Shown here piece by piece: positions 1 through 64,000 of a DNA stretch of 64,000 nucleotides (positions within the stretch are counted from its first letter, which is position 1; every line of letters starts with the position of its first letter). Location: assembly GCA_030068145.1 (NCBI GenBank), contig JAPJBO010000102.1, positions 1 through 64,000 on the forward strand, given 5' to 3'. The stretch is from Diplonema papillatum (taxonomy: Eukaryota; Euglenozoa; Diplonemea; Diplonemida; Diplonemidae). Both the position numbers and the translations under genes were made by a program. Under the pieces are notes generated by a model. The model saw only the letters and a list, made by a program, of their open reading frames with translations. It was not told the origin of the DNA and searched no databases.

Positions 1-245
1 TTTCAAAAAGTTTCCAAAAATAGCAAATTTGAGGAGGAAAGTTCAAGAATCACATCCCATGCCAAAGATTGTTGCTATGCATGTGCTTTGTCTGTCTCTA
101 ATCTGCCCAAAACTTCCACCGATTAAGGACCATCAGAACTTTGAACACACAGACCTCGAAAGGTTTGCTTCCCCCTGTTTTGTTTCCACTACAGTTGGCC
201 ACATACAATGTTGTGAGACAAAGTTTTTTCGGCCGGTTGTGAGGA
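1..245 (+). repeat. Dispersed repeat, inverted partner at 58803-59035
   Basis: This segment matches the reverse complement of 58803-59035 over nearly its whole length with scattered mismatches. Shared landmarks are a GGTTGTGAGGAAC-like block, a GGCCACATACAATG block and an AAAGTTTCCAAAA block. No coding potential is recognised. The two copies lie 58.8 kb apart in opposite orientation. Confidence 0.75.
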
Positions 246-1790
246 ACGCCCAAAGCAAGACGAGCTTTTCCAATCAACCAAACACACGGTCATTGTTGAC
301 CAACCAATTGGGGAAACAACATCTAAGACTGCCTGCATCGGCAGCGCGTTGAGCATGTTTCCGAGGGACACCACGAGGAGGTGCAGGTCAGATTCTTGTC
401 CCTCATGTAGTAAGGAAACACGAGATATGAGACCTTCTCGCTTTCAAAAAGGGGGGCTTGTACTTCCGAAGTTCTGACCATCGAAATAACACTGTTCGCA
501 TGAGCATCGAATTCCTGTGGGGGTTTCTTTGGATGCATCGGTCCGAAATGGAAGAAAACGGGTACCCATAGCTCTCTCATAACCTCTTCAATGACTCACA
601 ACTCCACATACCCAGATAGTTTCCACACGAGACCCGCAGAACCACTCATCGATAACCCTTGACCTTGATCGATGGCCCCGGAGGCCAGTCTTCTTCACTT
701 CCTGGTCTTTAGGGGCCATCTTGTTCAAGGAACGCCAAAAACGGCAATACGCGACTTTCTCCTGTTCTTGAATTCGGAGGGGCTTCTTCCCCGAAGACTA
801 GAAAATCCGCATGACGCTGATTGTTTCCACACGAGACCCGCAGAACCACTCATCAATAACCCCTGGGCCTCCGGAGGCCAGTCTTCTTCACTTCCTGGTC
901 TTTAGGGGCCATCTTGTTCAAGGAACGTCAAAAACGGCAATCCGCGACCTTCTCCTGATGTCGAATTCCCCGAAGTTCCGACCTTAAAAGAATGACGTTT
1001 GTCTGAGCTAAGAATTCCTGTGAGGGCTTCTTTGGATGCATCGGTCTAAAATGGAAGAAAACGGGTACCCATAGCTTTCTCACAACTTCTTCAATGACTC
1101 GCAAATCCGCATACCCAGATTGTTTCCACACGAGACCCGCAGAACCACTCATTGATAACCCCTGGGCCTCCGGAGGCCAGTCTTCTTCACTTCCTGGACT
1201 TTAAGGGCCATCTTGTTCGAGGAACGTCAAAAACGGCAACACGCGACCTTCTCCTGATGTCGAATTCGGGGGGGCTTGTTCCCCGAAGTTCCGACCCTTC
1301 AAAGAATGACGTTTGTCTGAGCTTCGAATTCCTGTGAGGGCTTCTTTGGATGAATCGGTCAAAAACGGAAGAAAACGGGTACCCATAGCTCTCCCAAAAC
1401 CTCTTCAATGACTCGCAAATCCGCATGCTTTGACGGTTTCCGCAAGAAGAGCTTTTCCAATCAACCAAACACACGGTCATTGTTGACCAACCAACTGGGG
1501 AAACAATATCAAAGACTGCCTGCGTCGGCCGCGCGTTCAGCACGTTTCCGAGGGACACCACGAGGAGGTGCAGGTCAGATTCTTGTCCCTCATGTAAAGA
1601 AACGCATGATAAGAGACCTTCTCCCTTTCAAAAGGGGGGGGGCTTGTACTTCCGAAGTTCCGACCGGCGAAAGAACACTGTTCGTATGAGCTACGAATTC
1701 CTGTGAGGGTTTCTTTGGATGAATTGGTCAAAAATTCGAGAAAACGGGTACCCATAGCTCTCCCAGAACCTCTTCAATGACTCGCAAGTG
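246..1790. repeat. Cluster of imperfect dispersed/tandem repeats (family A)
   Basis: A block around TTTCCGAGGGACACCACGAG occurs at about 350-400 and 1545-1600, again at 5800-5850, and more diverged at 6716-6770. Between 580 and 1430 a ~300 bp unit recurs about three times. Its landmarks are CCACACGAGACCCGCAGAAC, a CTTCTTCACTTCCTGG stretch and GAAAACGGGTACCCATAGCT. Short ORFs here change frame between copies and look like no known protein. The origin may be a decayed retroelement, because an RT remnant lies beside another copy at 6552-6737. Confidence 0.7.
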
Positions 1791-2160
1791 GGCATACCTT
1801 GGTTGGTTTCGCGCGAAACCTCAAAGACCAGCTTTTCGGATCACCAAATTCGTCCGACATCGTCGCCATTCATTGTGAACTTGTTCTTTGGTACTAAATT
1901 TTCCTGTTTTTGTTGCGTTTTTCGCTCTCTTTCGAGTCGGCCTCTTCACAAAGAGGCCGTATCTAGAAGGAAGGCTAAACACACTGAGAATCAATCCAAT
2001 CCACGAGGGGGCCCGCAGGGCAACCGAGACTATAAATATTTGTGGCTTCAAAACCCGTCCGTCCGTCACAGTAAGATTTTCCTTGTTTAAAATTCACCTT
2101 CGTCGAAAATTTTTATAAAACTCAAAAAAAAAAATTCAATAGGGTCCCCTACAGAAATCC
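1791..2160 (+). repeat. Family A terminal segment, second copy at 6225-6430
   Basis: A CACGAGGGGGCCCGC block followed by a CACCGAGA-like block, with a GAGGCC hairpin upstream, is shared with 6300-6420. TATAAATA at about 2031-2038 is the only promoter-like string and has no gene attached. No coding sequence is seen. Confidence 0.5.
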
Positions 2161-2515
2161 GCGAAATAGCCTATAACAGTCCAGGTGTCAGGATTGGTCG
2201 GGTTTGCAGCACAGGTTTGTAATGTTTTTGTGCACCGCACCAACGACTCTCACTTACAGGTACTGCTTTGAAGAATCCAGGGGCAGTCCAAGTGCCCCCC
2301 GATTTGGGAATTAAAAAATTAAAGGAAGAATTCGACATACTGTACTCACACTCTTGTGGCTTCCCCCTTTTGCGCATCGCTTCATCGATATATTGCTTCA
2401 TCGATTCATTGCTTCATCTATTGCTTTGCGTTTCTTTGTTGACTTCTTGTGCAGCAAGCTGGACCCTAAGTGCAATGCAAACAACACACCTTTCGTTCTG
2501 CCACTGTTTGTTGTA
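2161..2515. other. No gene recognised
   Basis: Mixed sequence with three short imperfect copies of a TTGCTTCATCGAT-like motif at about 2381-2432, just ahead of the triplet array. No credible ORF is seen. Confidence 0.5.
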
Positions 2516-2922
2516 GGTGCTGTTGATGCTGTTGATGCTGTTGATGCTGTTGATGCTGTTGATGCTGTTGCTGCTGTTGATGCTGTTGGTGCTGTTGATG
2601 CTGTTGGTGCTGTTGATGCTGTTGGTGCTGTTGGTGCTGTTGGTGCTGTTGGTGCTGCTGTTGATGCTGTTGGTGCTGTTGGTGCTGTTGGTGCTGTTGT
2701 GCTGCTGTTGATGCTGTTGATGCTGTTGATGCTGTTGATGCTGTTGATGCTGTTGATGCTGTTGATGCTGTTGATGCTGTTGCTGCTGTTGCTGCTGTTG
2801 CTGCTGTTGCTGCTGTTGCTGCTGTTGCTGCTGTTGGTGCTGTTGGTGCTGTTGGTGCTGTTGGTGCTGTTGGTGCTGTTGGTGCTGTTGGTGCTGTTGG
2901 TGCTGTTGGTGCTGTTGGTGCT
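2516..2922. repeat. CTG/TTG-type triplet array (CAG/CAA on minus strand)
   Basis: About 400 bp of uninterrupted triplets made of TGTTGA, TGCTGT, TGTTGG and TGCTGC blocks, grouped into homogeneous sub-arrays: GATGCTGTT, then GGTGCTGTT, GATGCTGTT, GCTGCTGTT and GGTGCTGTT. All frames stay open. The minus-strand frame would read poly-Gln/His/Asn, but there is no flanking conserved protein or splice context, so I treat it as a repeat. Confidence 0.9.
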
Positions 2923-2939
2923 TGGGCAATGGTATGTGT

Positions 2940-4070
2940 TTGTTTCTGCTTCCTGACTCCTGCTGACGCTCCCCCCTCATCTTCTGCTTCTCTATCTGCT
3001 GCCCCTGCTGCTGCCAGCTGTTACCCTGGCTGCCCCTCCTAGCTGATGCTCATCTTGCTTATTCCCCTGTTGATGCAGCTGCTGCTGCTCCTCTATCTGC
3101 TGCCCCTCTAGCTGTTGCTCCTCCAGCTGCACTCATCTTGCTTCGTCCCTCTTTGCGGCTCCTCTAGCTGCTGCTCCTCTAGCTGCTCCTGTCTTGCCTC
3201 CAGTGGTTGCTCATCTTGCTTCCTTCTTGCTGCTGCTCCTCGAGCTGCTGCTCATCTTCCTTCTTCCCTCTTGCTGTAGCTCTTCCTCCTGCTTCTGCTC
3301 CTCTATCTGCCGCCCCTCTAGCTGTTCTATCCTCTAGCTGCTGCTCATCTTGCTTCTTTCTCTCTTCTTCCTGCTTCTGCTCCTCTTTCTGTTGCCCCTC
3401 TAGCTGATTTATCCTAGCTGCTGCTCCTCTAGCTGCTACTCATCTTGCTTCTTCCCTCTTTGCTGCTCCTCGAGCTGCTGCTCATCTTGCTCCTGCTCAT
3501 CTTCCTTCTTCCCTCTTGCTGTAGCTCTTCCTCCTGCTTCTGCTCCTCTATCTGCTGCCCCTCTAGCTGTTCTATCCTCTAGCTGCTGCTCATCTTGCTT
3601 CTTTCTCTCTTGCTGCAGCTCTTCCTCCTGCTTCTGCTCCTCTTTCTGTTGCCCCTCTAGCTGTTTTATCCTAGCTGCTGCTCCTCTAGCTGCTACTCAT
3701 CTTGCTTCTTCCCTCTTTGCTGCTCCTCGAGCTGCTGCTCATCTTGCTCCTGCTCATCTTCCTTCCCCTCTTGCTGCAGCTCTTCCTCCTGCTTCTGCTC
3801 CTCTATCTGCTGCCCCTCTAGCTGTTCTATCCTCTAGCTGCTGCTCATCTTGCTTCTTTCCTCTTGCTGCTGCTCCTCTCTTGCCTCTAGCTGCTGCTCA
3901 TCTTGCTTCTTTCCTCTTGCTGCTGCTCCTCGAGCTGCTGCTCATCTTGCTCCGGCTCGTCTTCCTTCTTCCCTCTTGCTGTAGCTCTTCCTCCTGCTTC
4001 TGCTCCTCTATCTGCTGCCCCTCTAGCTGTTTTATCTTCTAGCTGCTGCTCCTCCTGTCTGCTGCTCATC
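2940..4070. repeat. Pyrimidine-rich imperfect tandem array
   Basis: The plus strand is almost all C and T, with interspersed CTGCTG and AGCTG blocks. Longer units of roughly 240-260 bp recur from about 3230, 3480, 3720 and 3900, each carrying TCTTCCTCCTGCTTCTGCTC and CCCCTCTAGCTGTT. The minus strand is polypurine and reads as Glu/Gln/Lys/Arg-rich frames. Strong strand asymmetry over more than 1 kb makes triplex or R-loop formation plausible. No gene is supported. Confidence 0.85.
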
Positions 4071-4079
4071 ACGCTACAG

Positions 4080-5670
4080 CTCGATAGCAAGACCTCAAAT
4101 TCCCCAAGAGTCGCGTCTGAATGATAAAGAGCGGCACAAGAACGACTGCAAATTGGCCGATAATCAAACAGCGGCACGAGAACGACTGCAACTGTGGGCG
4201 GCAATGACAGATGACAGATGAACGGAGCTAGACCACAAATGTCCAAAGAGCCATGCCTGAATGACAGCAAACGGCCAAAGTGCGGTACGAGAACGACTGC
4301 AAATGTCCATAACACCTGTCTTTTTTTCCTTCAAGGACAGCAGATGACCGCAGAACGGTGCCAGAATGACAGCCAATGTCCAAGGAGCGGCGCCAGAACG
4401 ACTGCAGATCGCCAGGGATTGCCCCAAGAATGACAGCCATTGACCAATGAACAGCGTTAGAATTACACAAATGCCCATGAGCCACGCCTGAATGACAGTG
4501 AACGGGCAAAAGAGCGGCGCTAGAACGACTGCAATGGCCAAACTACGGAACGAGAACGACTGCAACTGGCCGGAGATCGCCCAGGAAGGACAGCCAATGA
4601 CCAAAGAGCGGCACCAGAATGACAGTGAACGGCCATAGAGCGGTACCAGAACGACTGTGCCAGAATGCCAGCCAATGGCCAAGGAATGCGCCAGAACGAC
4701 TGCAGATTGCCAGAGATCGCCCCCAGAATGACAGCCAATGACCCGCAAGCGGCACTAGAATGACTGCCTATGACCAACGAACGGCGCTAAAATGACCACA
4801 AATGCCCATGAGCCACACCTGAATGACGGACCAAGAGCGGCGCTGAAACGACTGCAATGGCCAAACTGCGGAACGAGAACGACTACAACTGGCCGGAGAT
4901 CGCCCAGGAAGGACAGCCAATGACCAACGAGCGGTACCAGAATGACAGTGAACGGCCATAGAGCGGTACCAGAACGACTGTGCCAGAATGCCAGCAAATG
5001 GCCAAGGAGCGGCGCCAGAACGACTCCCAATGACCAAAGAATGCCGCCAGAACGACTACAAATGCCCATAGAGCCTGAATGACGGCGGTCGGCCAAAGAG
5101 CGGCGCTAGAACGACTGCAAATGTCCAAAGAACGGCGCTTGAACGACTGCAAATTGCCCAAGAGCAGCGCCAGCATGACTGAAAATGGCCAAACTGCGGC
5201 GCGAGAACGACTGCAACAGGCTGGAGACCGCCCAGGAATGACAGCCAATGACCAAAGAGCGGCACCAGAATGACAGTGAACAGCCACAGAGTGGTACGAG
5301 AACGACTGCAAATGTCTAAATCACCTTGCTTGAGGGACGGCAAATGACCGCAGAACGGTGCCAGACTGACAGCCAATGACCAGCAAGCGGCACCAGAATG
5401 ACTGCCAACGACCAAAGAACAGAGCTAGAATGACCACAAATGCCCAAAGAGCCGCGCCTGAATGACAGCGAACCGCCAAAGAGCGGTACTAGAGCGACTG
5501 CAAATGTCCAAAGCACCTTTGTTTGAAGGACGGCAAATGACTGCAGAACGGTGCCAGATTGACAGCCAATGGCCAAGGATTGGCACCAGAACGACTGCCA
5601 ATCGCCAGAGATCGTTCCAAGAATGACAGCCAATGAATGACCAGCAAGCGGCACCAGAATTAACGAACAG
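4080..5670 (+). repeat. ~32 bp minisatellite array with ~324 bp higher-order unit
   Basis: The degenerate monomer is roughly AGCGGCRCCAGAAYGACWGC followed by AAYGGCCAA, about 32 bp long and repeated throughout. A higher-order unit is visible: the CGGAACGAGAACGAC block at 4546 recurs at 4869 and, diverged, near 5195, so the spacing is about 324 bp or ten monomers. The minus strand stays open in more than one frame, giving long spurious ORFs rich in Leu, Ser, Phe and His. The same monomer family fills much of 6994-11934. Confidence 0.9.
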
Positions 5671-5679
5671 CGTGACACG

Positions 5680-6430
5680 TGAATGGTATCGTTTGGCTGA
5701 ACAGGAAACTGTCCAAACCTGTCAAAGAATCCTGATCAATCATCAGGCAAAGACAGTTGGATAAACAACAAAGACTGCCTGCGTCGGCCGCGCTTGCAGC
5801 GCGTTTCCGAGGAACACCACGAGGAGGTGCAGGTCAGATTTTTGTCCCTCATGTCAAAAACAAGCAATGAGCCATCGTCTGGACTTCGAAGCGGAGGATG
5901 ATGAGGAATATCCTTTGTGTGACTCTTGATCCCTTTGAAGAGTTTCCTGCAGTTCACAGCGCCACCTTGCCAAAGGAGCTCTCAACAATGCGATGAGTGC
6001 CCCTGATGTCGAAATGGGGAAGAAGTTCCGATCTTCGAAAGAACGTCGTTCGTCTGTACTTCGAATTCCTGTGAGGGTTTCTTCAGATGCATCGGTCAAA
6101 ACCATCATCAAATTGAGCACGCGCACCGCTCTCTGCACTTGTTCACTTAATCGCAAAAAAAATGGCATACTTCATTGTTTCCGGTGGGCGCCAAAACAAC
6201 CGGCATTGAACCTCGTCACCCCGCCATCTTTTATTTTGGTGTCATGTTCTTCCGGTTGTTTTTATTACCTTTTTTGTCGTTTCAATTTGAATGGTTTCAA
6301 CTTCTTCTTGCTCGAGTCGGGCCTCCCATAGATGAGAGGCCCCCTTTCCTGGACAAGACGGCCGCCTTCTTTCAAAGGTTCGGGATTCACGAGGGGGCCC
6401 GCTAGGGCCACCGAGAGCATCGTACGGGAA
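5680..6430. repeat. Further family A copies
   Basis: 5750-5860 repeats the GACTGCCTGC...CACCACGAGGAGGTGCAGG block of 330-400 and 1510-1590. 6020-6100 repeats the TTCGAATTCCTGTGAGGG block. 6225-6420 matches 1870-2050. No intact ORF is seen. Confidence 0.65.
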
Positions 6431-6551
6431 ACAAATGGGGCTAGGGGTGTGTTGGGCTAGTTCCTTTTCAATTTTCTCGTGGGATACGAGAAGAACCCTC
6501 TTCCTCCGCGTCCACCCGCGGGGAAGATCTTACACCCAAAGAGAAGTTCCT

Positions 6552-6737
6552 TCACCAAGCGGCCATGTCATTTTGCGAATGGACTTGCCCGCGTAGCACC
6601 ACTCGACCCACGGCAGCAGCTCCGGTAGATATCATCGCGTCCCTGTGAACTGAGTTGAAAGCGTTTTTCAGGTCGACTTTCAGAATGACCTTTCCCGACC
6701 TTGGCTGCGTTTCGAAAAACACGTTTCCAGGGGACAC
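6552..6737 (-). pseudogene. Reverse-transcriptase fragment (motif A region)
   Basis: A 61-codon minus-strand frame contains ILKVDLKNAFNSVHRD. This is the RT palm motif A of LINE-type and related retroelements: the catalytic Asp in VDLKNAF followed by the NSVHR helix. Nothing before or after it in any frame continues the RT (no YxDD motif), so this is a relic of about 40 recognisable residues. A diverged family A repeat overlaps its upstream end (about 6716-6770). The element class cannot be fixed from so short a piece. Confidence 0.6.
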
Positions 6738-6759
6738 CGCGAGGAGGTGGCAAGTCAGA

Positions 6760-6993
6760 TTTTGTCCCCCAACCTTCTCAGGTCACTTTTTGACAAAAAA
6801 AAATTGGCCCAAAAGGGCCAAAAACTGGTTCACGGGTCGCTTTTTGTGACTTTTTCGGGTCATTTTGGGTCACTTTTTCGCACTTTTTCGGACTTTGGTG
6901 GTTACTATTAGTTTGTGGGTACGGTTGTCCGTCTGTCTGTCTGTCCGTCTGTCCGAACCCGCGACTTTCTCAGGTCACTTTTTGACAAACCCG
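6760..6993. repeat. Low-complexity stretch and GTCY microsatellite
   Basis: Repeated GTCACTTTTT and TTTTTCGG words occupy 6778-6895, and GTCTGTCTGTCTGTCC-type tetranucleotides occupy about 6926-6956. No gene. Confidence 0.6.
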
Positions 6994-7667
6994 GATATCA
7001 GAACGGCGTTTGAATGACCACGAATGCCTGAGAAGTGGCACCAGATTGACAGCCAACGGTCACAGATCGGCGCTCTAGACTGCGGATGACAAAGTAATGG
7101 CGTTTGAATGACATCAAACGCCCATACATCGGCGCCAGCGACACAGCAAACGGCCCTCGACTGACTGCAAATGACCAAAGACCGGCGCTAGAATAACAAC
7201 AAACTACCAAGGATCGGCGCCAGAACGCTACATCATGCAACAGCAAATGGCCAAGGAGCACTGAAAACAGCGTTCGAATGACATCAAACGCCCAAAGATC
7301 GGCAACAAACGACGAAACCTCGATGGAAGCTACAACAACAACAAACGCTCAATGACCGGCGCCAAAACGCTTCATCATGTCCAACGGACGAAGCCAGAAT
7401 AACAGCAAATGGGAAAGGAGCTGCGGTAGAACGACTACGAATGCCCAGAGAGCGGTGGCAGATGACAGCGATCGGATAACAGAACGGCGTTTGGATGACC
7501 ACGAATGCCTAATAAGTGGCGCCAGATTGACAGCGAACGGCCACAGATCGGCGTTCGATAGACTGCGAATGACCAAAGAACGGTGTTTGAATGACATCAA
7601 ACGCCCGTAAGCGAAATCCTAAAAACGCTTGATGCACGGTAGATGGCCAGATAACAGAACCAGCATG
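6994..7667 (+). repeat. Left arm of large inverted repeat
   Basis: This arm is the approximate reverse complement of 10836-11643. The outer end, GATATCAGAACGGCGTTTGA, pairs with the mirrored string ending at 11643. The inner end, a CGGTAGATGGCC block near 7640, pairs with 10852-10865. The arm is built of the same ~32 bp minisatellite monomers as 4080-5670. About 3.2 kb separates the arms, so the locus could form a very long hairpin. Confidence 0.8.
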
Positions 7668-7680
7668 TGGCGCATTTGAA

Positions 7681-7736
7681 GGCCTGATTTTGACAGTAAC
7701 TGGTAGGTAGCTGACAGTAACTGGCAGGTAACTTTT
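7681..7736 (+). repeat. Left copy of ~55 bp direct repeat
   Basis: GGCCTGATTTTGACAGTAAC, then a TGGTAGGTA block, a second ACAGTAACTGGCAGGTA-type block and AACTTT. It recurs at 9374-9428 in the same orientation. Together they bracket 7737-9373. Confidence 0.75.
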
Positions 7737-9373
7737 TTTCAGCCTCAAAATAAATATTTTTGTGCAGCTTTTCGCACTTAGCAGAAAAAAGGGCTCGGAA
7801 ACTTCGACGCTTACAAGGCTCGATCCCTTCGCAACAGATGCCAAGATGTGATGGAGGAAAAACAACCCATGTACTCTTGCAGCAAATCATCAATTCTCGT
7901 TGACATCTCCTTCGTGGAAGAACAGCGGCGGGTCCAATGGTCTCTTGTCTTGGTCGACTTCTGTATAAGGGCATCCGGGGGAATTCGTTGTCGTGTCTTG
8001 GATTTGCACATCTGGGGGCCCTTCGCTGCAACTTTTGTGTGAGTCTCCATGTCACCCTCAAGCAAGCTTGCATGCAGAAAGTCGATGTCCTTCTCATCCT
8101 CGCTCTCTTGCCACTCCAACACAGGCCTTCCTTTTTTCGCTGGCTTATTGTCGATTTTGCTCCTCTAGCTTGGCACTGCTGAAGTGGTACTGGTCTCTGC
8201 CAGTCCGTTCTGTAGTCCAAGCGGAATGGAATCGTTTCCTTTTCCGAGCTTCAACGTTTTCTGCTGCCAACTGCTTGGTGTTGCCCCACAGCCGCTTTTC
8301 TTCGACCAGCTGCTTCTTTCGCTCTGTTACCAAGAGAGCAAGAAGCTCTTTGAGACGACCCTGAGGAAGGATGACAAGGATGACAGTCGGTAACTCGGAC
8401 TCCTTACAGCAAACCTTTGCCTTACCATCTCGTCACGAACTCTTGTGGTTTGCATCTCGCAAGATTCGCTTCATTTTCCCTCATGCCCCTTCCAGCACTG
8501 GGACCAAGCACCACGAGCCACTTCATGATCGAGATCGTCGGAGGGACAGTACTTTGTGATACTCGTAGTACAGCCCGCTTGCGATGCGGAGGAGGAATTC
8601 CACTTCGGATGCGCTGGAGATACTGGGTATGAGAACCTTTGACCTCTTCACTCTAAAAGGTGAGGATAGTTTCCTATCTTGTGCTGCAGGTTCCATGAGG
8701 TCTTTCTTGCCGGGCAGGTAAAGTTACTGCATCGTCTGATCGGCTTGCACGTGAGTGGCAACAAAAATAAGCATGGGGGCTGGCTCACTCCCTATCCTTG
8801 CTCCCTGCCGTTCAAGGGACCTTACTACTTCGTTTTGAATCAGAAACAGCGGGAAGCCTCCGTTGGTGCTGCCATAACAGAAAGGTGGAGGGGGCGATGG
8901 GGACTGTAGGAAAATGAAGCCAGAAATCACATTCTGGAAAAGTCTTGTGGCTGGTGGACGAATTCGTCACTACGGCTTTTCTCCGAGGGACTGGATGTTG
9001 CACGGCATAACAGGTTGCGGGGTCGGTCGCGGTGTGTCGGTTACAATCGTTTGACGGGATGTTCGGTGGAGCACTTGGTCGCTGGAGGCTTTCCTTACCC
9101 GCCACTTGTGGACAATTTATTAATGTTTTCCAAGTAAGCACCACAAAGTCTCATCTCACCAGCAGGCGGGGGGTACACCGTCCTGCGCGTTTTCACTGCC
9201 CTTTGCGGTTTGTTTAGTGTCAGGTTTTAGATAATTTGTGTGAGGTTTCTATCCTCTCTCGTTATTTCGCACACAACTTGGATGCATCCCTCGGGAAACC
9301 CGCCCAGGTGGTGAAACCCCCAAACTTTCTAGTACACACCAGTACGAACTGGGGGAAAAAAATATTGAAAACC
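7737..9373. other. 1.64 kb non-satellite segment between direct repeats, no gene assigned
   Basis: Unlike its surroundings this stretch contains no minisatellite monomers. Minus-strand frames at 7811-8122 and 8145-8333 are charged and look coding-like, for example MVTERKKQLVEEKRLWG at the start of the latter. They lie in different frames and match no family I recognise. Its position between direct repeats inside an inverted repeat suggests an insertion, but I could not find terminal inverted repeats. Confidence 0.4.
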
Positions 9374-9428
9374 GGCCTGATTTTGACAGTAACTGGTAGG
9401 TACCTGGCAGTACCTGCTAGGTAACTTT
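9374..9428 (+). repeat. Right copy of ~55 bp direct repeat
   Basis: Same orientation and word order as 7681-7736, with a few substitutions in the second half (TACCTGGCAGTACCTGCTAG). Confidence 0.75.
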
Positions 9429-9445
9429 GCTCGATACCAAACGCG

Positions 9446-10780
9446 CCAGCATGACAATATATAAATATAGCGAGGCTAGAATGTGCACAATGCGACCAAT
9501 GAGCGGCGCTCTCCGTCCTTTGGACGTGATGAAGCGTTTTGGCGCTGATCCTTGGGCGTTTGTTGTTATTCTAGCGCCTGTCTGTGGTAATTTGCAGTCA
9601 GTCGAGGGCCGTTTGTTGTCTCCCTGGCGCCGATCTTTGGGCATTGGATGTCATTAAATCGCCGTTTTTTTGTCATTAGCAGTCGCTCGAGCGCCGATCT
9701 GTGGCCGTTGGCTGTCATTCCGCCGCCGCTTTCTGGGCATTCGTAGTCATTGGCCATTTGCTGTTATTCTGGCTCCGTCCTATGGGCGTGATGAAGCGTT
9801 TTGGCGCTGATCTTTGGGCGATTGCTGTTATTCTAGCGCCTGTCTTTGGTAATTTGCAGTCGGTCGAGGGCCGTTTGTTGTCTTTTGGCGCCGATCTTCG
9901 GGCATTGGACGTCATTAAACCGCCGTTTTTTTGTCATTAGCAGTCGCTCGAGCGCCGATCTGTTATCCGCCTGCTGTCATTCCGCCGCCGCTTTCTGGGC
10001 ATTCGTAGTCGTTCTACCGCCGCTCATTGGCCATTTGCTGTTATTCTGGCTCCGTCCTGTGGACGTGATGAAGCGATTTGGCGCTGATCTTTGGGTGTTT
10101 GTTGTTATTCTAGTGCCTGTCTTTGGAAATTCTCAGTCGGTCAAGGGCCGTTTGTTGTCTCCCTGGGCCTTTGTAGTCTTTCTTGCGCCGTTCTCTGGCC
10201 ATTTGCAGTCGTTCTGGCGCCATTCTTTGACCATTGGCACTCAGTCAAGCTCCGTTCTTTGGACATTGGTAGTCGTCCTTGCGCCGTGCGTTGGTCATTT
10301 GCTTTCATCCTTTGGGCGATCACTGGCGCCGCTCGTTGGTCATTGGCTGGTATTCTTGGCACTGTCTCCGGTCATTTGCAGTCGTTCTATCGCTGCTCTC
10401 TGCCCATTGGCAGTCATGCTGACGCCGTTCTGTGGCCATTTGCTGTCCTTCAAGCGCCGTTCATTGGCCACGAGAGCACCGCCCTTTGTCCATTCACTGT
10501 CAGTCTGCCGCCGCTGTTGAAGAGAATTGGTAGTCATTCGAATTCTATTCTTTGGCCAGCGACGGTTGTTCTAGTTCTAGCATTATTCTTCGACCGTTGG
10601 CAGTCATTGCCACGAGAGCACCGCCCTTTGGCCATTCACTGTCAGTCTGCCGCCGCTGTTGAAGAGAATTAGTAGTCATTCCAATTCCATTCTTTGGCCA
10701 GCGACGGTGGTTCTAGTTCTAGCATTATTCTTCGACCGTTGGCAGCCAGTCTAGCGCCGTTATTTGAACTTTGGTAGTCA
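9446..10780 (-). repeat. Minisatellite array, opposite orientation, ~275 bp higher-order unit
   Basis: The monomer seen at 4080-5670 appears here as its reverse complement. Higher-order units begin near 9511, 9781 and 10061, each with TGATGAAGCG, TGGCGCTGATC and GAGGGCCGTTTGTTGTCT landmarks. A separate ~143 bp unit (CACGAGAGCACCGCCCTTTG) is duplicated at about 10467-10610 and 10610-10745. 9446-9510 is also the inverse of about 10778-10844, so the array is bounded by a smaller inverted repeat. Long plus-strand ORFs here are by-products of the array. Confidence 0.85.
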
Positions 10781-10835
10781 TTCTAGCGCCGCTCATTGGT
10801 CGCATTGTGCTCATTCTAGCGTCGCTATATATTGT

Positions 10836-11643
10836 CATGCTGGTGCTGTTATCGGGCCATCTACCGTGCATCAAGCGTTTTTAGGATTTTGCTTCCGGGC
10901 GTTTGATGTCATTCAAACACCGTTCTTTGGTCAGTCTATCGAACGCCGATCTGTGGCCGTTCGCTGTCAATCTGGTGCCACTTCTTAGGCATTCGTGGTC
11001 ATCCAATCGGCATTCTATTATCAGCGATCGCTGTCATCTGCCACCGCTCTCTGGGCATTCGTAGTCGTTCTACCGCAGCTCCTTTCCCATTTGCTGTTAT
11101 TCTGGCTTCGTCCTTTGGACATGATGAAGCGTTTTGGCGCCGGTCATTGAGCCGTTGTTGTTGTTGTAGCTTCCATCGAGGTTTCGGCGTTTGCTGCCGA
11201 TCTTTGGGCGTTTGTTGTTATTCTAGCGTTCTTTGGTCTTTGCAGTCAATCGAGGACCGCTCTTTCGTCGTTTGTTGCCGATCTTTGGGCGTTTGATGTC
11301 ATTCGAACACTGTTTTCTTTGTCCGCCGCTCTCTGGACATTCGTCGTCGTTCTACCGCTACTCCTTGGCCATTTGCTGTTGTCCTGACACCGCCCTTTGC
11401 GCATGATGAAGTGTTCTGGCGCCGATCCTTGGTAGTTGTTGTTATTCTAGCGCCGGTCTCTAGTCATTTGCAGTCGAGGGCCGTTTGCTGTGTCGCTGGC
11501 GCCGATGTATGGGCGTTTGATGTCATTCAAACACCGTTACTTTGCCATTTACAGTCGCTCGAGCGCCGATGTGTGGCCGTTGGCTGTCAATCTGGTGCCA
11601 CTTCTCAGGCATTCGTGGTCATTCAAACGCCGTTCTGATATCA
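10836..11643 (-). repeat. Right arm of large inverted repeat
   Basis: Approximate reverse complement of 6994-7667. It is about 130 bp longer because of extra monomers around 11150-11400. It ends in ...CGCCGTTCTGATATC. Confidence 0.8.
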
Positions 11644-11727
11644 GCTTGCTGTCATTCCGTCGCCGCTTTATTGGCACTCGTAGTCGTTCTACCGCCGCTC
11701 ATTGGCCATTTGCTGTTATTCTGGCTC

Positions 11728-11934
11728 CAATGAACGGCGCTTGAAGGACAGCAAATGGCCACAGAACGGCGTCAGCATGACTGCCAATGGGCAGAGAGCA
11801 GCGATAGAACGACTGCAATGGGCAGAGAGCAGCGATAGAACGACTGCAAATGACCGGAGACAGTGCCAAGAATACCAGCCAATGACCAACGAGCGGCGCC
11901 AGCGATCGCCCAAAGGATGAAAGCAAATGACCAA
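11728..11934 (+). repeat. Inverted copy of 10288-10468
   Basis: The block from TGAACGGCGCTTGAAGGACA to GATGAAAGCAAATGACC is the reverse complement of 10288-10468, with one ~30 bp internal duplication (GGGCAGAGAGCAGCGATAGA occurs twice). A second inverted repeat therefore encloses the right arm of the first. Confidence 0.8.
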
Positions 11935-11939
11935 ACCCC

Positions 11940-12340
11940 TGTGTCACCGTACTATACCACAAGGGGCACCACGAGGGCCTAGCACCCTGTGGGCTCAGCA
12001 CCCGCCATCCCAGTTCTGAAGTGCGTTCATAGGGTGATGGTAATTTGCCTGGTGAAGTGGGGTGCAACAGGAGGGTCATGGGGGTCAACCTTTTGTGTGA
12101 TCCGAGGTGGTATTTTGACGATTTCGTGACCAATCTTTCGATTCCGTGTCTTCTCGGGAGCAACAGGCACGTATCTCACGCGCCCCCGGTATAATCTAAG
12201 TATAATTATATCGGGCCGAACTTGTCCAAGGGGGGTCGTCATTTTTTTCTAAAACCCCGGGAACAGAGAGTATGTAAAAAAAACACTCTTCATTGCAGCT
12301 TTGTTGCACCGCAGGAATTCGGGCAGCACATCATGTGAGC
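11940..12340. other. No gene recognised
   Basis: Unique-looking sequence after the satellite block. Short ORFs only, with no conserved motif. Confidence 0.5.
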
Positions 12341-12345
12341 GAGTC

Positions 12346-12595
12346 AATACCCAAGATAGTACGGTTTTTTTCTTAGAGTTGTTCAAGATAGTACATGTTT
12401 TCTTAGAGTTGATCAAGATAGTACATACCTCTTAGAGTTGATCAAGATAGTACATGTTTCCTTAGAGTTGTCCATTATAGTACATCCCAAGATAGTACGG
12501 TTTTTCTTAGAGTTGATCAAGATAGTACATGTTTCCTTAGAGTTGATCAAGATAGTACATGTTTCCTTAGAGTTGTCCATTCTAGTACGTTTTGC
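12346..12595 (+). repeat. ~30 bp tandem array, inverted partner at 13203-13312
   Basis: About eight copies of a unit built from AAGATAGTACATGTTTCC and TTAGAGTTGAT, with variants such as TCCATTATAGTAC. Its reverse complement occurs at 13203-13312, so the ~600 bp between them is the loop of a fold-back structure. Confidence 0.85.
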
Positions 12596-13202
12596 TCTGG
12601 TACGGTCTCTTATCCTGTTCTGTTTTGTCCTGTGGGGCGGAACGAAGCCCGGGCAAAACGAGGCTGGGATAAGGTCCAAAACAGGACGTTTCCCAAGTTT
12701 GTGCCCAAAAGAGCACCTTTTCCTGTTTGTGACCAAAAGAGTACTTTGTTCCAACTTGAGTGCGGGTCCAAGTTTTGAGTCCAAGTTGTGTCCAAGTTTC
12801 TGTAGAACCAGGTTCGGTTAGCAGATCCAGACTCTCATCGAATCAAGGACCAAAATGGCAAGGTTTGCTGCCGATCTCAAAAAATGAAACAGAACCGGCA
12901 TCAATTCCCCTTAGCCGGGTTTTCCTCGCGTGCAGCACGGTGCACCGCGTTTGAGACCCAAGTTTCCAAGTTTGGGACCCAAGTTTGGGTCCCAAGTTTG
13001 GAACTCAAGTTTGGGGCACAAACTCAGGTCCGAGTCAGGAAACCGTACTCTTTTGGTATTTCACGGAAATTCACCCAACCAGCAGCCCGTGCCTGGGCCA
13101 CGGCTGGGGAAAGGGGGGTCTCTAAAAAAACGAAGAAAAAGCAAAAACTACGGTTTCTGTGCACTTTTTTTGCATGTCTGGGGGCCTTCCAGGGGGTTCA
13201 AG
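12596..13202. repeat. Loop region with CCAAGTTT-word repeats, no gene
   Basis: Words such as GGGACCCAAGTTTGG and GTCCAAGTTT recur at 12690-12800, 12955-13015 and 14935-14970. Related GGACCCAAATTTT words form the 28500-28690 array. No coding sequence is recognised. Confidence 0.55.
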
Positions 13203-13312
13203 TGTGTGTACTATAATGGGCAACTCTAAGGAAACATGTACTATCTTGGGTAACTCTGAGAGGTATGTACTATAATGGGTAACTCTAAGAAAGTGTGTTC
13301 TATAATGGGAAA
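13203..13312 (-). repeat. Inverted partner of the 12346-12595 array
   Basis: Three to four units of GTACTATAATGGGTAACTCT and AAGGAAACATGTACTATCTT, the reverse complement of the upstream array. Confidence 0.8.
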
Positions 13313-14106
13313 TGACCCCATGTGAGCTGCGTCGTTGGCCGTCAGGACGTGTTCTGCGTTTTCCGGCTGCTGGCATCCTGGTACCGCGCACTGTCGCCTC
13401 GTGCGTCGTGGCATGATGCCCGCCGCACTGGGGCCTGCCGTTTTTTCAGTGGCACCATTTCCGAGCAGGGCGGGGTTCCATCCTGCAGTAGCCGCCGTCG
13501 CAGGCCCGTGTGGTCTCGCGCCTTCCTTACAAAACGCCCCCGGGTCGTTCGCTGCACGTAATCTCCTTCTTCGTGTGCGCATACGTGCGTGACCCCGGCT
13601 GCGCGTCTTGAAGGCGGTTGCATCGGTGACGTTGATGGCTTCGCGTCTGCCATGTCCCCTCGCTCACGTGATTTCCGGGAGGCTCTTAGTTTCATACTGC
13701 CTCAGTTTTCCAAATTCCGTCTCAATGGCTAAGTTTCTTTTCCCGCTCTTGTACCGAGAAGCTTTTGTTCAGGCGCTCCAGGGGGCTACCCGAATCTTCC
13801 AAAGGGGGGGGGGGTCCGGGGGGCTCTGCCCCCCGGCGAACGGTACAGTACATTCAGGTGGAGAAAGAGTTTGCACTTTCCACCCCCCTTGTCGCGTTAA
13901 ACATCGACCAACATACTGGTGGCACTGTTTGTGACCCTCGCCCCGCTCCCCTTAATCGTTTTCCCACTTGAACCCTGTGTCATTTTGAAGCAAGGAATCA
14001 ACCATCAAAACACGCTGCCAAAACACGCTGCCTACGTCTGGTCGGCTGTTCACATCAAAATATTTCGCGGCCACGAACCATAAATTAGCACGTACTTTCT
14101 CGCAGG
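13313..14106. other. No gene recognised
   Basis: Several ORFs of 60-110 codons overlap on both strands without a recognisable motif or splice context. A GGGGGGGGGGTCCGGGGGG run followed by CTCTGCCCCCC lies at about 13806-13834 and could fold locally. Confidence 0.45.
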
Positions 14107-14400
14107 TCAGGCTACTTTATGGCACCATCGTCAAGATCGAGTACATGTGGTGCTAGCGGGGCTGCGTTCTTGTGATTCCGATAGTGCCGAGCTCAAGCGA
14201 GCAGGCATGCTCGGTTCACCTTCGAGGCACCTGAGTACCTGATGAGGTCGGTCTCTTCTGTGAGTAGCCTTCGAGGCCTTCTTTTTCCTTAGACCCTGCG
14301 GCCCATGATCAGCCTTCCCTTCGGGGTGCCGAGAATCTCTCTTTGCAGGTCGTTCGCCGGTTGCTGGATAAGGAACCACCTGTGTAGCAGCGGCTGCCAA
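14107..14400 (-). pseudogene. 5'-truncated, decayed LINE ORF2 3' end
   Basis: Read on the minus strand this aligns with the C-terminal ~100 codons of the full-length element at 15825-23767. The end reads HVLDLDDG...IK-stop against QVLDLDDAMTGDDVIK-stop. Upstream, CTTCGGGGTGCCGAG and GGTCGTTCGCCGGT match 16117-16131 and 16149-16162. Frames are broken. Sequence after the stop (CCTGACCTGCGAGAAAGTAC on minus) recurs after a third copy at 48133-48165, so it is probably the family's usual 3' tail. Confidence 0.75.
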
Positions 14401-15585
14401 ACCTTGCCGTGACACTCATAAGATGCAAAGAAGGTCGACACGAATACGAAGACGGCGCAAACCCTCTCCCCGAGCTAGCGACGGAAGCAGTGGTCAGGAA
14501 CGAGGTCAGGGCAGAATAGGGGGCACGAGCTAGAACATTTCCGGGGTGGGGGGCTTGCATTGATGAACAATGCAGCGGCGACGAGCGATCCGCATCGTAC
14601 GTTGTGTTTTCAAGCATCCACGAGAACTGGACCCAAGTCACAGCGGCTACTCTGTCCAAATTATATTTATAGCCATCCGCCACCTTGTCGTGGGTGACTC
14701 ACAACCAGCCGGTTTACCACGCAGCCTCTGCCAACCCGCTCTTTGACATTGTTCACCGCTTGGTGATACCAGTACGTACGCGGCCTGCTCTGGGTGGATG
14801 GCACATCATCCACTTTCGACCGGTGCATTCGGATACGGTATTCATTAGCGGATGCCGACTTCCGTGGCAGCTGTCGTGCTCAAGATGAACCAACACCTTT
14901 GGGGGCCGACTTCGAACCAGGATCGGGTGTCCAAGGATCGGTTTTGGGTTCAAGTTTCTCCAAGTTTTGGTCCCGGTCTGAATTCTGGGCCTAATTACTA
15001 GTAGCGCCGGGCCAGTGACCTGGTCCTGAACTATATCATTATGCCGGTGGACATCATGCCACGGAAACGCCTGGAACGGTCTGCTCACACTGTCAGACTG
15101 TGTGCAGTCTGACAGTGTTAGTCTTGCAGCTGACGCTTGTACTGGTTGTCGTCCATTGATGACCCAGGGGGTGCTGCAATTATTATGGGAATTGCTCCAG
15201 GATTCTACGCCAGGTTTCAATGAAGGAACTACATCATACGTATACGAATCATAGGCACTAGCAGTAAAGGTGTTTTGCTGCGCCTTTCATTCTGCCACGA
15301 GTCGTGCTGTCAGATGCTAATGGTACCTGGACAGCAGTCACAGCCTTTCATGATCTTCAGCGCGATGTCACGACCGTACGGTATATACGACAGTCCGTAC
15401 CAGATCAGAGCGCAGTACTGTGGAGGGGAATCTTAGTTCAGGCCGAGCACTGTCTCTTGAAGACGATGCTCGAAAAAAAAGCGGGGGGGGGGCGAATAAT
15501 TGTACCTGACAACTATTTGATTTGGGCAAATAAAAAAATCTTTTTGGCCCAACATCGTCGGCGAATAATTGGGGGTCAAATAAGA
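14401..15585. other. No gene recognised; one small hairpin
   Basis: No coding exon recognised. A 13 bp perfect inverted repeat (ACACTGTCAGACT, 6 nt loop, then its complement) lies at 15087-15118. A G-run lies at about 15484-15492. Confidence 0.45.
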
Positions 15586-15767
15586 AAAGAAATGCGTAGT
15601 TTTGGTTTATTCTTTTGCTTTTAGTTGTCGACAACATTATTTACTTTCAGCGTCTTTTCATGCCTTTAAATGACGGTATTTTTGGTTTTCTTTCTTCACC
15701 ATGGTTTTTCTGGACTTTATGGTGCCATAGAGTTGTCGTACTCTCTCTATGCCGCCCACGTCATGTT
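15586..15767 (+). repeat. Dispersed repeat flanking the LINE, copy at 24755-24938
   Basis: About 180 bp, from AAGAAATGCGTAGTTTTGG to CGTCATGTT, is practically identical to 24755-24938. This is the left half of the repeat into which the LINE inserted. The right half, 23836-23910, continues identically at 24939-25013. Confidence 0.9.
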
Positions 15768-15824
15768 CGTTTAGCATTGAGTTCTTTTAAGTACATGAAC
15801 CACATGGATTAGCATGCACTGTGT
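15768..15824. repeat. 57 bp target-site duplication (left)
   Basis: Starts CGTTTAGCATTGAGTTC and ends AGCATGCACTGTGT. It is identical base for base to 23768-23824. The flanking bases differ on the outside (TCATGTT versus TACAGTA), which fixes its limits. Confidence 0.9.
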
Positions 15825-15836
15825 CGCCGCTTAAGG

Positions 15837-18800
15837 TTACTTTATGACGTCGTCACCTGTCATTGCGTCGTCAAGGTCGAGTACTTGTGGCGCCAGGGGC
15901 GCTGGGCTTTCTTGCGGTTCTGGAGATTGCGTGGGGGGGCACAGGTGCGGACAGGCTTGCACGTTTTTCACTCTCGAGGGCACTGGAGTGCTTGGGGACG
16001 TCGGACGTTTCTGGTAGCTGCTTGCTTTAAGGGCCTTCTTCTTTTTTCGTTGCACCCCTGACTCGGGTGTGGTCGCCTTCGCCTTCTTCCGCTTGCGGCC
16101 GGCGATCGGGCTCTCCTTCGGGGTGCCGAGCACCCTCTTCTTCAACGCTGGTCGTTCGCCGGTCCCTGGCGTTGGTGGCGGCCTCTTGGCCGCCCGTCCG
16201 GTCGTCGCCGTCTTCTGCTTCACCACGGCGGGCGGTGCCTGCGCCGCGCGCTTTCCCGCCGGTGTTTCTCGTTGTACGCCCACCTGGGTGGGTGAGAGGG
16301 GTCTCTTCTTCTTTTTGCTGTGTCCGGGGGTTGCCGGGGCGTTCGGTTCGTTGGGTTGGTGGTGGCCGCGGCGGCAGCACGCTGCCGGTCTCCTCTGCGC
16401 CAACGTAGGGAGCCTCCTGCATTCCTGGCAGGTTCCTCTGCCATGCGTGCGGCAGGCATGATGCCCGCTGCGGCAGCACGCCGCCGCCGTCTTGCACTCG
16501 CCGCATTTCGTCGTGCTGTGCTCCACGCACACCGCGATCGGCTGCCCATCGTCAGCGTGGTGATGGTGCCGACAGCACATCTCTACCGTGGGCACGTCCC
16601 TTCGGACGAGTGCTCGACACGCCTCACACTTCCCCTTGTGGTGGGTCGCGCAGGTGACGAGCGCCTTCTCTACTCCGACACCCGGCATATGCACGGGGTC
16701 GGGGTGCAGCTGTGGTGGGGCAGGCAGGGCCCACCTCGCCGCTCTCTCGGCCGTCCAGTCCGGGTACGTCGGGAACTGCGTCCCTACATCGCTTCCCTTC
16801 ACCTGCTCTTCGAGGATCGTCCCCGTGTGTGCCTCGCGAAAGCGGGGCCTGGGCCGCACCCCCGATATCCCCGTGATGCCCATGAACGACAGCGACGTCG
16901 TCGGGCATACTCTCTCGCCTCGCTCGCAACTCCCCAGCCCTTGCTGTGTCGCCAGCTTGTCCAACGCGCTGATCATGCAGCGCAGGACGTTTCCTCGCTC
17001 CCTCACCCCCTTCGGTGCATTCTCGTGCAGCGGTATGCTGAGGCCTGAAAAGAGTTCAAAGTCGATGGCAAGCTCTAGCATTGACGCCTGCCCGTTCTCG
17101 GTCCACTCCATGTCTGACAGCCACGCTACCAACGCATAAAACGTCGGTAGCCCCCAGGCCTTGTTCCGCTCCCACGCCCATGCCGGGGCAATCCGCGCAA
17201 AGGGGTGGTCGAGCTTCTCGGCAGGCATCGCATCCGCTCTCGACCAGGGGGTCGTGGGGTTCCTGGCTACCCAGCCTCGTGCTTCGAGCCCTGCCCGCTC
17301 CGCAAGGATTTCAGCCATCATCTCCTGGAGCCGCCTCGAGAAGTGGGCATTTTCGGGTACTACCACTCCGTGTTCCAGCGTGCATCTGGGCCAGTCGGCG
17401 CGGTTGGCCGCCATCAGCTCGGCATGTGCCTCTCGTCGCCGTATGTGCGAGTACGCTCCGCAGTCCCAGAATACGTGTTTCTCGTCCTCGGTGTCGCCGC
17501 TTCCACAGTGCTTGCAGCTGGGCGCCTGCGGCTCAGCTCCGGCCTGTCTCATCCGCGACGTGAACTCAGCCGTGTTCACTCCTCCCGCCAACGCTACACG
17601 TATAAGCCTCGCGGTGTGCGCGGGACATTCACGCATCCTCCAGAAGGAGTTCGTCCGCTCCAAGTCGGCTCTCTGTACACCCTCAAATCCCGGCCGCCTC
17701 GCTACCAGACGGGACCACGTCTTCGCCCTCAAATCCGCCCTCACTTCATGCCCCCTCTTCGAGGGTGTCGAGGCTATCGGGTCAAATATTGCACCATTCC
17801 TCAGCGTGCGAGACAGGGGCCCTGGTCCCCATACGTGTCCACACTCCTCCATGCTCTTCATCGCCAGTCCAACTGGCCCCAGGGGTAGGTCCTCCTCGGC
17901 GTACCTTCCCCGGATGCTCTCCATCAGAGGCAGAAGTCGTGGCAACCTCTCGCACGCCGCGTAGAACGCCGTCGTCACCCTATATGCTAGGCATGTACTG
18001 GGGTCCGTCAGGTGGCCCTTCTCCTGAAAATTTAGGACCATCTCCCTCGCGCGCTTTGGGTTGGACCCACCCCAGATCAGTCCCATCACCGACGTCGTCA
18101 GCCGTTTCATTGCCACCTTCGACACCGGCGCGAAAGAGCAGCCTGACAGCGCCGCCGGCAGCACATTCGACTGTACAATCCGGACCCGCTTCTCGTACCG
18201 GAACGGCGCATGGCGGAGGCCTTCCGCCAGGGCAGCCGCCTTCTCCACCCTCTCCGAGTCGGACCTTTCTGTCCTATTCTTCGCCGTCGAGACTAGGGCC
18301 CCCAGGCACGTGACAGATTTGCCAAACCGCAGCAGCGCATCCACGCTGCGGAGTCTGAGCGTCGACTGATGCCTACGTCTCGTCGAGAAGGCGACCGTTT
18401 TCTGGAGGTTCAGCTCCATTCCGGTGAGCGTGCAGAACTCGTCTACCACGTCCACCCCCTTTTGCAGGGCGGCCTCCGACAGCCGCGATAGCAGCGTGGC
18501 ATCGTCCGCGTACGACTTTGGGCTCACCCCCTCCGCTTCTTTCTTGACCGCCTTCATCACTACCGACAGCAGGGCATTGATGAGGATGACGGATACAGGG
18601 CACCCTTGAAGGATACCATTGGTCACACTAAACTCCCTGCCCACCCCTAGAGGCAGCTTGAAGCGTCTCGCGAGCAGTCTGTAGATCGCCCTCAGCGGCT
18701 TGAGAACCCGATTGTGCAACCCTAAGTCCCCGGCCAGGCGCAGCACTATCTCTCGCGGGACCATGTCGAAACATTTCCGGAAGTCCAGCGCCACTCCGTA

Positions 18801-21752
18801 GAGCGGCTCTCCATCTAGCAAGGCGTCCTCCATCTCGAGCCCTATCTCCATCAGGACGTCCTCGATACGGTGACCCGGTCGAAAGCCCTTCTGTCCTTCT
18901 TCGATCCACTTCTCCTGCCACAGGACTATGTCCGCAAGCCTGCGGCACGCCCATAGGCGGTACACAGCGGACGTGACGGTTATTGGCCTCGTGTGCAGCG
19001 GGTCTTGGCTCTCATCCTTCGGCACCATCGACACCAGGGCAGTTGTCATGCTCGCCGGCCAAACCCCAGTCACTTCGACCAGGTTCATGACATCCGCTAG
19101 CGCATTCAGCAGGGGAAGCGGCAACTCCCGCAGTTCAGCCATGCGCCAGCCATCCACGCCTGACGCGCTTTTCTTCGGCTTCTTCCTTAGCAGAGTCCGC
19201 AGCTCCTCCCCCGTGATCGTCCCGGGTTCCATCAAGTGTGTGTCGATGTGCTCCTGGAACCGATCCCGAAACGGTCCGTACTCCGGCTCTGGCCGGTCCT
19301 TGTATTTACGCAGGATAGCGTCCCACGCAGTGTGCAACACCTCGTCCATCTCGTCCACATTTGCAGTCATCTTCGCTCCGGTGCGCAACACACCCGACGG
19401 CTCAGCGCGACCGGCGCAGACGGTCGCTAGACATCGTCTGCTCGCGTCCGCCCTCTCGTTAAGCTTGTCTCGGTACTTCGTAAACCTGGCCGCAGATCCT
19501 TCCCTTCCGAGCCTACTCGTCTCTTCCCGCAACGCTGTGAGCAGCTGCTTCGCCTTCTCATGATCCGGAAACCCCCCTGCGCCTTGGTCGCCCACCATGC
19601 ACGCTTGTGCCAGCCGCTTGCAGTTCTGCCAGCAGAGGGACACCTCATGTGGAACAGCTTCCGGCCCGCGACGTTGCGCGAGGTAGCTGCAGATGCGTTC
19701 CATCCGGTGGATGGCCTTTCTAAGCCGTAGCTGCCTGCTGTTCGCTGCCCCCGACCCGTCGGTCGCAGTGCCCGCCGTGACACAGACCCTCCTCGGCAAT
19801 GTCTTCATCCCCCGGCCGGTACCCCTTCCTCTCTCTTCCACAGGGACGGCGAATGCATCCTGCAAGTACCGCTCACTGACCCGTGACCACTCGAGCCAGG
19901 CCTCTTCCACCCGCTGCGCCGCCAATCGTTCCGCGAATTCGGAGTTGGCCAGTCTCTGTACGGCTTCCCTGTCGGCTTCTGCTTCCGAGAGGTCCCACTT
20001 GGACCCCCCCTCTGTCGGGATCTCCCGCGGCACCTTAAATCGCCACACGCTTTGGCGCAGCGCTGCAATATCCAGGGTCACTGTCACGAGCCGGTGTCCC
20101 GGTACGTTCACCGCGGTGGTGACGCATTGACGGAATGCACACGCCGCTATGCGGTTGAGGAGTATGCGGTCGATCCTCGTGCCTGACGTCCGGGCGCTGG
20201 TAAAGGTCGGTGGCGGAGGCGTGTTCCCGGTGCGCGCATGGTGCAGTTCCGCTGCGTCGGACCATCCGTTCCTAAGTGCCTTCCGCAGAACAGGGGACCG
20301 ATCTTCTTCCGTGTTGAGGTCTCCCATCACCAGTATGGGGACGTCGCCGAGGCTGTCTGCCGCCGCAAAGAGGACCTTCTCCAGCATGTCCTCACGTTCC
20401 TCGTTCTCCGCCCTCCCGTTTCCTGATGGGCAGTAGACATTGAACACGTGCACGAAGGTGCTGCCGGTCCCTGTTGCGACTACAGTATGGCTTACCCGGT
20501 CCGGGGACCGTAACGCCACGTGCGAGAGCGCTGCCAACGTGTCGTACGCCGGTATCGGCCTCTGTACTAGAGTGCAGAGTCCCCCGTTCGCAGCGTTCGT
20601 CGTCGAGCGACTACCGGAGCTTCTACAGAGTCTCCCGGGAGGTGGCGGACCCCAGTGGCAGCACCAATTCCGTAGGTATTCCTCCGCCTGTGCCCGTTTG
20701 CATCGAAGGAGTGTGACCTCCTGGCAGCAAAGAAGGTCGGCTTCCACCGCGTTAACCGCTACTATGTACTGCAGCATGCTGGTCACGTTGAGCGTCGCGA
20801 ACTTCATCTCCGTGCGGCCGGGACCAGGGTTCTGTTCGACGTCCCCAGCTGTTAACAGCCGCTCTCGTGCAGATCCTCTGACTGATTCTTCTGTTCTTTT
20901 ACTGTTACATAAATGCGTAGGGTTGGACTGTTGATGGGGGGGATGGGTGAGTGACTGTGGGGGGGGTGGGGGGGGCATTGTGGGTGGATCCAGCGTACCT
21001 TGTTCTCCTCTGGTGGGGGAGGAGCAGCGGGCCCTTCCCTCGTGCACAGCTCTGTAGGTGAGCGAGACCCTGTCGTGTGTGACATCACCGGGACGGATCC
21101 CGTGTGTCCACAGGTTCCTGGCCTCGCCCTCCATGTGGCACAGAGTGCCGGCTGGCAGCGGGGTTCTCACTCTTTGGGTCCCCCTCTCCCACTCCATGAC
21201 CGTGTCACTCAGTAGCGAAACAGTCGCAACCCTCGGTCCAAGTTCTTGCTGGTCTTTATGGGGGTTTATCCCCACTCCCTTCCGGTACCAGTTGGCCAGC
21301 AACTGGTCCGGTTCCCACCCCAGACGGTCACGTATGACATCCGCAGCTTCTCTCAGGGGCCCCTCGGGGATCCCCCGCTCCAGTTTGACCGGGGGTCCGC
21401 CCTGTCGATAGGCGTGCCCCCACTGCTGGGTTTCCCTGCCATGCCCTCCCCCCAGCCTTCCCCAGGGGGCTTCCGGTCTGAGCTCGGGGACCCGGCTCAG
21501 CCTCTCCAGGAGGTCCCGAGGGATCGTCTGGAAGCTGAGCCCGGGAATGGGTCCATCCTCCCTGCTTCGGGGGGGCTTGCTCCCGGGTCTTTGCCCCTCG
21601 CCGTAAGTCGGCCGCGGATGTTGGTCATTGTGGGGGGTTTGTTTGTGCGCAATGTCGGGCCCTCGGGGTAAAACTCCCGGACGACTGAGGCCTGGCGCGT
21701 CGAGAGAGGGGGAGAAAGAAGAAGAAGAGGGTCTGCCGCCCCCTTCGCGCAT
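15837..21752 (-). CDS. LINE ORF2: AlkB dioxygenase / 2A / endonuclease / reverse transcriptase / Cys-His array
   Basis: Single 1971-residue frame from an ATG 93 nt after the ORF1 stop. Residues ~70-240 are an AlkB-type Fe(II)/2-oxoglutarate dioxygenase. Residues 303-311 are a 2A skipping motif. Residues ~316-575 are an exonuclease-endonuclease-phosphatase (AP-like) nuclease with CQEV and MGDLN (D478, N480). Residues ~855-1160 are a reverse transcriptase with motif A VALDFRKCFDMV (D990), motif B GILQGCPVS and YADD at 1081-1084. A CKHCG...HVFWDC zinc knuckle typical of LINE ORF2 C-termini lies near 1410-1431. Residues 1701-1797 hold three Cys/His repeats, followed by a Lys/Arg-rich, probably nuclear-targeting tail. 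The EN and RT should act by target-primed reverse transcription (family knowledge). The N-terminal dioxygenase is the unusual part. Confidence 0.95.
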   Translation of the reverse strand: MREGGGRPSSSSFSPSLDAPGLSRPGVLPRGPDIAHKQTPHNDQHPRPTYGEGQRPGSKPPRSREDGPIPGLSFQTIPRDLLERLSRVPELRPEAPWGRLGGGHGRETQQWGHAYRQGGPPVKLERGIPEGPLREAADVIRDRLGWEPDQLLANWYRKGVGINPHKDQQELGPRVATVSLLSDTVMEWERGTQRVRTPLPAGTLCHMEGEARNLWTHGIRPGDVTHDRVSLTYRAVHEGRARCSSPTRGEQGTLDPPTMPPPPPPQSLTHPPHQQSNPTHLCNSKRTEESVRGSARERLLTAGDVEQNPGPGRTEMKFATLNVTSMLQYIVAVNAVEADLLCCQEVTLLRCKRAQAEEYLRNWCCHWGPPPPGRLCRSSGSRSTTNAANGGLCTLVQRPIPAYDTLAALSHVALRSPDRVSHTVVATGTGSTFVHVFNVYCPSGNGRAENEEREDMLEKVLFAAADSLGDVPILVMGDLNTEEDRSPVLRKALRNGWSDAAELHHARTGNTPPPPTFTSARTSGTRIDRILLNRIAACAFRQCVTTAVNVPGHRLVTVTLDIAALRQSVWRFKVPREIPTEGGSKWDLSEAEADREAVQRLANSEFAERLAAQRVEEAWLEWSRVSERYLQDAFAVPVEERGRGTGRGMKTLPRRVCVTAGTATDGSGAANSRQLRLRKAIHRMERICSYLAQRRGPEAVPHEVSLCWQNCKRLAQACMVGDQGAGGFPDHEKAKQLLTALREETSRLGREGSAARFTKYRDKLNERADASRRCLATVCAGRAEPSGVLRTGAKMTANVDEMDEVLHTAWDAILRKYKDRPEPEYGPFRDRFQEHIDTHLMEPGTITGEELRTLLRKKPKKSASGVDGWRMAELRELPLPLLNALADVMNLVEVTGVWPASMTTALVSMVPKDESQDPLHTRPITVTSAVYRLWACRRLADIVLWQEKWIEEGQKGFRPGHRIEDVLMEIGLEMEDALLDGEPLYGVALDFRKCFDMVPREIVLRLAGDLGLHNRVLKPLRAIYRLLARRFKLPLGVGREFSVTNGILQGCPVSVILINALLSVVMKAVKKEAEGVSPKSYADDATLLSRLSEAALQKGVDVVDEFCTLTGMELNLQKTVAFSTRRRHQSTLRLRSVDALLRFGKSVTCLGALVSTAKNRTERSDSERVEKAAALAEGLRHAPFRYEKRVRIVQSNVLPAALSGCSFAPVSKVAMKRLTTSVMGLIWGGSNPKRAREMVLNFQEKGHLTDPSTCLAYRVTTAFYAACERLPRLLPLMESIRGRYAEEDLPLGPVGLAMKSMEECGHVWGPGPLSRTLRNGAIFDPIASTPSKRGHEVRADLRAKTWSRLVARRPGFEGVQRADLERTNSFWRMRECPAHTARLIRVALAGGVNTAEFTSRMRQAGAEPQAPSCKHCGSGDTEDEKHVFWDCGAYSHIRRREAHAELMAANRADWPRCTLEHGVVVPENAHFSRRLQEMMAEILAERAGLEARGWVARNPTTPWSRADAMPAEKLDHPFARIAPAWAWERNKAWGLPTFYALVAWLSDMEWTENGQASMLELAIDFELFSGLSIPLHENAPKGVRERGNVLRCMISALDKLATQQGLGSCERGERVCPTTSLSFMGITGISGVRPRPRFREAHTGTILEEQVKGSDVGTQFPTYPDWTAERAARWALPAPPQLHPDPVHMPGVGVEKALVTCATHHKGKCEACRALVRRDVPTVEMCCRHHHHADDGQPIAVCVEHSTTKCGECKTAAACCRSGHHACRTHGRGTCQECRRLPTLAQRRPAACCRRGHHQPNEPNAPATPGHSKKKKRPLSPTQVGVQRETPAGKRAAQAPPAVVKQKTATTGRAAKRPPPTPGTGERPALKKRVLGTPKESPIAGRKRKKAKATTPESGVQRKKKKALKASSYQKRPTSPSTPVPSRVKNVQACPHLCPPTQSPEPQESPAPLAPQVLDLDDAMTGDDVIK
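16362..16652 (-). other. Three-fold Cys/His repeat at ORF2 C-terminus
   Basis: Residues 1701-1797 contain three units of C-x2-H-x4-C-x2-C followed by C-C-x(1-3)-H-H: CATHHKGKCEAC...CCRHHHH, CVEHSTTKCGEC...CCRSGHH and CRTHGRGTCQEC...CCRRGHH. The spacing between the CxxC and the CC varies (12, 5 and 13 residues). It resembles B-box-like cross-brace zinc modules but matches none exactly. It probably binds zinc and nucleic acid or protein. A basic tail with RKRKKAK and RKKKK follows. Confidence 0.75.
20820..20846 (-). other. 2A ribosome-skipping peptide motif
   Basis: Residues 303-311 read GDVEQNPGP, an exact match to the 2A core D-(V/I)-E-x-N-P-G-P, preceded by ARERLLTA as expected for the upstream helix. 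2A peptides make the ribosome skip the Gly-Pro bond. The frame would therefore yield a 310-residue AlkB protein ending ...NPG and a 1661-residue EN-RT protein starting with P311. The motif sits precisely between a proline-rich linker and the first strand of the endonuclease (MKFATLNV). Confidence 0.92.
21033..21545 (-). other. AlkB-like Fe(II)/2OG dioxygenase domain in ORF2
   Basis: All AlkB hallmarks are present. NWY (154-156) is the family's N-x-Y. H165-x-D167 (NPHKDQ) and H217 (LWTHGI) are the iron triad. R228 and R234 in RVSLTYR match the R-x5-R that binds 2-oxoglutarate and substrate. The GTLCHMEGEARNLWTH segment matches the conserved strand before the distal His. AlkB enzymes oxidatively remove methyl or alkyl groups from bases in DNA or RNA (established for the family). 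Which base this one acts on cannot be read from the sequence. The conserved catalytic residues argue it is under selection and not a captured wreck. Confidence 0.9.
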
Positions 21753-21845
21753 TGCTGCGTGATCGAACTGCCTAGTAGCGTTGCTAGGACTCGGCAGCCC
21801 GAACGAGGGCCTCGGTCCTCCGGTGGCCCGGGGATCCTGATGCAG

Positions 21846-23567
21846 TCAGCCACTGCCAGCCTTCTCCCTGGTGCGGTAGCATTCGTGGCACACTCTGGCA
21901 CCACACGCGCACTTCCTCTGCAGCGTGTTCTTCCCCTTCCCTCCGTTGCAGCGGCTGCACTTCCAGGCCACCTTCGTCTTCTCCACGTCATCGCCCCAGT
22001 TGTGGACGTGCGCATCGACCTGCATCTCGCCTTCCGCACTTCCCGCGGCTTCGCCTTCCATCTCGCCCGCCTTCCGCTTCGCGCTCGGCGCCACGTCCTC
22101 CTGCCGAGCCGCCGGTGGGGCATCCTGTTCCCCCTGGGGTAGCCGCGCGTTGGGGATGCGGCCCTTCCAATGCTTCGTACCGCTAGGTACGTCGCCGACC
22201 CTCACCCTCCGGATGTAGAGCGGCGTCCTGTTCGCCCTCTTCACCACCTCGGCTGGCGGGTCCGTGCTGGCGTTGACCACCAGGTTGGTGCGCCTGCCTG
22301 TCACGAAGCACTTCGTGACCCGGCAGTCCCACTGCACCGCACGCAGTGCGGCGAGCATCTCCTCCTGATGCTCACCGACCTCGCTCTCCACCAGGAACCT
22401 CGCCTCGGGGGGGCCCTGGCGCTCCGGCGCTGCCAAGGAGCCGGCCCTGTCGATGAGCGTCCTGCGGGCCGCCGGGTTGCTGGCGGAGTAGCGCACCCCG
22501 TACCGCGTCCTCGCCGCTGCCACCCCGAGCGCGTCGGCGTGTCCGGCGATCTCCATCGCCTGCTCCAGCTTGGCATCCTCCGCCAGCCACACGACGGGGT
22601 GCAACTCGTTGCCATTGACGAAGGATGGCGCGGCCCAGTACACGCCCCCCTTGCCGCTGGAGCGCAGTAGAGTCGGCGCCTCGCGCGTCGTGACCCGCAC
22701 TGACACCGTGTGCCGCGTCGACGTGCAACGGTGGTTAAACCGATGCCTCCTCTCGATGGTGACCCCCGCGGCCGCCGCTGCTCTTCGACACAGCACGTCT
22801 GCTGCTCCTGCTCCCGTCGCGGCACTCTTCAGCGAGGTGCGTGTCTTCTCGTCGACGTCCTTGTACATTACTGTACACCACATGACCGTGGTCGCATCTC
22901 CCACCTCGACCTCCTTCGCGATCGGTACACGCCCGACGTCGGCTCCACCCCACTGCGTCACGTAACACGACGCCTCCGTGCCGTTGTCGAATCTGACGAT
23001 CCGCTCCCGACTCTCGTCCGTCAGCCTGCCCGGCGTCACCAGCGCGACCCTAAGGTCCTTCGCCTCCATCTCCAACAGCTCTCGGTACCCCGCACCAAGC
23101 TGCTCCCCCGTTTCCTTTCTTCCGGCGTAGACCACCCCCTGCCGGATGTCTTCCGCCTTCTCCGCCTCGACCACCTCGACATGCCAGTCGCATGGCCTCA
23201 GCCTCTTTCCGCGGCTGACTCCCGGCGCTTTCACGTATCCGCCCCTCGCCTGCGGACTTCTCGTCACCACGTTCGCCCATGTCACGCCCGGCCGCTGCGT
23301 TGCGTCCTCCCGGTCAGTCTGCACGTCGCGGGCGTCGTCGGCCCTCGTCTCCTTCGCCGCCGGTGTCGCCGCCGTCTGCTTCGCAGCCTGCTTCCGCCCT
23401 GCCTTCGCAGGCTGCGTCTGCTCTGCCTTCACGGGCTGCCCCGCCGCCTTCTCCGCAAGAACGAGCAGGATCTTGACGATCCCGTACGCGGCGCTGATGT
23501 CCGCCTCGCTCACCGCCTTCTCCGCAAGGTGCTGCGCCCTCGCGATGAAGCGTTGGAGCTCCTCCAT
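21846..23567 (-). CDS. LINE ORF1 protein with C-terminal zinc-ribbon-like cluster
   Basis: From the ATG at 23567 (MEELQRFIARAQHL) the frame gives 573 residues. The frame stays open 70 codons further upstream, but only through the 5' homopolymer and into the target duplication, so the internal ATG is preferred. The N-terminus is predicted helical, followed by an Ala/Lys/Gln-rich linker. The middle (about residues 110-470) is globular and unassigned. The C-terminus holds a cysteine cluster, WKCSRCNGG...RKCACGARVCHECY, likely to bind zinc. By analogy with LINE ORF1 proteins it should bind the element RNA and form the RNP. No sequence-level RRM or classic CCHC knuckle is evident. Confidence 0.85.
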   Translation of the reverse strand: MEELQRFIARAQHLAEKAVSEADISAAYGIVKILLVLAEKAAGQPVKAEQTQPAKAGRKQAAKQTAATPAAKETRADDARDVQTDREDATQRPGVTWANVVTRSPQARGGYVKAPGVSRGKRLRPCDWHVEVVEAEKAEDIRQGVVYAGRKETGEQLGAGYRELLEMEAKDLRVALVTPGRLTDESRERIVRFDNGTEASCYVTQWGGADVGRVPIAKEVEVGDATTVMWCTVMYKDVDEKTRTSLKSAATGAGAADVLCRRAAAAAGVTIERRHRFNHRCTSTRHTVSVRVTTREAPTLLRSSGKGGVYWAAPSFVNGNELHPVVWLAEDAKLEQAMEIAGHADALGVAAARTRYGVRYSASNPAARRTLIDRAGSLAAPERQGPPEARFLVESEVGEHQEEMLAALRAVQWDCRVTKCFVTGRRTNLVVNASTDPPAEVVKRANRTPLYIRRVRVGDVPSGTKHWKGRIPNARLPQGEQDAPPAARQEDVAPSAKRKAGEMEGEAAGSAEGEMQVDAHVHNWGDDVEKTKVAWKCSRCNGGKGKNTLQRKCACGARVCHECYRTREKAGSG

Positions 23568-23767
23568 CCCGTGGGGAGGCTGGCCTTCTGTCTTCTCTGA
23601 TTCTCTCTGTTCTCTCTCTTTTTTTTTTTTTTTTTTTTTCTTTTTACGTATCTTTCCGCGCTTTCTTGGTGTGTTGCTTTCACCGGAGGGGTCCGGTACC
23701 GTATGTTTCCTAACAAGCCCGAGGGAGCTTGCCGGCGACCACGGTAAGCCACCAATAAAGTACAGTA
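23568..23767 (-). promoter_or_regulatory. LINE 5' region with A21 homopolymer
   Basis: 200 bp between the target duplication and the ORF1 ATG. On the minus strand it contains a run of 21 A (23619-23639), preceded by AAAAAG and followed by GAGAGAGAACAGAGAG. LINEs normally carry their promoter internally, so this is the expected place for it. No TATA or known initiator is recognised. Confidence 0.4.
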
Positions 23768-23824
23768 CGTTTAGCATTGAGTTCTTTTAAGTACATGAAC
23801 CACATGGATTAGCATGCACTGTGT
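23768..23824. repeat. 57 bp target-site duplication (right)
   Basis: Identical to 15768-15824. Immediately beyond it the host repeat resumes (GTTGCACTGACGTTTAGCAG). Confidence 0.9.
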
Positions 23825-24211
23825 GTTGCACTGACGTTTAGCAGCGGTTGCCGAATCATGCCGTAGCACCGTCCTTTCGCGTTTTTTTGGCTTTTTCTGA
23901 TAGAAAATACGTGGTAACACCCTCGTAGCTCGCCGGGTGAAGCACTCCAACCGAGGTTGAGTTATTGTTATGCCTATTCTAGAGCCTTCCCGCATTCGTC
24001 GTCTTTCTGGCGACGCTACGGGAGAGCTCGTTTCGCTATTTCCGTCGAGGCAATATTATCCGTTCGAGCTGCTTTGAAGCCGAATCACATTCGCATGCAT
24101 CTACATCCGCTATGACTCCGCTTTCCCAAGGACAGTTTTGCAGACTCGAGTTTTTCTTTTTCCCTCTCTGATTTTCTTTTCCTTGTTCACTTGCCTTTCC
24201 AGTTTGCCGGC
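23825..24211. repeat. Right half of the LINE target repeat, then unassigned sequence
   Basis: 23836-23910 is identical to 24939-25013. A CCCTCGTAGCTCGCCGGG block at about 23921-23938 is shared with 31570-31587, so the host repeat has a further, more diverged copy there. No gene. Confidence 0.7.
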
Positions 24212-24495
24212 TCATTGGCTAACATAAATGTTTGCACAAATTAAAGTATGTCCCGGCTGTCGGTTAGACTCGTGGTTTCTTTTCCTTTTTCCCTGTCGCT
24301 CGCCTTTCACCTTCACCGGTCCATTGGCTAACATAAATGTTTGCGCAAATAAAGTAAGTCCCGGCTTTCGGTTGTAGACGCTGATTGTTTGTTTTTTTCC
24401 CACTTTTTTGTTTTCCTTTCCCGGTTGCCGGTCCGTTGGCTAACATAAATGTTTGCGCAAAATTAAGTAAGTCCCGGCTGCCGGTTGTAGACACA
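24212..24495 (+). repeat. Three ~115 bp tandem repeats
   Basis: The block TTGGCTAACATAAATGTTTG, then CGCAAATTAAAGTAAGTCCC and GGCTGCCGGTTGTAGAC occurs at about 24212, 24328 and 24437, separated by T/C-rich spacers containing TTTTCC words. No coding capacity. Confidence 0.8.
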
Positions 24496-24754
24496 TTTCA
24501 ATTTTTGGTCAACTGGCAAATCGGATGTATCGTGTGGTAGATATTTGCAAAGACTTCTATCAAAGAAGCTATTTAGCGTGTTGTCAGTTTTCTCACTTCC
24601 GTCCACAGAGCGGATGGTGAGGCACGTCGTCAGAACTTTCTGTTCCGCCACGTGGCTTTTGAGGACATTTGATAGCAGTTCCGAAGAAGTGCATCAATGT
24701 TTTGCCAAATCCTCCACTGGTAGCTCTAACGAGACCCATGTGGTAGATCGGTAG

Positions 24755-25013
24755 AAAGAAATGCGTAGTTTTGGTTTATTCTTTTGCTTTTAGTTGTCGA
24801 CAACATTATTTACTTTCAGCGTCTTTTCATGCCTTTAAATGACGGTATTTTTGGTTTTCTTTCTTCACCATGGTTTTTCTGGACTTTATGGTGCCATAGA
24901 GTTGTCGTACTCTCTCTATGCCGCCCACGTCATGTTCGTTTAGCAGCGGTTGCCGAATCATGCCGTAGCACCGTCCTTTCGCGTTTTTTTGGCTTTTTCT
25001 GATAGAAAATACA
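24755..25013 (+). repeat. Paralogous uninterrupted copy of the LINE insertion-site repeat
   Basis: 24755-24938 equals 15586-15767 and 24939-25013 equals 23836-23910, joined at a single CGTTTAGCA. It lacks both the LINE and the ~66 bp segment from which the target duplication was made. It is therefore an unoccupied relative of the insertion site, 0.9 kb from the element. Confidence 0.85.
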
Positions 25014-25939
25014 TTTTCTGATAGAAAGATTTGGTGCAACCAAAGGAAACATGCCGGTTCATCAGCCAGGCCATTGTCAAGGACGGCGCATGGGGGTATG
25101 GTCCCGGGATGGCGGGGGTGCCGTCTTGACAGCCAAAGAGATGGCACTGGACGAAGTCCTCAATCGCACGTTCGGCGGAGTGTATGGGATACCGACAAGG
25201 CGGGTGAATGAGCGACGCGAATAGCCACGATCTGAAGACATAAAATATGACTTGCCGCGTGAAGATATCGTGAAGGATATCACGATGGCTAGCTACGAGA
25301 AGAACTAGCGGGCCGCCAGCTTCCGCCGTCTTGCCTGTGTGTCTAGGTCCCCGCGCCCTTTCTAATTACCCTAACCCCTTACGGACGGGAGACATAAATA
25401 TATATGTTGAAAAATCAAAAAAAGTTGCGGAGATCATCTCAACTATGAAGACACAACGAAAGTATTCCATACTTACTTCTTTGGAAAGATATGTCACAAA
25501 TCTTTCAAAATCACCCTTCATCTAACAAAACTGCTGCCCAAGCTGCCAAGCAGATGCCACTGCAAAACTTGGTGCCTGGCCAGAAATGGGTGTTGTTCGA
25601 GTTCTTGCCTGTGCTCATTACAGAACCCAAGCTCTGGCACGTGCCAGGGACCCAGCCAGTGCATATCTAACTAAAGTGGTCGGTGTTTGCTTCTTTGGAA
25701 AGATACGTCACAGATCTTTCAAAAGCGCCCTTCATCTGACAAAACTGTTGCCCGTGTGACGAACAGATGCCACTGCGAAACCCGGGACCCTGCCAGCATG
25801 GGACAGTAGCAAAAGACGGGGGGTGAGTGCTCGAAGAAGCTTGAGAGGGTGGAGAACAACAGTAGTCTGACACGGCTACATCGTGAAGGGAAAGGAGAAA
25901 AAAGATGCTTGACGCCCGCGGCTAGTCAACACGGGCCTG
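25014..25939. repeat. Unassigned; one ~97 bp duplication
   Basis: TCTTTGGAAAGATAYGTCAC through CAGATGCCACTGC occurs at about 25478-25577 and again at 25688-25787. The plus strand near 25129-25220 has a short coding-like run (TAKEMALDEVLNRTFGGV), but it is soon stopped and has no recognised relative. Confidence 0.6.
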
Positions 25940-27050
25940 TCACGGGGCGGGGTCTGGGGAAGTCGCTTCTGCGGGCGCCTCCGGTGGGGCTGGGGTTGAA
26001 GCCGTTGCTGCTGGTGGTGTGGTTGCTGGCGCTTCCCTTCGCGGAATTTTAAATGCCTTGGAGTCGAGCAAGGCGGTCAACTTGCTCTGTCGGTCGTCCT
26101 GCACGGGTGCCTTGCGTTTTGCGACAGCGCTCTTGTTTTTGGACTTGAGTCCCGCAAGGACTTCGTCGAACTTTGATTTTACCGACTGAGGCACGTTCTG
26201 TCTCAGAGTCGGACACTTGACGAAATGAGAGACAAAGTTCTGCGACCTTGTCAGCTTCCCTGCGTGCGGCTTGATGGAAAGCCGGCAAGGACACCTGACA
26301 TTGCAGCCATCGAAAATAACCCCATATAGGGTTTCGGGGGCAACATCGGCAGTTGTACTCAAAAATGCCCTTACTTGGGCCTTCTTTTCGGTGTTGATGA
26401 GGCTGCTTTTCTTGGCCTGTGCTGCAAAGAGCTCGTCGTGCAGTTCCGGGTGGTGGGCACAAAAGTACGCCCGCAGAGCATCCAACTTCTGCGGTGGAAA
26501 GGTGATGTTGACGTCGATGTGGAGCAGACGACCGGCTTCAAAAACCTGAGCAAGGGAATGGTCCGAATTGACCTCACGCTGTCTCACCTCTCCTTCTTCA
26601 CCTGGCTCAGTACTTCTGTACTTCGTGTACATGCGGGCCATCTTCGCTTCAGCCCATCGGAGTGCTTCGTTTTTCGGGTCAATGGCCGTTACTCTCTCAC
26701 CAAACTTCACACGTAAGATAGTACCTCACATTTTGTGAGAGATAGGTGAATGAGGAGGAGACGAGCAGCGATTCCTCGTACGTCAGGTCGAGCTCTGCAA
26801 GACGCTTCATTTTCTCTGCTCGCTCCTTCTGGCGCATCTTCTCGTCTTCCTCCTGTTTCTTCTCCTCCGCAGTGCGTCTTCCGATCCGCGGTGCTACCGT
26901 GGCAGGCGCTGAAACCACCTGCTTCAAGGCGGATGCCAGTTCCGCGTCGCCAATCCGGCAATGGAACCGCACCGTCAGTGCCCGGAGTGCCGCCATGTTT
27001 TTATCGTATGGTGCTGATTTTGACTTGACAGTGTCGTGCAGTTGGTTCAC
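25940..27050 (-). CDS. Unknown protein with CxC...HxxxC zinc-binding segment, two adjoining frames
   Basis: Two minus-strand frames join near 26700. The first (27050-26697) is helical and Lys/Glu-rich (EEKKQEEDEKMRQKERAEKM) and probably opens at an acceptor (CGTGGTAG|GTGAAC). The second (26710-25940) carries RCPCRLSI and, 23 residues later, HFVKC, together reading like one zinc finger. It ends in a Pro/Ala/Thr-rich tail. The frames differ and overlap by 14 nt. The join is either a very short intron ending TGTGAAG|TTTGG or a frameshift. The protein family is not recognised. A divergent transposase-type or nuclear zinc protein is possible. Confidence 0.5.
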
Positions 27051-27059
27051 CTACCACGG

Positions 27060-28430
27060 GGGTGCAAAATAAAAAATCGGACCCCCCTCAAGTTTTTCCG
27101 GGTTTGTGCCGGGTTTGTGCCGGGTTTGTACCTACCATATGGACCACACCATCATAGTTTTTTTTTTTTTTTTGCCTGACCGAGTTTTTTCTGGTTTAAA
27201 GTGCAAGCTCGGTCGTGCAAGCTCGGTCAGCTGACCGAGTTTACATGCATAAGCTCGGCCACTGGTCCAGTTCAAAATTTGGGTCAAAATTTGGTCGAGT
27301 TTTTGGACAGTCTTGGGCGGTCCACCGAACCCACACAGAAGTATGTCGAAAGCCAACACTGATGCAGCCGAACTTAAGCCGGGGTACCTGGCTTTAGAAA
27401 ACCCCGAAGCTGAGAGCAAACCTGCCCCCAGAGCAAACTGGAACTGGTCTTAGTTTGTACTTTCTAGCTTCTATTCGATACGTTTGCAGTAGTCCCGCAA
27501 ATACACCCAGCAGATCAAAGAAAGGAGGAAAGGTGGAAAATGCAGATCAAACGGGAGTAGAATGTGCGCACGCTTATCCGTCTCTTGACTTACTATGCCG
27601 TGTTCTGAAAGCTGTCGAAGGGCCCCTCCATAGGTTCTCGCATGATTCGTTCGCCTTTGTAACACTATCCGTTTGTAGTAAGCTTCGCAATTGTGTTCTT
27701 GCAATATCTAACCGAATGGTGGGTGGCGGATTTCCGCGCTCGTGCGCAAGACACAATTATGCTGCTTTTGCAGTGCAAGCTGAACCCGGTTCGCGACTTC
27801 GGTCGCGGTAAAGTGTTACAAAGTCTTCAGCTTTCAGATCCGGATACGCGTATGCAACAGATAGTTAGAGGTCACTTGAAGGATACCCGTGTGCAGCGTT
27901 CGAAAGAGTTTGCGTATCTGGAGTCTTATTTTTTTGGGGGGAAGGCCCTTTTGACCCTGTATTTTTGAGAAGAATTTTGAAACAGCCCGAAGATATTCGA
28001 TTCCTGATATTCGTCCAGCGTAATGGTTGTCCAGATTACTGACCGTGAGAAAGGGTTCCAAGTACATGCTGTCAATTCTGTCTGAGTGCGCGACGCAGTT
28101 TCCCAATAGCCACCGCGTGCCTTCTGTGCCAGGGGTCGAATACGTTTACTTGCTGACCGGTGCTAACGTTGTAGAAGGCCCACCTATCACCTGAGTTCAG
28201 CTCCACAAGGTTCGTTTCGTTAAGGCAACTCATGATCACTTCGGTGTGAGGGTACTAGTCCTGCTAGAAACTACTTGGGCCGCCTGCTCCGTTGTGTGGT
28301 CTTCTCTCCGTACAGTGTTCCACGTCCGGAAGGTCCTTGCGTTCAGTTCGCGCTTCCTGTGGACACAAAGACAGTTGATGACTTCAGGAGGGAATCAGCC
28401 ATTCTTGTTGTTAGCCTACCGTCCTCCCCG
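27060..28430. other. No gene assigned; one short minus ORF
   Basis: GGGTTTGTGCCGGGTTTGTG words and a T16 run lie at 27100-27172. A 53-codon minus ORF at 28072-28233 (MSCLNETNLVELNSGDRWAF...) looks protein-like, including FYNVSTGQQVNVFDPWHRRH, but matches nothing I know and is too short to assign. Confidence 0.4.
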
Positions 28431-28433
28431 GTT

Positions 28434-28690
28434 CTGGGTTCGGTTTTGGGTTCGGTTTCGGGTTCGGTTTCAAAACCGACCCCAAAACCGAACCCTTCCA
28501 TAATTTGGGACCCAAATCCTGGACCCAAATTTGGGACCCAAATTTTGACCCAAATTTTAGACCCAAATTTTGGGTCCAAAATTTGGACCCAATACTTGGA
28601 CCCAAATTTTGGACCCAAATTCTGGACCCAAATTCTGGACCACCCAAATTTTTTGGACCCAAAATTTTGACCCAAATTTCAGACCCATGC
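28434..28690. repeat. Short-period word array ending in fold-back
   Basis: TTCTGGGTTCGGTTTTGGG words at 28434-28470 are followed by their complement (CAAAACCGACCCCAAAACCG), then about a dozen GGACCCAAATTTTGGACCC-type units to 28690. Similar GGACCCAAGTTTGG words occur at 12955-13015. Confidence 0.8.
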
Positions 28691-28706
28691 CCTAAAAACC
28701 CGGTTC

Positions 28707-28762
28707 AAAACAAATTTGGTGCCCTTATATCCGAACCGGATATAAGGGCACAAATTTGTTTT
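28707..28762. repeat. Near-perfect 26 bp hairpin
   Basis: AAAACAAATTTGGTGCCCTTATATCCG, written here in two parts as AAAACAAATTTGG and TGCCCTTATATCCG, is followed by a 3 nt loop and its complement with a single-base bulge. The inner part CCGGGATATAAGGGCA recurs at 28764-28780. It could extrude as a cruciform or form an RNA hairpin. Confidence 0.85.
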
Positions 28763-29225
28763 GACCGGGATATAAGGGCATTACACCTAAAAAAAAAACC
28801 TTTTGGCATACAGGTGTCTGTCGAATAAGTACAACTATTCGCCCCCCTTTAAACAAAATAGAAAATAAAAGAAATAAAAAGGGGCGTTTGCCCGAGTTGG
28901 TGCTGTTGTTTGTAAGCTTGCCTTGGCATGTAGTTGTGGTTAAGACCTTGGGGGTTCACGTGTAACATGTGACCAAATGCTGTGCCGCATATCCTAGAGT
29001 GTACGTTCGCTAGGGGATCCGGGTAAAATCTCCGGGTGACCGTTGAAGGTGTCATACATTAGTTTGCGTATCGTATCTGCGGTAGTGGCAGTACGTGTTC
29101 TTGTATGTGTGTCTTTGTTGCCTATTCGACTTCTTTTAGAGCTCTGACATATTTTTTTAAATCGCTTGTTATTTCCATATTCCTGGCATAGCAAGAGGGT
29201 CGTGGCGAATGTGCTGTCGGCACAC
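28763..29225. other. No exon recognised (downstream of SFT2 exon)
   Basis: This stretch should hold the intron after the 29226 donor. I found no continuation of the SFT2 family C-terminus here. Confidence 0.45.
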
Positions 29226-29597
29226 CTGAATGATGCACAGCAGCACCGCGAGGAGCACCTTGTGCGTAAGCACGGCGACGACGATGGTGCCGATCATCGA
29301 CAGCAGGTAGACCGAGCTGGTGACTCGCCGCTTTTCGTGGAACATCGTTTGCGCCTGCTTTTGGAACCCAACCAGGAACCCGGTGCTCAGCAGTGACACC
29401 AGGTTGCCGATGCTGAGGAGGATGCTGTACCGCACAATGTGCCCTAAGTAGAACGAAGCCCAAGCGAGCATCGAGCAGAGAAACCCGAGGCCCACGCAGA
29501 GAAAGAAGCCGTACACGCGGTCCTGCCAGCTCAGCGACGGAAACCACGATGTGCTCTCTTCCGCTTCTTCGACTCCCAACGACGCAAGACTCGGCAT
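29226..29597 (-). CDS. SFT2/Got1-type vesicle transport protein, first exon
   Basis: ATG at 29597 (MPSLASLGVEEAEESTSW). After an acidic N-terminus of ~20 residues come LSWQDRVYGFFLCVGLGFLC, a second hydrophobic span (HIVRYSILLSIGNLVSLLST) and GFLVGFQKQAQTMFHEKRRV, then a third span and HKVLLAVLLCIIQ. This order is that of SFT2-domain proteins, small tetra-spanning proteins of the late Golgi involved in retrograde fusion of endosome-derived vesicles. The exon ends IIQ|GTGTGC, the donor type seen elsewhere in the window, at 124 codons in phase 0. The last membrane segment must lie in a further exon that I could not locate downstream. The alternative read-through frame stops after 18 codons. Confidence 0.75.
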
Positions 29598-30183
29598 CGT
29601 TTCTGTGTACCGTGGGCCCGCTGTTTAGTCAGCGGGCGCTGTTTTCTTTTAATCCAGTGTTTTTTATGCCCCCCTTCTGGCCGTGCAAACGGGTTCAAAA
29701 GCTGCGACTGTTTTTTTTTACGCGTGCAACTGGACTCGTCGAGACGAGCTGGGTGTATGTATTTTTGCGTCGCGGTATTCTTCGCTTTGTTCGCGAAAGG
29801 GCGGGGGCATCGGTCCTGCTTTGAATCCCGCTAGGTCTTCCTACTCCCGGAATCGTGAACAGACAACCCATGGCGCTCCGTTGAATGCCAGGTTGATCGA
29901 TTGCCCATCTGTTCAGCGCTTTTTGGGTGTGTGTGTTTCGAGGCCTAAGGTTCGGTGATTCAGAGTCTCCGTTGACTATTGAGGCTGGGAGTCGGGTAGT
30001 GAAAAAGGGATGTAGACATATTCGCACACTTTGACTTTGGCTATCCGTTTTAGCCCTGATGCAGCACCGGCGCCACCGAGATGGGCCGTTGCGATAGTGG
30101 GTCGCCTGTGCTTTTCGTTTTCGGGATCAGGGATACGAGTGCGTGCATCAGATCCTACACGTTTCCTCTACACGATTCGCACC
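29598..30183. other. No gene recognised
   Basis: Upstream region of the SFT2 exon. CTACTCCCGGAATCGTGAAC at about 29840 is one of four scattered CGACTCCCGCAATCGTGA-like words (others near 44278, 50206 and 57467). Nothing else is assigned. Confidence 0.4.
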
Positions 30184-30889
30184 CTAGCGAACCCTTCCAG
30201 AATGGACTCTCCAGCCGTGCATTCCAGCAGAGGCCGACTTTCTCAGCTTCGCTAACACTTTCCTGATGTTGCCCACCACCATGGGCTTACATTCCTTCTT
30301 CGCTTGGTCCGGGAGATTCGGGGCATATATTTGTAGAAACCTTACGCAGCTTGGTTCATCTCGCTTCGCGTATCGGTTAAAAATCCCGCCCCATGCTCCA
30401 TCCCCGCGTAGTATTGCGTCTATCCCGCGCATTTGCCGTCAGCGACTTGTCCTCACGCTCCATGAAGGTTACCGGCGCGGAGAATCGATCGGCTATATAG
30501 TCGTAGACTAAACCCACCCCGTGGGTCCATGCCTCCTGCATTTCTTGCGCCCAGTGCGCCCTCCTGTGCCCTTCTAGGTTCCCCAACGCAATGAATGCTG
30601 CCCGTTGCGTCCCTTCTAGGTCGGTCAACCCCTTTTGGACCTCCCGTAGATCTGACACTGCGTCTGAGGTCACCATGTCGCCTATATCCTTCGGGATGAA
30701 CCCCTTCTTCACCCTTTTTCGCGCGGCCTCCCTGGCTTTTTCCTCGCACCTTGTGAGCGGGTACGGGACCTCGGCTCGGAGACGTTCCTGGCCTACCTGC
30801 ACCAGCGTCCGGAGATGCCCGAGTAACTCGTCTCGTGCCCGAGTGTGCTTCGTGGAGGCCGTCTTCCCGTCCTGCAGGGCTATCACCAC
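30184..30889 (-). pseudogene. LINE ORF2 linker/RT fragment of a second family
   Basis: Two overlapping minus frames (30889-30377 and 30432-30184) read in sequence as the region between endonuclease and RT. After a charged helical stretch comes VRFLQIYAPNLP, then VLAKLRKSASAGMHGWR, which matches LLRKKPKKSASGVDGWRM of the full-length element at its RT start. A frameshift near 30400 and the lack of any RT palm motif downstream show it is broken. Sequence divergence elsewhere places it in a different family from the 15.8-23.8 kb element. Confidence 0.65.
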
Positions 30890-31384
30890 GTGGACGTATC
30901 GGGTCGACGCGACTGCCTTCTTCTACCGTGATTCAGCGGGCGGTACCTGCTGTGCCGTGAGGTGTTTCCTTTGAGCTCTACCGTCCTTCCCAATTACCAT
31001 TGTGACGTCCTCGCCCAGTGCACCGTCCAGCCATACGCTCCAAGATATGTCCCGAGGAAAGCCTTCTCAACTTTGGCTACACGCGTCTCCTGCGGCACTC
31101 ATACGGACAGGGGTGAAGTGACTCAGTCTCCTACGAAGCAGGCATATATCGCAGACACGGACCACGGAGGAGCAGAAATGTGAAACAGGAAACAGGAACA
31201 CCAATGCAAACAGCCAGGTCAGCTGGCAAGCTGTCGGCGCGTGCGCGGTGGAAGAAATGTGAAAACGGGTTTTTGCCTGGAGGCTTTCGTGTTATTTTGC
31301 AAATGCTTTGAGCTATCTTTGTGTTTGTGCTTTCAGTCGTCTTCTGAACCATGGTTGAGTGCGCAAATGGTGTCAGCCTTGAGT
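30890..31384. other. No gene recognised
   Basis: The 5' side of the LINE fragment may continue here in decayed form. No motif is recognised. Confidence 0.35.
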
Positions 31385-31600
31385 GTTTAGCATTGAGTTC
31401 TTTTAAGTACATGAACTACGATGTTTAGCAGCGGCTGCTAAACATCCCGTGGCACCGCGCAAGGTGGTAAAACGCTCTTTTGTTTTCTTTTCGATTGCTT
31501 TTGATGGGGCATGCAGGCCTGATACGCAAGAATGGAAAAGAGACGGGGGGAAAAGGAAAAGGTTTGTGCCCTCGTAGCTCGCCGGGCCAGCGCTCCAGAT
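31385..31600 (+). repeat. Diverged copy of the LINE target repeat
   Basis: GTTTAGCATTGAGTTCTTTT, AAGTACATGAAC, then a second TTTAGCAGCGGCTGC and, further on, CCCTCGTAGCTCGCCGGG. The order matches 15768-15810 joined to 23836-23940, but the segment between the two TTTAGCA words is shorter here. Confidence 0.8.
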
Positions 31601-31609
31601 AGGACTGGG

Positions 31610-31954
31610 CTAGGTATCTTGGTGGCATGCGGGGTTTTTTGCACATGTGCGCTCGTGGATTTCGACACCCCGTGCGTTGGCGAAAGATGCGCCGCTCAGT
31701 TTTTCGGTTGCCCCACAGTGGGAACATTCCAGTGGCTGAGCGTTACCTTGAGATGTCGTATCAACATCCTGGTCGGATCGTGTCTTCTTCGTGTCCGGTT
31801 TCCCGCTTGGTGACTGGCTGGCTGTTGGACTGGCTGTTGGCATGCGTGGGCGTTTTCTGCGAGGTGGCGACTCGGGTTGCGACTGCGATAGGCCTTCGAG
31901 TACTTCGTTGAAGAAGCTTGACCCGTCCCCAGTAGGATTGGGAACGGGACCCAT
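31610..31954 (-). pseudogene. Zinc-finger ORF fragment, probable retroelement N-terminus
   Basis: A 114-codon frame with a Ser/Pro/Arg-rich N-terminus and, near its end, LECSHCGATEKLSGASF followed by ANARGVEIHERTCAKNP. The C-x2-C...H-x3-C arrangement with an F/L core resembles N-terminal zinc fingers of site-specific LINE ORFs. It is upstream, on the same strand, of the LINE fragment at 30184-30889, but the target repeat lies between them. Linkage to one decayed element is an inference. Confidence 0.45.
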
Positions 31955-31959
31955 GTTCG

Positions 31960-32364
31960 ACGACCGGGTGATAAACCGAGTTTTGTGTCATCGTTCACGT
32001 TGCCCTGGACTGGTATGAAATGCCATTGGGCAATGTGGCCAAGCAGTTGGCGGTTAGAGCCGTTTCCCACTTCGGTGTACTTTTAATCACCCGCTTCCGT
32101 GATCTGGAAGATACAGAGTTGGGTGTCTCGTAGGCGGGAGAAGCCTTCAAGGGCAAAGTGGCCTCCACCAACCTTCGATGTAGCTCGTTGTAGACCAGTC
32201 TACGCAGAACGGTCGAAGGTAGAATAGGAAAAGATGTTGGGAAGTGTAAAGTCGGTTGCAAAAACGTGCTTGGCGTCGCCGATCTGGCCCCCTTTATCCG
32301 TGTGCTGGCAGAAGAATTCAGTTCACTTTTGTTCTTCGCTTCCACCACCATGTGTTGTTTCTTT
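31960..32364. other. No gene recognised
   Basis: Only short overlapping ORFs without motifs. Confidence 0.4.
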
Positions 32365-32535
32365 CACTCAGGACTTTTTCCCCTTTGTGTTTGTGTGTCT
32401 TGTCGTGTAGGGGAAGACCCGCATGACCTCACGTCCGTTCAACACATGTTCGGTAGACAGCACTTGGGATCCCTTCGGTTCTTTGTCTGACAGCTTCGTC
32501 GAGCTTTTCCTCCCAAGCTGGCGCTGACGTAAAAA
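32365..32535 (+). repeat. Dispersed repeat C, copy at 53697-53865
   Basis: TCAGGACTTT, CCGCATGACCTCACGTCCGT, TTCAACACATGTTCGGTAG, GGGATCCCTTCGG and CCCAAGCTGGCGCT appear in the same order and orientation at 53710-53860. Confidence 0.8.
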
Positions 32536-32738
32536 AAGCCGCTTCTCAACCCACTCGAACTATCCTGTAGGTTCGCGCTTTGCGCCAGCTCCTACGCATT
32601 CGCGTTGCACATGAGGGTGTAGCTGGTTGAGGGGCACCCACAGCTTAATGAATGAGGCGAGTTAGGTGCAGGGACCTCCAGGGGTTCTCCTCACTTCTGA
32701 AAGAAGCAGTATCCGTTGCACTGTTGGTATACTTGGGA

Positions 32739-35700
32739 TCACCGCTTGTTTTTGACGTCTGCCTTTCGAGCAGGCTTAAGGAAGATCTGGTTCAGAACGG
32801 TGTCGATGAACTGCTGCACCTTGTTGGCTAGTGGTTCGAATGGGGACGGGTTAAGGAAAGTCGCCAAGCACGCGACACATTCCTCGAACTCGCTGAAGAC
32901 CAGCGTGTCGCTGTCGTCTTCAGGGTTGTCCGTCTGCATCGCTGCAAACAGCTCTGTCAACTCGTCAGCACTCACGCGGCGCGGCATCAGGCCTGTGGAC
33001 GTCGTGTGTGAAAGATTACGAGCGCAGTGAAGACGGGGAGTACATCTTTGTTTCATGCCTGCACGGTTGATGCAAGCATCAAGTTCGTAGAAGATGTTGA
33101 GGCTTTGGCTGAACGCTTACGCCCGCCACTAAACCCAGATTTACCTGTGAGGGCTACAGCAGAATAATCTTCTTTGGGATTTTCGCAACTGCAGCCTCAA
33201 GCATTTACACTGTTTCTCACACAGCTAAAACAAGAAATACTCGAGGGACGCTGTTGTTGTTGAATAATTGACATTAACCTCTAACATCTAAATGAGAGTA
33301 CAACGATGCCGCTGAAAAGAGGAAAAAGGCAAGCAACAGCCGGGCGAAGGCACACCTGCGTCCTTCAGCATTTGGCACAGGTCGGTAAACGCCAGCGTGT
33401 GCGGGCAATGCCCTGCTATGGTGATGTTGCTCCTCTCGGTCGCGTAAGCCCTGAACAGGCGTAGCAGCTTCGGCCGCTGCTTCTTGACGACTGCCTGGAC
33501 TGGCTCCGACCAGCACTGCACCTTGAAATCAAGCCCGTGCACCGCCATCCCTGCCTTAGGGATCAGGTACTCCTCGAAAAGCACTCCGATTGCGAATTCA
33601 TGGGTTACTTTGGCTTGCCCCTGGGCTGACGAAAACACCGGTGTGCCGAACCGTAGCACGGCGATCCGCAAAAGGAGCTGCACGAACTCAACGGGGACCA
33701 GCAAGTGGTCCGGGTTAAACGCTTCGGTGGAACTGTTCCTGTTTTTAGCGTTTATTTTTTAGGTAACACATGCGGTTGTTGTTCATTCATTCATTTCATC
33801 AATTCGAGCAAAGCGCAAGGAGGATGCACAGACCACCCGAGCCTACAACAGGCCAAGCAACAAGTACATGTATTTTATTCGCTAATGAACAAGTTGTCAG
33901 GCCTCAGTCTGACTTCTCTCTTTCCTTCCTCTTCCGATGATGGATAATTACTTCGGATGACAAAGCATGACCGAGTGCGATGAGGCCAGAAGCCAGCTGC
34001 CATTTCCGGTGATGGGAGGGGGTGAGGAAGCGCAGGTGCTCAAGCAAAAGAAACGGAGCAAAGGACGACAGCGGGCTGCGCGTTGTACAACGAAGAAGCA
34101 TACATGGTGTTGGCGGTGTTGTTGCTGTTGTTGTTGTTGTTGCCGTTGTTGTTGTTGTTGTTGTTCGCCGAGGCCGGCTCAGCTCTGCACCGCAGGTTGA
34201 CGTCTGCGAACAGCGCCGCAGCGTGGCCCTTTTTGAAGGCGTGGTCGACCAGCTGGCACTCGACGCAGAACCGCCAGAACTGGGCGAAGTCGACGGTCGG
34301 CACGACGGGCCGCTTGCCGGAGGCGGCGTCCCCCCCCCACGCTTCTGTCTGCGGCGCGTTGGCGTAGTGGCAGAATATGCGCTTCACGTGCGCGAAGTAC
34401 CCGGCGAGCACTCCAAGCAGCTCCCGCAGTTCTTCCGCGTCGCGCCGCTCCTGCTCCTTCGCCACCCTCGACACGCCGCCCGAAACGAACAGCTCCGGCA
34501 GCTGGTCGGGGCGGAGACCCTCGAAGTACACTTTGTACTCGCGGACGGACTCTTGCTCCTCCTGCTTCGAGTACAGCTTCACCGGCCGGCCCTGCGCCCG
34601 GCACGCTGCGAGGTGCATCGCGTAGCCGTCCACCTGCAGCACCGTCGACTGCCACCGACTCAACTCAACCTCTGCCTCGTTGAGAAGGGACACGCTCGCT
34701 TTCACCTTCTCCGGAGCGTCTTCCCGGGCCAGCACGCCGGGGATGCTGCGGGATGGGGGTGTTGGGGTGGGGAAGGGGGAAAGGGAAGGGGAGGGGGGGT
34801 CGGCTGGGGTGGCGTCCGGGGCGGGGTCCTCGTCGTGGTGCCAAAGTGCCGCGAGTACCGCGACGATGACGTCCGGGTGCCCTTGGGTCCAGCTGTCCGG
34901 CTGGCACGAGACGTCGAGCCCGAGCAGCTTCAGGTCTGTGACCGCGGATTGCACCGTTTCCGCCGCGGTGCCCGCCGCCCTGCCGCCGCCGGCGGCGGGC
35001 CGCTCCTTCCCTGTCACGGCCGCCACCAACGCGGCGAGGGCCTCGCCGGTCCTCCAGTCCGACGTAAAATTGGTGACGACAGCGACGCCTCCCGCCTGCT
35101 TCGGGCGGTCGTCGCCACCCTGCCCCACCTGCTTCCTACCCGCACCGCCGCGCACTGCTGCAGCACCCCCGCTCGTCGTACTCCCCGGTGCAGTTGCGTG
35201 CTGCTGCTGCTGCTGCTGCAGGAGCAGCTTTTGGTTCACCCAACGGAGGAGGGTGGCGTGCGTGGTCTCGTACCAGGCGTGCAGGTGCGAGGCGTTGCCC
35301 GCCCGCACCGCCGCCGGGGTTTGCCCTGCGGGGGCTGGGGGAGTGGAGGACCGGGTGGGTTCTTCGGGGGTGGTGAGGGACGCGAGGTAGAGGATGACGT
35401 GTTGCGAGATGAGCTTCCAGTCTTGGATGGCGCGGTGCCACGTGTGGCAGAAGGCGGAGAGGGTGGCGCTGGTGCCGCTCTCGTCCTCGGCCACTTCCTT
35501 CGCCGTGAGCCACTCGGAGACCATGGATTTGGTCTTGCGCAGGTGCCCGGTTTTTACCTCGACGAGCTTCGCTTTCTGGTCTTCCAAGCTCTTCTGGTGC
35601 TCCAGCAGCTGCCCAGCCACGCGGTGCAGGTTCTGCCGGACGGTGACCTGCAGCCAGGCCCAGAGCACCTTCTGCAGAGTCTTCAGCCGGCGGGCTGAGA

Positions 35701-36016
35701 CTATCAAATCGCGGACGCCGCGGCTGTTCGCCTTTCTTCTCGCCGACGAGACCCTCCACGCCACCAGCAGCCGCCCGGCGATGCAGCGCTGCCACGCCGT
35801 CACCGCGTTGCTCAGCACCTTCGGCCGGCACGCCAGCGCGTTGTGCAGGCAGTCGATCTGCCGCTCGAACGACGCCCACCGCTGGCTGCTCTCCTTGAAG
35901 CAAACCGCCCACGGCGTCCGGACAGCGAACTGAGACACCATGAACGTGCCTTCCGCGTCGGGGCGTGCCGACTGGAACAGACGTCCTTCCAAGTACGAAC
36001 CAGATGCGTCGCTGCC
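32739..36016 (-). CDS. Calponin-homology domain protein, three 3' exons
   Basis: Exons 36016-34191, 33732-33356 and 32992-32739 join in phase (donors G|GTGCAG and G|GTGTGC, acceptors ACAG|T and ACAG|G) into one frame ending at TGA 32739. The first exon has Trp-spaced helical segments (AWQRCIAGRLLVAW, KVLWAWLQVTV) resembling SFI1-type repeats. A calponin-homology domain follows: LLRWVNQKLL, VTNFTSDWRTGEALAALV, LLGLDVSCQPDSW and HPDVIVAVLAALW. The CH domain carries polyQ and Gly-rich insertions. The rest is an all-helical C-terminal region (FWRFCVECQL, FADVNLR, VEFVQLLLRIAVLRF, FEEYLIPKA, LVFSEFEECVACLA) like that of large protist CH proteins. It probably binds actin or microtubules at centriole/axoneme structures (inference). 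An ATG at 36043 could instead start the protein. Confidence 0.8.
33105..33260 (+). repeat. Dispersed repeat B inside intron 2 of the CH gene
   Basis: TTACGCCCGCCACTAAACCC, AGATTTACCTGTG, GCAACTGCAGCCTCAAGCAT matches 63483-63585 and, more diverged, 53510-53670. It lies wholly inside the 33355-32993 intron. Confidence 0.75.
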
Positions 36017-36062
36017 CTGTGCGACAATGGGTGGAACTGAACTCATTTCCGGATCGCACGAG

Positions 36063-36190
36063 TCTAAATACACATTCCTCTAATACACATTCCTCTAAAT
36101 ACACATTCTTCTAAATACACATTCCTCTAAATACACTCCTCTAAATACACGTTCCTCTAAATACACATTCCTCTAAATACACATACTTTC
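36063..36190 (-). repeat. ~16-17 bp minisatellite
   Basis: About eight copies of CTCTAAATACACATTC (GAATGTGTATTTAGAG on the coding strand), one with a deletion. It is in the proposed intron before the 36016 exon, or in the 5' UTR if translation starts at 36043. Confidence 0.9.
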
Positions 36191-36560
36191 GTACCCCGCA
36201 TATCAAATCGAAACTTAGTTTTTCACGTACACGGGTTTCATATAATATTATCATATATCAAAATGAAATAAATTTTTATCGCTACCCGGCGGATCGGGCC
36301 TGGTGCTAGTGTAGTAGCGGTAAAAACCGCCCCTTGCAGCCCGGTGATGCAGCCTTCGAAACAAGCTTTCTCACGTACGCCGATTGGAGTCTGCATACAA
36401 AGAATCTGAGGCGGTAGTCTGCATTAGTCACTCAGGCGCTCTTTCTTCGTACGAGCGAAGTCTTGTACGACGTATTGAAGTGGCGGCTACTAAGCCGGTT
36501 GATATTGATATGCGAAAACTAGCGCCTTATACGTATTTTTACGGCGAAAAGGCAGCAAAC

Positions 36561-36969
36561 CTTCAGAAACGAAGACGGAGGGGCAGATGCCTTGTTAGGA
36601 CCAGGGTCCTCGGGCGAGCGCAGTTTTGTAAAGAACGCCTGCTGGAGCAAAACGTCCTCTTCATCTTCGGGGAGGTACACCGAGTCGATGACGTGTGCTG
36701 TGGCCTTGGCCAGTACTGGACTCCTGCTCCGATGGGCGACCGCTATTTTGTGCAGGATGGCGCACGCAGCGGCCGTCCGCAGGTCCGTCGTGTGCTTGTA
36801 CACTCCGAGGCTGCTGCTGCCTGCCAACACGTCCGCCAGCTCCTTCACCGCCGCGTGCCGCTGGGCGATTTCATCGTGCAGGGTCCGCTGCAGCCTGCTG
36901 GCTTCCTCGCCGGTGTTCCTCTGGTGGGCCGCGCCCTTGACCCATGCCGCCTTCTGCTTGAAGCTGTGG
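36561..36969 (-). CDS. Probable upstream exon of the CH-domain gene
   Basis: A helical frame, HSFKQKAAWVKGAAHQRNTG through VYLPEDEEDVLLQQAFFTKL, runs 136 codons to SFLK|GTTTGC. The donor is phase 0, and the proposed acceptor at 36017 (CGCACAG|GGCAGC) is also phase 0. The intron of 544 nt is similar to the others in this gene. The exon opens at TGTGCAG|C. Joined to the three downstream exons it gives one frame of 955 codons including the stop. No domain is recognised in it. Further 5' exons were not found. Confidence 0.55.
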
Positions 36970-37865
36970 CTGCACATCCATGTGAGAGGTGAGAGGTGGT
37001 TCTTCTTGTTAGGCTGAAAGCTTGTAACAACCGCTCCTGAGAGAAGTTCTGGACGAACTTTTACGAAGGTTTCCGAGAGTTGTTCTCGTAGCCACACACA
37101 GCTGCCGTTGCCGTCAGTTTCCGAGAGGGAGAAAATCGGTCGCCTCACTACCACTTGGTCAAAGCCAAGCATGTGTGGTCCTTGAAGTCAATTGCGTTAG
37201 CGCTATGCTCACCCTGAACACAGTCTCCCCCGCCGGTCCATTCGGACTCGTCTGGACGCGGGATCTGGAGGACACGGGATGTGGAGGATCTGGATGTGAA
37301 TCTAGAAGTTGCCGTTAGCAAAGCTGGTCGTGGCCCGATACATCCGATGTAACTCACGCATTCTTGCTTCTTGCTGGGTCGCAATCCGTCCAGTGGTAGC
37401 ATCACGGCACACACAACTCGGATCCTGTCGCCTTTTGAAGCGTATTCCTACGAGTCATCGCGTAGCAAGTGCTGAAAGAACACAAATCGTATCAAAAGGC
37501 GACGTGTGCACTGCCTGTGCAAAGCAAGGGGGGCCGCTTTCACAACGAGAATCCGGGTACTAAAGATTGTGTATTCGAGCAAAAGCTTTTACTCCTTCTT
37601 GCTCTCTACGCGAGGTTGCTCTCTTCTTCCTTGTTCTTTGTTTCAATGCACCAATCAGAGGTCCGATCGCGCTCGCGAGTTTTTAGGGAGAAACTCGAAA
37701 GGTCGGGCCGTTGTTTTTGGGTGAATCTTCATTTGTCTGCAAAGCTCTGTGCAGAGGTGTACTGTCTCTCGCCGAAGGAGAAATCCGGGCAGTGGACGGG
37801 TGGCTACACCCATTGCCAGCGGCTCTACATCACGCCACAGCTACACCGTCCGGGGCACCCACTTA
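36970..37865. other. No exon recognised
   Basis: The first exon and promoter of the CH gene may lie here or beyond. No convincing coding stretch. Confidence 0.4.
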
Positions 37866-38350
37866 AAAAAGGCAGCTAGCAAGTCTCGTGAGTGCAAGAG
37901 TTACACCTGCAAGTAGCAGGTCTTGAATGCATGAGGGACACACCTGCGAGGGGAGACGACGCACCCCATTGCCCTCCACAAAAAAAAGGCAACAGCCCCA
38001 CCGTCTAGTGCACCCAATATCACCTGGCAAACAAGTCTCGCGTGGGCATGAGGTACACCTGCGAATAGCAGGTACCAACCACACTTGCGAGGGAGACCAT
38101 GCGCCCCACCTTCACCGTGGTGCACCCATTAAGCCAGTCCATCTTCCTGACAGACCGTGATAGAACGTCAACCGCAGTTCCAGGCAACTGTATGCAGCTC
38201 CAAGGGATAGGGATGGACCAGATAGACCGCGGTGTACCGTATTCCACAGCGGCAGGCAATTCAATTCCATGGGACAGGATGCCGGTTTACCCATTAGAAA
38301 CAGTCCGCTGGCAAGCAGGTCTCGATATTCTCGCGGGTGCTTGCGACACA
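37866..38350 (+). repeat. Imperfect ~160 bp repeats
   Basis: GCAAGTCTCGTGAGTGC, TACACCTGCAAGTAGCAGGT, CACACCTGCGAGGGGAGAC at 37877-37965 recur as CAAGTCTCGCGTGGGC, TACACCTGCGAATAGCAGGT, CACACTTGCGAGGGAGAC at 38030-38097, and more loosely at 38308-38370. No gene. Confidence 0.7.
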
Positions 38351-38499
38351 CTACTAGTAGCAGAGGGGTGCAGCCGTCGGGCAACCTACCGGTGTCCGCG
38401 CCAGTCCACCCCTTTTTGCTGCAAGTGGATCGAATTGCCTGCTGTCTCTCACAGGCTAACACAGGCTCAATCTCTCAGCAGGGGGTGGACGCTCAGTGC

Positions 38500-38697
38500 A
38501 GGCTACAGCTCGAGAAAAGAAAGGTCTATGTACGGCAGGTGCCCGCACTTGATACACCGCCGCGCGCCCGGCGGCACGTTACAGTGCGTTCCGCAGAAGA
38601 TGACTCCGAACATCGTCACGATCGTGGCGATCTGCGCGTTGGTGGGGTTCTCCTTTATTCTCTCGTTGGCAGGTCTGGAACTGAGCTGGTGGCTCTA
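38500..38697 (+). CDS. Possible 3' exon with C-terminal membrane anchor
   Basis: The frame reads MYGRCPHLIHRRAPGG, LQCVPQKM, then a single hydrophobic span IVTIVAICALVGFSFILSLA and a short WWL tail before the stop. A C-x(13)-C pair precedes the span. It is preceded by CTACAG, a possible acceptor. The rest of the gene is not identified, and the family is unknown. It could be a chance ORF. Confidence 0.3.
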
Positions 38698-39022
38698 AGC
38701 AACTCATTTCAATCCTATTTCATATCCAACCCCTACCTCTTTTTAGCCTTCGCAATATATACTAGGGTAGCCCGCAACTTTCTTGGCACCAAAAGAAGAG
38801 CCCGCGTTGCGTGTATGAAGCACGGTCGCAAAGGCGAAATATGTGTCTCGAGAACTCGGGGTTCTTTACTGTTTTTCGTAGTAATAATGCTTTGGAAACA
38901 CGAAAGAGAACGCTGGGAGCGTGTTTGGGAGAAGATTGGCCTAACGATCATATTCACTCACTATCAATCACCACCAGGCTAATCGTACAAATTCCTATTC
39001 TTTTTCAACACCGTATTGTGAG

Positions 39023-39211
39023 TTATTTGTGGTTTTTTTGTGTTGGTGCTGAGGGTTTAATGTGCACTAGCAAGCATACGTAAAAGATGGACGCGACCCA
39101 AGCCACGTGCCACGCCCAGTCGAACAGAACAAACACCCACGACGTGGCCATGAACAGGCCTCCGAGGCCTAAGGCGGGGGCGAACCCGATGCAAGGCAGC
39201 AGCTTCGCCAT
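39023..39211 (-). CDS. Small membrane protein or first exon
   Basis: ATG at 39211 (MAKLLPCIGFAPALGLGG) starts two hydrophobic spans, LGLGGLFMATSWVFVLF and WHVAWVASIF. After 44 codons FY|GTATGC matches the window's donor type, so this could be a first exon ending at 39080. If not spliced, the frame ends at 39023 after 62 residues (IKPSAPTQKNHK). I do not recognise the family. Confidence 0.4.
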   Translation of the reverse strand: MAKLLPCIGFAPALGLGGLFMATSWVFVLFDWAWHVAWVASIFYVCLLVHIKPSAPTQKNHK

Positions 39212-41715
39212 TGAATTCTCGCCTTCTTTTATACGAGGGCAGCCAGGGGTCTGACTCGCCTCTCTGGAGCCCTCAGGTGGGGGGTGCCGGTGAACTGGGA
39301 CGGGTCTCCTGTACATTTTGTGTTTCCGACGATCCCGTGGGATGTGCAGATTGGTGTCTTTCGACCTTTCTCTTTTGAGTTCAAGTTCGTTTTGAAGGCG
39401 CCCGGTAGGCTTTCGTGCGCCGGATCTTCTTCATGCGGCCAAAGGCCGGTTTCTTCCGCCGCAACCGTGCTGTTCTCTTCAGCATGGCCATCCCCACTAG
39501 GACCGTCGTTGACCGCACGAACCACAATACCCTGGACGCGGCGGCGGAATGCCACCCATTAAGAGGGCCCCACTCGGGACGTTCAGCTTGTGTGCTTTGC
39601 GGCTTTAGTAATCTTTGTCGGACTGCCGAAGCAGCCAGGTCACTTGATCTGCCTTGTTTTCTAATCTCACAGATGCAGGGTTCCCAAGCAGAAAATGTGA
39701 TTTTGGAGACTTACCGGTCTGTACCGGGAAAACGAAGGTAACCCGCTCTTCTTGGGCATATGCAAGAAGCGCGAGGGACATTGGGCCACGACGATGTAGA
39801 GGTTGGGAAAAGTAGTCGCAGCGACAGGTAGACGATTGTTGATGCTCGTGAGGAACAGCGGGTGAAAGGTGAAAAAGCCATCACTGACCGGCCAGGAGAA
39901 ACCGGCGAGACGGTGTACGATGCATAGTTGTACGATGCATAGTTGTTGTACTTGAGCTTCAGACTCGGGTCGTGATCGTGCACTTGTCGAACACCGAGTC
40001 CAAGAACTAATCCAATTCCTGCGGAGTAGGTTTTCCAGAGTTCCGTCGTCCAGGAGCTTTGTAAGCCTGTTCTTGATTGAAGCTACAGCTCTAGTGGTGA
40101 GGTAGCCAGGCCCCCAAGCCGCCTTATGCACAACACGGCTACAGCAGATGCAGCCCTGCTTGGGTGCTCTCCCTCTCCACTCAGCCACCCAGCTCGCCAC
40201 TTGACCTGACTCAGCTGCCACCCTGGCAGCCGCAGGAGCAACCTTCGCAATGAATTCGCGCAGCTGGAGTGTACGCAGGCAGTCGCGGCTTTAAAGAAAA
40301 ATGAAAGGGGAGAGAAGTTGAACCAGCGCCGAAAGCTTTTGCGAAGGGGAGAGGGGTTCCCCCGGCGGGGAGAACAGGCGCAAACGAAGGTCGTTGCAAT
40401 GAGGGAAAGCTTCGTTATAAAACGGCCATTTATTTGCATTTTTTTTACCAATTTCAACCGTGCAGGTCCAACCGTGCTATCATGAATTGCAGAAGGTCAC
40501 CGCAAAACCGTGGCGTTTTCACGTCGTCCTGACGTAAAACGAACAGATACTGCGTTCTTTCAATGAGAAGAACTCTCTCTTTTCCCCTCGGCTTCCCACC
40601 ATCATCATCATCATCGGTTTTGTATCAGCCGCGGTTGTGTGGCGACCTTCTATTTGTTTCCTTTTGACGGACGCGGACGAGTTCCCACCTCTGCGACGAT
40701 TGCTACGTCCTTGCTGATGACATCCGTCCTCAGTAAGGGCGGCCGTTTCTTTTTCTTTCTTCTTCTTTGACTGATGCGGACGAGTTCGCATTGGTACCCG
40801 ATGCAAGTATCCTCCCACGGACGAAGAGATAGGGGACGTTTTCGGAGTGCATAAATCAAGAGTCATAAGACTTCATAACGGGGAACCATAACGGGGGCTC
40901 ATTGGAATGGTATCGCGACACCTCTGTTCACCAGCGGCAAACATTGATCCTTTTTGGCGTGACTTCACCCGAGAGGTGCAGTGTCCGAACACCAGCAAGG
41001 TTGTGCCTTCTTCGACACAATTGTTGTGGTGTCCCCCGTCCGCAAAGGGACAATCGCGCCGCAGATTGTTGCTTCTTTTCATTTTCTTTCGATAAGATAC
41101 TCGAGGAGGTTGCCAGTTGCAAATCAGCACACAGGGGGGAAAATGCGCTGTCTAGCCCGCAGTAAACACAGGGAAATCGGAACTTTGGGGTTGGTAGTAT
41201 TGTTTGTTGCGGGTACGCGCATCCCGCACGGAATAGTGTGATGGACCTTTCTTCGGAGGGGCTCACGCACTCAAAGGTCGACTATACGCACGGAATAGCC
41301 GACGAGACCTCTTTGAGTCTTGTGCTGATCTCGATTGCGAGCCCCCTCGGGAGGAACGCGTAGAATACACCCCCAGCCTCCGTCGAAACAAGCACTGGCG
41401 GCCCCTCCAGTATTTCTTTTTGTGTTTCCGTTTTTTTCGTTCTTTCTTTGCAGTCCAATTCCAAAGCCGTGATCCACCAGAAATGGTAGACCGGACCGGG
41501 GTTTTGGCTGGAATCCTCACGGTATCCTCAGAGGGCAATTTGCTGGGCTTGAACGAACCTACAGGCATGTGTGTTCTTCAGGGGGGGGAGTTTCTTAGTT
41601 TGGTGTTTGGGCAGAATCATGTATGTTTGATGCTCACATCAAGTTTTGCGAAATGCGCGACGGTCACTCCGGCCTCCAAGTGCAAGCATCCCCCCCCTAT
41701 CGTGAGCTGTTGTGT
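39212..41715. other. Gene-poor stretch, nothing assigned
   Basis: ORFs up to 184 codons exist on both strands, but none shows a known motif or consistent splice context. A small tandem of TTGTACGATGCATAG is at 39913-39943. (ATC)n-like CATCATCATCATC is at 40601-40615. Confidence 0.4.
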
Positions 41716-41717
41716 GT

Positions 41718-41833
41718 GGAGCTCAGAAGCTGGAGTTAAGAAAGTGGGTGTCGCACCCGCTTTTCGGGTGTGGACTCACACGCGTTTTGGTCGTAGCACA
41801 CCCGCTTATCAGGTGTAACTCAGCTTCTGAGCT
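41718..41833. repeat. Fold-back element with ~19 bp arms
   Basis: AGCTCAGAAGCTGGAGTTA (41719-41737) pairs with TAACTCAGCTTCTGAGCT (41816-41833) with one bulged base. The ~78 bp loop carries ACACCCGCTT...CGGGTGTG words that pair again. Confidence 0.75.
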
Positions 41834-41904
41834 GGACCTCACCGTGTAGAGTGAAATCTTTTGTTTCCGGTCCACTACTGTTTGCACCGGATCGGTCTGG
41901 GCAG

Positions 41905-42262
41905 GTGACTGCAACGTCGCGGTTTTTTGAACCGTCGCTTTGTGGTCAAGTGCTCGTAACCGTACATTTTGTAGGTTAGTGTTTTTGTCCCAGTAACTAG
42001 TGCACCTTCTGACTGGTCAGGTTCTGACCGGTCATTCGGCTAAAGTAAAATGAGCATATTTTGAACCGTCGGTTTCTTTGTGGTCAAACGTGATGGACAC
42101 GTTGTGTCATAAGATTTGCACTAGTCATAGCCACGGGCCTTTTGACCAGTCAGATTCTGACCGGTCAGTCGAGTCGCCGGCTTACGGACAGTCTGACAGC
42201 AAGTTGCGGTTTTTGAATCGTCGGCTTTTTGTCATCAAGCGCCCGTGACCTTACTACACTTT
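41905..42262 (+). repeat. Imperfect tandem repeats
   Basis: GCGGTTTTTTGAACCGTCG, then GTGGTCAAGTGCTCGTAACC and ACATTTTGTAG at 41918-41974 recur as TTTTGAACCGTCGG...GTGGTCAAACG (42059-42090) and GCGGTTTTTGAATCGTCGG...CATCAAGCGCCCGTGACC...CACTTTGTAG (42204-42266). A CTGACCGGTCA word lies between units. Confidence 0.75.
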
Positions 42263-42266
42263 GTAG

Positions 42267-42542
42267 TACCGTAATTGGATTAATGTTGAACCGGGTAAAA
42301 CCTGGAACACCCCCAAATGGGCCCAGGTTTTACCCGGTTCGGCATTTTTTCGGAGTTTGCAGAATATCGCGACCCTTGTGCTTGCCCGCGCCTTGGGGTG
42401 CTCAATACTCAGCTCGACCCCTAGACGCCGCTTGTCATATGAGGCTGCAGGACCACCACCGGTGCAGTCATGCATGGGAGACCCCCCGGGTGCCCCAGGT
42501 GTTAACCGGTCTGTCCAGTTCAACATTATTCCAATTACGGTA
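42267..42542. mobile_element. MITE-like element with ~25 bp terminal inverted repeats
   Basis: TACCGTAATTGGATTAATG continuing to TTGAAC (42267-42291) is the inverse of 42518-42542 with one mismatch. The element is 276 bp, begins with TA and ends with TA (a TA target would fit a Tc1/mariner-type MITE), and has no coding capacity. Inside, a perfect 18 bp palindrome pair, GAACCGGGTAAAACCTGG at 42288-42305 and its complement at 42323-42340, gives a second nested hairpin. Confidence 0.75.
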
Positions 42543-45280
42543 TCTATTGCTAAGATGTGGAGCTAGTCGTCATGCACACCCTCGGGCCGGTCAGTCTAAG
42601 AATGTGACCGCAGGGGTCACAGGTTTTGACCCATCGTGTAGTCGTGGTCAAGAGGTGGCACGTGACGACTATACGTTTTGTACTGTTCTTGCGCTGGAAA
42701 GCAGACTGCTGGTCATGGTCGGGCAGATTCTGACCGGAAAGCGATCGCACATGGCGGCTTTCGACCAGGCATCTTTTTGCGGCCAACGAGATGGGATCAA
42801 TGATCGCACCCTATGCAATTGACCGCACTTTGCTGCATGCAACATCGGTACCCAGTGGAATGGCTGACTCCCGGGCTGACGTGCAGTCACTGCTTTCGAC
42901 TTTCGTGATCCGTCTTTGCCATCTTGTGTGTGAGGGGGTAATTTAGGGTGAGGACCTCGCTCTTTTTTTTGATCAATTCACCAGTTCTTTTCAGTACTGT
43001 TCAGTACAGTGGTGCGCAGAATACTAGCAGTGCAGTATTCAAAGTCGGTGTCGTCCTTCTTCTTCTTCCACAACCAGTCAGCCCAACACTCGATTCTGGC
43101 AACCGGGAAACAATCGCAGCCCTAACTTATGTATTTCCCGGAGTGCCTCTTTTGCTTCATACTTCTGGGACTCTGGACTTTCTGGGTAGAGGAACCGGCT
43201 CTATTCACTGACAAGACAACAATTCCACGCAGTGTAGCTCGAAACTCACATCCTTCCCAACAATCGCAGGGATGGTTACGTGTACGCAGAGTCGATCTCA
43301 AACGAGGTTCATAGCTACACAAGGTTCGTTGGTGCCCCGGCGTTGTAGAACAACATCAAACACATGAGGGCCGACACCGCACAAAACGAAGCGCCTGTCT
43401 TTATAGAGACAGAGAGTTCGCTTAAAAATCCGGGGTTTAAAGTCGGCTGATCATCGTCGAAATATTGCCGTAAATAGGTAAAGCCTTCCCCCTCGGCGGG
43501 TTTCACCACCTTAACAGTACGAGGGAGGAGGCTTTAACTTTTACTGAGACGACTGCACAGCCACGAATGGGTATCCTAGGGACTTTTTGCTTGCGTTGAA
43601 GGAACACAAGCCCCTGGACGTCAGCGCAGGCAGGGCAGATCATACAGATAAACGCCTCGTTAAACGTGCACGCGCTTCACGCTCGACACCGGTCTCCAGC
43701 CTCGACCTACAGATCGTATTGGCATACCGATTTCGGCTTACGTACACAAGACGATGGCAACAGAGACCCGGTGTAGAGTCGAAAGCCTGCTGAATGGGCA
43801 CACGCTTCACGCCCCATAGATCGAGCGGAATACCACTGTCGGCCAGCGTATCCCCACACAAGCCCCAGGACGAAAACAGACACTTCACAACATGCAATGC
43901 GTGCCTTCTGAATACGGATAGAGTATATTACTCCAGGGGATTAGCTACTGTAACCAGATTCGGACCGCAGTCTGAATCTGGCGCTACGGGCCGAGGCCCT
44001 AAACAAAAGAAAACAGGTGCCATCCGGCCTGCAGGATTTCGTTGTGTTTCGTTCTCGGTACTCATGTGCAGTTGTGTTCCGGAAGTGTTCCCTTCAGTAC
44101 AACAGTACTTAGAGAATAGTTGAGTCGCAGCTTGACAAAACAGATAGAACAACGAAGGTGCTTTTTATTCGCTTTTCGGAGTTAAAGTTCGCTTGAGATT
44201 CCGGGATTTTAGGGCCTCGGAATATTGCTCACGAAATGGAGGGTCGGTTCTGCCTTAGAGTATGCTAGGTTCTCCGACTCCCACAATCGTTCTGAGCGCT
44301 CTGAGTGTCTGCACACAGAACAGCGAGGCTGGTTTGTCAGTCGACTGCTCGGAAAGCTCGTGAGACAGCTGGGACGCACCCAGAGGGAACGAGCCCGAGA
44401 GGGGGCGTTGTTGCCCCCAGGTGACAACTTCGTCGTTGGCCATACAAAGAATAAGATGAGATGGCTTTCACGCGGCTGAGCTCAGCACGGCGAATCGTGT
44501 CTGCAGACGGGACAGCGATGTGAGTGTGGTATCTCGTGTGGCTGTTCGGCAATCCCAGTGTAAGCGAGTCTGAACAGGCAATTCGATGCAAATTTCGAAT
44601 CGCGCTATGTGCCGAGCGGCACTATAGGCAGGAACTTGGAGGGAGGGAGGTTGCGATGTTTTTTTTCCCCCGCAAACTCTTGTTCGAAAATAGACGGCAG
44701 GCTTTGAAGATGGGGATGATACGATTTTCGCAAACTCAAAATCCAGTTGATTGGAAGATTGACGGACTTCGATAATAGACACGCACTTGTCCGCGCCAAC
44801 TTCCGCGGCCTGTTCCGAGACCACTGGTTTTCTACCGAAGGCAGGGCTTGTTTTCGGGAGTGCCGCATCTCAAAGCAACACACATGCAAGCACCACCAGG
44901 TAGCCTGCTGGGTTTACGGAGATTGCTAGAGTACGTGGTCTGTGCAGCAGCATTGGCTTTCGACAGACGTCAAACGCCCCGTATCCGGTTTGGATGCCAC
45001 GTGCTTTAACACAATGAACATCCGAAGACCACCAAATATCTAGTACGGCGCTTTCTTTTGTTGGTGCGCGGATAGTCTCAATGCCAACAATGCATTGTTC
45101 ACGCAAGGAACTTGTCTGGTACATCGCTCTGCGGGGCACGCGAGGTGATAAGGCCGACACGCAGTTTCTTCACGACGTGTGCAGCAGCACTGCTTATTGG
45201 TGTCCGCTCGAAGGAAAACCTTCCCTTGATATGCTCAGGGATGGCAAGCCTCGACGACCAGCCATCTCCGGACTCAGTTA
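42543..45280. other. Gene-poor stretch, nothing assigned
   Basis: Scattered short repeat words shared with other parts of the window: AAACGAAGCGCCTGTCTTT at 43381 and 53487, GAGTTCGCTTAAAAATCCGGGG at 43411 versus 55033, CTCCGACTCCCACAATCG at 44273. No exon recognised. Confidence 0.4.
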
Positions 45281-45830
45281 AAAACTGCCGGCTTTGCCCA
45301 GCCTACGATGATCGAACACATTAACACAATCGCTGCAAACGTGTTGTCCACTTTCGGCACCTCGTTGGAAGAAACCCCCACGACTCGGCTAAAGGTTAAT
45401 AGGTGAGCGGCCGCAGAAGGTCGGCAGAAAGGACAGAACTGCCATCGCACAGCAAGCAATGAGTATACGAGCATTGTCGACCAGCCTGCCTGCCGGGTTC
45501 AGGAAACTGCTTCAGTGTACTGCACATGATCATACATAGTCTCACCTTTTGCAAGTCGAAAACGGGCGTGCCCAGCCCTACGATGATCGAACTCATTCGC
45601 AGGAAACGTGCCCATTTTCGCGGCACAGCAGTAGTCTCACCATAGAAGATCGGCAACAGCTGGGCGAAGAACTGATCACAGCAGCTCCCGAGCACAATCG
45701 ACGAACCAGCCCTGTCCAGGAGACCGCTTGCGTGCGAGGCACACATGGTCTCATTGTAAAAGACCGGCACCAGAAAGCAGCAACGAGTGCTCAAGAGACC
45801 GCTTGCGTGCAAGGCACACACTAGTAGCAC
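45281..45830 (-). pseudogene. Two decayed tandem copies of the CDF transporter's last coding segment
   Basis: 45285-45358 (GCCTACGATGATCGAACACA...) and 45547-45623 (GCCCTACGATGATCGAACTC...) match 45990-46050 of the gene. On the minus strand they read TFAAIVLMCSIIVGWAKPAVF and SSIIVGLGTPVFDLQK, against TYAAIVVSGSIIVGLGKPIF in the transporter. Each is cut off on both sides. Between 45718 and 45890 a GAGACCGCTTGCGTGCGAGG block repeats three times, linking these copies to the gene end. Confidence 0.75.
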
Positions 45831-45858
45831 CCGAGCATTATCGACGAGGCAGCCCTGC

Positions 45859-46833
45859 TCAGGAGACCGCTTGAGTGCGAGGCACACGGTCCTTCATCTC
45901 AACGTCGCCCGCCGCCCGGGGCGCTGCTCGTGTCCTGCAGGCAGCCTCCCTGTGTGCTTGCAAACCGACGACCCAGTTGAAAATCGGCTTGCCCAGTCCC
46001 ACGATGATCGAACCCGAGACCACAATCGCCGCATACGTGTCGGCTTTCCTGCCGTCCACGTCTAGCAGGAGGATGGCGAGGGACTCGAAAAAGGTGGTGA
46101 GGGACCTCAGAAAGTCGGCGGACACATGCAGGAGAGCGGAGCAGAGGTTCATGTGCGCAGTGTGCGCGGTGTTGAGCATAGCTTCGGTGTTTTGATCGGC
46201 GGGCTTGTTTCTATAAAGGAAGTATGGGACCAAACACACAACGTCAAAGGCTATGCCGGCAATCGCGAAGGCCAGTACAATGTAAGGGTTGACATCGTCG
46301 TCGTCTTCTGCGGTTTCCCAAGGCTTGTCGATCGCATCCTGCGCAGCTTCGCACAAGAAGTACAACGTGATACCGAGCAGGGAAAAGAGGGAAATGCCAC
46401 TTGCTATGAGTTGATTTCTGGCGCGGGTCGACGAGTTGCGGTCTTTCCGACACTCGACGGTGAGGTTCATGCCGTACGTGATGGTGTCGACGCCCATGGT
46501 GACGCAGTCGCTGAGCAGGGCCAGGGAGTTGGCCAGCAGAGCCCCCGTCGCTTGGGCGACCGTGATCGTGGCAAACAGCACCAGCGACAGGAAGAACGTC
46601 CGCGCGTGCTGCGACCAGACGCACCCGCAGACCTCGGCGGTTCCCTCGCACAGCCGCTCCGCATCGTCGACGATCACCTGCGCCCGGCTCGACAGCAGCA
46701 TCTCCACTTCTTCTTCTTCTTCTTCTTCTTGTTCCCCATCCTCTTCTCCGTCCACCTCCTCGTTGATCAGCATCGAAGCTTCTTTTACGGTGCAGTCAAG
46801 CATCCTACACTCCGGATCGGCTTCGTCGGGCAT
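45859..46833 (-). CDS. CDF-family (ZnT-like) metal transporter
   Basis: ATG at 46833 (MPDEADPECRML), 324 residues, no intron needed. The cytosolic N-terminus is acidic with an EEEEEEEVE run. Six hydrophobic spans follow: TFFLSLVLFATITVAQATGA, NSLALLSDCVTMGVDTITYG, LIASGISLFSLLGITLYFLC, VLAFAIAGIAFDVVCLVPYF, LCSALLHVSADFLRSLTTFF and TYAAIVVSGSIIVGLGKPIF. Order and motifs are those of cation diffusion facilitators, which export Zn2+ or related ions from cytosol by proton antiport. Span 5 has the classic HVSAD (H-x3-D) metal site. Span 2 reads SDCVTMGVD, so the usual His is Thr, implying altered metal preference or a non-transporting paralogue. The cytosolic C-terminal domain is very short. Decayed copies of its 3' end follow. 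Confidence 0.85.
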   Translation of the reverse strand: MPDEADPECRMLDCTVKEASMLINEEVDGEEDGEQEEEEEEEVEMLLSSRAQVIVDDAERLCEGTAEVCGCVWSQHARTFFLSLVLFATITVAQATGALLANSLALLSDCVTMGVDTITYGMNLTVECRKDRNSSTRARNQLIASGISLFSLLGITLYFLCEAAQDAIDKPWETAEDDDDVNPYIVLAFAIAGIAFDVVCLVPYFLYRNKPADQNTEAMLNTAHTAHMNLCSALLHVSADFLRSLTTFFESLAILLLDVDGRKADTYAAIVVSGSIIVGLGKPIFNWVVGLQAHREAACRTRAAPRAAGDVEMKDRVPRTQAVS

Positions 46834-47061
46834 TTTCGTCTTTTTTTGGGCGTTTTTCTTTGTTGACTGGGTTTTTGGTGGGAGGTCAAAGAACTTGGCG
46901 ATCGCCTGTACTGCAAGGGTCGGTAGTGCATGACGCCTGTATCGGTCGCCTTGCCTCTCGCAGAGCAGAAGTACGACTGTGCGACAAGTCTCGGCTGAAA
47001 CGTTCCATCTTGGCTCGGTTGCGAGTGCAGGTTGCATGGTCCTTGTCCCATGGAGACACCC

Positions 47062-47165
47062 TCCGAGGAACCTTGAGGATAGCCGCATCGTGACTTTCGC
47101 CGTGTCCAGGTATCGACCAAGATGAGGATAGCCGCATCGTGACGTCGCCGTGTCCAGGTATCGAC
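47062..47165 (+). repeat. ~47 bp tandem duplication
   Basis: GAGGATAGCCGCATCGTGAC followed by GCCGTGTCCAGGTATCGAC occurs at 47077-47119 and 47124-47165. Confidence 0.85.
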
Positions 47166-48005
47166 ATCTTGCAGACTCTCGTTGCGACCGCTACGAGCTT
47201 CTTTCGCGCTATCTTCAGCCCTTTGCGCGCCATCCAGTCGTTGAGCGCCTTGGTCTGGGCGGGGACGGCGCATGTGACGTCAGATTGTCGATGTAGACCT
47301 TGCATTGGTGATCATTGCAAGTGGATCAATCAAGTAATAGACCCCCACTTTCCTTTTCTTACGAACCTTTGCTCGTAAAAACAGGAGTCTTCAAGGCCGA
47401 TTTGATGCGCCCCATGGTCACCCGGAGCGGAATAGACGTGTTTTTCTCCAGGTGCTGACCCTTGGCCATTGCTCCTCGTCTTGAGAAGGGGGCATTTCTA
47501 GGCATACATCCGATCCGACTCGCGTATTCTCGTGTTGGGGGGTCGCAACCCCGATCGCTCGCAAAATTCTCAAGCAAAGGAAGGGAATATTCAAAGTGAA
47601 AGCGATACCAGAATCTACGATGGCTTCGGGTCGGTTCCTTCTTTTTGTCTGAACTTCTTTTGATGCAAACGCGGAGTAAGAAAGGAAAATCATCTAGATA
47701 AGGGGGGATAGGAGGAGAGAGCTGCCGCGTTTCAAGACGACTTCGAACAGTGATACACATATGCTAGGGACTTGCCTACACTGGCATTGCGCGACGCAAG
47801 CCATCCTGGATGGTGTGTGCGCCTAAAGTATGGGTAACACACACGTGTGCTGAGGATGACGCAGTATCTGAAAAGCGAGACAAGGGTCATTGGTTTCCTC
47901 TGCCAAAGAACCACCACCGATGTAGTCTGCGAAAGGCCACAGGTTGCACCCAAGCCGAAGCTTCTGCCGAAACGTCCCAGCCACGAGTGCACAGGCTGCG
48001 GCTGA
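47166..48005. other. No gene recognised
   Basis: Short ORFs only. No motif or splice context. Confidence 0.4.
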
Positions 48006-48165
48006 TTCCGCGCTAGCGGCGCTGCCCCTCCCTGAGCCGCGGCAGACGGTTGCCTCAGTTCTGCACAGCAAGGTCCTTGATCTCGCTCGCGACGCGGTTA
48101 AACGCTCGCAGGGGCAGGTGACAACGTCATAAAGTGACGTGACCTACGAGAAAGTACATGCCGAT
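48006..48165 (+). pseudogene. 5'-truncated LINE ORF2 3' end, plus strand
   Basis: A frame ends ...KVLDLARDAVKRSQGQVTTS-stop at 48132, matching QVLDLDDAMTGDDVIK-stop of the full-length element, preceded by ALPLPEPRQT against SPEPQESPAPLAP. The bases GACAACGTCATAAAGTGACG (48120-48139) match the element's end. The tail GTGACCTACGAGAAAGTACA (48139-48158) matches the tail of the 14107 copy and not the full-length one. Confidence 0.7.
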
Positions 48166-48489
48166 CCCCATGTGCAATCGAAATAACTCAATGCTTCCAT
48201 TGGCCTGAGGTAAACGCTCATGATCGTCTACTACCCTTCTTGAGACACGGACCAAGGAGTTTAACCGCGCGAGGCTTAGGGTGTCAAACCCAGAAGCCGC
48301 CGTAGTTCACACACAGACAACCTTCGAGTCGGGCGCGTGCTTTCTTCTCTCAGCCACATATGTACCGGGGCACACCGTGACACTGCAGTTCCACGGGATA
48401 GGGGGACACTGCTGAAACTCCTCCGTCAGTCACTCGCGGAAGAAGGATACGCACGTTGCGTACCAGAGCTAACAGGACCCGCGTGTTCA

Positions 48490-48715
48490 CGTAGAGTAGT
48501 CGACACGGTACTTCTGCTTGGCGAACCGCATGGGGAGCACCGTCAGCAAGCCGTTGCCCCAGACTGCCGTCAGGACCGCGCCCGTGCTGGCGTCTGGGAA
48601 AACGTGAGTTTTACGGGGAAGAGGCCTGGGACAGGCCCATGAGCCGTGTGTGGCCGATGGGCCGCACGCCCACGGGAAGAGAAGCCTATGTGGTACACTG
48701 CCACTAGCCCGTTTC
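48490..48715 (-). pseudogene. Decayed partial copy of the aladin-like gene's last exon
   Basis: GTCGACACGGTACTTCTGCT, GCGAACCGCATGGGGAGCAC, CGTCAGCAAGCCGTTGCCCC and GACCGCGCCCGTGCTGGCG repeat 48831-48922 almost exactly. Similarity continues with small deletions to GATGCCTATGTGGTACACCG (48685-48705 versus 49035-49055). One-base losses (GGCGTCTGGG versus GGCGGTCTGGG) break the frame. It lies about 325 bp beyond the true exon in tandem orientation. Confidence 0.85.
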
Positions 48716-48813
48716 TAGAGTCCCTCAGACTGACTACGAAGGTTACGGATCAGACTCTCAGCTGGCAGACAGTCACCTAGCCACCGGGGGACCTACATAC
48801 AGGACCCGAGTAT

Positions 48814-53234
<4,421 letters not shown>

Positions 53235-53274
53235 CTACCGTAGGGCAACCCGCGATATTGTTAGTTACAACACA

Positions 53275-53700
53275 ACTTGAGGGGCTGCCTTGTGCTTACT
53301 CCGAAGGACAATACAACTACAAACTGGGTCTTTTTAGTACAAACAATCTTGCGTGTTGCCCTTCAATGTATTGTGCAGGTTAAAAAGACGTAGGCAGCGT
53401 GTTTCGGTGGTTGATCAATATTCCTTACCTGAATATACACAGGGTAAATACAAGTGGGAAAACGATCACCCGGCACGCACAAACAAAACGAAGCGCCTGT
53501 CTTTTTTGAACGCTTACGCGCGCCAAATCCAGACGTACCTGTCTTTCGTGTGGACAGCACAGTTACCTCCTTTCAGAATGGAATTGTGTTGCGATAGTGG
53601 GGAGTCATCAAGATTCCAATATGTCCTTTCAGATCTCGCAACTGGCAGCTCCTCCAGTATTTCCTACAGAGCCCGTGTTTCGCTTACACCACCGTGAGTT
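53275..53700 (+). repeat. Dispersed repeat B, copy at 63395-63620
   Basis: GAGGGGCTGCCTTGTGCTTA, ACAATACAACTACAAACTGG, then GAACGCTTACGCGCGCC, CAGACGTACCTGTCTTTCGT, GCAACTGGCAGCTCCTCCAG. The same order is at 63402-63590 and partly at 33105-33250. An insertion of about 140 bp (53345-53505) separates the halves here. Confidence 0.75.
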
Positions 53701-53870
53701 GTCTTCTCAGGACTTTGCCTCTGTTGTGTTTGTTTCTTGTCGCGTAAATTAGACCCGCAGGACCGCACGTCCGTTCAACATGTGGTTCGGTAGTTACAGC
53801 ACTCGGGATCCCTTCGGCGGCTTCGTCGATCATTTCCTTCCAAGCTGGCGCTTATGTAAAAGAAAAAAGG
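53701..53870 (+). repeat. Dispersed repeat C
   Basis: Second copy of 32365-32535, directly following repeat B, so B and C may be parts of one longer element. Confidence 0.75.
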
Positions 53871-54257
53871 CAAACCCGGAGCCGGTGAAGGAATGCCTTG
53901 GCTGCGGAGCCGCGCCTGGCCGAGCTTCGTCGTTGTCGTCGACGCCGCCTTGTCCTTCTGTGCGGCGGGCCTCCCAAGGTGGGCCTTCGTGGGTCCATCT
54001 CTGTTTCCTCCCCAAGGTTGCTGCATGCTTGCTAATGCCTTGCAGCTTCCCCTTACCCCCACCCACCCCCGCACACGGGTCCTGTGCACTTTCAATTGTT
54101 TGTCGAGTGGCAACTCTTCTTAGACGGCTAGGTTCTGTTTCTGCAAAGTAGCAACTCTTTTCAGATGGCTAGATGTTCTAAGTAATAACTGGCACTAAAT
54201 TTCTACTAGTCGGATGACCTCCCTCTTTTGGTCACTGTCAGAGTTCCTCAGGTAAAA
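53871..54257. other. No gene recognised
   Basis: ORFs on both strands without motifs. GCAACTCTTYTYAGAYGGCTAG occurs twice at 54110-54132 and 54149-54171. Confidence 0.4.
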
Positions 54258-55017
54258 AATGCGTAGTTTTCGTCTACTTTTAGAGCTTTGTGAGTGATTT
54301 TGTTGTATGAAAAGGAGAAGCATTGGCGTGGAAAGCGATCTTCGAGAACAAGCAGAGGCCGCGGAAGGTGCTTGTCCTCGAATATCGCTGTGTTCCTCCA
54401 GGCGGCTGGAAAAGGATCGACCAGCGCCTCATTCTTCAGTACGGGTGGCAGTTCGTGCCCGAGGTTTGTCGGCCAGAGTTGGCACCATCCCTGCCAAAGT
54501 TGAAGAGGCCAGGGGAAATGTACCAAGAGATCATCAGGAAGCATGCAATGCACCCTTGAAGACACGTTCTCGTCGCAGAGAAAAGATGTTGGAGATCTAC
54601 CCGGGGGTCTTACACGAGCTATACTGGATGAAGATCGGCGAGGCCAGCTCCAGATTCAGGAGGTGATGAGGTGTGAGTTTGCCGGGCACTTTCGATGCCG
54701 TCGCTGTCCTTGTTCCCCACTTTTTAACAATATCGCACCGGCAGCATCTTCTCGAACTTCGCACCCAACAGCCTGCCTACCAGGAACGCCCCGTTATCGA
54801 AACGCAGGACATGCCCCAGATCGTCGACGATATGACCGCGGCGATCGAATACTGCGCAACGATACAGGACGCCCAGCACATGCGCGGCGAATTCTTGACC
54901 TGGAAGAACAGGTCCTCGCAATTTCCGCCGCATGAAGCTGACCGTGCCACGCGTGAAGATGCGACGACAAATAAAGCGCGGGGCAAAGATAACCGCCCAG
55001 ACCACGTCTCAGCATGA
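54258..55017 (+). pseudogene. Coding-like region with shifting frame, family unknown
   Basis: 54323-54559 reads KVLVLEYRCVPPGGWKRIDQ and RPGEMYQEIIRKHA. The next ~110 bp reads best in another frame (VGDLPGGLTRAILDEDRRGQ), and 54730-55017 in a third (QERPVIETQDMPQIVDDMTA, AAIEYCATIQDAQHMRGEFL). Composition looks protein-derived, but frames change without good splice sites, so a decayed gene or transposon ORF is likelier than a working gene. No family recognised. Confidence 0.35.
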
Positions 55018-56100
55018 AAGAAGTGCGTTAGAGTGCAAGTTCGCTTAGAGATCCGGGGGGTTATAGTCACCAGGTGACCATTGTCGTAAAGGTTCCTTTA
55101 GTAGTGGCAGTACATGTGCTTGTGCGTGTTTTGTTGAAAAGTTTTCTGCATACCCGGAGACAAACGGGTGTCGGAGCGGCGCAGAAGAAAAAGCTAACAC
55201 ACGTACATCGAGACGAGCCAATGAGAACACACATTCTACCAATACCACGGGCAGAACTCCGCCGCAACTGATCTTTCTGATCAGCATTCGTGTGTTCAGT
55301 CCGAACGGCACACACCCATCCACACGCAGCCGTCGATCGAGCCGAGTTGGAGACTCTGACGAAGACGGCGCAGCTGAGAAGCCTCTGCTGAGCAAGCCGA
55401 TTCGCCGTTGCAAGCCTCTCACACGTGAAACACATAAGAGGTGGGGTCGAGCAATAAACTCTCCATTAAAAATTCAAAAACGGCAAAACAACCAAAATAA
55501 TGGGGGCTGGCGCACGGCAAACGATTCGCCCCCTTCTCTTCTGGTGCGGCAGCAGCTCGATCAGGAGCCCCTGGCTTCTTAGGAACAGGCCCGGTGGCTG
55601 AAGAGAAGATCACGTATGACAAGAATGTCAACGTGTTGTGTACAAACTGCGGCGTAACGACAAGTGAGACGTCCAGTGCTGTGGCACTGACGTATTATAT
55701 GTTCTAAAACACTACGATGTTTGCTCGTCGAAATACTTGGCCCCTGAGCCGGGACCGCAGCATGAGGCGATGCAAACACCGCCACAATGCGAACAGTGTC
55801 ATCCGTTGGCGACATCAAGGGCGGTGTCGCATGATGGGGCAAAAACGTATTGTCTTCGTCCCACAGCAGACGGGCTGCTCGCCGGATATAGTACGACTGG
55901 GATGGTATCCCAATTTACGTTCGGTAGGTCCATTTGTTCTTGGGTGGGAGCCGGCAAATCTTTTGTTTGTGCGTACATGTGTAAACCCTGTTTTGAGTGA
56001 TTTCGCACAGCACGCTGCCATCCGACACTTTTTGATACATACAAGCAAGCTGTTACCACAAAAAAGAACAGGCACCGGAGCACGAGCGGTCCATCCACGA
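55018..56100. other. No gene recognised
   Basis: Contains a GTTCGCTTAGAGATCCGGGG word shared with 43411 and 44190. No exon assigned. Confidence 0.4.
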
Positions 56101-56690
56101 TGGGTCCACACGCCACCTCTTCGCTGCGATGTCGACTTCCAACTCCAGCAGCACCGCCCGGGTAGAAGGCTTGGACCAGCTCCCGTTGGTCAAGCCGTAC
56201 TTCGAAGTCAAAGCCTTGAAGCGAGCTTAGGCCTCTATAACTTCGGCCTCAGTGTCCGCCACAAAGATCACGTTATCGATCCACACGAGAACCTAAACGT
56301 CCACACCCTGAGCGGCGGCAACCGCAAGCTCCAGCGAGACCGCCTGGGACGCCTGAGGCGCAGCGCGGTAGCCCATCGGCAGGGTCATCCGCAAGAGCTT
56401 GCCCTCAATACGGAAACAGAAATACCTTCTGACCTCTGGAGGCAGCGCAAACTGGAAAAAAAAGGAGTGGAAATCGAACTCAGCCACTTGCGGGACAGCA
56501 CCGTAATTCACGATGGTGGCGTAGCTGGGTAGTCCGCAGGGCGGCAGAACGTGTGCCGTGGCCCGGTTGATTGACTCGCAGCTGAGGATGAAGCGAAGCT
56601 GACCGGGGGCCCGTTTATCTACCGTAAACGCGCCGTGAAACCAGCGGGAAGAAGCCGCTTAGGACCGGCGCAGCGATGTTCAACGCGAGC
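56101..56690 (-). pseudogene. Reverse-transcriptase pseudogene (DIRS/LTR-like type)
   Basis: On the minus strand the frame reads RWFHGAFTVDKRAPGQLRFI (RT fingers), then AEFDFHSFFFQFALPPEVRR (motif A with F-D-F), YFCFRIEGKLLRMTLPMGYR, AAPQASQAVSLEL (motif B) and LVWIDNVIFVADTEAEVIEA (motif C, with the usual second acidic residue read as Asn). Two in-frame stops (after GVDV and after VIEA) interrupt it. The LPMG...AP and Y/W-I-D-N signatures fit DIRS-type or LTR-type RTs better than LINEs, so it is unrelated to the element at 15.8 kb. No recombinase or integrase is visible. Confidence 0.7.
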
Positions 56691-56705
56691 AAGCACTTGT
56701 AATTG

Positions 56706-56873
56706 GCCCCCCTGTAGCTCGGAACCTGCCGCAGCTTGCTGCCGTTAGCTCGGAACCTGCCGCAGCTAGATGCCGCTAGCTCGGAAGCTGCCGCAGCTTG
56801 CTGCCGCTAGCGCGGAACCTGCCGCAGCTAGATGCCGCTAGCTCGGAACCTGCCGCAGCTAGATGCCGCTAGC
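56706..56873 (+). repeat. 31 bp minisatellite
   Basis: About five copies of GCTCGGAACCTGCCGCAGCT plus AGATGCCGCTA, alternating with a TTGCTGCCG variant. Confidence 0.9.
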
Positions 56874-56879
56874 TCTATT

Positions 56880-56960
56880 ATTAGCCACAAAGGTAGCCAC
56901 AAGGTTTGTGGCTACTTTGTGGCTCCAAGTAGCCACTAGTGGCTATCTTGTGGCTGACAG
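56880..56960. repeat. Hairpin of TAGCCACA/TGTGGCTA words
   Basis: AGCCACAAAGGTAGCCACAA, a 3-4 nt loop, then TTGTGGCTACTTTGTGGCT, followed by further AGTAGCCACTAGTGGCTA palindromes to about 56955. It directly follows the minisatellite. Confidence 0.85.
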
Positions 56961-58802
56961 CTATTTGTAAGCCCAACCGACGAACCTGGACGAGCAGTCA
57001 AAGGAGCAGCGAAGCACCGAAGCATGATACGTCACGTGCGAAGAGATAACCGGCGATGCAGATTCTCGCCACAGGTTCTTTGCATTCTAACCTCAACTAA
57101 ACCAAACTATCACAGCCTAAGAGAAGCCCACCAGCCCGTCAGCACGGCTACAGCCGATACCCACGGCAATATGACGCACGACACATTCAAGAAAAGGGCG
57201 CGAGAAGAAAAGACCGTTTTGACCGGCAAACGAACGGAAAAGGGCGGGGTGTGGGGGGGAGGGAAGAAAAGGGTGGGTCAGAGAGGGGAGGAGGGATGCC
57301 AGGAGAGAGAGAAAAGACAAAAACTGTGAGAAACAATAGCTAAGTGTGCAACCGTTGAGCAAGAATAGTTGAGCCGCCGGCACTCTCTTCGATTCCAGCT
57401 GGAGAAAAGAGGGTGTTTTGTTTTCTTCGCTTCTTTTTTTCACGAAAGGAGGGGGGTGACGTTAGGTTTTCCGACTCCCGCAATCGTGAGCCAGCCAAAG
57501 CCCAAGAGAGGTCCGGTCAACTATTCCCGCCGCAATTTTGCATACTTTTGAAAGGATCATTTTCCGGAGATGGCGCATGATCAGCATCTATGGCGATACA
57601 AAACGATAAGATCTTGTACTCCAGGGGCAATGTGTGTGTGTGCGTGTGTGTGTGAGTCTTGTTCCGGAAAATGTTCCTTCAGTACAAAGGTACTAATAAG
57701 AAAAAGAAGAAACCCGAGCCTGTAATGGGCGGCGTTCAGCTTCAGGACTCCGTGTTTCCGGCTCCAATCGATGGACCAACTGAGTAGTAGTACCGGCGGG
57801 ATTCGTGTAGGAGTCTTGTGGGCGAAGCCTCAGAAGAAAAAGCCAAAAGCCACTAATCCCTTTGTTTTTTTCGGCTATCGATTCAGTTCTGTGTATCGAA
57901 GAAGGGCCTGCTACACGGGAGTCAAGCTACCTACGGGTCAAGTGGCTACCGATTTTCCCAAACCAAAGCATCAAGGCGTGGCGTGCCGTTGGCGCTTGCG
58001 CGGAACACGAGCCCGCAGAGGCGGTCTACCACAGGGCAAAGCGGACGAGGGTTGTGGCTCCTGTGCCAACTTCGGCTCAAGCTTTGCGTTGGGCCGGATA
58101 CCCCGCTCCTTGCCCCCTTCCAGAGAGCTACGAGCGGCAGCGTTGTGTTCCCTCCTTTTTCCTTTCTTTTCCTTCGGCGTTTCGATCGGGGCTGCTGGCC
58201 GCATGTCATTATGGGAACGAGGGGAGGGTACTTCTAGGGCTCTAAAACACAAAACAAAGACAAAAATGAAAATCGGACGGGGACGAAGGTAGGGAGAAGG
58301 CAGAGACAATACTACTGCCGGAAAGGAAGGCAGAGACAAGTAAGAAGGCAAGGGCGGCGAGCGTCCATCCAGTTCGTCCAGAGAGAAAAGGAAGCACCGG
58401 CCGTTTCCTTGTGTTATAACGCTGGTTGTGTCAACATGGTGGAAGGAAGAAGAAGTTCGTGCAAAGTTTGTTCCTGTCGGTGCGGTCCCTTGCGCATTAA
58501 TGAGCGTGAGTACCAGCAGGGTTCAGGTACCTGCGCTCCGGTTCATCAGACTTATAGCGAGAGGTCTCAGCCACGTTCCTGGTGGCATTGAAGCAGGCAG
58601 CAAGCCAGGGCCAGTTTCCCCGGTTTCCAACACTGGTACTGGGCTAAAACAGGGAGCACACACAACTCACTTCCCCGGGAAACTGCAATCGATTCGATCA
58701 CACGCTATGTTGAAAACATGGGTTTTGCGGGGTCAGAGAAGCGAGCCCCTCGATAGCCTTTGTTGGGCGTCCTTGGCGTTCATGCTTTGGGCAACTCCTA
58801 CA
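56961..58802. other. No gene recognised
   Basis: Only overlapping motif-free ORFs. A (TG)n run lies at about 57631-57655, GGTTTTCCGACTCCCGCAATC at 57462 is a dispersed word, and a G/A-rich stretch lies at 57240-57320. Confidence 0.4.
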
Positions 58803-59035
58803 GGCAGTTCCTCACAACTGGCTGAAAAAACCTCACGACATTGTATGTGGCCAGCTGTAGTGGAAACAAAACAGGGGGAAGCAAACCTTTTCGAGGTCTG
58901 CGTGTTCAAAGTTCTGATGGTCCGTAATCGGTGGAAGTTTTGGGCAGATTAGAGACAGACAAAGCACATGTATAGCAACAATCTTTGGCATCCTTGAACT
59001 TTTCCCCTTTTGCGGTTTTGGAAACTTTTTGAAAT
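58803..59035 (-). repeat. Inverted partner of 1-245
   Basis: Reverse complement of the first ~240 bases of the window. It continues past 59035 into unrelated sequence. Confidence 0.75.
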
Positions 59036-60354
59036 AGCCAGGAAAGCGAAAGCAGAAAGCAGCAGCCAAAAGCAGCAGCAGAGACCAGCAGCAGCAGCAC
59101 TGCGCGTGCTTTTAGCGTGTTTTCTGTTCGGGACCCCAGTTTTTTTCCACAAGCCCATAGGGACCGGGCCGTAATGCCGCAGAAGTAGTACGTACGTACA
59201 GGCGTAGTGCAGGGAATGCTGCGGGTGTACTGTGTTGCAGTGGCTCGACCATCCGCGCGCACCGACCGTATATCCAACCAGATAACCAGTTTCCGGCGCC
59301 AGGGCAGAAGTCAAAGCCTGTGCCCAGGGGGGCCGAAACCGGCTTCGGAAGAAAAGCAGAAAAAAAGTGAGATTCGCGCCAGCCCCCCTCGGAATCGGCA
59401 GGCGGGCGTCCCGCAGAGCCTGCTGAGGATGAACGAGAACCCAACCTCATTCCGGAGCATTTGCTCTTGTTGCTTGTTTCTTCTATCGTACTTTTCAAGG
59501 GGCATCTACATTTTTTTCAGTCTGAGAAGGAGATAGGAATAATCATCCGGAGTCGGGATTCGCACAGGATCTGCTTTGCATAAAGTGCAGAACGATGGTT
59601 TGGATGGTTTCTTCTTCGGTACCAAACCCGCTGGGCGCGTTACCTTCATCTGACAAGCCGGTGCTTTTCAGATCGACAGGGCAAGGTCATCTGCAGATAG
59701 AAGGGTCTGAGAGCGAATAACAACAAGGGGAGAAGGCATTCTCCTGTAAAAATTCATTTATCCTTTTCCTGTGGTGCAACCCGTTGCTCCGGAAACTGTT
59801 CCTGCCAGTTTGACTGAACTGTGTGAAAGAAAGGAAAAGGGTCTGAGATGGGGTGAGAACTGACGACCGTATGTAATAAACGTGAATTGTGTCGTTCTGC
59901 GCTTCGCATTAGAAAGAAGGAGCAGCGGCAACAACAAACGAATGATCGTTGTCATTATTTTGTTTCACGTTGCGGCATTTGAGCGAAAAATGAAGATAGA
60001 CCCGAGCAGCAATCAGATCCCGTATGCTTCGCCCTGTGGTGTGGTTAGTAGCGCACACTGTCTAGCAAAGTGCAGCTTCATTCCAATATTTCAAAGATGC
60101 AAATAGCAGACAACCAGTTAGTTGGGTTGAAACGCTAAGTTCGCTCCTGGTTGATTCTGGGGATAATTGTCGATCGGATCCTATGACACACGTGTTTAGC
60201 CTGATTCTTCGATCAAGAAATATATAACTGGTTGCGTCTGTGGCCTCTAAGAAGAATGAGGATAGTTGCATTTAGTAGCGCTTGCGGCCTCTAAAAATAT
60301 GCGAAGAGAGGCCGCAGACAGCGAAAGAATGGAACAAAAGACGCGGCGGCCTAC
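59036..60354. other. No exon recognised
   Basis: Lies downstream of the PUF exon donor and should contain its last intron and 3' exon(s). None recognised. An AGCAGCAG-rich stretch is at 59060-59100. Confidence 0.4.
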
Positions 60355-62148
60355 CTGGTACAGGGCGCTCATCTCATCGGGTTCGTCGTCGATCATCGTG
60401 GCCCAGTCGTTGCAGAGGTCCGACACGTCGGCGGCGGGGTGCCGCAGGACGGGCGCCCGCGATGCATGCTGCTGCTGCTGCTGCTGCTGCTGGGGCACGG
60501 CCGGGGGCAGCTGCTGGAAGACCGAGGCGTCGCCGAAGGAGCCGTAGTTCGGGTTGTGCGACCACTCGCTGGCGACCGACGCGGGGGTAGCGGGCGTGAC
60601 GGGGGTCAGCGGCGACAGCGGCGGCTGGTGGGAGGACGCTGACGGGAACACAGTTCCGGGGCCCGACGAGCTGGGCTGGGTCAACGGCACGAGGCACGGC
60701 CCGGGCAGGTACTGCGACTGCGGGAGGGCAGACGCGTTGCTCCCGCGGACCGGCAGCGGGGCTTCGCCCTTCTCGTACCGCTGGAGGACGGCGACCACCG
60801 ACCTGCCGTACATGTGCGTTTTCAGCCAAGCCGCCTCCTTCGATAGCGCGGCGTACATCAGCTGCTGCTGGCTGCGGTCGCTCTGCTCAAAGATGCGCTG
60901 GACCACGAAGTTGCCAAACGGGTCGGTCGCCAGGTTCACGCAGTGGGGCAGCAGCTCCTGCAGCAGCACCGCCCGCAGCGACGGCGTCGCCGAAACGTAG
61001 GCGGTTTCGACCACGTTGCTCGCGTGCTTGTGCCTGCACAGGATCCCGTAGCTGCCTCGCAGCAGGTAGATCGGCTTCAGCCCTCGCTCGTGACCACAAC
61101 GCATGATCGCTTGCACGACGTAGTTGCCGAACTGGTCGTTGACCTGGGTACGAGGTATGTGGTGATAGACCGAAGAATCCAGCTTCAGGAAATTCTATGC
61201 AACTCTAGGGGATAGGAGTGGACCTCATTGACCGTGGTGGACCGTGATTCGTCTTCAAGAGTCGCTAAAAGCGGCTGTTTCTTTCACTGTGTAAGTACCA
61301 GACACCCGTGCATCAAGAAAGTGTCTATATCCCAAAGCGTCACGATTAGAGCGCTTGTGAGGACTTGAAGACGAAGACATATTCACGGAAGGACATGCGT
61401 CGAGTACACGGTCTCACAGGGGATGGTCCGGCACACTACCACCAGAATTCCTCCGGCTTCGTTCCTATCTACTTCACCATCTATCGGGTCCCAACAAGTG
61501 TACTTTGCCTCAAAATCCCTATCCGGTACATCAGGATCGGTCTGTGCTGCGTCCTCAAAGATTGGCATATCTCCCTTGCAGTGCGGTTTGGCTTTGACAC
61601 CCTCCCGAAGCCACGCTCACGTGTTAGACTCCTTGGTCCGTGTTTCCGGTGTTTTTACCCGGCCTTGAGAGACAGGGTGTCAAATTAACCCTGCCTGGTG
61701 CACACTCATGCCACCGGGTCTTCCATGTGCAAATGGTCAGATGAGGGGGTCGTTTTTAGAGTTAAAGTTACTCCGGGATGTTAGGGTTTCCTGACCTTCG
61801 TTAAATGGGCTCTCGTAGAGCAAGAAAGGGTCAGGGTGTGGGTTGCTTCTTTGGAGTACACTTTCATTACTTTTGCGGACAAAGAGGGCATACCAACTTC
61901 TGCAGGCTGAACGACAGCTCTTCGACGACGTCGTAGATCAGCCTATCGTCTGCTGCAGCGGCCGCAACCAGGCGCTGGATAACTCTGCAGCCGTACTTTT
62001 GGCAGGACGTGCCGGCCAGGTTGTTCTGCAGCTCGAGCACGATCAGCTGCGCAGCTTGCGGCACGACCTCGAGGCTCCGCTGCAGGACGTGGTTCCCGTG
62101 CTGGTCGGTCGCCAGCTGCTGCACCCGCGACTGCAAGCGGCGGGTGAT
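60355..62148 (-). CDS. Pumilio/PUF RNA-binding protein, repeats 4-8
   Basis: Exons 62148-61894 and 61143-60355 join in phase 0 (TTG|GTATGC ... CCCAG|GTC). The repeats read DQHGNHVLQRSLE (R4), QKYGCRVIQRLVA (R5), DQFGNYVVQAIMRCG (R6), HKHASNVVETAYV (R7) and DPFGNFVVQRIFE (R8), then HMYGRSVVAVLQRYE as the C-terminal cap. The base-contacting residues are canonical, including S-N-x-x-E in repeat 7. PUF proteins bind 3' UTR motifs and repress or localise mRNAs. A long Ser/Pro-rich tail with eight Gln (PQQQQQQQQH) follows the repeats, and the exon ends ALYQ|GTAGGC. Repeats 1-3 and the start are not seen between here and the window edge, and the last exon is also not found. Confidence 0.85.
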
Positions 62149-62186
62149 CTGCACCCCTGCATCAGCACTGAACACCTTGTGTGTGT

Positions 62187-62270
62187 ATGTGTTGGAATTC
62201 AATTATTATGTGTGTTGGAATTCAATTCTTATGCGTGTTGGAATTCAATTATTATGTGTGTTGGAATCCC
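62187..62270 (+). repeat. 23 bp tandem repeat
   Basis: About 3.5 copies of GTGTTGGAATTCAATTATTA, unit length 23. It sits just upstream of the PUF exon acceptor on the coding strand. Confidence 0.9.
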
Positions 62271-62632
62271 CTGAAGCGGAGTACAGCCCAAGTTGTCGGC
62301 ATCCTCCACAGTTGAAGCTCCCCTTCCAGGTTCCTCGGCACCTGCGGTGCATTTTGAGACAAGGACGGTAACACTTTACCACGGTCTTGTTCCGTGCTCG
62401 GTCGACTCAGCTTCAGACACATCACTCATTCCACGAAAACGTGTCACAGATTTTGCTTCCTCATTTCCGCCATGTTTAGGTCAAATTTTGAGTAAAATTC
62501 GGAAATTCTTTCCGGGATGGAAAGAGCTATCCACGGCAAGTATCGGCATCCTTGTAACTCGATATAAGTACGTGCGCTCGGCTAAAGGCCGGCGCAGGGC
62601 GAGACTGGAGGCAGCTGTTAGAGTTCGAAACA
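62271..62632. other. No gene recognised
   Basis: Intron or upstream region of the PUF gene. No earlier PUF repeats found. Confidence 0.4.
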
Positions 62633-62865
62633 GTAAAGTTCGGGCGCAGCTAAGTTCGGGCGATGCTAAGTTTGGGTGATGCCAATTTCTCGTGAACCAA
62701 AGTTCGGGCGAAGCAAAGTTCGGGCGCAGCTGAGTTCGGGCGAAGCAGAGTTCGGCCGAAGCTAAGTTCCAGTGAACCAAAGTTCGGGCGCAGCTGAGTT
62801 CGGGCGAAGCTAAGTTCTGGTGAAGCAAAGCAAAGTTCGGGCGAAGCAAAATTCGGGTTCTGGTG
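62633..62865 (+). repeat. ~16-17 bp tandem repeat
   Basis: About a dozen units of AAGTTCGGGCGAAGC with variants GGCGCAGCTG, GTGAACCA and GCCGAAGCT. Minus-strand ORFs across it (LRPNFASPEL-type) are repeat artefacts. Confidence 0.85.
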
Positions 62866-63320
62866 ATGAGTTCGGCGTGTGGTAGCAAGTTTAGTCTGTG
62901 TTGGCAAGTTCGGCGCCAGTACCGGGGGGAGACCCCCCCGGACCCCGTTTCCCGTGGTGACCCAAATACCGCGAGATACTGAGAAACTCCGCAAAAAACG
63001 CAAATTTCGGGCACATGGGGCCCCGAAACGCAACAAACCTCGAAAACAATCCGCGACCGAAAAAATGTGATGGGTGGGGTCCGGCCTGAAGACCGACGCC
63101 CGCTCACTCTGCCACCCCTATGCATTTTGGCAGGGGAAAAAAAAGTTTGCTCCGCACTATTATGTAGTCCAAGAACTATACACTTTCGCAACATGAAAAG
63201 CCGGGTTGGCTCGAATAGAGGCTATTCACATTGCATGTTCGTAGGACCTCCAGTCTCGAAAAATCTGACCCCCTGATGGCACGTTAGACGTTTTTGGGCC
63301 GATTTTCGGGCCTCAAAAAA
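62866..63320. other. No gene recognised
   Basis: Contains GGGGGGAGACCCCCCCGGACC, a small palindrome, at about 62920-62942. No exon. Confidence 0.4.
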
Positions 63321-63387
63321 AAAACACTCCTCGGAGGAATCGAACCACTAGAACCAAGTGGGCGTGCTACCCGATAGACCACGGGCG
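63320..63387 (-). tRNA. tRNA-like remnant (Pol III A and B boxes, T-run)
   Basis: On the minus strand TGGTCTATCGGG fits an A box, GGTTCGATTCC is an exact B box, and T10 follows about 20 nt later as a Pol III terminator. A CCACT/AGTGG anticodon-type stem with a 7 nt loop can be drawn, but position 33 is not U, the T-arm has no separate 5' strand and the acceptor stem does not close. It is probably a tRNA pseudogene or SINE head and not a working tRNA. Confidence 0.35.
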
Positions 63388-63394
63388 AAAATAC

Positions 63395-63620
63395 TCGAGG
63401 GACTGCCTTGTGCTCATTTCGAAGGAGGCTAGAGGGGGAGAAAACAATACAACTACAAAGTGGGTCTTTTTGGTTGAACGCTTACGCCCGCCACTAAACC
63501 CAGATTTACCTGTGTTTCGTGTGGGCTACAGCACATTTACCTCCTTTGATCTATCGCAACTGGCAGTCTCCTCAAGCATTTCCTACAAAGCAGGTGCTTA
63601 TACAAAAAGACGCGGGCAAA
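63395..63620 (+). repeat. Dispersed repeat B
   Basis: GAGGGACTGCCTTGTGCTCA, ACAATACAACTACAAAGTGG, GAACGCTTACGCCCGCCACT, CAGATTTACCTGTGTTTCGT, GCAACTGGCAGTCTCCTCAA, in the same order as 53280-53690 and 33105-33260. Confidence 0.8.
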
Positions 63621-63684
63621 TTCATTTTTTGTATTTGAACGATCCTTCCGGAAGTTCGCGTGACCCGTCAGGAAATTTGCGGTT

Positions 63685-63725
63685 AGGCCCCCGTCGGGGG
63701 TTCTCCGATCCCCCGTCGGGGGTTA
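63685..63725. repeat. Two CCCCCGTCGGGGGTT hairpin units
   Basis: CCCCCGTCGGGGGTT occurs twice, spaced 24 bp apart. Each is a self-complementary stem. It directly precedes the zinc-finger ATG. Confidence 0.8.
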
Positions 63726-63730
63726 CATGT

Positions 63731-64000
63731 ATGGTTTCTGTGTCGTCCCAACAAGAGCAAGGCGACATCCTGGTGTACGACGGGGACAATGAACCCAAGG
63801 TGCAAGACGACGTCTCTTTTTGCTCTTGGGGAGAAGTGACACAGAGAAAGCATCATCCCTTGCCAGACCACTACCGACCGTGTGCCTATTGCCAGTATCT
63901 GTGTCTCACACAATCCGACTACGAGAAACATAAGCGGATCTTTCACCCCCGTAGTAGTAGTAGTATGCGTCTGCCGAAGCAGCTGGAGACAGCAGACGCA
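63731..64000 (+). CDS. C2H2 zinc-finger ORF, truncated by window end
   Basis: The frame from ATG at 63731 (MVSVSSQQEQGDILVYDG) is open to the last base, 90 codons. It contains a classical C2H2 finger, CAYCQYLCLTQSDYEKHKRI followed by FH (C-x2-C-x12-H-x4-H), then an RSSSSMRLPKQLE stretch from an AGT repeat. The upstream residues are acidic and unassigned. It may be a DNA-binding host protein or part of a mobile element ORF. The continuation lies outside the window. Confidence 0.5.
   Translation, partial: MVSVSSQQEQGDILVYDGDNEPKVQDDVSFCSWGEVTQRKHHPLPDHYRPCAYCQYLCLTQSDYEKHKRIFHPRSSSSMRLPKQLETADA

Follow-up and report, generated by a model that had tools for sequence, protein, structure and literature searches.

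Why should a retrotransposon encode an AlkB-type dioxygenase, and on what would the enzyme act? The question is raised by the window (the whole 64,000-nucleotide stretch of Diplonema papillatum DNA that was analysed), which contains an intact minus-strand LINE whose second ORF runs from AlkB through an endonuclease to a reverse transcriptase. Diplonema is a free-living marine flagellate eukaryote. We suggest that a diplonemid nuclear LINE captured an ALKBH8-like module, and that the AlkB domain, tethered to the ORF1 protein (ORF1p), clears alkyl-type blocks from the template RNA or cDNA; we would give this reading a probability of roughly 0.45.

The copy occupies about 15773-23765 (minus strand, as are all features given here), some 8.0 kb from a spliced-leader remnant to the 3' tail. 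ORF1 (21846-23567; 573 amino acids and a stop) has a Cys/His-rich stretch (21879-21959) and no Pfam match. It probably starts at the Met at 23567, the first ATG past the spliced-leader remnant; the longer mechanical ORF reaching 23777 was discarded, as its start falls outside the element. ORF2 (15837-21752) is uninterrupted for 1971 amino acids and encodes the AlkB module (21045-21542, residues 71-236), a 2A/StopGo motif (20820-20846), an APE-type endonuclease (20142-20777, residues 326-537; Pfam Exo_endo_phos, PF03372, 1.3e-10) and the reverse transcriptase (18384-18998, residues 919-1123; Pfam RVT_1, PF00078, 2e-19), with its YADD at 18501-18512. The stretch after the reverse transcriptase (16359-17516) gave no Pfam match and has two Cys/His-rich regions (17460-17516 and 16359-16652), recognised from motifs read in the sequence. 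The best solved relative of the endonuclease-reverse transcriptase part is human L1 ORF2p (1.1e-16), the match falling in the reverse transcriptase. With an endonuclease and a LINE-type reverse transcriptase sharing one ORF, the element is an APE-type non-LTR retrotransposon; dispersed copies share a 3' end and many are 5'-incomplete, as in other LINEs. Scanning the window for tRNAs and for Rfam families gave no matches.

The ends of the element indicate how it was copied. The 5' end retains 13 nt of the spliced-leader exon (CTGTACTTTATTG, 23753-23765), the single such site in the window, where 0.04 would be expected with up to one mismatch; genome-wide there are 944 sites, whereas the reversed control gives 2. 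Three AlkB copies (L001, L006 and L008) have a nearly full spliced leader, and the distance from leader remnant to AlkB is 2196 nt in both the window and copy C2. From these 5' remnants we conclude that the templates were trans-spliced mRNA. The family's 3' tail (15773-15824) ends in CTCAATGCT; it was found 5.3-6.2 kb downstream of AlkB in six of nine AlkB places (C1-C20), and a genome-wide count of its 34-nt core gave 1831, far above the 401 AlkB candidates. A 60-bp direct repeat flanking the element was considered as a long target-site duplication and rejected. It is the family's tail: the core is so abundant, the repeat lies downstream of AlkB in other copies, and in L001, L004 and L008 the repeat is again found ahead of the leader (mismatches over 52 nt: 4, 2 and 1), the two being about 20 nt apart in L008. 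The tail sequence adjoining the element upstream (23773-23824), outside it, is read as an older tail-only copy, and about 5-8 bp (AAACG/GCTAAACG) are left as a possible target-site duplication.

ORF1 and AlkB lie in the same frame, with a UGA (21846-21848) at the ORF1/ORF2 boundary as the proposed readthrough site. Among the 123 matches that span the end of ORF1, 120 have exactly one stop, TGA, and in all six loci retrieved from the family's other groups the 69-71 codons preceding AlkB are free of Met. On these two grounds AlkB is probably made by UGA readthrough, as an ORF1p-AlkB protein; a shared frame with a single conserved stop is a feature of readthrough-expressed retroelements. The conservation of the UGA may come partly from shared descent; the window's subfamily is the only one whose sequence showed its exact place, and the group of C7 and C35 gave no alignment across the end of ORF1. 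Ribosomes might instead reinitiate past the ORF1 stop, in which case AlkB would be a separate protein, untethered to ORF1p. In the window's own subfamily this is possible because an ATG sits 31 codons after the UGA (the in-frame codons between them occupy 21753-21845), and a passage in PMC5972666 refers to termination-reinitiation as a described mechanism in SART1 and a proposed one in human L1. The lack of a Met in the six loci of other groups argues against reinitiation, as does the phase with ORF1, which is maintained across subfamilies, and we regard it as rather doubtful.

A second signal follows AlkB. The 2A motif (GDVEQNPGP in the window, residues 303-311, predicted break G310/P311) conforms to D(V/I)ExNPGP, is in frame in the window and in 6/6 fetched loci of other groups, and parts AlkB from the endonuclease and reverse transcriptase. 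StopGo at this site would separate the AlkB product from the two replication enzymes, and the intervening motif speaks against an AlkB-endonuclease fusion protein. The motif was omitted from the original prediction, although the '1-310 product' named there stops exactly at it. In the readthrough reading that we prefer, the trans-spliced mRNA of the element would yield mostly ORF1p, a minority of ribosomes would read through the UGA to give ORF1p-AlkB, and at the 2A site this fusion would be released before free endonuclease/reverse transcriptase is made. If this is true, a single LINE combines two recoding signals in series, the in-frame UGA and the 2A.

The AlkB module matches Pfam 2OG-FeII_Oxy_2 (PF13532) at 5.7e-13 over ORF2 residues 134-234, above the curated cut-off, and N154/Y156 (N.Y), H165/D167 (HxD), H217 and R228/R234 (RX5R) occupy the positions typical of AlkB enzymes. 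We assign it to the AlkB superfamily on this match, the HxD...H iron triad and RX5R. The original prediction had placed AlkB at the front of ORF2 in an intact LINE and had listed these catalytic residues; the Pfam matches to all three enzymes and the uninterrupted ORF bear out the first claim, and every listed residue was located. Among solved structures the best relative is ALKBH8, both with a single-sequence query (6.7e-7, best of 19 solved sequences) and with a profile of 14 sequences, six of them from outside the Diplonema genome (1.3e-38, best of 46). The second-best match of the profile is a protein deposited as '6mA demethylase', ALKBH5 scores far lower (3.1e-14), and FTO is absent from the 46 solved-structure rows. 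Ranked in this way, by search scores against solved structures only, the domain is closest to ALKBH8 and not to the m6A eraser ALKBH5. It shares with ALKBH8 (human 3thp is the best-scoring solved relative) the N.Y, HxD...H and RX5R motifs and a conserved R..Q..G ahead of the core. Unlike ALKBH8, it is encoded by a retroelement and is bordered on both sides by variable stretches of about 70 residues. Animal ALKBH8 includes an RRM and a methyltransferase; neither gave a Pfam match in ORF1 or ORF2.

The ALKBH8 family has been assigned more than one activity. According to PMC4051686, the mammalian and plant enzymes are tRNA hydroxylases, and bacterial, protozoan and mimivirus ALKBH8s are DNA-repair enzymes in vitro; the latter activity supports the reading we prefer. 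ORF1p would carry AlkB onto the element RNP, assuming that it binds RNA as other LINE ORF1 proteins do. There, by analogy with the protozoan and bacterial ALKBH8s, AlkB could remove alkyl-type blocks (m3C- or etheno-like) from the template RNA or nascent cDNA, and this would let a long template be copied to its end. Alternatively, AlkB might act on tRNA wobble uridines, raising decoding of the element's codons or UGA readthrough. ALKBH8 is the closest solved family, two protozoan ALKBH8s also modified the wobble uridine of tRNA (PMC4051686), and an in-frame UGA stands before AlkB, all of which would suit a tRNA substrate. We nevertheless think such a role unlikely, since ORF2 shows no Pfam match to the RRM or methyltransferase of animal ALKBH8 and the neighbourhood of ORF1p would point to the element's own RNA as the target.

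A role in evading the host, by erasing m6A or m1A from element RNA or 6mA from DNA, was part of the original prediction, which called the enzyme a demethylase. The match to the '6mA demethylase' deposit is consistent with such a role, and an AlkB of orchid Ty3/Gypsy elements is reported to demethylate RNA m6A in vitro (PMC9289625). However, ALKBH5 ranks far below ALKBH8, ALKBH5 suppresses L1 in human cells (PMC7873242), and m1A repair was beyond the ALKBH8s tested in PMC4051686, save for very weak activity of one. The 'demethylase' label is unproven because the closest relatives that have been characterised are ALKBH8s rather than ALKBH5; erasure of m6A or m1A is likewise unsupported, and we consider it improbable.

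The AlkB module was matched at all 150 genomic places scored (among 401 candidates), and 149 of these are stop-free. Comparison of the window copy with L080, L082 and L084 gave omega values of 0.15, 0.15 and 0.19 for AlkB, 0.60, 0.73 and 0.78 for the N-terminal flank, and 0.65, 0.44 and 0.65 for the linker (Fisher p about 1e-4 for AlkB against its flanks, two pairs tested). The module is thus kept in many copies by purifying selection. Pairs among other subfamilies show a weaker contrast (AlkB 0.26-0.33, linker 0.36), and the reverse transcriptase core is more tightly constrained than AlkB (omega 0.01-0.07; p 4.5e-5 for one pair and 0.097 for a second). As dS for AlkB (0.39-0.40) is close to that for the reverse transcriptase (0.36-0.39) in the three window pairs, the age of AlkB in the family is about that of the reverse transcriptase split of those pairs. 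The original prediction depended on AlkB recurring in other copies and being spared neutral decay. No such decay is seen in the three pairs; recurrence holds for 6/6 loci fetched from other groups but fails in more distant sister families, which have 2A, endonuclease and reverse transcriptase and no AlkB. Some family copies are listed without a complete AlkB, as expected of 5'-truncated copies. That AlkB is a host fragment carried without benefit would fit the sister families and the lower constraint relative to the reverse transcriptase, but we judge it very improbable, and reject a neutral passenger on the omega values, since constraint falls mainly on the domain and its flanks are looser, nearly every scored place is stop-free and AlkB also occurs in a second type of element. 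Clearance of blocks by a tethered AlkB, the reading we favour, is itself weakened by that lower constraint and by the sister families, and also because the AlkB omega in other subfamilies nears that of the linker.

Retroelements that have gained enzymes are known elsewhere. In orchids (Phalaenopsis), Ty3/Gypsy elements encode a 2OG dioxygenase of the AlkB type whose catalytic residues are intact (PMC9289625); there it is an ALKBH5-like separate ORF in an LTR element of a plant, whereas in Diplonema an ALKBH8-like domain lies between a UGA and a 2A in a LINE, and two element types carry it. L1Tc of Trypanosoma cruzi and others are APE-type non-LTR elements that also have a StopGo signal in frame with their enzymes (Heras 2006 in PMC5972666; Odon 2013 in PMC12846837). 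The citing passages in those two papers mention no AlkB in them; in the Diplonema LINE, unlike L1Tc, the 2A would free the endonuclease/reverse transcriptase from an AlkB-containing product. Insect TRAS and Jockey LINEs gained an SF1 helicase (PMC6338049), likewise an RNA-active enzyme domain in a LINE ORF, but the enzyme, host and position are different; the words AlkB, dioxygenase and demethylase are absent from the main text of that paper. If our reading is true, the Diplonema LINE brings along an enzyme that repairs or edits nucleic acids, delivered with the ORF1 protein, and it becomes directly testable in Diplonema, in which gene replacement is reported to work (PMC10161547), whether retrotransposition is limited by base damage or marks.

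The AlkB core has been exchanged between subfamilies, and the same module, 71% identical, is present in a second retroelement with a giant ORF. Tentatively, one may extend our reading to a swappable module that UGA readthrough would join to ORF1p and StopGo would free from the replicase, with three product classes (ORF1p, ORF1p-AlkB and endonuclease/reverse transcriptase) made from one spliced-leader mRNA; it would have spread between the two retroelement types because it clears RNA/cDNA blocks. A tyrosine-recombinase retroelement, first inferred from P0003 as the second carrier, was rejected: in the AlkB copies L071, L073, L074 and L077 the AlkB frame is preceded by a spliced leader, so that the P0003 recombinase more likely belongs to a chimeric gene model. 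For the giant element's C-terminal domain, comparison with solved structures gave three histone matches, at E 0.15 or worse. One protein of this element, P0001, includes an OTU part and is named 'tRNA methyltransferase' in NCBI. Because of such naming, counts of diplonemid AlkB genes, for example the dozen AlkB-type genes interpreted as host regulators in PMC10161547, may include retroelement copies.

The 1971-residue ORF2 of the LINE copy in the window (15837-21752, minus strand) matches, in order, PF13532 (AlkB-type 2OG-Fe(II) oxygenase, 5.7e-13), Exo_endo_phos (1.3e-10) and RVT_1 (2e-19), and its residues N154/Y156, H165/D167, H217 and R228/R234 occupy the motif positions of AlkB enzymes. 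The original prediction of an AlkB domain inside a LINE ORF2 that also encodes a reverse transcriptase (RT) is confirmed by these matches and by the catalytic motif residues. Two ORF2 relatives among Diplonema papillatum protein records, P0004 and P0005, are 99% and 100% identical to it, with 99% and 91% of the query covered. The upstream ORF1 gave no match in the Pfam search; its probable start codon is the ATG at 23567, the first one 3' of a spliced-leader remnant, and it ends in a Cys/His-rich stretch. The AlkB module in these LINEs is real and under selection, has all catalytic motifs and lies between two predicted recoding signals. It is common to two element types and adds a further form to the known theme of enzyme-domain capture by retroelements.

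When residues 62-311 were compared with the genome, all 150 scored places (of 401 candidates) matched, 149 without an internal stop; identity to the window AlkB was 89-100% in 50 and 75-77% in 100. At the DNA level, 31 of the 40 scored places of the window's subfamily, the window included (310 candidates), are 100% identical across all 973 nt, and this subfamily was therefore active very recently. All six loci fetched from other groups (L079-L084, out of at least 150 places) retain the AlkB motif residues and hold AlkB in frame before a 2A motif. Some copies of the family endonuclease lie in shorter frames (for example 1708 codons on contig C73) with no AlkB among the matches listed, as expected of 5'-truncated LINE copies.

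Selection was estimated as Nei-Gojobori omega over 166 AlkB codons, the 60 residues before them (45-53 aligned codons) and the linker to 2A (71-72 codons). For the window paired with L080, L082 and L084, omega is 0.15, 0.15 and 0.19 in AlkB, 0.60, 0.73 and 0.78 in the preceding residues, and 0.65, 0.44 and 0.65 in the linker, so that the AlkB segment, taken separately, shows no neutral decay. In Fisher tests that set AlkB against its two flanks (two pairs, rounded counts), p was 1.2e-4 (L080) and 1.3e-4 (L082). The contrast is weaker between L080 and L082 (AlkB 0.26, N-terminal part 0.87, linker 0.36) and between L082 and L084 (0.33, 0.85 and 0.36); the AlkB omega of 0.57 for the window and L079 rests on 8 differences, and L080 and L084 differ in AlkB by 4 nonsynonymous and 0 synonymous changes. 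The RT core (203 codons) has omega values of 0.01, 0.07 and 0.02 against L080, L082 and L084 and is thus under tighter constraint than AlkB (p 4.5e-5 in one pair, 0.097 in the other). As dS in the window pairs is similar for AlkB (0.39-0.40) and RT (0.36-0.39), AlkB was already there when these subfamilies diverged from the window's.

ORF1 and ORF2 share one frame, separated by a single UGA (21846-21848) with no further stop. A query made of the ORF1 end, the stop position and the ORF2 start gave 150 listed matches from 343 candidates; 123 span the stop position, and 120 of these hold exactly one stop, TGA, where the counts refer to stops within the match rather than their position and the TGA was read in sequence in window-subfamily loci. 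The exceptions are two matches with extra stops (C485, C1412) and one on C1288 that shows none, yet the fetched C1288 locus contains the TGA context. In many listed matches the frame read through the stop runs to about 2600-2800 codons, the length of ORF1 plus ORF2; a group on C7 and C35 aligns only from query position 68, so its alignment does not reach the stop. The 69-71 codons before AlkB lack Met in all six fetched loci, where the window's ORF2 ATG is not conserved. Because the in-frame UGA is conserved and these loci have no Met in the 69-71 codons before AlkB, we suggest that UGA readthrough would be the simplest route to AlkB, although reinitiation may produce it instead. Readthrough would yield an ORF1p-AlkB fusion that ends at 2A, and the endonuclease and RT would follow as a separate product after the predicted StopGo.

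In a single-sequence search of solved structures the AlkB part was closest to ALKBH8 (6.7e-7), ahead of an AlkB-like protein of fission yeast (1.1e-5) and ALKBH6 (1.1e-3). A profile search, whose ranking may be biased since 6 of the 14 sequences in the profile are AlkBs from other genomes, placed ALKBH8 first (1.3e-38), followed by a '6mA demethylase' (5e-22), the fission-yeast protein (6e-20), ALKBH6 (4e-18), ALKBH5 (3e-14), ALKBH7 (4e-10), ALKBH2 (1e-9), AlkB (1e-8) and ALKBH3 (1e-7). According to PMC4051686, every bacterial, protozoan and mimivirus ALKBH8 tested repaired DNA in vitro; m3C was a substrate for two of four, m1A went unrepaired except for very weak activity by a single enzyme, and two of the protozoan enzymes modified tRNA as well. 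Given these activities, dealkylation of template RNA or cDNA is a plausible role; m6A erasure, which the original prediction had also offered, is less so, with ALKBH8 far ahead of ALKBH5 in the profile search. The best-scoring places in a further genomic AlkB search (C341:75425, C169:39260, C129:63492, C541:13121 and C89:162913) are probably host AlkB genes. An orchid Gypsy paper was the sole report of a retroelement-encoded AlkB found among the listed titles and abstract beginnings of open-licence papers, a scope that makes the absence of others weak evidence. In the passages concerned, the D. papillatum paper puts retroelement gene models at about 2500 and AlkB genes at a dozen and draws no connection between the two (PMC10161547).

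Against long database proteins, the AlkB part had three matches (1714 word-sharing candidates), all from D. papillatum; one, P0002, is a gene model terminating in an AlkB fragment resembling that of the LINE family. The protein record P0001 belongs to a second AlkB element, found as 23 matches with 81-100% identity to the P0001 AlkB (150 scored of 330 candidates) in open frames of up to 4088 codons. P0001 has a weak OTU match (5e-4, under the curated cut-off) and, as we read its sequence, also contains the beginning of an RT. A C-terminal domain taken from the protein record P0003 lies on the same strand as AlkB in frames of equal length (4088 codons on C6 and C364, 4080 on C1171, 3953 on C703). 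A spliced leader precedes the AlkB frame in four of the ten second-element loci cut out (L071, L073, L074, L077). In seven of seven loci on contigs longer than 60 kb (L069-L074 and L076, on C6, C142, C364, C703, C845, C1171 and C65; the other three of the ten contigs are short), the element lies 4-13 kb from the contig end with its 3' side facing it, which may reflect insertion directed to telomeres or breaks in the assembly at repeats.

The AlkBs of the second element and the window share 71% protein identity (dS 0.54, omega 0.25). Between the LINE loci L080 and L082, DNA identity is 96-98% across the AlkB core and mostly 73-88% on either side, with dS of 0.16 in AlkB against 0.37 in RT; in the giant element, the copies on C233, C2353 and C2428 have AlkBs that are 99% identical and C-termini that are just 57% identical. 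These patterns suggest several exchanges of the module or of its core, although chimeric assembly may explain single loci. Equal-scoring AlkB-like sequences at three places (C1931:11113, C948:27724, C32:530185) and at two (C65:452911, C166:25885) are possibly additional mobile carriers.

Seven related protein records (P0008, P0009, P0016, P0017, P0019, P0020 and P0021, of which P0019 and P0021 derive from assembled transcripts) have 2A motifs and no AlkB core, and none of 28 genomic places of the P0008 and P0010 types adjoins an AlkB among the matches listed. The P0008 type has about 149 open codons upstream of its Met (frame 1861, Met-to-end 1712 codons, two overlapping protein records), not enough room for AlkB and its linker. 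Judged from these 2A-bearing relatives, 2A ahead of the endonuclease is the more widespread feature and AlkB was probably acquired later, though repeated loss may account for the same distribution. P0016 and P0020 carry two serial 2A-like motifs, and in the annotated P0016 protein an ORF1-like part precedes both.

The 5' end of the window copy is CTGTACTTTATTG, the terminal part of euglenozoan spliced leaders (tabulated in PMC3795323, where the table passage does not name Diplonema). This 13-mer has one site in the window (0.04 expected at up to one mismatch) and 944 in the genome (271,365,524 bases, 2910 contigs), against 2 for the reversed control. It lies upstream on the same strand in 17 of 30 LINE AlkB places on C1-C107, the span of the first 100 leader places (second-element places on C6 and C65 excluded), in 16 cases 2.18-2.54 kb away and in the remaining one 1.06 kb away, and L001, L006 and L008, loci upstream of AlkB places, begin with a nearly full leader; the templates of these copies were therefore trans-spliced mRNAs. 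A word made of the 13-mer plus the element's first 14 nt has 56 genomic sites (control 0), and the 37-nt leader has 517, necessarily including the true leader genes. Among nine junctions, exactly 13 nt remain in the window, L002 and L004 and about 14 in L003, and L001 and L005-L008 retain nearly the whole leader; a preferred reverse-transcription stop within the leader is possible, although the search word, the same 13-mer, confined the sample to remnants of at least that length.

At its 3' end the element has a tail, which lies 5.3-6.2 kb 3' of AlkB in six of nine AlkB places on C1-C20; the 34-nt core of this tail has 1831 sites in the genome (control 0). A 60-bp direct repeat flanking the element was rejected as a target duplication: it is the family tail, which also lies directly upstream. 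About 1 kb from the element is an element-free paralogous insertion site (CGCTGCTAAACG/AACATGACGTGGG; window 24755-25012 compared with the flanks 23835-23910 and 15586-15776). GCTAAAC(G/A) recurs at the insertion points of the window copy and L008, which hints at a site preference. A 109-bp tandem repeat (2.7 copies, 24193-24492) lies upstream of the element.

Among the first 100 tail places, 74 of 80 pairs of neighbouring tails on a contig have both members on one strand, in blocks, as if insertions were oriented along polycistronic gene clusters. Within the window, the element shares the minus strand with two host-like ORFs supported by Pfam, a cation efflux family gene (45859-47088, 2.9e-13) and a Pumilio repeat gene (60247-61116, 5.6e-14), and with two weaker ones, at 34040-36073 (host-like, a weak calponin-homology match, 2.2e-4, under the cut-off) and 51371-52348.
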